Positions 1 to 42,120 of a stretch of 42,120 nt of DNA are shown piece after piece; within the stretch, counting starts at the first letter, position 1; the number at the start of each line of letters is the position of its first letter. The notes under the pieces are model-generated. The model was given only the letters and a program-made list of their open reading frames with translations, had not been told where the DNA came from and searched no databases. The stretch is from Puia sp. Lineage in GTDB: Bacteria > Bacteroidota > Bacteroidia > Chitinophagales > Chitinophagaceae. A program made the translations under genes and the position numbers. The stretch covers positions 1 to 42,120 of the forward strand of contig JARLGZ010000143.1 of NCBI GenBank assembly GCA_031292515.1. The letters are read 5' to 3'.

Positions 1-102
1 ACCCATATAATATGATAATCACACTTATAGACAACATGGGACTGCTTCCTATATTTGCTCATACACCAAATGTAAGCATTCGGCACAGCCCCGAATACAC
101 CA

Positions 103-121
103 CCACCGCCAAAGGCGGTGG
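103..121. repeat. Short GC-rich hairpin next to a disrupted gene start
   Basis: A perfect 8-bp inverted repeat, CCACCGCC and GGCGGTGG, flanks an AAA loop. The hairpin is GC-rich in an AT-rich setting and lies just before the point (about 133-136) where the downstream reading frame opens. Hairpins of this kind (CCGCC-AAA/TTT-GGCGG) are common at the ends of IS200/IS605-family elements and in REP-like repeats. No transposase is visible in the window, so a mobile-element scar is inference. Confidence 0.5.
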
Positions 122-135
122 GTCTCTATGTTTGA

Positions 136-1206
136 CTAGAAAGAAAAAGCTATCGCGACAACGATCTTTTCGATTTTGAAATTACGATCGACGGGGTCCC
201 TACCAAATTAGATCTCAAAACCAATAATTATTACACAGATTATGCGTCCACAGGACGGGAGCCTCTTACCAGAAGGCTCATCGCGCAGAATGCCGCTTAT
301 CCCGGCCCCGACTGGAGAAAGTTCTTTCCGATGCTTGTACCGCATACGCAAATCGGTCAGGGCAAGGAAGCATATGGCTTTGGCATTACCAGCAGTATAG
401 ATTTCAGGAGAGATATTGGCACCAACCGGTCGGCCTACATGTTAACCGCCTTCCCCTATGGAGAAAACCTGGCCTTCATGAGCTCCCCAAAATTATGTAA
501 GTTGAGGGAGGGGGCTGAAGAGGGATTTTTTCTGGACATAAAATACAAAGGAAACAGCCTCACTGCCAAGAATGGCATTGAGCTCGGCATATTTGGCGAA
601 TGGCAGGGGAAGAAGACAGTCAAAACTGTTATCCTAAACGGCCGCCCGACGATAAAGGGAATAGGCCCTTTCTCCTGCATCGCGTCATTTCAAATGGACC
701 GGCAATACTTTGATTGGTTCGATGGAGAAATTTCGATTAAAGTGGGAAAAAACGAATTTAAAACACCTGTTCTGGATGCGACCAAAAAGAATGTAAATAT
801 TCCCTCCACGACAGAACTCGTATTCCACGCCGAAGACTTTTGCAATCTTATTCTACCCAATGATTACAAAATGTACGTCATTGGCTGGACTATGAAGTCG
901 GACTTCTTGCAGAACTGCCTCAAATATCCCGGATGGGTATGGCCTAAAGATAGTGTGGATAAATTTCGTAATCAGCCCTGGTCACAAATTACCGAACGAG
1001 ATAAGACCTCTCTCACAAGAGCTGGATTTGCCGATCACATCCACCGACGTCCTTCCTCCATTAAGGCAGGATGGCTGAAAACCAATGGCAGAGGAGGGGG
1101 GGCCTGCTGTTATGTATTTCCCAATATAGGACGCAATGGAGGAATCCGGGAGACGAATTTGTACGTTTTACCACAGGATTTAAGTAGCTTTACAGATCTA
1201 ATTTAA
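136..1206 (+). CDS. Unrecognised protein upstream of a DNA methyltransferase; 5' end disrupted (possible restriction partner)
   Basis: The frame is open from 136 to the stop at 1206 and reads as convincing protein throughout, but it has no ATG before 331. Starting at 331 would discard 65 well-formed codons. Another frame starts with ATG at 36 and runs into this region, and joining the two frames near 130-140 requires a single-base shift, giving a product of about 389 residues. The gene is therefore either frameshifted or cut at its 5' end, possibly by whatever left the hairpin at 103-121. I recognise no domain, signal peptide or membrane segment. The C-terminal part is rich in Trp, Gly and aromatic residues. 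Only 9 bases separate its stop from the methyltransferase start, so the two are probably one operon. A type II restriction enzyme or other methyltransferase partner is the natural guess from context but has no motif support. Confidence 0.55.
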   Translation, partial: LERKSYRDNDLFDFEITIDGVPTKLDLKTNNYYTDYASTGREPLTRRLIAQNAAYPGPDWRKFFPMLVPHTQIGQGKEAYGFGITSSIDFRRDIGTNRSAYMLTAFPYGENLAFMSSPKLCKLREGAEEGFFLDIKYKGNSLTAKNGIELGIFGEWQGKKTVKTVILNGRPTIKGIGPFSCIASFQMDRQYFDWFDGEISIKVGKNEFKTPVLDATKKNVNIPSTTELVFHAEDFCNLILPNDYKMYVIGWTMKSDFLQNCLKYPGWVWPKDSVDKFRNQPWSQITERDKTSLTRAGFADHIHRRPSSIKAGWLKTNGRGGGACCYVFPNIGRNGGIRETNLYVLPQDLSSFTDLI

Positions 1207-1215
1207 TGAGCGATT

Positions 1216-2688
1216 ATGTATGAATTAGGCTTCAATGCAGATGTCGAGAGCGAGAAAAGTCTGGGTAAAAAGTCTCCCGGCCCACCTAATCGAATGAATG
1301 ATTTACCTTATAAAGAATGGATGAAATATCAGAAGAGTTTTTTTCGGGTGTCGAAGGCGCAAGAGACATACCGGGAAGCTATAGAATTCTTTACCAAGGA
1401 GCAATGGGAAGATGGCACCCCTTCTCAAACCCTGCTCATCGCGCTGGATACTACGCAAGAATTCACATTTTCATCCTCCAAACGAATAGTACATAGGAAA
1501 CAGGGCATTGGCACGGGTTATGCGCTCTTAAACCTGCTCGATGAATATATAGCCCAAAATAGTGTCTTTGATTTCATCATTATTGATTTTAACACCTGGT
1601 CTGACCAAAAAGAAGTAGATAACCTTATCAAAGCCCAAAGCCAGGTGCTTTCAACTTCCATCCGCAAGCTACTCATTGACAAAAGATACTGTTTATTTTT
1701 GGTGGATCAGGCCCCCTCATCAACACGCTGTTGGGAGTTCTCCGTGGCTTTACGTGGCCCGCTACTACTAAGGGATGAGAAAATCGGCCTAAGAGGGCCA
1801 CAGGATTCCATTTTATATACCCTGATCCTACAGGCCGCGGACGATGAGCGCACCCAGCAAGAGCTACCGTCCAATAAGCCCTTTACCAACAAGAAAATGA
1901 ATTTCCCGACATGGATCATCCCAAAGGTAAAACCCAGGAAGAAAAATGAGATCCTTCATCCGGCTAAATTCCCTGAACCCCTAATTGAGGATTTTATAAA
2001 GCTATTTTCGAAAAAGGGAGACACGATCATCGATCCCATGGCGGGCACTGGTAGCACTGTCATTGCCGCACTCGAATGCCATCGGAATGGCTATGGTATT
2101 GAGTTAATGGAGGAATTTGCCCATATAGCCAGCTCTCGAGTGAAAGACGCCATGTCTATTTCTACCCTTTTTGATGACCCAACCAAAGCTAATACAGGTA
2201 AAATCATTCGGGGCAATTCTTCTCGCCTAAAGGATCTCGTGGAACTCAACAACCTTACTTTTAACTATTCGGTGACCAGCCCCCCCTATTGGTCCATGCT
2301 GTCCAACAAAGGAAGTGAGAACCAGAAGAAGCGGCGCGACCAGAACCTCAAATTGACCTATTCGGAAGACAATCCGGATGATTTGGGCAATATTCACGAT
2401 TATGACCAATTTGTAGATACTCTCGTAGACATTTACAACACGCTCAGTGAAAAGCTTGCGCCCGGCTCCATCCTAACAATCATCGTGAAAAATATTAAGC
2501 GCGAGCATGTTGTATATCCACTGGCCTGGGACCTCACCTTCCGTCTTTGCAAAGAGGGTGGCAAGTATACTTATATGGGTAATACCATGTGGTGTCAAGA
2601 TGATGTTGGCCTTAAGCCATTTGCTGTGGGGATACATTGGGTCAGCAATACCCTGCATCAATACTGCCTCCACTTGAAGAAAGCGTAA
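1216..2688 (+). CDS. Amino DNA methyltransferase (N4-cytosine or N6-adenine)
   Basis: A 490-residue SAM-dependent DNA methyltransferase that methylates an exocyclic amino group. The SAM-binding motif DPMAGTGS is at residues 273-280, preceded by a motif-X-like stretch (HPAKFPEPL) about 20 residues earlier. The catalytic motif TSPPYW is at 354-359. The S-PP-Y-W form is typical of N4-cytosine enzymes but also occurs in N6-adenine ones. The motif order X-I-IV fits the gamma-like arrangement. Residues 1-230 form a long N-terminal region without a recognised motif and may hold target recognition. It follows the disrupted gene at 136-1206 by 9 bases, as expected for a restriction-modification or methyl-directed defence pair. 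All key motifs are intact, so it may persist as a solitary methylase if its partner is dead. Confidence 0.85.
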   Translation: MYELGFNADVESEKSLGKKSPGPPNRMNDLPYKEWMKYQKSFFRVSKAQETYREAIEFFTKEQWEDGTPSQTLLIALDTTQEFTFSSSKRIVHRKQGIGTGYALLNLLDEYIAQNSVFDFIIIDFNTWSDQKEVDNLIKAQSQVLSTSIRKLLIDKRYCLFLVDQAPSSTRCWEFSVALRGPLLLRDEKIGLRGPQDSILYTLILQAADDERTQQELPSNKPFTNKKMNFPTWIIPKVKPRKKNEILHPAKFPEPLIEDFIKLFSKKGDTIIDPMAGTGSTVIAALECHRNGYGIELMEEFAHIASSRVKDAMSISTLFDDPTKANTGKIIRGNSSRLKDLVELNNLTFNYSVTSPPYWSMLSNKGSENQKKRRDQNLKLTYSEDNPDDLGNIHDYDQFVDTLVDIYNTLSEKLAPGSILTIIVKNIKREHVVYPLAWDLTFRLCKEGGKYTYMGNTMWCQDDVGLKPFAVGIHWVSNTLHQYCLHLKKA

Positions 2689-2701
2689 TTTTCAAAAAAG
2701 A

Positions 2702-3194
2702 AAATAGCACCGACGAATCTATTCTACTGCAGACAATCTGTATTGCTATCAAAGAATCAATCAAATCAAAGAAGACTCGATTTACACCTCCACGAGCTCT
2801 TTGAAGCTTATTCACAGCTGCAAGAGCATACAATACCATGAAAACACAGAGCTTAACTATATTCATCATCATGAGCTATTTGCCATTTATACTCATCACC
2901 TTGAATTCAATTTTCAATGGAAAAACTGATGAAAGACTATTACCAAAAATCCTACGAATTGCCGAAATACCTACGCATGAAATCTGCGGGTGTGTGGTTC
3001 TGATTTTTGAAGAAATATGAACCGGATGTTTTTTATAGCCTTGTTGATAAATATCTTGCTTCTTTTATAGGAATAAACGAATCGACTTCTAGCAAGTTAA
3101 AAAATGGGAAGAAGAATTAGAAGAACAGGCAGATTTAGTTCTCACATTCGATCCAACTATTGTGTATCTGATGTCAAACAACCTTTACGAATAA
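2702..3194 (+). pseudogene. Decayed gene of unknown function in several frames
   Basis: Protein-like sequence continues through this stretch but changes frame. One frame runs from about 2702 to a stop near 2928 and includes HENTELNYIHHHELFAIYTH. A second frame takes over at an ATG at 2917 (MEKLMKDYYQKSYELPKYLR), is broken by an in-frame TGA at 3000-3002, and continues KKYEPDVFYSLVDKYLASFI. At the run of six A residues near 3099-3104 the sense passes to a third frame (WEEELEEQADLVLTFDP) that ends at a TAA at 3192-3194. Two frameshifts and one nonsense codon make a relic the simplest reading. No family is recognised. Its position behind the methyltransferase suggests a former third member of the cassette. 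Confidence 0.55.
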
Positions 3195-3382
3195 GAGTAT
3201 TATTTATCAAAACAACCGCATTTGTCTCACAATCGGACTTGATCTCGATATAGATGGATACTAACTTGTGTAGGATATAATCTTCATTTGACACAATTAT
3301 CCCTCTTGAAACAGCAAAATAGGATAGTCTTCGGACAAAGACTCAGACCAGAAAACATATACTTATATCTAAACCAGTTATC
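3195..3382 (+). other. Gene-free stretch upstream of the first DUF6520 gene
   Basis: About 190 AT-rich bases between the relic and the first small secreted-protein gene. It presumably holds that gene's promoter. It lacks the conserved leader found before the other two DUF6520 genes, and I see no convincing -33/-7 pair. Confidence 0.4.
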
Positions 3383-3649
3383 ATGATAAAAGCGAAAGTC
3401 TTCCTATCCGGAATCATCGTAATGGCTATTGTTGGGGGAGGTCTCGCCTTCAAAGCCAGGAATTATTCCCAATCCTATTGCATCGCATCTATCTATAATA
3501 TACCGGGATTATGCACAAGTTATTTTGGTACGAATGGCGCAGCCAGACAGGCTACAACAGGCACTTTGTATTTCTTTACCACCACTTGGGATATACTAGA
3601 TTGCCCATATACCATTTGCCCTTTCGTCGCTCGATTAACAAAGGAGTAA
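3383..3649 (+). CDS. Small secreted four-cysteine protein, DUF6520-like (copy 1, divergent)
   Basis: An 88-residue protein. It has a basic start (MIKAKVF), a hydrophobic core with GGGLAF at residues 19-24, and a short mature part, so it is a signal-peptide-bearing exported small protein. It carries four cysteines. The first two are 10 residues apart, against 7 in the other two copies, and the second two have the shared C-x4-C spacing. The ending RLTKE is shared with the copy at 11678. The N-terminal pattern and size match the DUF6520 family of Bacteroidota, whose function is unknown. It lies 110 bases upstream of a second copy on the same strand but lacks the conserved leader, so it is probably the older or more divergent paralogue. 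Confidence 0.75.
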   Translation: MIKAKVFLSGIIVMAIVGGGLAFKARNYSQSYCIASIYNIPGLCTSYFGTNGAARQATTGTLYFFTTTWDILDCPYTICPFVARLTKE

Positions 3650-3691
3650 CAACAGCATATATTGTTTACTGAATTGATCAAATATGATCTT

Positions 3692-3759
3692 CAACGTGGG
3701 GATGCCGAAAACCACCAGAATAGAGTAGGCATATTCTATACTTTTTAAAACTCATCATT
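3692..3759 (+). promoter_or_regulatory. Conserved leader of DUF6520 gene, copy A
   Basis: Sixty-eight bases directly before the start codon are nearly identical to 11609-11677, including the block AACGTGGGGATGCCGAAAAC at 3694-3713 and AATAGAGTAGGCAT further on. Conservation of non-coding DNA up to the ATG in both copies suggests a promoter and/or a structured 5' leader. GTGG/CCAC and TGCC/GGCA segments could pair. Confidence 0.6.
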
Positions 3760-4026
3760 ATGAAAAAAGCAAAAACTACGCTCTTCGCATTAGCCGTTGT
3801 AGCTATCGTCGGCGGGGCACTCGCATTTAAGGCCAAGACATTTGCGACGTTCTACTGCACCGCAACTGCAAACGGCGTCTGCAAGACATCTCTTGGTGCC
3901 AATGGCCAAGGGAATCTAACAACAGCGGCTACCATAGCTTCTGTTTTTTATACGACTACCAGCAATCCCGCTGCCTGTAATAGCGCTGTTTGTACACAAC
4001 AAGCAAAGTTAGTATTCGAACAATAG
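3760..4026 (+). CDS. Small secreted four-cysteine protein, DUF6520 family (copy 2)
   Basis: An 88-residue exported small protein starting MKKAKTTLFALAVVAIVGG, with a GGALAFKAK boundary that fits signal peptidase cleavage near residue 22-25. The mature part is Thr/Ala/Asn-rich with four cysteines in the pattern C-x7-C ... C-x4-C. Four evenly paired cysteines in an exported protein suggest two disulfides. It is very similar to the copy at 11678 and shares its leader, N-terminus and cysteine spacing. A strong terminator follows at 4111-4146, and a convergent S9 peptidase lies just beyond. The DUF6520 family has no assigned function. The neighbourhood (thioredoxin lipoprotein, MauE-like protein, peptidases) points to redox maturation and processing, which is inference. 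Confidence 0.82.
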   Translation: MKKAKTTLFALAVVAIVGGALAFKAKTFATFYCTATANGVCKTSLGANGQGNLTTAATIASVFYTTTSNPAACNSAVCTQQAKLVFEQ

Positions 4027-4110
4027 TCTGAAATAAAAGATTGTTATTACACTCATTTATGAAAAACGTCGAGTGATTTTGAGCATCAGCCAGGGCTATT
4101 CACAATTTTT

Positions 4111-4146
4111 AATGGGATGACAGGAGGCTCTGTCATCCCATTTTTA
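4111..4146 (+). terminator. Intrinsic terminator after DUF6520 copy 2
   Basis: A perfect 13-bp stem (4111-4123 with 4130-4142, core GGGATGACAG/CTGTCATCCC) has a 6-base loop and runs into TTTTTATT on the plus strand. On the minus strand it follows the peptidase stop but lacks a T-run, so it mainly ends the plus-strand transcript. Confidence 0.85.
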
Positions 4147-4149
4147 TTA

Positions 4150-6933
4150 TCAGGGTTCATTGACCATATTCGATCCATAACCCATATCTATACCTTTTAG
4201 ACGAGCAGGAATTCCTCTCGTCATCCAAGTGGGAGCAGGCGCATCTTTTAGGTAGTGATCAAAAAATTGTGTCACCCGGATCGTAAAATCTTCTGCTTCC
4301 TTGCCAAAGACTGCGTGTCCGCCATGATCATATTGCAGCAGCCACACCTTTTTACCAAGTCTTCTTAATGCGATGAAGAACTCTATTGCCCGCTCCCAAT
4401 CGTTGTCCGCCTTGCAATAGTATATTAACAAAGGGCTCGTTATTTTGTCCGCCTGAAAGATCGGAGAGTTTTGGATCCACCGCTCCGGATGCTGCCACAA
4501 GGTTGACTGCATATCTCCACGTTCGCTGGTTTCCAGCCAGTTATCCCCAAAACCATCCAACGCAAGAGAATTGCTGATAAGATCTACACCATTATGACCG
4601 GCTGCACCCGAAAGAACTGCAGCAAACTGGTGCGTGTGCGTGACCAAGTAATTAGTCTCCGTTCCACCCAAACTATGACCTGAAATAGCCATTTTATGAA
4701 TATTTACATATGACTGCGTCGATAGCATCCGAACTGCTGAGAGGATCGTCGTACATACGCTTGGGCCCATTTCTCCATCCTTGTAATAGAAGTCCGGGGT
4801 AAGCACGAGATAACCACGGCTCACAAACCAGGGAATGTTAATGTGAGCGCTCCCTGTGTACTCCGGTTGTGGATATTCATAGACCCGGTGGGACAGCTGC
4901 TGGTAGTAGTTAATCAAAACCGGGTATTTTTTTCGAGGGTCGAAATCTTCCGGCTTGTACAATACCCCCTGTGCATTGATTCCATCGGGTTGTTTCCAGG
5001 ACACTAGCTCTGTAGTAAGCCAGTTATACCTCCGTTGTGGCTGGAGATCTGTTAAGGGCTGATAGTGTATAAAGTCATGGGTCAGGAAATAGTTCGGCGC
5101 CTCGGTAGCCGTACAACGCAACAACAGCCAGCTATTGGCTTGCGCAGCTTTTAATGGTTTTAAATTCGGAGCAAATTCATTGGAATTGATATTCATTGTC
5201 CAAGACTTATGCCAAAGTGTCCAAGGACCCATCGACAGTAATATCGGGCTATGATCACCGGAAATGAGCAGTTTGTAAAAGCCGTTATATTTTGTCTTTT
5301 TATCAAATGCCACCAACAGCAGTGTATCCTTTCGGTTGTAACAGGTAATATTATCATTAAAAAACATATAATAATCATCGACAACCCGCAAGCGAGTATG
5401 ATGCAGTCGTCCATAGCCACCTGTAATGTTAATTGGACCACGTCCTTTCAAGGACAACTTCCAGATATCGTAGTTATCCCCCACCAATACGGCCGTATCT
5501 TCAGGCATCCATCCCACCAGACCAACAGCAATCGAATTACCTGGGGCAAACCCTTTGCCGGGTCTATACGTAAATTCATCGGACCAGGCTAACGAGCGAG
5601 CCGGGATGCCGGACGATATCTTACGAATCCTGCCAGTCAAAAGATCATAGCTAAAATAATTACCGTCCTGATCTGCATCATAATAGATCAGGTAATAGCC
5701 ATCGGGTGAAAATGCAAACTCACTGTACCCCTCTGTTCTCAGGGGCGTCCGGGATCCGTCCCGTAGCGAAACCAGCCAGTTGCTATCCGGGCGTCGAAGC
5801 CAAAACCGATCTCCTCCGTTATTATTACGGCCGACAACCACGTAGTCTCCCGCAGGCTGCCTTGCCTGAATAGCCTCCAAGTCATGTTCCAATCGAATTA
5901 CTGCACCTCCTCCCGCAGCTACGACTGCCGTGTAAACCACAGGAGAGCCATTTTTTAATCGATAGAGTTGCGCGGATTGAAGCAGGCTGTCTTTATAACT
6001 CCAAACATCCACGCTGATTGCATCCGGAGAGGGTCTGGGCAACACTTCATGGTTTACCAGCCCTAAATAGATATATCGACCGTCACCGCTAAACTGTATC
6101 CCATTGCCATCTAGTGACAAATTCCCGTCAAGACCTGCAGAGGAGGATGTGTCACTTATCCGATATGCCGGCTTAGTCATACCAGCTGCAAAGTACCACA
6201 GGGTATTCAGGGTTCGTTCACCTTGGGTTTCACCAGTCATGAAAGCCACTTGTTTCCCCGCACGATCCATTCCATACGATTTTAACATAATATTCGATTG
6301 CTTTAAACCAGACCAGACAATCGAGCATTTTCCATCCGGCAGTGAAATCCATTGCAACGAAACACCAACTTGACTGTCGTTCTTATTACCTACCTGCTCC
6401 TTGTATTCCGATTTTAATAGCAACCGATCTTCTTTTTCATTGAATATATACTCGGAAACTCCCTCAAACCGGCGCTCTCGACCGTTACGCATATCCCGAA
6501 GAACCATTTCTTGTGCCGGGGCTACCAGATAATATATCAACCAACCGCCTGCTGGTGTTTGCTGGACAGATCCAACGCCAATAAGATACGACACATCTGA
6601 GCTTCCTAATGACAAAAAAACAAGGGTATCCGCGTCTTTGTATATAAATTGTCGGCTATCGGCAGAAAAAAAACCACCCGACAATCCCGCAAACTCCTTT
6701 CTCCAACCTCCGTCCACAGCCTGCACGATCATCGTCCGACTACCTATTGGCTCATTTTCAATACTATACATCATAAAATGACCGTCTGGGCTGATTGCTG
6801 AAAAAGGACTCATAACCGGCCAATGATTGATAGCCGCACTGTCAATAACCGGTTTTGAGATGGGCACAGTAGAGTTTTGCCCAAAAACCAATCCATTAAG
6901 ATTAAACAGAAATGCAAATAATGTATACCTCAT
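4150..6933 (-). CDS. Secreted prolyl-oligopeptidase-like (S9) serine peptidase, copy 1
   Basis: A 927-residue exported peptidase of the alpha/beta-hydrolase S9 type. A signal peptide ends near FGQ (residue 19). Residues of about 40-600 form a beta-propeller-like region with repeated 'FSPDG/FSADSR' blade motifs. The C-terminal hydrolase begins near 'GVLYKPEDFDPRKKYPVL', with the nucleophile elbow GHSLGG (Ser754), an acid candidate in CKADND around residue 835, and a His in DHGGHAV (His870 or His873). In the S9 family the propeller gates access, so small peptides are the expected substrates. The gene is convergent with the DUF6520 gene, ending 124 bases beyond it, and is a full-length paralogue of 12094-14850. 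The pairing with a small secreted protein at both sites suggests a functional link, but cleavage of that protein is inference. Confidence 0.85.
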   Translation of the reverse strand: MRYTLFAFLFNLNGLVFGQNSTVPISKPVIDSAAINHWPVMSPFSAISPDGHFMMYSIENEPIGSRTMIVQAVDGGWRKEFAGLSGGFFSADSRQFIYKDADTLVFLSLGSSDVSYLIGVGSVQQTPAGGWLIYYLVAPAQEMVLRDMRNGRERRFEGVSEYIFNEKEDRLLLKSEYKEQVGNKNDSQVGVSLQWISLPDGKCSIVWSGLKQSNIMLKSYGMDRAGKQVAFMTGETQGERTLNTLWYFAAGMTKPAYRISDTSSSAGLDGNLSLDGNGIQFSGDGRYIYLGLVNHEVLPRPSPDAISVDVWSYKDSLLQSAQLYRLKNGSPVVYTAVVAAGGGAVIRLEHDLEAIQARQPAGDYVVVGRNNNGGDRFWLRRPDSNWLVSLRDGSRTPLRTEGYSEFAFSPDGYYLIYYDADQDGNYFSYDLLTGRIRKISSGIPARSLAWSDEFTYRPGKGFAPGNSIAVGLVGWMPEDTAVLVGDNYDIWKLSLKGRGPINITGGYGRLHHTRLRVVDDYYMFFNDNITCYNRKDTLLLVAFDKKTKYNGFYKLLISGDHSPILLSMGPWTLWHKSWTMNINSNEFAPNLKPLKAAQANSWLLLRCTATEAPNYFLTHDFIHYQPLTDLQPQRRYNWLTTELVSWKQPDGINAQGVLYKPEDFDPRKKYPVLINYYQQLSHRVYEYPQPEYTGSAHINIPWFVSRGYLVLTPDFYYKDGEMGPSVCTTILSAVRMLSTQSYVNIHKMAISGHSLGGTETNYLVTHTHQFAAVLSGAAGHNGVDLISNSLALDGFGDNWLETSERGDMQSTLWQHPERWIQNSPIFQADKITSPLLIYYCKADNDWERAIEFFIALRRLGKKVWLLQYDHGGHAVFGKEAEDFTIRVTQFFDHYLKDAPAPTWMTRGIPARLKGIDMGYGSNMVNEP

Positions 6934-7478
6934 AATTTAGTCAATTAGTAACTTCATTTTGATCCAATTACACTAAATACGATTAAGAAATCAATTTAAC
7001 CAGTCCAACTATCGGCATCAAGGAAACAGACCTAAAAAAGATATTATCTTAACAAAACGGCCTAAATCCGTTATAGATAAACCTAATCACGATATAAGAG
7101 ATCTTTAGTTGTATCAGAGACAAAATAATCGTCTTAAATGTTCTTTGGGAAAATAAACCTCATTTAGGATATTCTTAAACTTGATCCCGATATTCACAAG
7201 GGATAACTTGCATCAAGATCAAAACACAAATTATCTAAATCCTCTTCAACAATAGTTTGGTTTAGGCAGGATTTTTAGCAATCCCTGATTATACACAGCT
7301 CGGTCGGCGATGGCCACTCAAAAACAGTACAAACGGGGTACGAATAAGACATTTTTTAGGGACGGAAAATGTTGGTTGAGTGCCCGCCGCCGAGTTTTTC
7401 CTAATATAAGCAGTGACTTAAAACGGGTAACCCAAAATAATATTTGTGATTTTGTTTTGATTATTCTCAAAAACTCAT
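6934..7478. promoter_or_regulatory. Divergent intergenic region between peptidase 1 and the redox/membrane operon
   Basis: This 545-base AT-rich stretch must hold the promoter of the minus-strand peptidase and of the plus-strand operon starting at 7479. The first 70 bases next to the peptidase align recognisably with 14851-14925 upstream of peptidase 2 (shared TAACTTC, CCAATT-CAC, TAATACG-like blocks and a run of ATTTAAC-AGT). The peptidase promoter was therefore duplicated with its gene. No additional gene is seen here. Confidence 0.5.
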
Positions 7479-9032
7479 ATGCATAAAACAGATTTAATAT
7501 CTCAGCAACAGCAACCCTCATTTCCTGCCTTCAAAAACTTTCTATTCAAAGATCGTAGTAATAAAAATATTATAGGGCTGTCTCTTATCGCGATTGTCAT
7601 ACAATTTTTGATATTCAAGTATTTCTATCCTTTCGCAAGCTATATTCATGGTGATTCATTCGTCTATCTGGATACCGCCTATCAAAATCTAAGTATTAAC
7701 AGTTATATGATCGGATACTCCATGTTTATTCGAGCTTTTAGCGTCTTTAGTTCCTCAGATGTCGCTTTAGTGTGGTTTCAATATCTCCTTTTACAATCCA
7801 GTGGACTCTTCTTTCTATTTACGTTATTTTATTTCTACGATCAACCCAAATGGGTCAAATCATTATTGGTTTGCTTCCTGGTTCTGAATCCTATGTTCCC
7901 GTATATGGCGAACCTAATATCCAGCGATTCCCTATTTGCCTCTCTAAGTCTAATCTGGTTCTCCCTGCTTTTGTGGATCATCCATAAACCGAATAATATT
8001 TTAATAATTTGGCACACAATTATCATATTCATTGCTTTTACTGTCCGCTACAACGCTTTAATCTATCTCCTAATTGCCGGAATAGCCTTCGTTCTATCAA
8101 ACCAAACGTTTTGGAAAAAAATTATTGGTCTCAGCGCGAGCATACTCGTTATTGGCCTATTTGTAGTACACACCGGGAATGAGTACAAAAAACTAACAGG
8201 GACCTGGCAATACTCGCCCTTTGCCGGTTGGTTATGGTCTAATAACGCAATGTATACATACCGCTACGTTGATAGTTTACATAGAAAACCTGTGCTGAAG
8301 AGATTTCAGGCATTAGACAATATGATTCGCGCATACTTCGATAGCACAAGAGATGTTAAAAAATTCCCGCTGGAGTCAGCAATGGCCAGCACTTTCTATA
8401 TGTGGTCCCCCGGCTTACCCCTTTATGACTATCGGGACAAGCTGTTCAAAAAAGACTCTATATCTTCCGATTTTAAAAAATGGGCGACGATGGGTCCAAT
8501 CTATAAAGACTATGGCCTATACATTATCAAACAATATCCCCTTTATTATCTGAGATATTTTCTATGGCCAAATGCTAACAAATATTATGCTCCACCGGTC
8601 GAATTCCTGGAGAGCTACAATTCCGGAAAAGACAGTGTCGCTCCGATCGCGGCAATCTGGTTTCACTATAACAGCTACAAGGTAACTACAAGGACGAAAG
8701 ATCCAAAAACAAAAATGTTGGATTTCTACCCCATTCTATCCGGGATGATCAACATGGTAATGTTGTTTAGCCTGTTGTCTTACACATATTTAGGCGGATG
8801 GAAGCAAAACATACCACTTAGAAAAGGAATGTTCCTGGGAGTATCGGTGTGGCTTTTAAATGCGGGTTTTACCATTATCGCATCGCCAGCAGCCCTGAGA
8901 TTCCAATGTTTTCCAATTATTCTCACAACAGTCTATACAATTATTCTCATAGGATGGATATTAAAATTGGCAACGGAGAAAGAACCAATTCAACGCGACG
9001 ATCAATTTGTCCTAAACAAGGTATTAAAATGA
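7479..9032 (+). CDS. Multi-pass membrane protein, GT-C glycosyltransferase-like, copy 1
   Basis: A 517-residue integral membrane protein with roughly ten or more hydrophobic segments. The first segment (about residues 31-50) is followed by a periplasmic-type loop with an acidic motif, YIHGDSFVYLD (Asp59). This resembles the catalytic first loop of GT-C enzymes such as GT39/ArnT-like transferases, which use lipid-linked sugars. A soluble region around residues 250-400 (WQYSPFAGWLWSNN, then KKDSISSDFKKWA and FLWPNANKYYAPP) is shared with the paralogue at 9493. The stop overlaps the MauE-like start (ATGA), so the genes are translationally coupled. Glycosyl transfer is inferred from topology and the acidic loop only. 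It could equally be an undescribed polytopic family that works with the redox proteins in the same operon. Confidence 0.65.
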   Translation: MHKTDLISQQQQPSFPAFKNFLFKDRSNKNIIGLSLIAIVIQFLIFKYFYPFASYIHGDSFVYLDTAYQNLSINSYMIGYSMFIRAFSVFSSSDVALVWFQYLLLQSSGLFFLFTLFYFYDQPKWVKSLLVCFLVLNPMFPYMANLISSDSLFASLSLIWFSLLLWIIHKPNNILIIWHTIIIFIAFTVRYNALIYLLIAGIAFVLSNQTFWKKIIGLSASILVIGLFVVHTGNEYKKLTGTWQYSPFAGWLWSNNAMYTYRYVDSLHRKPVLKRFQALDNMIRAYFDSTRDVKKFPLESAMASTFYMWSPGLPLYDYRDKLFKKDSISSDFKKWATMGPIYKDYGLYIIKQYPLYYLRYFLWPNANKYYAPPVEFLESYNSGKDSVAPIAAIWFHYNSYKVTTRTKDPKTKMLDFYPILSGMINMVMLFSLLSYTYLGGWKQNIPLRKGMFLGVSVWLLNAGFTIIASPAALRFQCFPIILTTVYTIILIGWILKLATEKEPIQRDDQFVLNKVLK

Positions 9033-9490
9033 AAACGATTAAACGTACAACCATTATTGAGGCCATAATAGTCTTATTTGTGATGCTATTCCTTTACACA
9101 GGAATTAGCAAAATAATGGACTACAGAATATTTAAAGTACAAATAGGCATGTCGCCAATCTTGAATCCGATCGCACCTGTAATTGCCGCGGCTTTACCAT
9201 GGGTTGAATTCTTAGCTGTCCTATTATTGATTGTCCCGCGGTGGCGTCTTATGGGATTAAAACTTTCACTTATCCTGATGACTTCTTTCACATTATACGT
9301 CATTGCCATATTAATTTTCAATAAGGATCTACCATGCAGTTGTGGAGGAATAATAGAATTAATGTCCTGGTCTCAGCATATCATCTTTAATGTGATTTTT
9401 ACAATACTGGCATTTGTAGGAATCCTATTGGAAAAAGGGATCCGGATGAATAACAAGAGAATGTTAGTCGCCATTCTAAAAAATATCTAA
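9029..9490 (+). CDS. MauE/DoxX-type redox-associated membrane protein
   Basis: A 153-residue protein with four predicted membrane segments (about 9-28, 46-70, 76-97, 115-135). It has the diagnostic CSCGG motif (Cys103, Cys105) followed by LMSWSQHIIFN. This matches MauE/DoxX-like proteins of Bacteroidota, which are thought to pass electrons to or from periplasmic thiols. The ATG at 9029 overlaps the previous stop and is preferred over upstream starts that would overlap that gene heavily. It lies between two GT-C-like proteins and 1.6 kb before a thioredoxin lipoprotein in the same operon. A role in forming or isomerising disulfides of exported proteins fits the four-Cys small proteins encoded next door; this link is inference. 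Confidence 0.82.
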   Translation: MKTIKRTTIIEAIIVLFVMLFLYTGISKIMDYRIFKVQIGMSPILNPIAPVIAAALPWVEFLAVLLLIVPRWRLMGLKLSLILMTSFTLYVIAILIFNKDLPCSCGGIIELMSWSQHIIFNVIFTILAFVGILLEKGIRMNNKRMLVAILKNI

Positions 9491-9492
9491 CT

Positions 9493-11052
9493 ATGTTATT
9501 TCAGGCTCCCACTACGTCCCAGTCATTCAACGAATGGCTCCGAACAAATTCCGAAAACCGGCTTTTATTAAGACTCTCGGCAGCTATTATCATTGGCCAA
9601 TTCCTCCTATTTAAGTTCTTCTATCCTTTCCCGAATTTCATGCCGCCAGATTCTTATTCCTATTTGGAAGCAGCCTTCCTAAACCAAATGATTAATATAT
9701 GGGCTATTGGCTATTCGAAATTCCTGCGTTTCTTCAGCAGCCTGACTAACTCCGACCTGGCGTTAGTATGGTTTCAATACATTCTTCTTGAGGCAAGCCT
9801 CCTTTACTTTCTGTTTTCAGCCCGTTTCCTGCTTTCGTTAGGCAAATGGCTCTTCCGCGTATTGGTTGCCCTCAGCATCATGAATCCGATGGTCTCACAG
9901 ATAAGCAACTTTATCGGCAGCGACACCCTATTTACAGCATTAAGCATCATCTGGTTTACCCAGTTAATGTGGATATTGTTTCGTCCGAATTGCCGACTGT
10001 TATTCTGGCATGCAATCGTATTATTTATAGCCTTTACGGTAAGGTACAATTCACTCTATTATCCAATTATAAGCATCATAGTGATAGTCTTATCAAATCT
10101 AAAAACCGGGTTGAAATGGCTTTCCGTTGGAATGATTACTTTATTATTGGGATGCTTTATTGTAACTACCGAATTGGCTTACCGTCAGGAAACAGGATAT
10201 TTGCAATACTCTGCCTTTGGAGGGTGGCAGATGGCAGCAAATGCATTGTATGGGTATGCGCACACAAAACCCGATTCTCCGGAAAATGTACCTGTCAAAT
10301 TCCGGGAACTTCATTCAATAGTAAATAAACAAATAGAGTCTATTAGCCATATCCCTGATTTTTTGCGGCCAGATCACAATGTCAGTGTATATTATTTGTG
10401 GGATTTCAATTCTCCTCTAAGACTCTATATGAACGAAAAGTGGAAAAAAGACTCCACTGGGACTTACTTTAAACATTGGGCCTCCATGGCTCCCCTTTAT
10501 GCTGAATATGGCCGATATCTTATCCTGCATCATCCGATTCCTTTTACAAAATACTTTTTATGGCCCAATCTGATCAAATATTACTCACCTCCTCTCGGAT
10601 TTATGGGGTCTTATAATCTAAAGAATGAACAAGTAGATCCTATAGCAGCCAAGTGGTTCGGATGGAATAGCAACAAGATATCGACACGTTTTAAGGGAAA
10701 GGATATAGATGTAATAAAACCATTTCCGATTATCATTGCCGTATCCAATCTCATTTTTGCATTAAGCTTTATAGGATTCATTATGCTGGGTGGAATGAAA
10801 AGATCAGGTCATTATATTAAGCGTCTTCTTTGGTGGATATTTCTGATATGGCTAAGTAATATGCTTTTTAGCGTATTCTCTGCTCCGATAGAATTGCGCT
10901 ATCAACTGTTTCCTATATTGGTTACTTTATTTTTCCTTATAATTCTTCTATCTTTTATTATTGAGAAAAGCAGGACAGTTAATGAAAAAATAGTTCACAG
11001 TAACGAAACACTTTCGACAGCTACCCCTAGTCAATATGAAATAAGAATCTAA
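9493..11052 (+). CDS. Multi-pass membrane protein, GT-C glycosyltransferase-like, copy 2
   Basis: A 519-residue polytopic membrane protein, clearly homologous along its whole length to the product of 7479-9032. The first-loop acidic motif is MPPDSYSYLEAA (Asp53). Shared blocks include the Y-IGYSKFLRFFSS segment, LALVWFQYILLE, IAFTVRYNSL, the soluble-loop WKKDS...FKHWASMAPLYAEYG and FLWPNLIKYYSPP. It starts 2 bases after the MauE stop, so the operon is tightly packed. The two copies have diverged more than the two peptidases, which points to different partners or substrates or an older duplication. GT-C activity is a structural guess. Confidence 0.65.
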   Translation: MLFQAPTTSQSFNEWLRTNSENRLLLRLSAAIIIGQFLLFKFFYPFPNFMPPDSYSYLEAAFLNQMINIWAIGYSKFLRFFSSLTNSDLALVWFQYILLEASLLYFLFSARFLLSLGKWLFRVLVALSIMNPMVSQISNFIGSDTLFTALSIIWFTQLMWILFRPNCRLLFWHAIVLFIAFTVRYNSLYYPIISIIVIVLSNLKTGLKWLSVGMITLLLGCFIVTTELAYRQETGYLQYSAFGGWQMAANALYGYAHTKPDSPENVPVKFRELHSIVNKQIESISHIPDFLRPDHNVSVYYLWDFNSPLRLYMNEKWKKDSTGTYFKHWASMAPLYAEYGRYLILHHPIPFTKYFLWPNLIKYYSPPLGFMGSYNLKNEQVDPIAAKWFGWNSNKISTRFKGKDIDVIKPFPIIIAVSNLIFALSFIGFIMLGGMKRSGHYIKRLLWWIFLIWLSNMLFSVFSAPIELRYQLFPILVTLFFLIILLSFIIEKSRTVNEKIVHSNETLSTATPSQYEIRI

Positions 11053-11063
11053 AAAATAATAAA

Positions 11064-11558
11064 ATGAAAAAAATAATTCTCTTCCTGGCACTTGCAAGCA
11101 CTGTCGGTTGCCGCGATCATAAGAACGAGATAAAGACTGGTTTTGAAGGCAAACCATTGCCTTCTTTTAATGTCTTGTTGATGGACAGTACAACAAAGTT
11201 AAATACAGAAAATATCCCATCGGGTGAACCAGTCGTAGTTTTTTATTTCAACCCATATTGTCCTTTTTGCAGGGCGCAGACAGAGGAAATGCTTGGAAAC
11301 ATTAAATCTCTAAAGAATATCCGATTTTACCTGGTATCGAATTTTCCTTTCGAAATGATAAAAAAATATTATTCCGATTTTCAACTAAATAAATACTCGA
11401 ATATTACAGTCGTACAAGATTACGACGCATATTTTGGCAATTATTACAAAGCGCCTGGTGTACCATATATCGCCATTTATAATAAGGAAAAGATATTGAA
11501 GAAGGCATTTATCGGGCAATTGGGCTCGAGTGATATAAAAAGTCTCTCAGTCGAATAA
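11064..11558 (+). CDS. Thioredoxin-fold lipoprotein (TlpA/redoxin-like)
   Basis: A 164-residue lipoprotein. It has a short signal with lipobox LALASTVGC (lipidated Cys16), then a thioredoxin fold with active-site CPFC (Cys66, Cys69) in 'FYFNPYCPFC' and a cis-Pro loop in 'APGVPYIAIYN'. It is expected to be membrane-anchored in the periplasm. It is last in the four-gene operon, 11 bases after the second GT-C-like gene, and 120 bases before the third DUF6520 gene. With the MauE-like protein it forms a plausible electron-transfer pair acting on cysteine-containing exported proteins. Whether it is a reductase or an oxidase cannot be told from the motif. Confidence 0.85.
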   Translation: MKKIILFLALASTVGCRDHKNEIKTGFEGKPLPSFNVLLMDSTTKLNTENIPSGEPVVVFYFNPYCPFCRAQTEEMLGNIKSLKNIRFYLVSNFPFEMIKKYYSDFQLNKYSNITVVQDYDAYFGNYYKAPGVPYIAIYNKEKILKKAFIGQLGSSDIKSLSVE

Positions 11559-11608
11559 AATATGTTGTGCAACAATTCCGGTATTGGCCTGATCAGTCAA
11601 TACCTAGA

Positions 11609-11677
11609 CAACGTGGGGATGCCGAAAACCACCATAATAGAGTAGGCATTATTATCTATTTTCTAAAACTCATCATC
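11609..11677 (+). promoter_or_regulatory. Conserved leader of DUF6520 gene, copy B
   Basis: This is the second occurrence of the block found at 3692-3759 and it ends directly at the ATG at 11678. It allows independent transcription or translation control of the small protein although the gene follows the thioredoxin lipoprotein on the same strand. Confidence 0.6.
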
Positions 11678-11947
11678 ATGAAAAAAGCAAGAATCATGCT
11701 CTCGGCGCTCGCCGTTGTAGCTGTCGTCGGGGGCGCCCTGGCATTTAAAGCGAAGACAGTCAGTCAATTTTATTGTGTCGACGCAGTAAGCGGCACTTGC
11801 GGAACCTTCTATGGAACCAACGGTGAAGCAAATCCAACTACTGCTGTTGCCGCCTCATTGCTTTATTACACAATTACGACCAACATCACAGCTTGCCCGA
11901 ATGCACAATGCCCTTCGACACAGCAAGAAAGATTAACGAAGGAATAG
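11678..11947 (+). CDS. Small secreted four-cysteine protein, DUF6520 family (copy 3)
   Basis: An 89-residue exported protein starting MKKARIMLSALAVVAVVGG, with a GGALAFKAK signal boundary. Four cysteines keep the copy-2 spacing (C-x7-C and C-x4-C), and the C-terminus RLTKE matches copy 1. The ATG at 11678 is chosen because it aligns with the copy-2 start and sits directly behind the shared leader. Upstream in-frame starts would translate the conserved leader. A hairpin terminator follows at 12042-12079 and then a convergent S9 peptidase, the same layout as at 3760-6933. Confidence 0.82.
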   Translation: MKKARIMLSALAVVAVVGGALAFKAKTVSQFYCVDAVSGTCGTFYGTNGEANPTTAVAASLLYYTITTNITACPNAQCPSTQQERLTKE

Positions 11948-12041
11948 CAAAATCAAGATTATACCAAGGTGAAAAATTATTGCAGAAATTATAAATAAAG
12001 GTTGTCTGCAGTAATGTATTGAGCTATGTTAGTCGATGCCA

Positions 12042-12079
12042 GGGAGGGTGAATGTACTATATCCTTCATCCTCCCTTTT
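12042..12079 (+). terminator. Intrinsic terminator after DUF6520 copy 3
   Basis: An 11-bp stem with one G-T wobble (GGGAGGGTGAA at 12042-12052 with TTCATCCTCCC at 12065-12075) is followed by TTTT. Its position equals that of the terminator at 4111, but the stem sequence is unrelated. Confidence 0.7.
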
Positions 12080-12093
12080 ACATTAGCTCTTTT

Positions 12094-14850
12094 CTAGCGG
12101 TTCGTATCAAATTCATAGCCGGTTTCTATTCCCTTTAGTTTAGCCGGGATTCCTCGGGTCATCCATGCGGGCGCCGGTCTATCCTTCAGATAGTGATCAA
12201 AGAATTGGGTCACCCGGATTGTAAAGTCTTCCGCATCCCTGCCAAAGACGCCATGACCGCCATGATCGTATTGCAACAGCCACACTTTCTTACCCAGTCG
12301 ACGCAAGGCGATAAAAAACTCCACGGCCCGCTCCCAATCTGTATCGAATTTACAATAAAATATCAGCAAAGGGCTTGTAACCTGGTCAGCCTGGAAGATA
12401 GGGGAGTTCTTGATCCATAGGTCCGGGCGTTGCCAAAGTGTCGATCCGATATCATCGCGTTCATACCTTTCCAATGAGTTACTACCTGTTCCATCCAGAA
12501 ATAAAGAATTACTGATGAGATCAACGCCGTTGTGACCGGCGGCGCCTGACAGAACCGCCGCAAACTGGTGGGTATGGGTCACCAGGTAGTTGGTCTCCGC
12601 TCCACCCCAGCTATGACCCGTTAGAGCCATCCGGTGGACATCCACGTACGGTAGTTCTGACAATCTCCGGGCAGCCGAAACGATTGTGGCGCATACACTT
12701 GGACCCATCTCCCCATTCCTGTAATAGATATCCGGGGTGAACACCAGGTAGCCCCTGCTCACAAACCACGGTATGTTGATATGGGCGCTCTCCGTATACT
12801 CGGGTTGCGGAAACTCGTAAACCCGGTGTGACAACTGCTGATAATAGTTGAATAGGACCGGGTATCTCTTATGCGGGTCGAAGTTCGTTGGTTTGTACAG
12901 CACCCCCTGGGCTGTGATGCCATCGGGTTGGGTCCAGCTCACCAACTCTGTCGTTAGCCAGTTGTAGTCCCTCTGTGGCTGTAGATCCGTCAATGCCCGG
13001 TAAGTTCTAAAATCATGGGTCAGATAATAGTTCGGCGCATCCGTGGCCGTACTGCGTAGCACCAGCCAGGTATTAGTCGCCAAGGCTTTTAACGGCTTTA
13101 GTCCTTCACTGAATTCATTGGGCGCAATGCAGATCATCCCGGATTTATGCCAAAGGGTCCAAGGCCCCATCGATAGAAATGTAGGATCTTTCCAGCCAGA
13201 GAGATCCACCCGGTAAAAGCCGTTATATTTAGTCTTTGTATCAAAGGCTACCAGCAGCAAGGTATCTCCCGGCAGGTAAATAGTCGTATTCCCATTGATA
13301 GATATGCTCTGATCGTCCACTACCCGCAGCTTGGTATGATGCAGACGCCCGTAACCTCGCGTAATATTGACCGGCTTGTGCCCCTCCAGTGACAACTTCC
13401 AGATATCGTAGTTGCCACTCACCAGTAGCGCCGTGTCTCCCGGCAACCACCCCACCACCCCAACGGCGTCCGTGGGACCTGCTGCAGGCCCTTTGCCCCG
13501 GGTATATGAAAAATCATCCGTCCACGCCAACCAGCGGGCAGGAATCCCAGACGATAGCTTGCACTCTTTGCCGGTCCGAAGATCATAACTGAAATAGTTG
13601 CCCTCCCGACCGGCATCATAGTACACCAGGTACCGGCCGTCCGGGGAAAATACAAACTCGCTGTACCCCACGGTCCCGAGCGGAATCCGAGAACCATCGC
13701 GCAGCGAGACCAGCCAGTTGCTGTCAGGACGCTCCAGCCAGAACCGGTCCCCTGGATTGTTGTTCCGGTTCACCACCACATAGTCTCCTGCTGGTTGCCT
13801 GGCCTGGATGCTCTCCGACCCATATTCCAGCCGAATCACCGGACCGCCACCGGTGGCGATGACCGCCGTGTACACGGCCGGTGATCCGTTTTTTATTTGA
13901 TAGAGCTGCGCCGACTGAAGCAGGCTGTCCTGGTAACTCCAGACATCCACACTGATCGCGTCGGGCGCTGGTTTGGGCGCCACCTCGTGGCTTACCAGTC
14001 CAATAAAAATATGCCCCCCGTCTGCGCTGAACTGAAGTCTCCCTCCATCTACCGACAGGCCACCTCCGATACCCCCCGGACCGTCAGATGCCCGTTCCTC
14101 AGGTTTATCCATCCCCAACCGGTAATGCGATATCGTATGCGCTGTACGTTCTCCGGCCTGCCGGCCCGTCATAAAAGCCACCTGGGTACCTAAGCGGTCC
14201 ATCGCGTAGGCTTGGAGCTTTACTCCCGGATGGTCCCGGTCAGACCAGATAACAGATAATGATCCCGCCGGCAGGGGTATCCGTTCCAGAGTAGTAACCA
14301 CCTGATCGTTTGTCTTTGTCTCCCGTTTAACCAGCAACCCGTCTTCTGCTTCATCCAGCAGGTAGCCCGCGACATTCCCGAAACGATGCTCCTGCCCGCT
14401 GCCCATGTCTCGCAGCACCAGTTCATGGCCGGTTCCGGCCAGTTGATATACCAGCCAACGGCCTGAAACGCTTTGGCTATAGAAAACCACCCCTGCAATG
14501 CCCGACATCCCTTCAACGCCTAATGACAAAAAATACAGCGTATCCGACCGCAGGAAAATAAACTGTCTGCTGTCGGTCGAAAAGACCCCACCGGATACGC
14601 CTGGAAACTCTTTCTTCCATTCCCCTCCCGTCGCCCGGACGACCATTGTCCCACTGCCCACGGGTACGTTCTCAACGATGTACATCATAAATCGCCCATC
14701 CCCGCTGATGCCAGGATAACGGCTCAGCCAAGGCCAATGATGGATCGCCACACTGTCGATTACTGGTTTCAATAAAAGCCTATAATCATTTTGTCCAAAA
14801 ACAATCCCGTATGACAAAAATAGTAGACACGAAAAAAATATAACCCTCAT
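12094..14850 (-). CDS. Secreted prolyl-oligopeptidase-like (S9) serine peptidase, copy 2
   Basis: A 918-residue paralogue of 4150-6933. It has a signal peptide (MRVIFFSCLLFLSYGIVFGQ), a propeller-like middle with 'FSPDGRYLVYYDAG' blades, and a C-terminal hydrolase with GHSWGG (Ser747), an acid candidate in CKFDTDW and a His in DHGGHGV. The coding sequence is distinctly GC-richer at third codon positions than copy 1 although the proteins align end to end. The two copies have thus had different compositional histories, or one arrived by transfer. It is convergent with DUF6520 copy 3, repeating the arrangement of the first module. Confidence 0.85.
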   Translation of the reverse strand: MRVIFFSCLLFLSYGIVFGQNDYRLLLKPVIDSVAIHHWPWLSRYPGISGDGRFMMYIVENVPVGSGTMVVRATGGEWKKEFPGVSGGVFSTDSRQFIFLRSDTLYFLSLGVEGMSGIAGVVFYSQSVSGRWLVYQLAGTGHELVLRDMGSGQEHRFGNVAGYLLDEAEDGLLVKRETKTNDQVVTTLERIPLPAGSLSVIWSDRDHPGVKLQAYAMDRLGTQVAFMTGRQAGERTAHTISHYRLGMDKPEERASDGPGGIGGGLSVDGGRLQFSADGGHIFIGLVSHEVAPKPAPDAISVDVWSYQDSLLQSAQLYQIKNGSPAVYTAVIATGGGPVIRLEYGSESIQARQPAGDYVVVNRNNNPGDRFWLERPDSNWLVSLRDGSRIPLGTVGYSEFVFSPDGRYLVYYDAGREGNYFSYDLRTGKECKLSSGIPARWLAWTDDFSYTRGKGPAAGPTDAVGVVGWLPGDTALLVSGNYDIWKLSLEGHKPVNITRGYGRLHHTKLRVVDDQSISINGNTTIYLPGDTLLLVAFDTKTKYNGFYRVDLSGWKDPTFLSMGPWTLWHKSGMICIAPNEFSEGLKPLKALATNTWLVLRSTATDAPNYYLTHDFRTYRALTDLQPQRDYNWLTTELVSWTQPDGITAQGVLYKPTNFDPHKRYPVLFNYYQQLSHRVYEFPQPEYTESAHINIPWFVSRGYLVFTPDIYYRNGEMGPSVCATIVSAARRLSELPYVDVHRMALTGHSWGGAETNYLVTHTHQFAAVLSGAAGHNGVDLISNSLFLDGTGSNSLERYERDDIGSTLWQRPDLWIKNSPIFQADQVTSPLLIFYCKFDTDWERAVEFFIALRRLGKKVWLLQYDHGGHGVFGRDAEDFTIRVTQFFDHYLKDRPAPAWMTRGIPAKLKGIETGYEFDTNR

Positions 14851-15174
14851 AGAGCCGCTCCAGTTAATTTAAATCAATAACTTCTACCCAATTCACCCTA
14901 ATACGGGGAATAGTAGATTTAACTAGTTCGAAAACAAGAAATAAAGGACTGCATATTGGGAAAAAACATTGTAAATCGTCTCTCATTTCGATAGAAATAG
15001 ACGGTATTAACTGAAAGTAACTTGAGATCGGCTGTTCGCAATTTCTGAGCAATTAAATGCGGGCCAAAAATGGGCTACCTAGTTGTCATAGTTGCGATCA
15101 GTTACTTTTCATGATATTAACAGCTTAATTTTAGAGTTTTAAAAACTGATATACTACTTTATGCAATGCTCCCA
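14851..15174 (-). promoter_or_regulatory. Upstream region of peptidase 2
   Basis: This 324-base gene-free AT-rich stretch lies between the end of the SusCD-linked thioredoxin and the peptidase start. The part next to the peptidase resembles 6934-7004. No clear terminator for the thioredoxin transcript is seen; a weak AGTTTT/AAAACT palindrome lies near 15138-15150. Confidence 0.4.
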
Positions 15175-16593
15175 TCAAATTAATCCCATGCCAAAAATAT
15201 CTTCGCGATCTATATATCTAGGCCAAGTAGAGGTGCCCCTCTTTATCTTTTCAAGGGTAGCTTGAAACTCTTTGATAAGAAACTCAGGCTCTTTCCATTC
15301 TATCGTATTTTTAAGAGCTTCTTCCTCCTGCTTAATAGCTTCCTGGTCCCTTCCAGCTTTAAACAAAAGGTTTGCATAGGTATCCTGGTAGGCAAAAGGT
15401 GCACCACCATTTTCTTTAACCCTTTCAACGACCCCCTTCATGCATTCAATAGCAGCGTCTATTTGCTCCTTATCTACACTTCTTTTGAATATTACACTCC
15501 AGCAAATAGAATTAACTTCCAGATCTTCACCTTCACTGTTAGCATCCATCGTATATTTTTTTACCAACTCAGTGAACCATTTAGCACAATCTGACCAATG
15601 ATGATAGTCTTCGCACCATTTGATTTTTGCCTTCAAAATATTCTCTTCTGCATATGATTTATTATATTTCTCCGCAATAGAACTAGTAAGTTTACCCCAA
15701 TCTGGCTCGTTAAACTCTACAGGATGGCTGGCGGTATTTCGGACAGCAGTAACTAAATTTACAACAGGATTAATTTCCTCCATAAATATTATCCGTCCTA
15801 CAACGGATTGTGCGTAGCCATTTTTATGCATTGTTGCATTAACCCTCTCGCCATCTTGATAAAACAGCAAAAAGAATTTGTTTTGAGAATTTTTAATATT
15901 AGATGAAAGGAACGAAATATTTTTCTTTGAATAGAGACTATCTCGACTTATCCCCGACAAATAATCAAAATAGTCTTTAGAGAGAACCGAAGAAACATCC
16001 TCCTGATGTAATATTTCAGCGGTATCAATCATAAAAGGCATAATATCAAAGTTTTTTTTCCCTCGCCAATAATCAGACAACATTTTATAATAGGTCAAAA
16101 ACGGATGTGATGCGTTTGGATTAATAGCATTTGATGCCAAAGAAATAAAATCATGTGCACTTCTATATCCTGTAGCCCTATCTAACAACTGACCTTTAGG
16201 AGAAAAGAATAAAAAAGTTGGGAAAGCAGAGATACCATATTCCTTCTCAATAAATTTAACGTCTCTATATCTTTTACTTATCTGATCATTATCATTTTTA
16301 GTACTATCCATTTGCATCTTTATTGAAATAAAATGACGATTTATATAGGAACCTACCTCGTTATTAATGTATACATCTTTATCCATTAATTTACACGGCC
16401 CACACCATGTCGTATAGCAGTCAACTAAAATATATTTTTGCTCCTTTTTTGCTTTAAGAATAGCCTGTTTCCAACTCAACCTATTCAGAAACTCTACGCC
16501 TTTATCCGTCGAATCATTCGATCTTTCTATTTTCTCTATTTGAGCATTTAACAACGATGGCACAAGTGCAATTAAAATGAATAATCGTTTCAT
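15175..16593 (-). CDS. Secreted thioredoxin-family protein, last gene of the SusCD operon
   Basis: About 472 residues from the start MKRLFILIALVPSLLNAQ, which gives a clean signal peptide. An ATG four codons upstream (16605) is also possible. The thioredoxin domain holds WCGPC in 'VDCYTTWCGPCKLM' (Cys64 and Cys67 by this start) and a cis-Pro in 'ISAFPTFLFF'. The remaining 300 residues are helical, TPR-like ('YANLLFKAGRDQEAIKQEEEAL') without catalytic motifs. This is the Bacteroidota type of periplasmic thioredoxin with a long C-terminal extension. It follows SusD by 29 bases, so it is probably co-transcribed. Its presence argues that the SusCD cargo contains cysteines or disulfides, which is inference. 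Confidence 0.82.
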   Translation of the reverse strand: MKRLFILIALVPSLLNAQIEKIERSNDSTDKGVEFLNRLSWKQAILKAKKEQKYILVDCYTTWCGPCKLMDKDVYINNEVGSYINRHFISIKMQMDSTKNDNDQISKRYRDVKFIEKEYGISAFPTFLFFSPKGQLLDRATGYRSAHDFISLASNAINPNASHPFLTYYKMLSDYWRGKKNFDIMPFMIDTAEILHQEDVSSVLSKDYFDYLSGISRDSLYSKKNISFLSSNIKNSQNKFFLLFYQDGERVNATMHKNGYAQSVVGRIIFMEEINPVVNLVTAVRNTASHPVEFNEPDWGKLTSSIAEKYNKSYAEENILKAKIKWCEDYHHWSDCAKWFTELVKKYTMDANSEGEDLEVNSICWSVIFKRSVDKEQIDAAIECMKGVVERVKENGGAPFAYQDTYANLLFKAGRDQEAIKQEEEALKNTIEWKEPEFLIKEFQATLEKIKRGTSTWPRYIDREDIFGMGLI

Positions 16594-16622
16594 TTTATAG
16601 ATCATTTTTTAGTGTCTATTTG

Positions 16623-18095
16623 TCAATTGCCATACCCTTGGTTTTGAATAAGATTACGGTCTTCCAAGATATCGGTGTATAGAATTGGATACAATTGTTG
16701 AAATGAATTCCACGCGAGACCAGCTGATTTTATCGGTGTCGCATAAGTCATAACCGAGTCAACTGACGATGTCCTTTTAAGATCCAACCAACGATGCCCC
16801 CATTCAGTAAACAACTCTACCTGACGTTCATGTAAAATTGATGAAAGCAAAGACGTATAGTCTCCAGAAGTAGTATTCCCGAGCATAGACCTTGCTCTAA
16901 TCACATCTATGTCAGCCTGCGCACCAGTCAAATCATTTTGCTGAGCTCTCGCCTCTGCACGAATAAGATATTGCTCTCCTAGCCTGAATACCATTAAGTA
17001 TTCCGTGAGAGGAGCACCATAAGCTGCACTTTTATACTTATACGGGTAATAAAATGTATCATTGCCCACTATTACACTGTCTATCCAATTGAAACGACGT
17101 AGGTCGCCAGGCTCAAATTTTCCCAATAATTGATTACTCAAATAAACAGGATAGTTAGCATTTGGGCCTGAAGAAGGAAGTATGAACACCCATGCATCCT
17201 GCGTATTAAGCTCAGAATTTATAGGCTGCAATTGCCAAATAGCCTCCGAACTATTTGCCAGAAAAACATTCCCGATGCTTGACAAACTAAATGTCGGATT
17301 GTTTATCAAAGAATCAGATTCATTTTCCGCATCAGCCCAATCTTTAATATATAAATATGTCCGAGCAAGCAAAGCCATTGCCGCCCATTTTGTAGGCCGG
17401 ACTTTCTGAACGTTTCCAGAACTATAAACCTGCAAATTCCCATCCAAGTAGCTGGCGTTTAATAACCCCTCAGCAGTTTTCAAATCTGTAATAACCTGTT
17501 GATATATCTGAGGTTTTGGTGCTCTTGAAAGCGACTCATTCGTCTTGTAGTCTGTCGTAGTAATAAGAGGTGCATCACCGAACAAATTAGCCAAATAAAA
17601 ATAAATAAAAGCCCGCATAAAATAAGACTCCCCAAGCAGCTGTTGTTTAATAGAAACTGTAATGGCAGTTGAGTTGCTGATTCCTTCAATCGCTGCGTTG
17701 CAAGTATAAATATAATTATAGGCCGGGGACCAGTAGTCACTACCTACAGTCCCCTTGGTCGTTGAATATAAAGAATTGGTGTAATAACTATACCAACTAC
17801 TTGTGTTTGAAATTCCACTATACAAAGTTAATTCGTCTGCCGAAAGACCGGAAAAAAAAGAGATCCCCGTACTACCTGTAAAAACAGATCCAGGTGTCGA
17901 CATAGCAGTATAAATACCAGTAAGCACAGCAATTGCAGAAGCATCATTCCCGTACACATTCGCTTGATTTACACTTGTAAGCGGAGCATCTACTGTCACA
18001 AGTTTTTTGCATCCAATTATGCCAAAAACAATAAAAACGCCAATCCACAATCGATTTAAATTGGTTATTCTAAATATTCTAAATAATAAAATCAT
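16623..18095 (-). CDS. SusD/RagB-family surface lipoprotein
   Basis: A 490-residue lipoprotein whose signal ends at lipobox FGIIGC. It carries the hallmark SusD N-terminus 'KKLVTVDAPLTSVNQANVYGNDASAIAVLTGIY', the conserved 'ESYFMRAFIYFYLANLFGDAPL' helix, and the C-terminal 'ERQVELFTEWGHRWLDLKR' followed by a short loop to the end. SusD proteins sit as lids on SusC at the cell surface and bind the substrate before import. The gene lies 35 bases after SusC. Substrate class cannot be read from sequence. No carbohydrate-degrading enzyme lies in this operon, whereas secreted peptidases and a thioredoxin do, so a peptide cargo (RagAB-like) is plausible. Confidence 0.92.
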   Translation of the reverse strand: MILLFRIFRITNLNRLWIGVFIVFGIIGCKKLVTVDAPLTSVNQANVYGNDASAIAVLTGIYTAMSTPGSVFTGSTGISFFSGLSADELTLYSGISNTSSWYSYYTNSLYSTTKGTVGSDYWSPAYNYIYTCNAAIEGISNSTAITVSIKQQLLGESYFMRAFIYFYLANLFGDAPLITTTDYKTNESLSRAPKPQIYQQVITDLKTAEGLLNASYLDGNLQVYSSGNVQKVRPTKWAAMALLARTYLYIKDWADAENESDSLINNPTFSLSSIGNVFLANSSEAIWQLQPINSELNTQDAWVFILPSSGPNANYPVYLSNQLLGKFEPGDLRRFNWIDSVIVGNDTFYYPYKYKSAAYGAPLTEYLMVFRLGEQYLIRAEARAQQNDLTGAQADIDVIRARSMLGNTTSGDYTSLLSSILHERQVELFTEWGHRWLDLKRTSSVDSVMTYATPIKSAGLAWNSFQQLYPILYTDILEDRNLIQNQGYGN

Positions 18096-18130
18096 AACAT
18101 TTCATTTAATGAAATCATATCTAATCAATT

Positions 18131-21100
18131 TCAAAATCCCATTTGAATCCCTATCGTTAATATCCGAAGAGGCGGCAGTGCAGCATTACTTAGATTCTCC
18201 GGATCAAGACCTTTATATGATGTCAGGGTCAATAAATTTTGACCTTGCACATAAATACGGGTGTTTTGCAAACGAGCGGCATTGACCCATTTACCTGGCA
18301 ACTGCCATGACAAAGCCAAGTTCCTCAACCGTGCATAAGAAGCATCGGTATATGAAAAATCACTGCCTTGCAAATTGAAAATGTTAAAGTTGAAAATCGT
18401 CGAATATTCTTCAACAGGTTGAACATCTCCTGATTTCTGCCATCTGTTCAACACACTTGTAGGCTGGTTGCTACTTCCTGCATAGAAATTTCCAGGAAAA
18501 GTTCCTCCATTCCAATAACTTCTATTCGGCCCTACCTGTTTAACAAACTGAATCAAAAAATCAATTTGAAATCCCTTATATGTTAACGTATTCTGTAAGC
18601 CGCCATAAAATTTGGGGGATGGGTTAAGTAAGACAGTTGCATCTGAAGGATAACTGGGAGAGAATGTTGGAGATCCTTTGCTATCTGCAAACTGGTATTG
18701 ACCAGTCGCGGGATCTACTCCTAAGTAGTGATACAAATGCTGAACATTCAGGGACTGTCCTACAACTAGATAGGTATAGGTGGACGATGCAAGATTGGGG
18801 AAATCCACCAATTTATTTCTCGGAACCGTGATATTAAATTTGCTACTCCAGCCAAACGACTTCGTCTTAATATTTGTTGTAATCAGCGACAATTCTAAAC
18901 TAGTATTTTGTACTGTAGCCGGAAAATTTTCGGCAATCGAGCTGAAACCTACTATAGAAGGTAAAACAGTATTTAGTAATTGATTTGAAGAACGGTTAAC
19001 AGCATATGTTACATTCAGTAAAATCTTATTTCGCAGGAACCCCAGATCAATGCCACCCTGCAATTTCCGAGTCTCTTCCCATTGCAGATAGGGGTTCGAA
19101 ATACCTGCTACAGATAAACCTGTAGTGTTCTGGTAAGGCAGTCCTTGATTTCCAACAATATTGTATAGACTCAAAAAACTGTAATCAGGAATCTGATCGT
19201 TTCCTGTTGTTCCATAACTGGCCCTCAACTTTCCAAAGCTTATGAAGTCATTTTTATTTAAAAATTCTTCTTCACTAAAAATCCAAGCGACACCAGCACT
19301 TGTAAAATTATGGAATTGACTAGAGGGCCCAAAACGACTGCTTCCATCTCTTCGTATGGTCAGGTCGACGATATATTTGTCCTGCCAATTGTAATTCAAT
19401 CGTCCAAATACAGCATTATATTTATATTCGGTAATAGGATTCGTAACCCCTGAAGCCGAATAGACAGTCGCTGCAGCATTCACGTCCCTCAGCAACTGAT
19501 CACTTGTATAACCAACACCATAAAGATAAGTCGAATTATTGTTGTTCTGCTCAATTGTACTTCCCAATAAGAAATCTAGTTTACCCTCACCAATACTCTT
19601 TTTGTAACTAATTTGTGGCTCAATAATCCATGAATTCATATTTCTCTGTCCATAAGCAGCGGTTCTTGGATACGTAGATCTAAATTCAGGGGGATAAGCA
19701 ATCAGTGGAGTTGAGGAAAAATCATTCGTTTGCAAATTTGTGTACCCGAAACTACTTCTAATATCCAACCCTTTAAAAATGGTATATGTCAGTATAGCAT
19801 TGCTAACAAGGTTTGTTGTCTTATTTTCATATTTTTGATATTCGTAGCTCAATGGATTAGTCCATGTCGATGTTCCTGAAGAATTCTGCTCCCAGTTAAG
19901 AGTTCCATTTGGACTATAAAGCGATGGAGCATCTGGCTCTGTTGTTATCGAAATTGCCGTCAAGTCAAGAGGTGGAAGTTGGTTATCGTCAAACATATAA
20001 TTCCCAGAGAATTGCATATGAAATCGTTGATTCATCGAAGAACTTGTAAGACTAAAATGAACAGATCCTTTTTGGTCTGATAAATCTCCCGGAAATACAG
20101 ATGTCTCACGATGATATGTACCACTCACAAGATATTGAACGTTTGCACTCCCGCCGGATATACTTCCGTTGATATTCGTATAATGGGATGTGTTGCCAAT
20201 AAGAGCATTTTGCCAATTCGTATATCGTGTTGTATCCCATAACAGCAGATCAAAGTCTTTACTTGGATCAGGAGTTAGTCCATCATTAGTGAAAGCCTCG
20301 TGACGCATCTGAAGATATTGTTTCGTGTTCATCATATCTTCTTTGTGAGCTACCTGGCCGATACCCTGCTGTAAATTAATATTAAATTTTGCGCCTCCAG
20401 ATTTGCCCTTTTTTGTTGTAACCAGGATTGCGCCATTCGCAGCCCTTGAACCATAAATAGCCGTTGCATCTGCGTCTTTAAGAACTTCTATACTTTCTAT
20501 GTCTTGAGGATTTAAATAACTGAACGGGCTTCCTGCATAATTTGTTCCCGTGGATAGAACAGCATCCAATCCTGTAGATAGCAATTGAGAAGAGTAGGGA
20601 ACTCCGTCTATGACGTAAAAAGGGTCATTTCCACTTGCAATACTATTTTGTCCTTGCACACGTACTGTAACCGCGCCACCCGAAACGCCTGAATTTTGGG
20701 TGACAAATAAACCCGGGACTTGTCCTTCCAAAGCAACCAGCGCATTATTGACTGGTTGCTTAGCAATATCCTCTCCTTTTACAGTTGCTATATTCCCGGT
20801 GCTTAATCGTTGAGTAGTCGTACCATATGGGATGACCTGAACTGCATCGAGTTGGTTTTCACTCTTCCTTAAGCCCAAAGCAACGGTAGTTCTATTGTTT
20901 ATCTTTAGTGTCTGCGATTCAAAACCTACAAATGAAACTTCCAACGTCGAATGAGGTGTCACATTCCTCAAATAGAACTCCCCTTTTGGATTCGTGCTGA
21001 CGCCGATATCTTTTCCTTTTACACGGATAGTAGCTCCGTTAAGCGGATTCCCGTCCTCGTCTGTGATGATCCCTTTTACAAACAGCAAGGTGTCTGACCC

Positions 21101-21490
21101 GCCTTCAACATCATTCGCTAGTCGAGAAGTTGAAGGGGCAACAACTCGTTCCTTCTGTTTCACAACGATGGTCTTCCCCACGATCTGATAACTAAACGGT
21201 TGATCCTTAAAACACAAATCCAACACCGTCTTCAACTCGGCATTCGATATTTCAACGGTCACTTTCCGGGCGGCTTTTTCCCAATCCGCATTCATAAAAT
21301 AATGATACCCCGTCTGTTTCTCGATCTCGTCGAGAACCGAAGACAGGGGCGCGTCCTTTTGGGACAGCGTCACCCGCTCCTGGGTATAGCCCCGGGCGCT
21401 CACCTGCAGGAAGGCGGCCAATAGTATAAAAGCAGTCAGCTTCATGACCCGACAGAATTTGGGTGTCAGGAAAATTCCATAGTTTTGCAT
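18131..21490 (-). CDS. SusC/RagA-family TonB-linked outer-membrane protein with STN signalling domain
   Basis: An 1119-residue TonB-dependent transporter. A signal peptide ends near residue 36, with an alternative start at Met16. The STN domain spans about 38-111 ('LSSVLDEIEKQTGYHYFM'), a carboxypeptidase-regulatory-like beta-sandwich about 133-196 ('GIITDEDGNPLNGATI'), and the plug about 220-345 with 'DPFYVIDGVPY' and 'IESIEVLKDADATAIYGSRA'. The rest is a 22-strand barrel ending in ILTIGIQMGF. An STN domain means that substrate binding is probably signalled to the FecR/ECF pair just upstream (21904-24016). The 5' 300-400 bases, encoding signal and STN, look GC-richer than the rest of the gene and resemble the FecR/sigma genes, while the barrel is AT-rich like SusD. 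The transporter may be a mosaic. Confidence 0.93.
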   Translation of the reverse strand: MQNYGIFLTPKFCRVMKLTAFILLAAFLQVSARGYTQERVTLSQKDAPLSSVLDEIEKQTGYHYFMNADWEKAARKVTVEISNAELKTVLDLCFKDQPFSYQIVGKTIVVKQKERVVAPSTSRLANDVEGGSDTLLFVKGIITDEDGNPLNGATIRVKGKDIGVSTNPKGEFYLRNVTPHSTLEVSFVGFESQTLKINNRTTVALGLRKSENQLDAVQVIPYGTTTQRLSTGNIATVKGEDIAKQPVNNALVALEGQVPGLFVTQNSGVSGGAVTVRVQGQNSIASGNDPFYVIDGVPYSSQLLSTGLDAVLSTGTNYAGSPFSYLNPQDIESIEVLKDADATAIYGSRAANGAILVTTKKGKSGGAKFNINLQQGIGQVAHKEDMMNTKQYLQMRHEAFTNDGLTPDPSKDFDLLLWDTTRYTNWQNALIGNTSHYTNINGSISGGSANVQYLVSGTYHRETSVFPGDLSDQKGSVHFSLTSSSMNQRFHMQFSGNYMFDDNQLPPLDLTAISITTEPDAPSLYSPNGTLNWEQNSSGTSTWTNPLSYEYQKYENKTTNLVSNAILTYTIFKGLDIRSSFGYTNLQTNDFSSTPLIAYPPEFRSTYPRTAAYGQRNMNSWIIEPQISYKKSIGEGKLDFLLGSTIEQNNNNSTYLYGVGYTSDQLLRDVNAAATVYSASGVTNPITEYKYNAVFGRLNYNWQDKYIVDLTIRRDGSSRFGPSSQFHNFTSAGVAWIFSEEEFLNKNDFISFGKLRASYGTTGNDQIPDYSFLSLYNIVGNQGLPYQNTTGLSVAGISNPYLQWEETRKLQGGIDLGFLRNKILLNVTYAVNRSSNQLLNTVLPSIVGFSSIAENFPATVQNTSLELSLITTNIKTKSFGWSSKFNITVPRNKLVDFPNLASSTYTYLVVGQSLNVQHLYHYLGVDPATGQYQFADSKGSPTFSPSYPSDATVLLNPSPKFYGGLQNTLTYKGFQIDFLIQFVKQVGPNRSYWNGGTFPGNFYAGSSNQPTSVLNRWQKSGDVQPVEEYSTIFNFNIFNLQGSDFSYTDASYARLRNLALSWQLPGKWVNAARLQNTRIYVQGQNLLTLTSYKGLDPENLSNAALPPLRILTIGIQMGF

Positions 21491-21642
21491 GTTAGTTGGG
21501 GCATATGGTTAAATAAACAGTTTGCTGCATGACTTCAACTTCAAACCACCGGGCTCGTGTCGCAACCACTTGTCCGGTTTTTTATTTTGAATTCCCGTAC
21601 GCGGGCCGTTGGCTCACGTACAAGCATATGTGCTAGGAAGAA

Positions 21643-21659
21643 AAGGTTTAATGGTCAAA
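21643..21659. repeat. AAGGTTTAATGG motif upstream of SusC
   Basis: AAGGTTTAATGGTCAAA lies 153 bases upstream of the SusC start. It is one of five related sites in the sigma-factor region. Confidence 0.45.
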
Positions 21660-21668
21660 AGGCCTCTT

Positions 21669-21692
21669 AAAAAGAAGGCTGTAGAAACAGCC
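21669..21692 (-). terminator. Intrinsic terminator of the FecR transcript
   Basis: On the minus strand, GGCTGT-TTCT-ACAGCC (21692-21677) is followed by TTCTTTTT. It lies 212 bases after the FecR stop and before SusC, so SusC is probably transcribed from its own promoter. Confidence 0.6.
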
Positions 21693-21700
21693 CTCCGGCT

Positions 21701-21717
21701 TTGTTAATGGTTAACGG
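21701..21717. repeat. TTAATGGTTAAC motif between FecR and SusC
   Basis: TTGTTAATGGTTAACGG is a second copy of the shared motif before SusC, 42 bases beyond the first. The 21491-21903 gap holds no gene. Confidence 0.4.
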
Positions 21718-21903
21718 CTGACTATAGCAGCCCCTCGACACATGAGAATCTTTTGACAGGTTGGGCATTTAATCGTTAGGTCCAGGTGGACGATCAGTTA
21801 TTAATAGGCAGGCTTAATAAAAAGAATACGAAATAATATTTTTGTGTCGAAATAAATGAATCGGTCAATAAAGCCAGGCTCCACGCCAAATCCATCATCC
21901 TCT

Positions 21904-23199
21904 TCAATCCGGCATCACCACGATCTTCTGCCCTTCGATCCGGAAATGCACCTTGCTCAAGGCCAGGATCTTCAGGACATCGCTCGCATTCAGGCTCTTG
22001 TCCATCGTCCCGGTGAAACGGTCGTCGGGCACCTTCCCCTCATATACGATCTGCACATTATACCACCTCCCGATCTCCCGCATGATCGTCTGTATATCGC
22101 TGTTGTAAAACTTGAAGAGGCCATCTTTCCACGCTGTCACCTGGCGGAGATTCACATGGTCATCGACCCGGATCCCGCCGCCGGACATCTGTGCCTGCTG
22201 CCCGGGACGGAGTGTCTCCTGGGTGGCGCCCTGCTGTACACGAATCGCTCCGCTCTCGAGAGTCACGGCCGTAAAAGGCTCGTCGGTATAGGCCTTCAGA
22301 TCGAAGCTAGTCCCCAACACTGCAATCGAATTGTCACCCGACTGCACCAGAAACGGCTTCTTCGGATCCTTTGCCACTTCGAAATAGGCCTGCCCGGTCA
22401 CCTGGACGGTGCGCGTTCCGCTAAATGTCGTCGGGAATCTCAACGTGGAAGCCGCGTTGAGCCAGACCCTCGATCCATCGGTCAGCACTATTTGGTACTG
22501 GCCCCCGGCCGGCGTAGCCACCGTATTATAAAGAACTTCGTTATTCGTATTGTTCGCGTCATTCGCGTTCTTCTGATTAGCGTCTTTGGCGTTCATACCA
22601 TTCGCGTTACCGGCGTGATAAGATAAGAGCCCTCCTCCCACCTTTATCACCTTTGTCGCCCCCTGCTGTGCCAGGTCGCCATTCCCCGCGCTATCGAGGA
22701 CAATCGTCGAACCATTGGCGAGTGTCAGGAGCGCCCGCTTGCCTCCGGGTGGGAGATCGGCCGCAACGACTGCATTGTCTGTAGATCCGCCGGCAGTCTG
22801 TCCATGCCGCCCGTATTTCCAGACGACGCCTCCTACCAGGAGCAACCCCACTATTGTTGCCGCGGCGGTGACTTTCCAGCCCCAGATCCATCTCACCGGG
22901 GCTTCTTCGGCCGGCGCCGGTTCTACCCTTTCTTCTTCTTCCTCCTCCGCGTTGACCAGCGATTCCCCCTGCATTTCGAGCTTCTCCAGGAACTTGCGCC
23001 AGTGGTCGATCTCGTTGACATGATCGGCGACCCGCAGGTTGCTCGCCAGCCAGTCCGGATCCCTGAACTGCGCCTCCAGGATCTTCAGGTTCTCCGGGTC
23101 CGACAGCCAGAGTTTCAGCCGCTCCGCCTGCCGCTCGTCCAGTCCTTCCTGGTTTAAGTATCGCAACACCAACTCCGCCATCGGCAAATCCACGCTCAT
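21904..23199 (-). CDS. FecR-family anti-sigma factor
   Basis: A 431-residue single-pass protein. The cytosolic N-terminal region (about 1-105) binds the sigma factor, a membrane helix spans about 106-128 ('KVTAAATIVGLLLVGGVVW'), the periplasmic FecR domain ('ATPAGGQYQIVLTDGSRVWL', 'VQVTGQAYFEVAKD', 'AVLGTSFDLKAY') follows, and a DUF4974-like C-terminus of about 65 residues ends the protein ('FYNSDIQTIMREIGRWYNV'). Between helix and FecR domain lies a low-complexity linker built from NA/DAN units (about 22545-22610). An acidic E-rich run precedes the helix. It lies 214 bases after the ECF gene and upstream of SusC. In the FecIRA model it receives the signal from the transporter's STN domain and releases or activates the sigma factor. 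Confidence 0.92.
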   Translation of the reverse strand: MSVDLPMAELVLRYLNQEGLDERQAERLKLWLSDPENLKILEAQFRDPDWLASNLRVADHVNEIDHWRKFLEKLEMQGESLVNAEEEEEERVEPAPAEEAPVRWIWGWKVTAAATIVGLLLVGGVVWKYGRHGQTAGGSTDNAVVAADLPPGGKRALLTLANGSTIVLDSAGNGDLAQQGATKVIKVGGGLLSYHAGNANGMNAKDANQKNANDANNTNNEVLYNTVATPAGGQYQIVLTDGSRVWLNAASTLRFPTTFSGTRTVQVTGQAYFEVAKDPKKPFLVQSGDNSIAVLGTSFDLKAYTDEPFTAVTLESGAIRVQQGATQETLRPGQQAQMSGGGIRVDDHVNLRQVTAWKDGLFKFYNSDIQTIMREIGRWYNVQIVYEGKVPDDRFTGTMDKSLNASDVLKILALSKVHFRIEGQKIVVMPD

Positions 23200-23251
23200 T
23201 TAGTATAAATTTTTCTGATGTTTTTCCTAGAGGTTTTCTTGTACCGGAGAA

Positions 23252-23286
23252 TTAACAATATCATCACGATAGTTTCATATTGTTAA
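23252..23286. promoter_or_regulatory. Inverted repeat in the sigma-FecR gap
   Basis: A perfect 10-bp inverted repeat, TTAACAATAT and ATATTGTTAA, is separated by 15 bases. It lies 53 bases before the FecR start. It could be an operator or an mRNA hairpin controlling FecR. Confidence 0.5.
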
Positions 23287-23328
23287 CTAGTTAGACCGCA
23301 AAAAAATCTCATATTTATTTTAGTCTTA

Positions 23329-23360
23329 TGCCCGGCGGCGGCAAATGCTCCTTCCGGGCA
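23329..23360 (-). terminator. Possible terminator or attenuator after the ECF sigma gene
   Basis: TGCCCGG (23329-23335) pairs with CCGGGCA (23354-23360). On the minus strand, AT-rich sequence with a run of seven T (about 23300-23306) follows at a distance. The position, just after the sigma stop, suits partial termination before FecR. Confidence 0.35.
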
Positions 23361-23413
23361 GCCGTTTACTGTCCTTATTGAGTGTTCATCCGAACTCCGT
23401 CTATTATCCTTAC

Positions 23414-24016
23414 TCAATCCTTAAACGGCAGACTCAGTATAATACAGGCCACCGAGACGATCTTCTGCAGCAGGAGCTTGCTTCGCAGGTTCTTGACGGC
23501 GCTCGACTTATGGTTGAGGACCGTCTGGGGATTTATCTGCATGGCTTCGGAGATCTCCGAAGTGCTTTTGTTCTCGAAGAAATAGAGTTTGAAGACCTGC
23601 CGGCTTTTTTCCGGGAGGTTCTCGATCTCGAGATAGAGTTTGTTCAACACCTCCGCCTCTATCATGCCCAGGTCCTCTGCCTCCGTGGGTTCCTGGTCAG
23701 CAACTCCCAGCAGGTCCGTACTAACGACTTTTTCGCGTGCACGTGCCCGTATCTGGTCGATCCCTGCGTTCTTGGTCACGCGATAGAGGAACTCACGGAC
23801 ATGGTCCATGTTTTTCATGCGCGCTCTCGACAGAAATAATTTGCAAAAGGAGTCGGCCACCAGGTCCTCGGCAGCCGGCATCGAAGAGACGATCTTGAAA
23901 GCATAATAAATCAGCTGCCGGTAATATTCCCGGTGCACCAGGTGGAAAGCGCGGGCATCCCCCCCCCGAATGCCCTCCAGCAGATCGGACGGATTATCCA
24001 AATCGAGTTTTCTCAT
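23414..24016 (-). CDS. ECF RNA polymerase sigma factor of the SusCD locus
   Basis: A 200-residue sigma-70 family protein of the extracytoplasmic-function type. Region 2 spans about 24-95 ('AFHLVHREYYRQLIYYAFKIVS', 'AEDLVADSFCKLFLSR', 'FLYRVTKNAGIDQIR'). Region 4 spans about 130-185 ('LPEKSRQVFKLYFFENKSTSEISEAMQINPQTVLNHKSSAVKNL') with its helix-turn-helix. Region 1.1 and region 3 are absent, as in ECF factors. Being directly upstream of FecR and SusC, it is the likely activator of the SusCD operon and perhaps of itself. A copy of the AAGGTT-AATGGTTAAC motif lies 32 bases before its start. Confidence 0.95.
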   Translation of the reverse strand: MRKLDLDNPSDLLEGIRGGDARAFHLVHREYYRQLIYYAFKIVSSMPAAEDLVADSFCKLFLSRARMKNMDHVREFLYRVTKNAGIDQIRARAREKVVSTDLLGVADQEPTEAEDLGMIEAEVLNKLYLEIENLPEKSRQVFKLYFFENKSTSEISEAMQINPQTVLNHKSSAVKNLRSKLLLQKIVSVACIILSLPFKD

Positions 24017-24047
24017 GACTGCGACAAAATAAATTAATGCAGGACAG

Positions 24048-24064
24048 AAGGTTCAATGGTTAAC
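24048..24064. repeat. AAGGTTCAATGGTTAAC motif before the first ECF gene
   Basis: The motif is preceded by AGGACAG and lies 32 bases upstream of the sigma start. The site at 26487 shares both the motif and the AGGACA flank. Confidence 0.5.
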
Positions 24065-25053
24065 TGGGGATATCTGATTTGGGGATGACCTTCTATGACA
24101 GAAGCGGGCAACATTTTAAAAACTAAAATCGGATTTCGTACGTAAATACGCATAGTATTTGTACTAGGCCGATATAAAAATAGAAATTTTATAGAAGAAA
24201 AACGATAGCCTTAGAAATATTTTCCTAATTCGTTAGAGCTCCTCTAATATAGCAGTCTTTTGTTGAAATTTATCAAATGCCGCCAACCCCATTGCAGCAG
24301 CGGTTTCCGGGCTTTCCGGTCTCTTTCTCCTGTATCCGATTCTCCCCGTTTATTGACCACAAACAAGTTTTTACCCCCTATACGATTTTTCCACACAAAG
24401 CTTTTCCTGTACAGATCTCATTCCCGCGCGCCATTTTTGAACACCCGGCCATTGAAATGGCCAGGTCATTTTATTAAACCTAATCCTTATCGGGAGCCCA
24501 TGATGGACATCAAGGCCCGGCCAGGTCCCTGTAATGAGACCGGCAAAAACATTTATACATTAACGGTGGTGGAAATTCGAAAAAGAAATTACTGCTACGA
24601 ACGTGTCGTGCATAAGGAGTTGAGAGAAGAAGCGCCCTGCGGGAACAAGTGTTTAGCAGAAAGCAGGAAAAAATCGAACGTAGGACGCAACTTGTAAAGC
24701 GCCAAGGCTCTGGCTTGGACCCGAAATAATTAATTAGCCGGCCCACACGCGAAAGCATGAGCCATTCACTGATCATCCCCTATTTTTGAAAAACGGTAGA
24801 TGGGGCTACCGGAATCGAGCGAATTGCTTGAATGAGTTTCACCGAAGAATCACAAAAACCATCCTATTCATGATATCGGCAGCGTGGTCGTTTTTATTGA
24901 TCGATCATACCTTACACGGATCATACGGACCCTTGCGGGCGGGGTATCCGCTTGAACAAGTTTTATACAAATTTTGACAGCATTATTTGTACATTATTCA
25001 GTATTTAGACATCATTAGGCGTATTGACACGTCATTTATACAATAGTTGTTCA
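24065..25053. other. Long stretch with no firmly supported gene
   Basis: Nearly 1 kb between the ECF gene and a helix-turn-helix gene. The first 180 bases are AT-rich. Several short frames are open, but only the one at 24500-24697 looks protein-like. I see no RNA gene or mobile element. Confidence 0.4.
24500..24697 (+). CDS. Possible small basic protein with four cysteines
   Basis: A 65-residue frame starting ATG-ATG, with GGGAG 4 bases upstream. The composition is protein-like (basic, with Cys at residues of about 11, 37, 51 and 55, and the stretch TLTVVEIRKRNYCYERVV). No signal peptide, membrane helix or known family is visible. It could be a species-specific small protein or chance; the opposite strand is also open here. 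Confidence 0.25.
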   Translation: MMDIKARPGPCNETGKNIYTLTVVEIRKRNYCYERVVHKELREEAPCGNKCLAESRKKSNVGRNL

Positions 25054-25061
25054 TATCTTTG
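25054..25061 (+). promoter_or_regulatory. Bacteroidota-type -7 element
   Basis: TATCTTTG matches the TAnnTTTG consensus of Bacteroidota vegetative promoters exactly. Transcription would begin near 25068, leaving about 22 bases before the TTG start at 25091. No good -33 TTG is seen at the usual spacing. Confidence 0.45.
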
Positions 25062-25090
25062 AACACCCGCATACGTTACTTTACAGTACT

Positions 25091-25477
25091 TTGGACACAA
25101 AGAACAGACATATCCACCGCGGTAAAATTCTGGAAGAGACAGCCCGGAGAAGCGAACTGTCCGTGACCCAGATCGCTAAAAAGGCCCGTTTCAGCAGGGG
25201 CTCTTTTTATAATCATACCAACGACCCCGACCTACCCTTCGAAATCCTGGAAAGATATGGCGCCGTATTGAAACACGACTTCACGGCCGAGATACCGAAA
25301 ATGCCCCGCTATGACCTGGAAGTCAATATCGCTAACCGGCCCGTACCGGCGAACTTCGGAGAAGCCCTCGTCGACCGGGATTTCTGGCGCGACAAATACA
25401 TGGCTGTCATGGAAGATTACAAGAAAATTATGGAACGATATAACCGGCTGCTGGAAGCGAACGCAAGAAAGGATTAG
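25091..25477 (+). CDS. Helix-turn-helix protein with coiled-coil tail
   Basis: A 128-residue protein. Residues of about 9-50 ('HRGKILEETARRSELSVTQIAKKARFSRGSFYNHTNDPDLPF') form a Cro/C1- or phage-repressor-like helix-turn-helix. It is followed by 'ILERYGAVLKHDFTAEIP' and an amphipathic tail that may dimerise ('MAVMEDYKKIMERYNRLLEA'). The frame is open upstream to 25028 but contains no ATG. The TTG at 25091 is chosen because the family starts a few residues before the basic 'HIHRGK' motif and because a -7 element lies at the right distance. It is probably a DNA-binding regulator, target unknown. Confidence 0.7.
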   Translation: MDTKNRHIHRGKILEETARRSELSVTQIAKKARFSRGSFYNHTNDPDLPFEILERYGAVLKHDFTAEIPKMPRYDLEVNIANRPVPANFGEALVDRDFWRDKYMAVMEDYKKIMERYNRLLEANARKD

Positions 25478-25703
25478 GAAGGAAACGTATCGAATACTGT
25501 TATACCGCGTAAGGTCAGCTTCACGCCTTACAGGAACAAATATAGTAAATTTTTGATTGCGGACTTTCTAGACCGCATTTATTTTAAAAAATATTTTGAC
25601 ATTTCCAGTTCAGCCTGTAGCCGGATACAGGTTAATCCTTATTAAAAATTTCGACAAACCTTATTCAATTAAACAACCTTATCTTGTTAAACCCTTATCT
25701 TTT

Positions 25704-25928
25704 ATGATCAGCGAGAACGACAAAATTGCCCAGATCCGCTTTGGGGAAAACCTGAAAAAACTACGCATCGAACGCGGCCTCTCTTACAGAAAAATGGCCT
25801 ATACCTGCTCGGTAGACAACAGCAAGATTTCGAAGATAGAAAAAGGCAGGGTGAATATCACGCTCAATACGATGTTGCAGCTGGCGGAGGCGCTGCAGAT
25901 ACACCCCAGCGAGCTGCTGAATTATTAG
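25704..25928 (+). CDS. Small XRE-family transcriptional regulator
   Basis: A 74-residue single-domain helix-turn-helix protein: 'RFGENLKKLRIERGLSYRKMAYTCSVDNSKISKIEKGRVNITLNTMLQLAEALQIHPSELL'. This is a complete HTH_3 fold with five helices and nothing else. The ATG at 25704 begins MISENDKIAQIRFG, the usual length before helix 1. Upstream in-frame codons give no sensible N-terminus. It lies 226 bases downstream of the other helix-turn-helix gene on the same strand; neither has an obvious cognate target nearby. Confidence 0.85.
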   Translation: MISENDKIAQIRFGENLKKLRIERGLSYRKMAYTCSVDNSKISKIEKGRVNITLNTMLQLAEALQIHPSELLNY

Positions 25929-26111
25929 TGTTAATAGATTGGCTTTGGCGGGTATTGGTGTTGCCAACTTCCGTTCATGCGGGCAGCCTGAAGACTTGCG
26001 AGTCTCCGATCTGCAAATCCGCTGAAGGCGCACACGTGTTATCCGTTATTGCTACGCCCCTGGTCCCCGGCCATCGGCTGGTCGATTTGGATCTGAGAGC
26101 CTGCCTACCGC

Positions 26112-26129
26112 GTCCGTCCACTGACGGAC
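26112..26129. repeat. Hairpin GTCCGTC-CACT-GACGGAC
   Basis: A 7-bp perfect stem with a 4-base loop. It is a shorter version of the hairpin at 26314, with the same core and a CAC-type loop. Confidence 0.6.
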
Positions 26130-26170
26130 TGCGTTCGACCACTGGCGAATGGGTCCGCCAACTAGTGGGT

Positions 26171-26195
26171 GGCTCCGCAACAACCGCATCACGTG
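26171..26195. repeat. Imperfect direct repeat, unit 1
   Basis: This 25-base unit matches 26362-26386 at 21 of 25 positions and ends in GCATCACGTG. In both places it follows a GTCCGTC hairpin, so hairpin plus tail form a unit repeated about 190 bases apart. Confidence 0.55.
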
Positions 26196-26313
26196 CATGA
26201 TATTGAAATGATTTTAACCTGCACGCATCAGCAGTCATTGCAAAACCATCACGCCCGGCCCATCCGCGCCGATCAGTTCAGGGGTGTCGCAAAAACGGCA
26301 TGCGGAAGAACCC

Positions 26314-26349
26314 GCAGACAGGGTCCGTCCACCGACGGACCCTGTCTGC
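26314..26349. repeat. Perfect 16-bp inverted repeat with CACC loop
   Basis: GCAGACAGGGTCCGTC pairs perfectly with GACGGACCCTGTCTGC around a 4-base loop. No T-run follows on either strand, so it is not a standard terminator. Confidence 0.75.
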
Positions 26350-26361
26350 CCAGTGACGGAC

Positions 26362-26386
26362 GGCTTCACAACGACTGCATCACGTG
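26362..26386. repeat. Imperfect direct repeat, unit 2
   Basis: Partner of 26171-26195. The gap 25929-26555 contains these repeats and no supported gene. Confidence 0.55.
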
Positions 26387-26486
26387 TGCCAAAACGCAAG
26401 CTCGTGCCGGCGCAATAAGCTGTGCCAAAACACCAGCCGTATCGCAACGCCAGGCTGCGATGTGTACCGGCAAGTAATAACAGGAC

Positions 26487-26503
26487 AAGGTTTAATGATT
26501 AAC
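26487..26503. repeat. AAGGTTTAATGATTAAC motif downstream of the second ECF gene
   Basis: Preceded by AGGACA like the site at 24048. It lies 53 bases beyond the sigma-2 stop, an unexpected place for that gene's own promoter. Confidence 0.45.
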
Positions 26504-26555
26504 GGCAGCACCGGGTGGCCTCAGGGAACGCAAGGAGCAGTCAGGAAAGGCGCGG

Positions 26556-27134
26556 TCAGGAAGGAAAGAGGAAATCGCCCAGGCCCAGCCGCTTTCGCAG
26601 CGTCTTTACGGCGCCGGATTTATGGTTTAAGACAGTTTGAGTATTGATATCCAGTCGGATGGCGATCTCGGCGGTCGTCAGCCCCTCATAGAAATAGCCT
26701 TTGAAGACCGCGCGGGACTTCTCCGGCAGACGCTCCACTTCCCGGTAGACCCGTTCCATCAGGTCGGGTCCGTAGTCATCGTAGCTGTTGACGGTCTCGT
26801 CACCGTTGGAGATATTGACGAGGTCGACGACATTGCAGTCCACCAGCCTTTCACGCGACCGGGCACGGACCTGGTCCACCGACATATTCCGCGTCACCAG
26901 GTACAGGAAGCGACGCGCATGCCCCATGGTGCTCATATCCTTGCGGGCCAGAAAGAGCTTGCAGAAAGCGTCCGACACGACATCTTCCGCGGCCTCGCGA
27001 CTGGCAACGACGCCAAATGAATACCCGATCAGCAGCGGACAATATTCACGATGCAAGACACGGAAGGCCTTCTCCTCTCCTGCCTGGAGACCCGACAGCA
27101 AACCAGCCGTCTTGTCCGGATCCGGTTTTCTCAT
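26556..27134 (-). CDS. Second ECF RNA polymerase sigma factor, orphan
   Basis: A 192-residue ECF sigma factor closely similar in plan to 23414-24016. Region 2 includes 'AFRVLHREYCPLLIGYSFGVV', 'AEDVVSDAFCKLFLAR' and 'FLYLVTRNMSVDQVRARSRERL'. Region 4 includes 'LPEKSRAVFKGYFYEGLTTAEIAIRLDINTQTVLNHKSGAVKTL'. Both proteins start MRK-DPD/LDN. No FecR, SusC or other transducer is adjacent. The next gene downstream on its strand is 2.5 kb away and is the other sigma factor. It may act on distant targets or be a leftover of a deleted locus. Confidence 0.93.
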   Translation of the reverse strand: MRKPDPDKTAGLLSGLQAGEEKAFRVLHREYCPLLIGYSFGVVASREAAEDVVSDAFCKLFLARKDMSTMGHARRFLYLVTRNMSVDQVRARSRERLVDCNVVDLVNISNGDETVNSYDDYGPDLMERVYREVERLPEKSRAVFKGYFYEGLTTAEIAIRLDINTQTVLNHKSGAVKTLRKRLGLGDFLFPS

Positions 27135-27205
27135 ATACTATCGATTTTATTGTGACGATGAATGCTCTAAGGACGATTTTTCGTTAAGCCAATGCCGGCA
27201 AGCCG

Positions 27206-27241
27206 AACCTTGTAGAAATAACCTTGTAGAAATAACCTTGT
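27206..27241. repeat. 14-bp tandem repeat
   Basis: AACCTTGTAGAAAT occurs twice head-to-tail (27206-27219, 27220-27233), followed by a partial third unit (AACCTTGT) that forms the left arm of the next hairpin. It lies about 70-110 bases upstream of the second ECF gene. Confidence 0.75.
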
Positions 27242-27262
27242 GCAGAATCATCCTGCACAAGG
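27236..27262. repeat. Perfect 10-bp hairpin upstream of the second ECF gene
   Basis: CCTTGTGCAG and CTGCACAAGG flank a 7-base loop. No T-run follows. It could be an operator or leader structure for the sigma gene. Confidence 0.6.
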
Positions 27263-27284
27263 CATGCCGTTCGATTACAAATAG

Positions 27285-27300
27285 GAGGTTTAATGGTTCT
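27285..27300. repeat. GAGGTTTAATGGTTCT motif upstream of the second ECF gene
   Basis: Fifth and weakest copy of the shared motif, 151 bases before the sigma start. The rest of 27301-27588 holds no gene; it contains the upstream region of the amylase gene. Confidence 0.35.
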
Positions 27301-27588
27301 GGCAACTGATTTTCGCAGGCTGCTAAGTTCAAACGATCATTGTTTAGTAGAAACAAACCAGTAGGCTCACATTCTTAAACGAACGAACCGGCATTGTACC
27401 TAAAAAAAAATCGACATATTTTTGAAAAAAGAGGACTTATCCCCACTCCCTCTAGTGGTGTTTGGGTGTTTTTGACCGCAGGCCAACGCCGGAAGCGACC
27501 AGATTGGTAGTATTAAACCACGGCCCCTCCACAGACGCTTTAAAAGAATTTACCTAAATATGCGAACTTCACCATTCAACCTTTTCTT

Positions 27589-29403
27589 ATGATCACATCT
27601 CTCTTCTCGCCGGAAGCGCAGGCCGTTTTCGACGACACCGCAAAACTAGCCGGCATGCCAGGCGGCCCCTTCCCCTCCCCCGCGGACTGGCGCGATCAAC
27701 TCATCTATTTCATCATCGTCGATCGTTTCAACAACCCGGTCCAGCCGCCCAGGCATCAGCCCTTTGACGATCCCAACTACTATGATTACCAGGGTGGCAA
27801 TTTTGCCGGCATCCAACAGCGGCTCGCTTATATCAAAAACCTGGGCGCCGGCGCGATCTGGCTGAGCCCGGTCCTGAAGAACCTGGCCTGGTCCGGAGGC
27901 ACCTATCATGGCTATGGCATCCATGACTTCATCCATGCCGATCCACGATTCGCGTCCGATGGCGCCGACCCGGATGACGAACTCCGGACGCTTGTGGACG
28001 CGGCGCACCAGGCCGGTCTCTATGTGATCTTCGATATCGTCCTGAATCATACCGGAGACGTATTCGCCTATGACGGCGCGCCCGACGGGGCGGCTCAGGC
28101 CGATCACGCGTTCTCTCCGAATGCCTTGCCTGTACAATGGCGGGACGCTCAAGGAGTGGCCGTGGCCGCCGATACGGATATTGCGCTGATCCCGGCCCCT
28201 TCCGCCGACGCCATCGTATGGCCGGCCGAGCTGCAGAACAATGGCTATTTCCGGCGCCAGGGCATGCCCGGCCCCGACGACGATACGACCGGAGACTTCG
28301 ACTCGCTGAAACAGTTGTGCACCGACTTATCCCCTGTCCAGACGGCGTTGATCCGCGCCTATCAATATGTGATCGCCCGATACGATTGTGACGGATTCCG
28401 GATCGACACCCTCCGCTTTCTCAAGAATAACCTCGCCCAGGTCTTTGGCAATGCCTGCCGCGAATATGCGTTGAGCATCGGCAAGAAAAACTTCTTCACC
28501 TACGGCGAAGTGTGGACCAGCGATTCAGAACCGGCGATCGCCGAATTCATCGGACGCAATACGCAGTTCAGCGATGGCGTAGACGGCCTGGTGGGCGTCG
28601 ACGCGGCACTCGACTATCCCCTGTTTTTCACCCTTGTCCCTACCCTGAAAGGCAGCGCCCCGCCGATGGCCGTCCAGGCAATGTACCAGGAACGCAAAAC
28701 AATCGAGCAGTACATCCTGAGCTCGCACGGCGACGCCTCCCGTTTCTTTGTGACCTTTCTCGACAACCACGACCAGCACCCGCGTTTTCATTATGTCGAT
28801 CCTGTCACGCCGCATTTATATGATGACCAGCTCACGATGGCGGTGGCCTGTCTGTATTGTCTGCCCGGGATTCCCTGTCTTTATTACGGTACCGAGCAGG
28901 GTCTGCGGGGTGGCGCCACGGACCCGGCCGTCCGCGAAGCCTTATGGGGGCTGGCGCCTGGATTCCCGCAAAATGGTTTATTCTTTACAGCCTTCCAGGC
29001 CATCGCCGCCGTTCGTCAAAGCCAGGCGGCCCTCCGGTACGGCCGGTTCTATTTCCGGCCGCTCTCCGGCGATCAACTCCATTTTGCCGTCTCGACCATC
29101 AACAGCGGGGTGCTGGCCTGGTCGAGAATCCTGAACGATGCGGAAGTGTTGGTGGCAGCCAATACCCACACCACGCTCACCGTGCCGGTTGACGTGCTCA
29201 TCGACAGCAACCTCAGTCAGCCAGGCCAGGCGATGCAGGTGCTCTACAGCAACAAGCAAAATTTTACGACGCCATCGGCGGTGCGCACGCTGCAGCAGGC
29301 CTCGGTCTTACAAGCGGATGGAACCACCGGTACCGGCCCGGTGAATGTCACCGGCGTGAACCTGTTGCCGATGGAAGTGCAGGTGTTGCGGGTGAAGTAT
29401 TGA
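27589..29403 (+). CDS. GH13 alpha-amylase-family glycoside hydrolase
   Basis: A 604-residue (beta/alpha)8-barrel enzyme acting on alpha-glucan-type bonds. Conserved GH13 regions are present: 'FDIVLNH' (Asp149, Asn153, His154), 'GFRIDTLRF' with Arg271 and nucleophile Asp273, acid/base Glu307 in 'YGEVW', and 'FLDNHDQ' with His394 and Asp395. 'DWRDQLIYFIIVDRFNN' opens the barrel. A C-terminal beta domain holds 'FAVSTINSGVLAWSRILND'. No signal peptide is seen, so it is probably cytoplasmic. It stands alone on its strand and the next gene is convergent. Exact specificity (amylase, neopullulanase, trehalose-type) cannot be settled by eye. Confidence 0.92.
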   Translation: MITSLFSPEAQAVFDDTAKLAGMPGGPFPSPADWRDQLIYFIIVDRFNNPVQPPRHQPFDDPNYYDYQGGNFAGIQQRLAYIKNLGAGAIWLSPVLKNLAWSGGTYHGYGIHDFIHADPRFASDGADPDDELRTLVDAAHQAGLYVIFDIVLNHTGDVFAYDGAPDGAAQADHAFSPNALPVQWRDAQGVAVAADTDIALIPAPSADAIVWPAELQNNGYFRRQGMPGPDDDTTGDFDSLKQLCTDLSPVQTALIRAYQYVIARYDCDGFRIDTLRFLKNNLAQVFGNACREYALSIGKKNFFTYGEVWTSDSEPAIAEFIGRNTQFSDGVDGLVGVDAALDYPLFFTLVPTLKGSAPPMAVQAMYQERKTIEQYILSSHGDASRFFVTFLDNHDQHPRFHYVDPVTPHLYDDQLTMAVACLYCLPGIPCLYYGTEQGLRGGATDPAVREALWGLAPGFPQNGLFFTAFQAIAAVRQSQAALRYGRFYFRPLSGDQLHFAVSTINSGVLAWSRILNDAEVLVAANTHTTLTVPVDVLIDSNLSQPGQAMQVLYSNKQNFTTPSAVRTLQQASVLQADGTTGTGPVNVTGVNLLPMEVQVLRVKY

Positions 29404-29423
29404 AGGGATAAGATGAAAACGAT

Positions 29424-29829
29424 TCACCGGTTTTTCTTAAACTCTGTTAATCCCAATATATTGCCGCCAGTATCTTTACACCACGCAGCTTTTATTTCAT
29501 CCGGTGCGGTCCATATGCCGGGCTCATCTTGTTTGAACCAATCGTATTTCTCAAACTCTACCCATTTTCCCGTTAATTCTGCGATAGCTTTTTTAATATC
29601 CGTAACAATCCAGTTGAGTACTGAATATTGTATGGGCTTCAATTTCCTTTCTCATGAACATCCTGCATTGAATTCCATTGGCATCGAATACAATTGCATA
29701 GTGTTCAATCTGTATTGGAAGCGGATTATCTTCGTCAATAGTCTGCCCGAACAGCATCCCTTTCAAATATAAAATAGCTTTTGTGCGCGAATAGAATAGA
29801 AATTGATTCTCACGATTATTATTGGCCAC
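29424..29829 (-). pseudogene. VOC (glyoxalase/bleomycin-resistance) family gene with a frameshift
   Basis: Two minus-strand frames together make one VOC-fold protein of ordinary length (about 130 residues). The first, from 29829, contains 'EDNPLPIQIEHYAIVFDANGI', and the second, ending at 29424, contains 'YSVLNWIVTDIKKAIAEL' and the typical ending 'AAWCKDTGGNILGLTEF'. The join falls near 29625-29640, where the second frame picks up 'KPIQYSVLNW'. A one-base shift there would restore the protein, so this is either a recent pseudogene or a sequencing error. The ATG overlaps the stop of the upstream gene by 11 bases, indicating a former two-gene operon. Confidence 0.75.
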
Positions 29830-30856
29830 CGAAGACTTTTCTCAATGTAGCTACGGATACATGCGGCCAGGTGAACGGCACCGGAGTTGCGGGTGGCGCA
29901 ATGATTGGGAAATTTAAAAATACGGTTTGGACATACTGGAGCTGAAAGAAATTGGTATCGGGTGTAGGACCTTGAATTTCCTCGATCCAGAAAGTGGCGA
30001 ACATGGTTGCAGCATCTGCGTTCGTTTGGAGGAAAGGAATATTCTCGATGCCGCCGCCGCCGCCCGGAAAGTTTTTGGGGATCGATTTTGCCGGATTTGC
30101 CGGATCTACGACGGGTATACTGGCTATCGTCGAAATTTCTATCACCGCCATTTTCTCAATAACCTGACCATTAAGCGCCGCCGTTAGTAATTTCACCGGA
30201 TCGTTGATCACATCCTGCAGCAGTAAGCCCAAAATCGTCGCCGGTATTTGGCCGTTCGGCGGATTGCCGACAGGCGTCCTAAAATCGACCGCGGCGGGAC
30301 TAAGGTCGCTGAGGTTAAAGGGTTTGAAAGCGCCAGGCGTTCCCGGAAGAGGCATTGGGGTGTTTTGGTGAAAAGGAGCCGTAGTAGCGGGAGCGGTTTT
30401 GTCCGGGTCAAAGCCAGCTGGAACCGGGTCCACCAGCAAGGCAATGCCTTGAGCCAGCAGGGAATTCCCATGCGGGATATTGCCCATCCGGGCTACACGC
30501 TGGTTTCCGCCTGCGTCCCCTGACGGGATATGGACCCAGATACCGGGCTCGATATGCAGTGCACCTTGTGTCACGAGGTCAACGACTTTCTGCAGATAAG
30601 TCAGTCCAAACAATTCGATATCGGGCACGGCGTCGCCCCGGTTTGGAATCGAGGAAGAAATAGCATTGAAGGTGAGCGTTTCAAAAGTCTGATTGAGCTC
30701 AAGAAACAGCGGCGACTTGCCGCTCGCTTCGGGCCGGGCAATCAGATTGAAGCCCTGTCCTTCCCATGTTCCCGATAATTCTGCCAGCAAACCTAAATCC
30801 TGGGTGACAGTTTCCCGCTTCCGGGCAGGCCGGAATGATGAAATTGCATTAGCCAT
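29819..30856 (-). CDS. Nitrobindin/lipocalin-like beta-barrel protein, putative heme- or ligand-binding
   Basis: A 345-residue protein with the barrel-opening motif 'LSGTWEGQGFNLIARP' at residues 28-42, then 'LELNQTFETLTF', 'IPNRGDAVPDIELFGLTYLQKV', 'HIEPGIWVHIP' and 'RMGNIPHGNSLLAQGIA'. GTWEG-G openings followed by an IPHG motif occur in nitrobindin-like (FABP-like) heme-binding proteins, but the ligand is not established here. The second half is Pro/Asn/Gly-rich and less conserved. There is no signal peptide. An unusually strong Shine-Dalgarno for this phylum, AAAGGAGG, lies 7 bases before the ATG, which supports this start. Confidence 0.7.
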   Translation of the reverse strand: MANAISSFRPARKRETVTQDLGLLAELSGTWEGQGFNLIARPEASGKSPLFLELNQTFETLTFNAISSSIPNRGDAVPDIELFGLTYLQKVVDLVTQGALHIEPGIWVHIPSGDAGGNQRVARMGNIPHGNSLLAQGIALLVDPVPAGFDPDKTAPATTAPFHQNTPMPLPGTPGAFKPFNLSDLSPAAVDFRTPVGNPPNGQIPATILGLLLQDVINDPVKLLTAALNGQVIEKMAVIEISTIASIPVVDPANPAKSIPKNFPGGGGGIENIPFLQTNADAATMFATFWIEEIQGPTPDTNFFQLQYVQTVFLNFPIIAPPATPVPFTWPHVSVATLRKVFGGQ

Positions 30857-31048
30857 AAAATGTCCTCCTTTTGGTTTGAGTGTTACATGAATATTTGATT
30901 AATGGTAATACTTGCTCGTATGACACATGGTCAATGCATCATCAGGGTCTTTCCATTGAAATAGCTTGCGAGTTCCGGATTAATAGTAGCAGAGAGTAAA
31001 TCCGATGGTGGTGGAATAAAGATAGATTTTAACTTGAACGTCTGCAAC
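30857..31048. other. Upstream region without a gene
   Basis: Contains the Shine-Dalgarno of the minus-strand gene and presumably its promoter. Nothing else is recognisable. Confidence 0.4.
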
Positions 31049-31250
31049 GTGAAAAACACGGTATTTTACCCCGGAGGTAGGCCTACTGGGAACCCTGGCC
31101 GGTTATTTAATCGGCTCAAAATCAAACACGGACGACGACGAACACCCGGGACAGTCAGTACACACAGGGCAACCGGCACAGGCGGCCCAAGCAGCAAAAG
31201 CGGCACCGATCCCGAATAATAACGCGACGGCACCCGCTCAGAACCCCTGA
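31049..31250 (+). pseudogene. Frameshifted small membrane protein (YtxH-like)
   Basis: A GTG at 31049 opens 'VKNTVFYPGG'. In another frame, from about 31077, comes 'VGLLGTLAGYLIGSKSNTDD' followed by an Ala/Gln-rich tail (AQAAQAAKAAPIP) ending at a TGA at 31248-31250. The pieces join naturally across GGAGGTAGG (about 31073-31081) into a 60- to 65-residue protein with one Gly-rich membrane helix and a hydrophilic tail. A small frameshift would explain it. The remainder to 31547 (about 300 bases) has no visible gene and precedes the helicase. Confidence 0.4.
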
Positions 31251-31547
31251 TAGCCTCTCAATAGCCGATCCAACAACACCTCGGCAATCTCCCGGTAGCC
31301 ACTAATAGCTACAATAGCTGCCTTACCCCCCTTCAATATCCCTTCGCCAAATCAACCCGTAATAAATTAGACCATTTCGGTATTTCTTGTTATATTTGCG
31401 CCGGCGTAGATTCCTTTCTATCAGCTTTCGTGACAGCCTTCCCCCTCGCTTACAGCCAGTTGAAGGTATATTGATGAGTAGACAGGTTTATATCATCACT
31501 GCTACAGCCTTACGCCCCTGTACAGGTTTAACATAAAAATAATCACA

Positions 31548-33392
31548 TTGTCATTCGAACAATTACAGCTCATTGAGCCCCTATTAAAGGCTCTCAGCAA
31601 TGAAGGCTATACCAGCCCCACCCCCATCCAGGAACAAGCCATCCCGATCGTCCTCGCCCGGAAAGACCTCTTGGGCTGCGCCCAGACAGGCACCGGCAAG
31701 ACGGCCGCCTTCGCCCTCCCGATCTTACAGCTCCTGTCGCAGGACAGTGAAGCCAATTTCGTACAGCGGAGCAACCGCCCGATCCGTGCGCTCATCCTGA
31801 CGCCTACCCGCGAACTGGCCATCCAGATCGAGGAAAGCTTTATCAATTATGGCAAGTTCACCGGCCTGCAGCCCCTCGTCATCTTTGGCGGCGTCAGCCA
31901 GCACGCCCAGGTACAGGGTCTCCGTAAAGGCGTCGACATCCTCGTCGCCACCCCCGGACGCCTGCTCGACCTGATGCAACAGCGTTTACTCTCTATCGAC
32001 CAGATCAAATTCTTCGTCCTCGACGAAGCCGACCGTATGCTCGATATGGGTTTCGTACACGACGTAAAGAAGATCATCGCCAAGCTGCCGCAAAAAAGAC
32101 AGACCCTGTTCTTTTCCGCGACCATGCCGCCCGAGATCGTCAAGCTCTCGCAGAACCTGCTGACGAACCCTTCCAGCGTCAGCGTGACCCCGGTCTCTTC
32201 GACCGCCGATACGATCCGCCAGGAACTGTTCTTCGTAGACAAAAAGGACAAGCGTTCCCTGCTCCTCCACGTCCTCGAAGGCTATAAGATCCCGACGGCC
32301 CTGGTCTTCACCCGCACCAAACACGGCGCCGACAGGGTGGCCAAAGACCTCAGCCGCGCCGGCGTCAACGCCGAAGCGATCCATGGCAACAAATCGCAGA
32401 ATGCCCGTCAGCGCGCCCTGGCGAATTTCAAGACGCGCCAGACCCGCGTCCTGGTAGCCACCGATATCGCCGCCCGCGGCATCGACATCGACGAACTGAC
32501 CCATGTCATCAACTTTGAACTGCCCAACGTGCCCGAGACCTATGTACACCGCATCGGCCGTACCGGTCGTGCAGGCGCAGACGGCATCGCCCTCTCTTTC
32601 TGCGATCATGAAGAGAAGGAATTCCTCCATGATATCCAGAAACTGATCGCCCGGGAAATCCCCGTCGTCGAAGAACATCCTTACCCGCTCCAGGGCGGCC
32701 TGTCCCGTGTCCCGGAACCCCGCAGAGCCGCAGCCCCCGCGCAAAGGGGCCGCGAACAACGCGGACGTGGTGACGGACGTAGTGGCCGTGACGGACGCAG
32801 CGGAGGCGGTGGCGGCCGTGACAACAATGGCTTCAACGGCAACTCCTTCGTAAACCAGCGCGAACCGCGTGAGGTGAATGGCAACCGCCCCGAACCCGAA
32901 CCGCGTGAAGTCAATGGCAACCTGATCGACAACGAAGTCGAAAATCAACGCGAAGTGAATGGCAACCAGCGGGTCGGCAATGGCAACCAGCAAAGAAGCC
33001 GTGATAACGGCGGTAACCGTAACCGCGGACGTGGCAACGGAAACGGCGGTAATAACAACGGTGGCAACAACGGCAACAATAACGGTGGCAATAACGGCGG
33101 CAACAATGGAGGCAACAACAACGGAGCCGACAGACGCAGCCGGAACCATAACAATGGCGGCGCAGGCCGTGGCAAAGACCTGATGCGCGATGGCTTCGAA
33201 AGCGAAGGCTACAAGCCCCCCGTTCGCCAGCCCCTGGATACGATCAGCCAGCAACCGGATGCCTCCCGCGAGACTTCGGTCCAGCCGGAAGCCGTCCGCA
33301 AGGAAGCCATCCGCAAGGAGAACAAGGATATCTCGCCCTGGGAAAAAACGGGGAAAGATCCCATGGACTTCGGAGAACTGGAAAAGTGGTAA
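31548..33392 (+). CDS. DEAD-box ATP-dependent RNA helicase, RhlE-like
   Basis: A 614-residue helicase that unwinds RNA, likely in ribosome assembly, RNA decay or cold adaptation. The motifs are the Q motif 'GYTSPTPIQ', motif I AQTGTGKT (residues 45-52), PTRELA, TPGR, DEAD (159-162), SAT (about 190) and [10 protein letters not shown] (about 334). After residue 385 the protein changes to a disordered tail: an RG-rich part, three or more copies of (R)EVNGN, a long NNGG run and a short conserved end '[11 protein letters not shown]'. Such tails bind RNA and promote condensation in related helicases. The start is a TTG at 31548, because '[15 protein letters not shown]' is the expected N-terminus and no ATG lies upstream in frame. 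Confidence 0.93.
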
Positions 33393-33446
33393 GATTGCAG
33401 CGTAAACAGGCAGGCCCGAAAGGCGCCTGCGTAAACCTGCAAGGAT

Positions 33447-34310
33447 ATGAGCCTCTTACAGAGATCCACGATTCAACTGCTGCGCTTCCCGTTCTCGTTT
33501 TTCCTACTACCGGTCTACCTCTTCGCGATCGGACAGGTGGTTTACAAGGATCCCGGAAGGGCACTGCTGATCTTCGTGATCTTTCACGGGCTCATCTTCC
33601 CCGCCAGCAACGGCTATAACAGCTATATGGACCGCGACGAAGGCCCCATCGGCGGAATTCGCAACCCAATGGCTCCGACAAAGCAACTTTTTCACATCAG
33701 CATATTCATGGACGCCCTGGCTTTGTGCCTGGGCGTCTTTATTAGCGGGTGGTTTGTCGCAGGCCTCCTCGTCTATATCGGGGCCTCCCGCGCCTACAGC
33801 TGGCGCGGCATCCGTCTCAAACGATATCCCCTATTGGGGTGGATGGTCGTCAGCAGCTGCCAGGGCGCCCTGACCTTCTTCCTGGTCTACCACGGCAGCC
33901 ACAAACCGCCAACCCTGGACGTCCCCGTTAGCGCCATGCTGGCCGCATCGCTGCTCATCGGCGGCTTCTACCCGCTGACACAGATCTACCAGCATGAAGC
34001 CGACCGCCGCGACGGCGTCCGGACCCTCAGCAGGGTCCTCGGCGTCCGCGGCACCTTCCTCTTCACCGCCGCCCTCTACACCCTCGCCTTTCTTACCCTG
34101 GCATACTATTTTATGGAAGATGCCTTTGCCCCAAAAGAATTTTTGGTTTTGGCAACCTGTATGCTCCCGATTCTCGTTTATTTCCTCAGTTGGGCCGTCG
34201 CCGCCTGGCGGGATCCCGGCAAAGCCGATTTCCGCCACACCATGCGTATGAACTGGCTGGCGTCGATTTGTACGAACGCGGGCTTTCTCGCGATCCTGCT
34301 GATGCAGTAA
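33447..34310 (+). CDS. UbiA-family prenyltransferase
   Basis: A 287-residue membrane enzyme with eight to nine hydrophobic helices. The first Asp-rich motif is 'NGYNSYMDRDEG' (Asn58, Asp62, Asp64) and the second 'YQHEADRRDGVRTLS' (Asp186, Asp189), both needed for Mg2+-prenyl-diphosphate binding in the family. It would transfer an isoprenoid chain to an aromatic or similar acceptor in the inner membrane. It starts after AAGGAT and lies 54 bases behind the helicase gene and 136 bases before the type III PKS. The PKS product, or a derivative, is the obvious acceptor candidate, but menaquinone or carotenoid-type roles cannot be excluded. Confidence 0.87.
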   Translation: MSLLQRSTIQLLRFPFSFFLLPVYLFAIGQVVYKDPGRALLIFVIFHGLIFPASNGYNSYMDRDEGPIGGIRNPMAPTKQLFHISIFMDALALCLGVFISGWFVAGLLVYIGASRAYSWRGIRLKRYPLLGWMVVSSCQGALTFFLVYHGSHKPPTLDVPVSAMLAASLLIGGFYPLTQIYQHEADRRDGVRTLSRVLGVRGTFLFTAALYTLAFLTLAYYFMEDAFAPKEFLVLATCMLPILVYFLSWAVAAWRDPGKADFRHTMRMNWLASICTNAGFLAILLMQ

Positions 34311-34446
34311 GGGTATGGAAGGAGGCGGGATAGGGGAGACACGGGAGCGATCATGGAGAGAATAGAGATATTAGCATTAACAGCGATAATAGCGATAACA
34401 GAGAATGGAACAATAGCTAATCAACGGAAAAACACAGGAGGACCCT

Positions 34447-35697
34447 TTGAGTAAGATCGTTTCGATAGGCACCGCCACGCCTCCCCACAGGCACGAGCAA
34501 CCCGGGATCCTCCGCTTTATGGAGCGGATCTATGCCCTGCCGGAGACGGAAAAACGGAAACTCCGCTATCTCTACCACCAGGGCGGCATCCGCACCCGGC
34601 ATTCCGTCATCAGCGACTATTCCCTGCCAGGCAACGAGTGGACCTTTTATCCCCATACCGAGAACCTGGAACCCTTCCCCGGCCTCGAACAACGGATGGC
34701 CTGGTTCAACCGCTACGCCGCCCCCCTCTCGGTAGACGCCATCCGGGACTGCATCGCCGGCAGGATAGAGCCCCGCGGGATCACCCACCTCATCACGGTC
34801 AGCTGCACCGGCATGAGCGCCCCCGGTCTCGACCTGCAGGTGGCCGAACTGCTGAACCTGCCCCGGAATGTCTTCCGGACCTCCGTCAATTTCATGGGTT
34901 GCTATGCCGCCGTCCACGGGCTGAAACTCGCCGACGCCATCGCGGGCAATACGCCCGGCGCCCGGGTCGTGGTCGTCTGCACGGAGCTCTGCACCCTGCA
35001 TTTCCAGCGGGAGCCGACACCGGATAATATGATGTCGTCGCTGCTCTTCGCCGATGGCTCCGCCGCCGCCCTGGTCGTCTCCGACGATTATGAAGACCGG
35101 GAATATACGGATCAAAAGCACAGCGACGACGGGGACATCAGCCGGAGTAGCACCCATCCGGGCAACAAGCCCCGGAGCCGGCCCCTCCACCTCAGCAGCT
35201 TTTATTCGGAGATCATCAGCCGCGGCAAAAAAGACATGGCCTGGGAACTCTCCTCCACGGGCTTCCGCATGACGCTCAGCGGCTATATCCCCGACCTGGT
35301 CGAAGAAGACTTTGCCGGGCTGGTCGACAGCGCCTTAAGACACCACCGGGCAAGACATCCAAACGAGCGGGAGGCCTCCCCGCAACAAGTGCAGACCCCG
35401 CTGCAAGAACAGACCCCGCTGCTGCAGGCACAGACCCTCCCCGTCATCACCGACTGGTGTATACACCCCGGCGGCCGGAAGATCCTCGAGTCGATTTCCA
35501 AAGCCATGCGGCTCGAACCCGCGGCGCTCGCGCACAGCTACGAGGTCCTGGCGGAATACGGCAACATGTCCTCGGCCACCATCCTCTTCGTCCTCCAACG
35601 GATCCTCCGCGGCCTCGACGGGGACCGGCCCCATACCGTCTTTGGCGCCGCCTTCGGGCCCGGGTTGACGATGGAGACATTTATGGCTAAAACTTAA
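34447..35697 (+). CDS. Type III polyketide synthase (chalcone/stilbene synthase family)
   Basis: A 416-residue thiolase-fold enzyme that extends an acyl-CoA starter with malonyl-CoA and cyclises the chain, typically to a resorcinol, pyrone or phloroglucinol. The catalytic triad is visible: Cys152 in 'NFMGCYAAVHGLK', His340 in 'WCIHPGGRK' and Asn373 in 'EYGNMSSATI'. 'VSCTGMSAPGLDLQV' is the family's conserved lead-in. Start: TTG at 34447 with AGGAGG 5 bases upstream. An extra Gln/Thr/Pro-rich stretch with repeated Q-T-P-L units (about residues 315-332) sits between barrel elements and is unusual. Neighbours (UbiA, methyltransferase, FAD oxidoreductase) form a tailoring set comparable in logic to the srsABC alkylresorcinol/alkylquinone cluster of Streptomyces. 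Confidence 0.93.
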   Translation: MSKIVSIGTATPPHRHEQPGILRFMERIYALPETEKRKLRYLYHQGGIRTRHSVISDYSLPGNEWTFYPHTENLEPFPGLEQRMAWFNRYAAPLSVDAIRDCIAGRIEPRGITHLITVSCTGMSAPGLDLQVAELLNLPRNVFRTSVNFMGCYAAVHGLKLADAIAGNTPGARVVVVCTELCTLHFQREPTPDNMMSSLLFADGSAAALVVSDDYEDREYTDQKHSDDGDISRSSTHPGNKPRSRPLHLSSFYSEIISRGKKDMAWELSSTGFRMTLSGYIPDLVEEDFAGLVDSALRHHRARHPNEREASPQQVQTPLQEQTPLLQAQTLPVITDWCIHPGGRKILESISKAMRLEPAALAHSYEVLAEYGNMSSATILFVLQRILRGLDGDRPHTVFGAAFGPGLTMETFMAKT

Positions 35698-35701
35698 CAA
35701 C

Positions 35702-35726
35702 TACCCCTCCCGGCGAGGGTATTTTT
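35702..35726 (+). terminator. Terminator or attenuator between PKS and methyltransferase
   Basis: TACCCCTC (35702-35709) pairs with GAGGGTA (35715-35721), leaving one C bulged, and is followed by TTTTT. It lies in the 44-base gap inside an otherwise continuous gene series and may reduce read-through into the tailoring genes. Confidence 0.6.
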
Positions 35727-35741
35727 ACATTAAATTGTCGT

Positions 35742-36590
35742 ATGGATCTCTCCCGAAGAAGCGACCGAACGGAGCTGCTGGACCGCGATGACATCCCTTT
35801 CGAAGACATCGAAAGGAACATGCGGGAGCTGGACATCATCAACACCCGGCTGGGCGGCCATGCGATCACCGTGACGGGTTTTAAGCGTTTGCTGTCGCGG
35901 TTTGACGAGCGGCAGAAACAGGAGCAGGAACAACTGGACCGGCAACAGACTCGCACGGGACCATCCGGACAGCAAGGCCGGCGACCCGACCCGGGGCCGC
36001 CGGAAATGGGCCAACAGAACCGCGCTCCGTTAGCGGAGATTGCCCGGAAAGCCCACCCTCCCTTGTTGGTGGCTGAGATCGGCTGCGGGGGAGGCGATAA
36101 CCTGCTGGCGATCCGGCGCTGGTGCCGGCGGCAGGGACGGCAAGTACGCTTCGTGGGAGTGGATCACAACGCGCATTGCATCGCGGTGGCTGCCTCGAAA
36201 TTCCCGCCCGCGGAAGCCCGCTGGATCACCGCCGACTACCGGACCTTATCCTTTGGCGACGACCGGCCCGATATCCTCTTCTCCTCGTTGTTCTGTCACC
36301 ATTTCGGGAACGGCGACCTGGTGGAGATGCTGCGGTGGATGCGCGCGCAGTCGGGGACGGGCTTCTTTATAAACGATCTCGAACGAAATATCCTGGCCTA
36401 TCGAAGCATCCGGCTGCTGGTATCGCTATTTTCGCGATCTTACCTGGTGAAATACGATGCGCCGGTGTCCGTGCTGAGAGGATTTCGCCGGAATGAATGG
36501 GTGCGGCTATTTCAGCAGGCGGGGATAACGGAATATACCCTGGAATGGAGGTGGGCGTTTCGCTGGCTGCTTGTCTCCGCCCGTTATTAA
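35742..36590 (+). CDS. SAM-dependent methyltransferase
   Basis: A 282-residue class I methyltransferase. Residues 1-105 are a charged, Gln/Arg-rich N-terminal extension ('RFDERQKQEQEQLDRQQ'). Motif I, 'VAEIGCGGGDNLLA', lies around residue 111, the acidic end of strand 2 in 'FVGVDHNAHCI', 'WITADYRTLSF' after it, and 'DILFSSLFCHHF' as motif IV. The C-terminal part 'FFINDLERNILAYRSIRLL' resembles small-molecule O- or C-methyltransferases of polyketide and quinone pathways. It is flanked by the PKS (44 bases upstream) and the FAD oxidoreductase (33 bases downstream), so methylation of the polyketide-derived ring is the likely role. Confidence 0.85.
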   Translation: MDLSRRSDRTELLDRDDIPFEDIERNMRELDIINTRLGGHAITVTGFKRLLSRFDERQKQEQEQLDRQQTRTGPSGQQGRRPDPGPPEMGQQNRAPLAEIARKAHPPLLVAEIGCGGGDNLLAIRRWCRRQGRQVRFVGVDHNAHCIAVAASKFPPAEARWITADYRTLSFGDDRPDILFSSLFCHHFGNGDLVEMLRWMRAQSGTGFFINDLERNILAYRSIRLLVSLFSRSYLVKYDAPVSVLRGFRRNEWVRLFQQAGITEYTLEWRWAFRWLLVSARY

Positions 36591-36623
36591 ATCATCAAAA
36601 CAAAAAGGTACTGCTCTCTGCCT

Positions 36624-37760
36624 ATGGAAGAAACAGTGTACGATACCGTGATCGCGGGCGGTGGGCTCGCGGGGCTGGCTTTGTCGATCCAACTGGCGAA
36701 AGCGGGTTACCGGGTAGCGCTATTCGAAAAGGAGAGCTATCCCCTCCACCGCGTCTGCGGCGAATATATCAGCCTCGAGAGCTGGAACTTCCTCGAAGAG
36801 CTGGGGCTGCCCCTCAGCGACTGGAACCTGCCCATCATCCGCCGGCTGCTGGTGTCGTCCCCCAATGGCGACAGTCTCGAACAGGGGCTATCGCTCGGCG
36901 GCTTCGGCATCAGCCGTTATAAGATCGACCAGGCCCTCGCGACGATCGCCCGGGAAGCCGGTGTGGACCTGCACGAACAGACAAAAGTGACCAATATCAA
37001 ATACCGCGTAGGCCTCTCGGAAGTCCGGACATCCGCCTTCTCCGCAAAGACACAACTGGTAGCCGGCGCCTTTGGCAAACGCAGCAACCTCGACATCCGC
37101 TGGCATCGTCCCTTTACCCGTCGTCATGGCAACCGTCTCAACAACTATATCGCCGTCAAATACCATATCCGGGGGGACTTCCCGTCGGACCAGATCGCCC
37201 TCCACAACTTCCGCGGCGGCTATTGCGGCCTCTCGAAGATCGAAGACGACCGCTATTGCCTCTGCTATCTCACCACTGCCGAAAACCTGCAGGCCAACGG
37301 CAATTCCATAGAAGCCATGGAGCAAAATGTCCTCCGCGCCAACCCGCATCTCGACCGTATCTTTGGCGCCTCGACCCGGCTGTTCCCCGAGCCGCTGGCG
37401 ATCTCGCAGATCAGCTTCGAAAGGAAATCGCTGGTGGAAGACCATACCCTGATGGCCGGCGACGCCGCCGGCATGATCGCCCCCCTCTGCGGGAACGGCA
37501 TGAGCATGGCCCTGCACGCCAGCAAGATCGCCTTCCGCTGTATGGACCGCTACCTGCAAGGCCATCTCGAACGCTATGAGATGGAACAGGAATATACCGA
37601 CCAGTGGCAACGCCACTTCGGCTGGCGGATCTGGGCCGGCCGGCAGCTGCAGAGCTTATTCGGCAAAGAGAAACTGACCAACCGTACCATCCGGCGTCTT
37701 CGCAAACACCCGAAGATCGTCTCTTTTTTAATCCGCCAGACACATGGAACACCGTTTTAA
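36624..37760 (+). CDS. FAD-dependent oxidoreductase/hydroxylase
   Basis: A 378-residue flavoprotein of the PHBH/geranylgeranyl-reductase-like group. The Rossmann motif 'AGGGLAGLALSIQLAKAGY' begins at residue 11 and ends in 'VALFEKESYPLHRVCGEYIS'. The second FAD motif 'MAGDAAGMIAPLCGNGMSMAL' lies around residue 277. The 'RVCGE' signature after the Rossmann fold is shared by geranylgeranyl reductases and related hydroxylases. It probably hydroxylates or oxidises the polyketide-derived ring, or reduces the prenyl chain added by the UbiA enzyme; the sequence does not decide between these. Its 3' end overlaps an upstream ATG of the DUF5723 gene, suggesting tight coupling. Confidence 0.88.
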   Translation: MEETVYDTVIAGGGLAGLALSIQLAKAGYRVALFEKESYPLHRVCGEYISLESWNFLEELGLPLSDWNLPIIRRLLVSSPNGDSLEQGLSLGGFGISRYKIDQALATIAREAGVDLHEQTKVTNIKYRVGLSEVRTSAFSAKTQLVAGAFGKRSNLDIRWHRPFTRRHGNRLNNYIAVKYHIRGDFPSDQIALHNFRGGYCGLSKIEDDRYCLCYLTTAENLQANGNSIEAMEQNVLRANPHLDRIFGASTRLFPEPLAISQISFERKSLVEDHTLMAGDAAGMIAPLCGNGMSMALHASKIAFRCMDRYLQGHLERYEMEQEYTDQWQRHFGWRIWAGRQLQSLFGKEKLTNRTIRRLRKHPKIVSFLIRQTHGTPF

Positions 37761-37824
37761 CGACGATCGATTTGACAGAGACAAAGACAGACACGACTTG
37801 GCGGCTGTTTCCGGATCGATACCT

Positions 37825-37868
37825 GCCCGGAGCCGGACGCTTGCCCGGAGGCCGATAAACGCCCGGAG
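37825..37868 (+). repeat. Three GCCCGGAG repeats with 18-bp period
   Basis: GCCCGGAG occurs at 37825, 37843 and 37861, exactly 18 bases apart, just before the preferred GTG start of the DUF5723 gene. If translated from the upstream ATG it would encode Ala-Arg-rich hexads. Confidence 0.6.
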
Positions 37869-37884
37869 CGGGGCAAACTCCCGG

Positions 37885-39354
37885 GTGCGTATACCTGCCC
37901 TGCTGAGGATACTGACCCTGGCGCTGATGATCTCGCCCGCCGCCGCCATCGCGCAAGACTATCATGCCGTCAACGGCTCTTCCGAAGCCGGCAGTCTGGG
38001 CGTGTCGAACAACCCGGCCTCGATCGTCAACACACCGTTCGCCTGGGATCTCACCCTGTTCTCCGCACAGGCCACCACCGCCACCAACACCATCACGATC
38101 TATAATTTCGCCTTTCTGGCGCCGACCCGTAATTCGCAATGGGCCTTCAGCAACGGCAGCCAGAGCCGCTTCGTGGCCGCCAATTTGAACATGCACCTCT
38201 TCAACGCACGGATCGCCCTCGACCGGCAGCAGGCCATCGCCTTCGGCGCCGACCTCCGCAGCTATCTCCACGCGAAGAGCAGCCCGTTCAACTACAACGA
38301 TTCCCTCCACGACCTGAATAATTTCTTCAACGTCAACAACCCCAACAATGTCTACTCCGTGCATAGCGCCAGCAGCAGCTGGCTGCAACTCTTCGGCACC
38401 TACAGCCGTACCCTCTATGACGATGGCGCCCACCGCCTCAACGCGGGGGTGACGCTGAAATACGCCCGCGCCATCTCGGGGGCCTATGCACGTCTTACCA
38501 ACGGAGCCATACAGTCCCATCCGCGCGACGCTGGCGACACCAGCTTCTACTACACCCTCAAGTCGGCGGACGCGCAATATGGCTACTCCTCCAACTACGA
38601 CCGCTGGCACAACGGCCAGTCGACGACACAGAACCTGAAGGATTTTCTCGGCAACACCCAAAGCGGGCTGGGGATAGATATAGGTGTGGAATACCTGATC
38701 AAGGACGGCGAGCCGCTGACCTATTCCGGCCGCGACGCCTATTATGACTATGAATGGAAGATCGGCGTCTCACTGCTGGACCTGGGCCGTAAGAGCTACA
38801 AATATGGCTACCTCAGCCGTTCCGTCGGGTCACCCCGGGCCGGCGTCGCAGACAGCATCCTCGACGGCAAACTGGATGGCATCGGCAGCCTCGCCGCCTT
38901 CAACGACAGCCTCGCGGGAATTTTAAGCGCGAGTGCCCCGCAGACAGGCAACTTCCAGCTCTCGGATCCGACCCGGCTCGTGATAAACGTGGACCACTAT
39001 CTGGGGGGAGACTTCTTCCTGAACGGCGAACTGTCGCTCAACCTCGGCCCATCCGACGCCGGCAACAAACTCGGCGTACAGGAGATCAGCCTGCTGACCG
39101 TCACCCCGCGCTGGGAAACCCACCGCTGGGGCGTCTACCTCCCCGTCCAATACAACGCGCTCGACCAGTTCCTCGTCGGCCTGGCATTGAAAGGCGGCCC
39201 CCTGCTGATCGGGATCCACAATGTCGCCAACCTGTTCGGGAAGAGCACCACCCAGAATGGCGGCGGCTATATCGCGCTGGTGATCCGCTCCCCGCATTCG
39301 ATCTCCGCGAGCCGGGATAAACGGTTCAGGCAGTATGATTGTCCGAAGAACTAG
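37885..39354 (+). CDS. DUF5723-family outer-membrane beta-barrel protein
   Basis: A 489-residue exported protein from the GTG at 37885, which gives a proper signal peptide (RIPALLRILTLALMISPAAAIAQ). An ATG at 37744, overlapping the FAD gene by 17 bases, would add 47 Arg-rich residues that make no sense before a signal peptide. The mature part starts 'DYHAVNGSSEAGSLGVSNNPASI', the DUF5723 opening, and continues with alternating aromatic/hydrophobic strands typical of a beta-barrel, plus Ser/Asn-rich loops. The family has no assigned function. Its place at the end of the polyketide gene set suggests export of, or response to, the product, or simply a conserved neighbour. Confidence 0.82.
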   Translation: MRIPALLRILTLALMISPAAAIAQDYHAVNGSSEAGSLGVSNNPASIVNTPFAWDLTLFSAQATTATNTITIYNFAFLAPTRNSQWAFSNGSQSRFVAANLNMHLFNARIALDRQQAIAFGADLRSYLHAKSSPFNYNDSLHDLNNFFNVNNPNNVYSVHSASSSWLQLFGTYSRTLYDDGAHRLNAGVTLKYARAISGAYARLTNGAIQSHPRDAGDTSFYYTLKSADAQYGYSSNYDRWHNGQSTTQNLKDFLGNTQSGLGIDIGVEYLIKDGEPLTYSGRDAYYDYEWKIGVSLLDLGRKSYKYGYLSRSVGSPRAGVADSILDGKLDGIGSLAAFNDSLAGILSASAPQTGNFQLSDPTRLVINVDHYLGGDFFLNGELSLNLGPSDAGNKLGVQEISLLTVTPRWETHRWGVYLPVQYNALDQFLVGLALKGGPLLIGIHNVANLFGKSTTQNGGGYIALVIRSPHSISASRDKRFRQYDCPKN

Positions 39355-39454
39355 GGGCTGATAAGGATGCCTCAGATTTCTGATTAGCGGTTAATTTGAT
39401 TTGATGGAGCAGATTTAAAAGAATTACAGAACACTTTGCAAACGCCTTTGCGTA

Positions 39455-39880
39455 TCATCTGGGCACATTCCTATTACCTTGCACTTTCTTATGAAAATAA
39501 ATTTCTCTTTCCAGCTCCGCTTTTAATTCTTCGGGCGTCGGGAGAACCAATTTATACTTCGAGGCAAAAATTTGCTTGTTTTCATCCAAGACGCTATGCT
39601 TAACCAATGCTTGATCCTTTTCTGCGCAGAGTATGATACCAATCGTAGAATTATCCCCGTCGGTAGTGCGTCCAGGTTAATTCGCTACGCAGTGCGTGGC
39701 CAATCTCATTCTCAGGGGAAATTAGATAAAACTGGCGAAAATTTTTGACGTTTGCCACTAAGCACCTTTTGCCGATTTCTCTGGAAAGCCTTTCTGAAAC
39801 CTGATTAATTAGAAAAGTGCCGTATTACGCCCGTTTTTCCCCTGATTGTATTCTAAAAACTGCTTTAGCATTGGGTTTCT
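39455..39880 (-). pseudogene. Decayed DUF1016 (YhcG-type PDDEXK nuclease) gene
   Basis: Reading the minus strand from about 39880: 'FRIQSGEKRA', a nonsense TAA at 39827-39825 where the family has Glu, then 'YGTFLINQVSERLSREIGKRC' and 'VKNFRQFYLISPENEIGHALRSELTWTHYR'. This is the DUF1016 N-terminal signature. At about 39663 the sequence jumps, in another frame, to 'GDNSTIGIILCAEKDQALVKHSVLD' and 'SKYKLVLPTPEELKAELERE', the C-terminal signature, ending at a TGA at 39457-39455. The intervening 150-200 residues, including most of the nuclease core, are missing. DUF1016 proteins are associated with mobile and defence regions. The gene is dead: nonsense codon, deletion, frameshift and no start. Confidence 0.8.
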
Positions 39881-39920
39881 TTGCCAAAATCCAAAACAAT
39901 AATGCTCAATGGCAAGCTAT

Positions 39921-39948
39921 AAAGGTTCGAATCCTGTCTTCCCGACCA
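39921..39948 (+). tRNA. 3' fragment of a tRNA (tRNA-Pro-like), probably an att-site remnant
   Basis: AAAGG-TTCGAAT-CCTGT is a T-arm with four of five pairs, followed by CTTCCCG, A and CCA: a complete 3' half with encoded CCA. The acceptor half would need CGGGAAG at the 5' end, the tRNA-Pro pattern, but no such sequence lies 70 bases upstream. Only a D-arm-like GCTCAATGGCAAGC (about 39904-39917) precedes it, and no anticodon arm. A terminator hairpin follows at the distance expected after a tRNA gene. Confidence 0.6.
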
Positions 39949-39957
39949 AAGAGATAC

Positions 39958-39980
39958 AAGCCTTCGCATCGCGGAGGCTT
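39958..39980 (+). terminator. Terminator-like hairpin after the tRNA fragment
   Basis: AAGCCTTCGC and GCGGAGGCTT pair over 10 bp (one G-T) with an ATC loop. This is a common form of tRNA terminator in the phylum, though only a short T-run follows. Confidence 0.55.
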
Positions 39981-40040
39981 TGTCGTTTCCGGAGGGAGCG
40001 CGTCGAGCTTGCTCGAAAGCGCGGAATACAGGAAATGACA

Positions 40041-40059
40041 AAAGCCCGGAACGGGCTTT
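40041..40059 (+). terminator. Terminator-like hairpin
   Basis: AAAGCCCG-GAA-CGGGCTTT has an 8-bp stem. No gene ends just before it on either strand, so it is an orphan. Confidence 0.55.
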
Positions 40060-40114
40060 GTATCGCTTTGCGGCCTCCCCCGTTTAGGATCAGCGAGGAC
40101 GCCGGCAGGCGCCC

Positions 40115-40137
40115 GCAGCTAATCCTGCCTTCCCGAC
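40115..40137 (+). tRNA. Degraded second tRNA-Pro-like 3' end
   Basis: AATCCTGCCTTCCCGAC (40121-40137) repeats 39930-39946 with one difference. The preceding GCAG fits the left T-stem arm, but the TTCG loop is shortened. No encoded CCA remains (CTA). This gives two near-identical tRNA 3' ends 191 bases apart, as expected of attachment-site duplication or of collapsed tandem tRNA genes. Confidence 0.45.
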
Positions 40138-40145
40138 TATAATTT

Positions 40146-40170
40146 AAAACCCTCGCCAGGCGAGGGTTTT
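40146..40170 (+). terminator. Strong terminator hairpin after the second tRNA-like end
   Basis: AAAACCCTCGC and GCGAGGGTTTT form an 11-bp perfect stem with a 3-base loop, then ATTATTT. It lies 9 bases after the tRNA-like end, the normal place for a tRNA terminator. Confidence 0.7.
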
Positions 40171-40270
40171 ATTATTTAATAAATTTCAGTTGGAATTTAT
40201 GTTGCTGTACATTAGCCAACTAGAGTTTCGAATCCAGAGAGGTTTCAATACCTTAGATGCAGTAATAATT

Positions 40271-40594
40271 TCAAGCCGCAATGGGATCACGTTTCCCTTT
40301 TACGACCTTTCGCAACTCGTCTTGTAAGAACCCTTTTAGGCTTAAATCTTCGTCTAGTAGCGGCCAGTGAATTCCCATTCCACCACCTATAAGCTCATAT
40401 TGAAGCAATTGAGATTTATCAGCCCCTCTAAGCAAGCTATAAGATGAAATATGTTGACTTAGCACTGCTTTAGTATTCAGGTATATGGTCATTAGATCCA
40501 ACTCGGGATGAATATCCAGGGCTTGAATGCGTAGACCTTCCAAGAAAATTAAATTTTCGATGGCGTCGAATTGCTTATTTACTGAAGTACTCAT
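40271..40594 (-). CDS. DUF2442-family protein
   Basis: A 107-residue protein whose C-terminal 70 residues match the DUF2442 pattern: a beta-rich 'LDLMTIYLNTKAVLSQHISSYSLL', then 'QLLQYELIGGGMGIHWPLLDEDLSLKGFL'. The family has no biochemical function assigned. It usually accompanies DUF4160 genes, and the pair is often treated as toxin-antitoxin-like. Here the start overlaps the DUF4160 stop by 20 bases, so the two are co-translated. It lies in an integration-scarred region, consistent with a mobile cassette. Confidence 0.8.
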   Translation of the reverse strand: MSTSVNKQFDAIENLIFLEGLRIQALDIHPELDLMTIYLNTKAVLSQHISSYSLLRGADKSQLLQYELIGGGMGIHWPLLDEDLSLKGFLQDELRKVVKGKRDPIAA

Positions 40595-40814
40595 TCCATT
40601 TCTTTTTAAATTGTTCGAGATTCGAATTTACAACGTCCAAGATATTTTTTTCTTCTGCATTACTAAACCCGATCAAAAAATCGACCTGCGTCACTGGTTC
40701 CAGCCAAACCTTTCCATTGGCGCTACCTTTAGTAATATGAACGTGAATGGGCTCATTATTCTCATTACTATAAAAGAAGAATCGAAGCCCATTTACCAAT
40801 AATAATGTCGGCAT
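40575..40814 (-). CDS. DUF4160-family protein
   Basis: A 79-residue protein from the ATG at 40814 (MPTLLLVNGLRFFFYSNENNEPIHVHI). It matches DUF4160, which typically begins MPT/MPE and has the FFFYSNE--PIHVH strand-loop-strand. 'KVWLEP' and an acidic C-terminal helix complete it. A TTG at 40877 would add 21 residues and is less likely because family members start at the MPT. Partner of the overlapping DUF2442 gene. Which of the two would be toxin or antitoxin is not known. Confidence 0.8.
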   Translation of the reverse strand: MPTLLLVNGLRFFFYSNENNEPIHVHITKGSANGKVWLEPVTQVDFLIGFSNAEEKNILDVVNSNLEQFKKKWNEYFSK

Positions 40815-40992
40815 TTCCTCAAATTTAACGCTAAAACCTAATACTTCAAATCTGTTACGCAATCCATCAGCGTCCAAATCTATTGATTTTCAAAATATTA
40901 AATCAAAATATGCGATTAAATTTCATCATATCTGGCCAGAAATGGTTCGAAAAATGTACAGCCAGGTCGACTATTTTTTACCCTGTTTTGCG

Positions 40993-41018
40993 AAACCCGC
41001 TCTTGTAGCGGGTTTTTT
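40993..41018 (+). terminator. Orphan intrinsic terminator
   Basis: AAACCCGCT-CTTGT-AGCGGGTTT is followed directly by more T residues (six T at 41013-41018). It is a strong plus-strand terminator with no plus-strand gene in front of it; only gene relics and minus-strand genes lie upstream. Confidence 0.75.
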
Positions 41019-41081
41019 CGGTTCGAAAAAAGAATTTCTGTTAAAGTAATCTTTTTATCTTATTGTAAATCAATAGTAATT

Positions 41082-41107
41082 GGTTCGAATCCCTTCAAGT
41101 GTCCGCG
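41082..41107 (+). other. Isolated tRNA T-arm-like sequence
   Basis: GGTTCGAATCCC followed by TTCAAGTGTCCGCG has the T-loop consensus, but its stem pairs poorly and no 5' half can be folded upstream. It may be another att-type remnant. Confidence 0.3.
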
Positions 41108-41163
41108 AGGTCTTTGGTCATCGATTTTTTCCAAGTTATCCATTAGGCAGTCTACCATATAAA

Positions 41164-41862
41164 TCATTTTGCCGGATATAAATCTATCGGTATGTATATC
41201 ACCTTCCCTTGATCACCACAATAAAAGAACGTTTCATCCTTCTTGGTAAAGACTATGTCTTTGTGGTGAGTCACTTCCAAAGTCTGGCTATCACGCCATT
41301 TTGCTGAAATATGTTTACCCTGTCCTTCAAAATACAATATCGAACCACCACCCTGACCCCAAGACAATAAGGAACCTGTTTGAACATATGCTCCGTTAGT
41401 AAAATGCTCGCTTACAGTAAAAACCTTCTGCCCGTCAGGTGCGGTTATGTTTATAAGATCCTTATACGTAAATTCATGTTTAGGTCTTACTCTACGTTTT
41501 GGTTTTTCTTTTTCAATTGAAAGTTGAAGGAGAAATTTATCAAGAGCTGCTTTCCGCAGTTGCAAAGTCTTATTGTCTGCTCCAAGACCTTTCCAAACTT
41601 CAAGATCATTGCCACTATCAATAATTTCTTTTACTTGTTGAAAAACTTTGAGGTCAAGAGCCTTTGTCTCCCATTGAGCTAGTGCAAGTCCGAAAAGGCA
41701 ATTATTTCTATCATCATAGTCATTAAACATTTCTGTAAAATCTTCTTGAATTTGTTTTGAAATGTTATTGGGATCTCCTCCCTGATTGTACAAATCGAAG
41801 AAGTTATGGTAGATATCTAAGAACGTATCATTGCCGTTAATTTTTGTAGTCCATGTACCCAT
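41164..41862 (-). CDS. DUF4259-like protein
   Basis: A 232-residue cytoplasmic-looking protein. The N-terminal 105 residues ('MGTWTTKINGNDTFLDIYHNF', then 'NNCLFGLALAQWETKALDL') resemble the MGTWG----ND start and helical body of DUF4259. A basic linker 'KPKRRVRPKHEF' leads to a beta-rich C-terminal part ('SEHFTNGAYVQTGSLLSWGQGGGSILYF'), possibly a second domain. There is no signal peptide. The function is unknown; DUF4259 members are often scattered single genes or immunity-like proteins. Confidence 0.6.
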   Translation of the reverse strand: MGTWTTKINGNDTFLDIYHNFFDLYNQGGDPNNISKQIQEDFTEMFNDYDDRNNCLFGLALAQWETKALDLKVFQQVKEIIDSGNDLEVWKGLGADNKTLQLRKAALDKFLLQLSIEKEKPKRRVRPKHEFTYKDLINITAPDGQKVFTVSEHFTNGAYVQTGSLLSWGQGGGSILYFEGQGKHISAKWRDSQTLEVTHHKDIVFTKKDETFFYCGDQGKVIYIPIDLYPAK

Positions 41863-42120
41863 GTCAATTTGTTAATTTGTATTTGCTTTTAAAATACAAT
41901 ATATCACACACAATTATATCCCCTCTCCTAAGTCCTCTAACATTTCATTAACTTTCCTGGCACTGAAACCGGAAGGTCAAGTAAACCTTCAACCAACCCC
42001 ATAGATATTTTTTTTCGGGCCTTTGTAGCGTAGGACCAACACATGAGATTCTTCAACCTTGGGAGGAGGAGCCTATATATTTTTCCCTCTGGCAATGATG
42101 TCTTCGAAGCATTGAATAAA
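41863..42120. other. Window edge, no gene seen
   Basis: AT-rich upstream region of the DUF4259-like gene. I see no start codon with a supported frame, repeat or RNA gene before the window ends. Confidence 0.4.

Follow-up and report, generated by a model that had tools for sequence, protein, structure and literature searches.

The question raised by this locus is what a bacterium might do with small exported cysteine-containing proteins whose genes stand beside redox, membrane and peptidase genes. It lies in a 42,120-nucleotide stretch of Puia sp. DNA (the window), in which the original prediction had read positions 3383..14850 as a system that oxidises, modifies and cleaves an exported disulfide peptide. 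Genes for Trx-TPR, SusD, SusC with an STN domain, FecR and an ECF sigma factor come next, at 15175-24016, and the window thus holds the full set of a SusCD system with cell-surface signalling (SusC-STN, SusD, FecR and ECF sigma factor). The features are as follows:

3383..3649, +, exported four-cysteine small peptide gene 1 (88 aa; ORF and sequence; no DUF805b element ahead)
3695..3731, +, DUF805b RNA element (Rfam RF02914; 39.5 bits, cut-off 35.6), directly upstream of peptide gene 2
3760..4026, +, exported four-cysteine small peptide gene 2 (88 aa; ORF and sequence)
4150..6933, -, secreted S9-family peptidase (PF00326 51.7 bits, cut-off 22.6), convergent with peptide gene 2
7479..9032, +, GT-C glycosyltransferase-like membrane protein 1 (38% identical to GT-C 2; no Pfam match)
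9029..9490, +, MauE-like membrane protein (CSCGG), 153 aa (PF07291 111.5 bits, cut-off 27; its start codon shares bases with the end of GT-C 1)
9493..11052, +, GT-C glycosyltransferase-like membrane protein 2 (model pLDDT 90.5, pTM 0.90; invariant Asp53)
11064..11558, +, thioredoxin-like (CPFC) lipoprotein, DsbE/TlpA/MauD-like (PF13098, Thioredoxin_2, 32.4 bits, cut-off 27)
11612..11648, +, DUF805b RNA element (RF02914; 41.1 bits, cut-off 35.6), directly upstream of peptide gene 3
11678..11947, +, exported four-cysteine small peptide gene 3 (89 aa; start codon checked; PF20130 17.8 bits)
12094..14850, -, secreted S9-family peptidase (PF00326 47.2 bits, cut-off 22.6), convergent with peptide gene 3
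15175..16605, -, thioredoxin domain with C-terminal extension ("Trx-TPR") in the uptake operon (PF13098 59.6 bits; TPR_12 14.2, below cut-off)
16623..18095, -, SusD-like lipoprotein of a cassette-specific group (PF14322 87.4 and PF07980 75 bits; own-genome ranking)
18131..21490, -, SusC-like TonB-dependent transporter with STN signalling domain (Plug 63 bits, STN 37.6 bits)
21904..23199, -, FecR anti-sigma factor (PF04773 69.1 bits)
23414..24016, -, ECF sigma factor (Sigma70_r2 38.7, r4_2 41.1 bits)

All three small genes encode Sec-type proteins with a hydrophobic signal at the N terminus that closes with ALA-FKA or GLA-FKA, a mature part of about 65 residues past the signal, and four cysteines each, at positions 33, 44, 74 and 79 or 33, 41, 73 and 78. 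Gene 3 has gene 1 (47% identity) and gene 2 (55%) as paralogues, its database and identity queries having begun at 11681, one codon inside the 11678 start. The view of these as three exported four-cysteine proteins therefore stands, but the name DUF6520 is a loose one, matched by one of the three at 17.8 bits against a PF20130 cut-off of 25.4 and by the other two not at all. DUF805b elements precede two of the three genes; as a marker of the peptide system the element was discarded, only 11 of 40 same-family DUF805b loci carrying such peptides and the remainder having it ahead of other genes or of no clear gene. A literature search by name, covering few subscription papers, returned nothing for DUF6520, NVEALA or DUF805b, and among the matches listed for DUF805 with RNA motif and Bacteroidetes none named DUF805.

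The genome holds seven such cassettes including that of the window, and relatives hold dozens, indicating that the arrangement exceeds chance. Our comparison covered 115 cassettes, 98 of them scorable for redox genes (17 were not because their upstream side is cut), and 166 peptides after three of 169 were removed as duplicates. L174, which has neither MauE nor SusCD and whose match has four cysteines, was excluded, the 56-residue cysteine-free candidate of L191 and the later candidates of L188, L199 and L201 were judged spurious, and L043 and L064, RNA-preceded and judged unrelated, were removed ahead of the parity count. An AxA motif falls within residues 13-32 in 114 of the 166 peptides. 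Control regions were hand-picked in the same genomes at distances of roughly 100 kb to 1 Mb from DUF805b matches; in control L083 the S9 and Trx-TPR matches reached 35 and 30 bits, below the 40-bit line.

The predicted gene order GT-C, MauE, GT-C, thioredoxin lipoprotein was confirmed with both the CSCGG and CPFC motifs present; the MauE protein lies above the PF07291 gathering cut-off, and the lipoprotein gives weak DsbE/CcmG matches. Elsewhere, MauE is immediately upstream of 31 of the 33 DUF6520 genes scoring over cut-off (G252, G317 and G318, below cut-off and in long frames, are not counted). Among 20 DUF6520 loci examined, convergent SusC/SusD was found in 19, S9 in 10 and GT-C in none, so that S9 and GT-C appear to be clade-dependent partners. 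The association expected of DUF6520 genes was thus seen for MauE and SusCD, held for S9 at half of the loci and was missing for GT-C. Of the cysteine-containing peptides, 151 of 156 have an even number of cysteines as against 47% in shuffles (cysteines counted past residue 22 only; 8 of the 166 peptides have an earlier one), which points to disulfides, and cysteines are gained and lost pairwise among the peptides. MauE or the thioredoxin lipoprotein is also commoner in cysteine-containing cassettes than in the five cysteine-free ones (Fisher p = 0.005). Linkage, parity and redox genes together bear out the proposed oxidation, and disulfide bonds in the peptides are, on this comparison, a well supported prediction.

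As for modification by the two GT-C-like proteins, neither matches a Pfam family at E 0.1. A single-sequence structure prediction was uninformative (pLDDT 45). In a structural search with the GT-C 2 model, the 50 matches listed were, judged from their titles, GT-C enzymes or complexes containing one, the best among them being the protein O-mannosyltransferases Pmt1-Pmt2 and Pmt4. Asp53 is invariant in 39 sequences and sits, by the model's helices, in the first external loop, so that on the model GT-C 2 has both the fold and the invariant acidic loop residue of the GT-C superfamily and is predicted to be a GT-C enzyme. Sequence-level membership of the PMT family (GT39) was not found, with no Pfam match at E 0.1 and no PDB sequence match of the 39-row profile at E 1. 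Threonine content is about twofold higher in peptides of GT-C loci under a cleaner grouping chosen after the raw comparison, which gave 18.1% versus 15.1% (p 0.006) with orphan peptides then included in the no-GT-C group. The proposed modification is supported, for GT-C, by the fold match and the threonine enrichment, and the window peptides are probably O-glycosylated on threonine. For the PMT activity itself, mannose transfer to Ser/Thr of exported proteins, the threonine enrichment counts as indirect support only.

There are two S9 peptidases, each convergent with one small gene and 68% identical to each other, and all six close S9 homologues in the genome sit inside cassettes. The cleavage originally proposed is consistent with such cassette-dedicated paralogues (6/6); that they cut the peptide itself we infer. 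SusD is likewise a dedicated paralogue in six of the seven cassettes. The presence of the SusC-STN, SusD, FecR and sigma factor set favours a peptide that is recaptured or sensed.

We therefore propose an exported, disulfide-bonded, probably O-glycosylated peptide for which a SusCD pair of its own serves recapture or sensing and which S9 cleaves, a reading to which we give an even chance. The small peptides would leave the cytoplasm by Sec; once periplasmic, they would have their cysteines paired into disulfides by MauE and the thioredoxin lipoprotein, and sugar added to their many threonines by the two GT-C enzymes, PMT-like in fold. The dedicated SusC/SusD would reimport the peptide, alone or with cargo, across the outer membrane, and the STN domain of SusC would signal occupancy through FecR to the ECF sigma factor. 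Back in the periplasm, the peptide would be cleaved by the S9 peptidase. Comparison gives good support to the modification steps; cell exit and recapture may follow as outlined.

Other readings of the same genes have to be weighed. The peptide could be a secreted bacteriocin-like antagonist, with SusCD its entry port on kin and S9 shielding the producer by degrading periplasmic peptide. A conserved leader against a faster-changing mature part (dN 0.15 vs 0.29), diversified copies that number up to 8 at a locus, a slightly positive mean net charge of 1.6 and a LanKC-like enzyme in some relatives would fit, as would the glycocin bacteriocins, which unite disulfides and glycosylation (PMC12457901). 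In 83 same-locus paralogue pairs of 45-97% identity, which are not independent, dN/dS was 0.25 for the leader and 0.33 for the mature part; both are purifying, which discards conotoxin-like positive selection and gives no sign of an arms race. No exporter or immunity gene is conspicuous among the annotated neighbours, STN/FecR/sigma signalling is more typical of uptake, and we regard an antagonist as unlikely. It is rather improbable that the peptide instead serves its own SusCD complex as a plug, a chaperone or a small subunit in the periplasm or at the surface, never acting extracellularly: the frequent SusCD linkage and dedicated SusD group are as expected, but several diverged peptides accompany a single SusCD pair (L116, L138), L185 has peptides without SusCD in the stretch examined, and the mature sequence is divergent.

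LanKC-like proteins in 15 of the 98 scorable cassettes raise a class III lanthipeptide-like RiPP pathway, in which LanKC would act in trans and MauE and Trx would hold cysteines reduced for thioethers, not disulfides. Four cassettes of the same genome (L019, L021, L022 and L023) encode such a protein with RamC_N, kinase and LanC domains, six aligned LanKC-like proteins all keep HRD and Lys, and three of the five odd-cysteine peptides lie in LanKC loci (p 0.03; two share one array). A search with the cassette LanKC profile found none in the window, nor is there one in 83 of the 98 scorable cassettes, the window's among them, and LanKC as core enzyme of the window was rejected. LanKC loci L023 and L063 have cysteine-free peptides, 23 of 26 cysteine-containing peptides of LanKC loci have even counts, a cytosolic LanKC fits poorly with Sec export, and the LanC part, as read from the alignment, lacks the usual zinc ligands; a lanthipeptide pathway is thus quite improbable. 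A locus for peptide uptake with the small genes, MauE and SusCD as unremarkable neighbours, the small protein having only a housekeeping envelope role, we consider highly improbable. SusCD and S9 peptidases do serve nutrient uptake too and the peptides have no known activity, but linkage far beyond chance, dedicated S9 and SusD paralogues, the pairwise cysteine changes and the threonine enrichment alongside GT-C all argue against it.

The gene set, of which the window holds one of several genome copies, appears to be so far undescribed; no relevant title joining MauE with SusC/SusD was among the literature matches listed. It matters because related sets recur across many Bacteroidota, and seven GT-C cassettes in a single genome suggest real investment. 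The usual reading of SusC/SusD pairs is import of glycans or nutrients; if a group of them is tied to disulfide peptides of the cell's own making, orphan SusCD systems would gain a concrete, testable ligand, and a role for DUF6520 and orphan MauE proteins would follow. Periplasmic disulfide formation with GT-C glycosylation would be an exported-peptide chemistry that precursor miners based on cytosolic enzymes could miss. More tentatively, and with less than even confidence, we suggest a system of many Bacteroidota in which a peptide exported by Sec, disulfide-bonded in the periplasm and, in one clade, also O-glycosylated, with its own SusCD, peptidase and STN-FecR-sigma circuit, is sent out, recaptured and read for cargo or kin sensing.

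Several known systems resemble the proposed one in part. NVEALA proteins of Bacteroidales (PF14055) are also small exported proteins with a conserved leader, a Cys-rich end and several copies per genome, but their neighbours include beta-propeller-like lipoproteins (by eye, two genomes) and listed MauE places are not near (one of two in one genome, the sole one in the other). With these differing neighbours and no PF14055 match in the window's genome, identity of the two families is not supported. In the MauE/MauD system of methylamine dehydrogenase maturation, and in MauE-containing RiPP candidates of Streptomyces (decRiPPter), MauE, with a MauD/DsbE-like thioredoxin, likewise neighbours an exported or precursor protein rich in cysteine (PMC7794033), whereas the cassette MauE belongs to another phylum and is tied to SusCD, S9 and GT-C. 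Glycocins share the combination of disulfides with peptide glycosylation, which in the cassette would take place in the periplasm, with a GT-C enzyme acting on a peptide delivered by Sec. Some cassette relatives, with a LanKC-like protein and S9, recall class III/IV lanthipeptide clusters with the prolyl oligopeptidase LanPB (described in PMC7268733); the window differs in having no LanKC, cysteine counts are mostly even, and the LanKC-like proteins score below NCBIfam cut-offs. In AtxE2-type lasso loci, a peptide operon lies beside an oppositely transcribed peptidase and a TonB-dependent transporter, as here, and a siderophore-like function has been suggested for lasso clusters with isopeptidase and TonB-dependent receptor (both from PMC11006600). 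The S9 peptidase at 4150..6933 scores 68.5 bits against the curated lasso isopeptidase cut-off of 400 (NF033523), and the cassette differs further in its Sec-type precursor signals, MauE and GT-C. By its proposed layout of reuptake and peptidase, the cassette would work like those lasso loci in which a TonB receptor and an isopeptidase accompany the peptide.

The original prediction held for the gene inventory: three small genes, an operon encoding a GT-C glycosyltransferase-like membrane protein (GT-C), MauE, a second GT-C and a CPFC thioredoxin-like lipoprotein (Trx lipoprotein), and two S9 peptidases were all confirmed in the window, and the four Cys of each small protein lie at near-identical positions in all three copies. 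The label 'DUF6520-like' survived in part, as one small protein matches PF20130 below cut-off and the other two have no match. The MauE start overlaps the stop of the first GT-C gene. The following features include an uptake operon past the second S9 gene, outside the span first proposed, and RNA elements preceding two of the three small genes.

3695-3731 and 11612-11648, DUF805b RNA elements (RF02914)
start 11678, small peptide gene 3, 89 residues
15175-16605, minus strand, thioredoxin protein of the uptake operon (Trx-TPR; TPR match weak), past the second S9
minus strand, past the second S9, SusD, SusC with Plug and STN, FecR and ECF sigma factor

Directly ahead of the first peptide gene lies a DNA-methyltransferase-like ORF (1216-2688, TSPPYW motif, by eye). 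Consecutive prenyltransferase-like, chalcone/stilbene-synthase-like, methyltransferase-like and FAD-oxygenase-like ORFs (33447-39354, by eye) are perhaps a type III polyketide cluster.

The window makes up the whole of contig C279 in a 7.3 Mb genome. Queries of this genome using RF02914 and one of the small proteins located additional loci on contigs C145 (two), C114, C184, C213 and C195, giving seven cassettes with the window counted. Annotation by profiles built from these loci found GT-C in seven, SusC and SusD in seven, MauE, Trx lipoprotein and S9 in five each, and a class III lanthipeptide synthetase-like (LanKC-like) protein in four, the window having none. With the window SusD as query, five other cassette SusDs scored 320-540 bits and the next match 101; the SusD of one C145 cassette (L019) reached only 36.7 bits, so this cassette, alone among the seven, has a SusD of another kind. 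The genome contains six close S9 homologues (query and other window copy counted), each of them inside a cassette. An eighth locus, on C28, combines MauE, a four-Cys DUF6520 peptide and convergent SusD/SusC/FecR, with GT-C absent from the fetched stretch, and on C121 MauE is followed by a six-Cys peptide (counted by eye), with SusCD absent from the fetched stretch.

A GT-C alignment search of genome contigs yielded 76 loci, chiefly from Chitinophaga and Niastella, carrying the peptide (61), Trx lipoprotein (54), MauE (30), either of the latter two (57), SusC or SusD (50), S9 (45), GT2 (21) and LanKC (18). Among 20 control regions, none had MauE, Trx lipoprotein, LanKC or S9 over 40 bits, peptide-leader matches or DUF805b-like elements; GT2, FecR and SusC or SusD exceeded 40 bits in one, two and five, respectively. 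Two loci show an N-terminal flavin amine-oxidoreductase-like domain fused to GT-C (L020 10499-13666, by Pfam; L062 5211-8348, by eye).

DUF805b occurred in 51/60 genomes of the window's family at E 0.001 (34/60 over cut-off). Peptides were found at 11 of 40 RNA-anchored loci, and each of these 11 also had SusC or SusD within the sequence retrieved (about 8-10 kb away in L051). In the window and in L009-L017 and L025-L064, read by eye, the element mostly lies 12-60 nt ahead of a gene. These genes are diverse; many encode small exported proteins, and others a GG-leader-like peptide (L025, L037) or a rhodopsin-like protein (L029). At L138 15133-18225 and L116 974-14341, 6-8 diverged peptide genes form arrays in which most genes are preceded by a DUF805b-like element of their own.

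DUF6520 itself was linked to MauE. PF20130 matched 35 of 392 genomes of the phylum (26 over cut-off), and once MauE positions were determined in 32 genomes, 31/33 over-cut-off matches (40/42 including weaker ones) had a MauE gene in the same orientation no more than 3 kb upstream; a chance estimate for this linkage was set aside because it disregards relatedness. The two DUF6520 genes without nearby MauE came from genomes G407 and G434, the latter in a frame interrupted by a stop. Of the neighbours originally expected of DUF6520, MauE was present at 19 of 20 fetched loci, S9 at 10 and GT-C at none. Convergent SusC/SusD with MauE occurred at 19 of the 20, the exception (L174) being from G407. 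In a second set of 20 loci picked by MauE, 16 without a listed DUF6520 match, a small signal-bearing peptide followed MauE in 14, with even Cys in 13 of these (first candidate per locus; L201 has three Cys), and convergent SusD/SusC in 15. At some DUF6520 loci MauE carries a fused C-terminal part; this segment of some 350 residues, which matches no Pfam family and is fused to or follows MauE (L164, L165, L171, L175; L019 7031-8104), is possibly a beta-propeller (by eye).

Cysteine parity was assessed in 166 distinct peptides gathered via leader profile, DUF805b position or DUF6520 match, with 0 (10 peptides), 2 (72), 3 (2), 4 (70), 5 (3) or 6 (9) Cys. Even counts characterised 151 of the 156 non-zero peptides versus 47% in residue shuffles (maximum 58% in 500), 103/104 after clustering at 50% identity with one member each, and, by anchor, 11/11 (own), 10/10 (RNA), 111/116 (GT-C) and 19/19 (DUF6520, whose profile may itself contain Cys). 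MauE or Trx lipoprotein accompanied 78 Cys-containing cassettes in cis and was missing from 15, versus one and four of the Cys-free ones (n = 98 scorable; p = 0.0047); GT-C cassettes alone gave 54/4 versus 1/3 (p = 0.0035), these Fisher-type values being optimistic because cassettes are related. Odd Cys was commoner at LanKC loci (3/26 versus 2/130 elsewhere, p 0.03; two of the three share one array), which counts against the disulfide reading. In the four LanKC-like proteins of the genome, RamC_N, kinase and LANC_like domains exceed their Pfam cut-offs, but the proteins fall short of the NCBIfam cut-offs for class III and class IV; the LanC part of cassette LanKC-like proteins lacks the usual zinc ligands. 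The preference for even numbers would be accounted for by disulfides, not by thioethers alone. LanKC-like proteins in L019, L021, L022, L023, L035, L063 and other GT-C loci adjoin even-Cys, odd-Cys or Cys-free exported peptides.

SusC-STN, FecR and sigma factor are the usual components of cell-surface signalling, which equips the cassette to sense whatever its own SusCD carries. The cassette is a real, recurrent system; the literature searched yielded no published function for it and no publication naming DUF6520 or NVEALA (PF14055 Bacteroidales peptides). The predicted modification half of the model is well supported by comparison, and the proposed recapture half rests on linkage and analogy. 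MauE is reported in candidate RiPP families of Streptomyces (PMC7794033). The nearest described logic is that of lasso loci that include an isopeptidase and a TonB receptor; a siderophore-like role has been proposed for these loci (PMC11006600). In the cassette, likewise, a peptide gene set faces a peptidase and transporter set.
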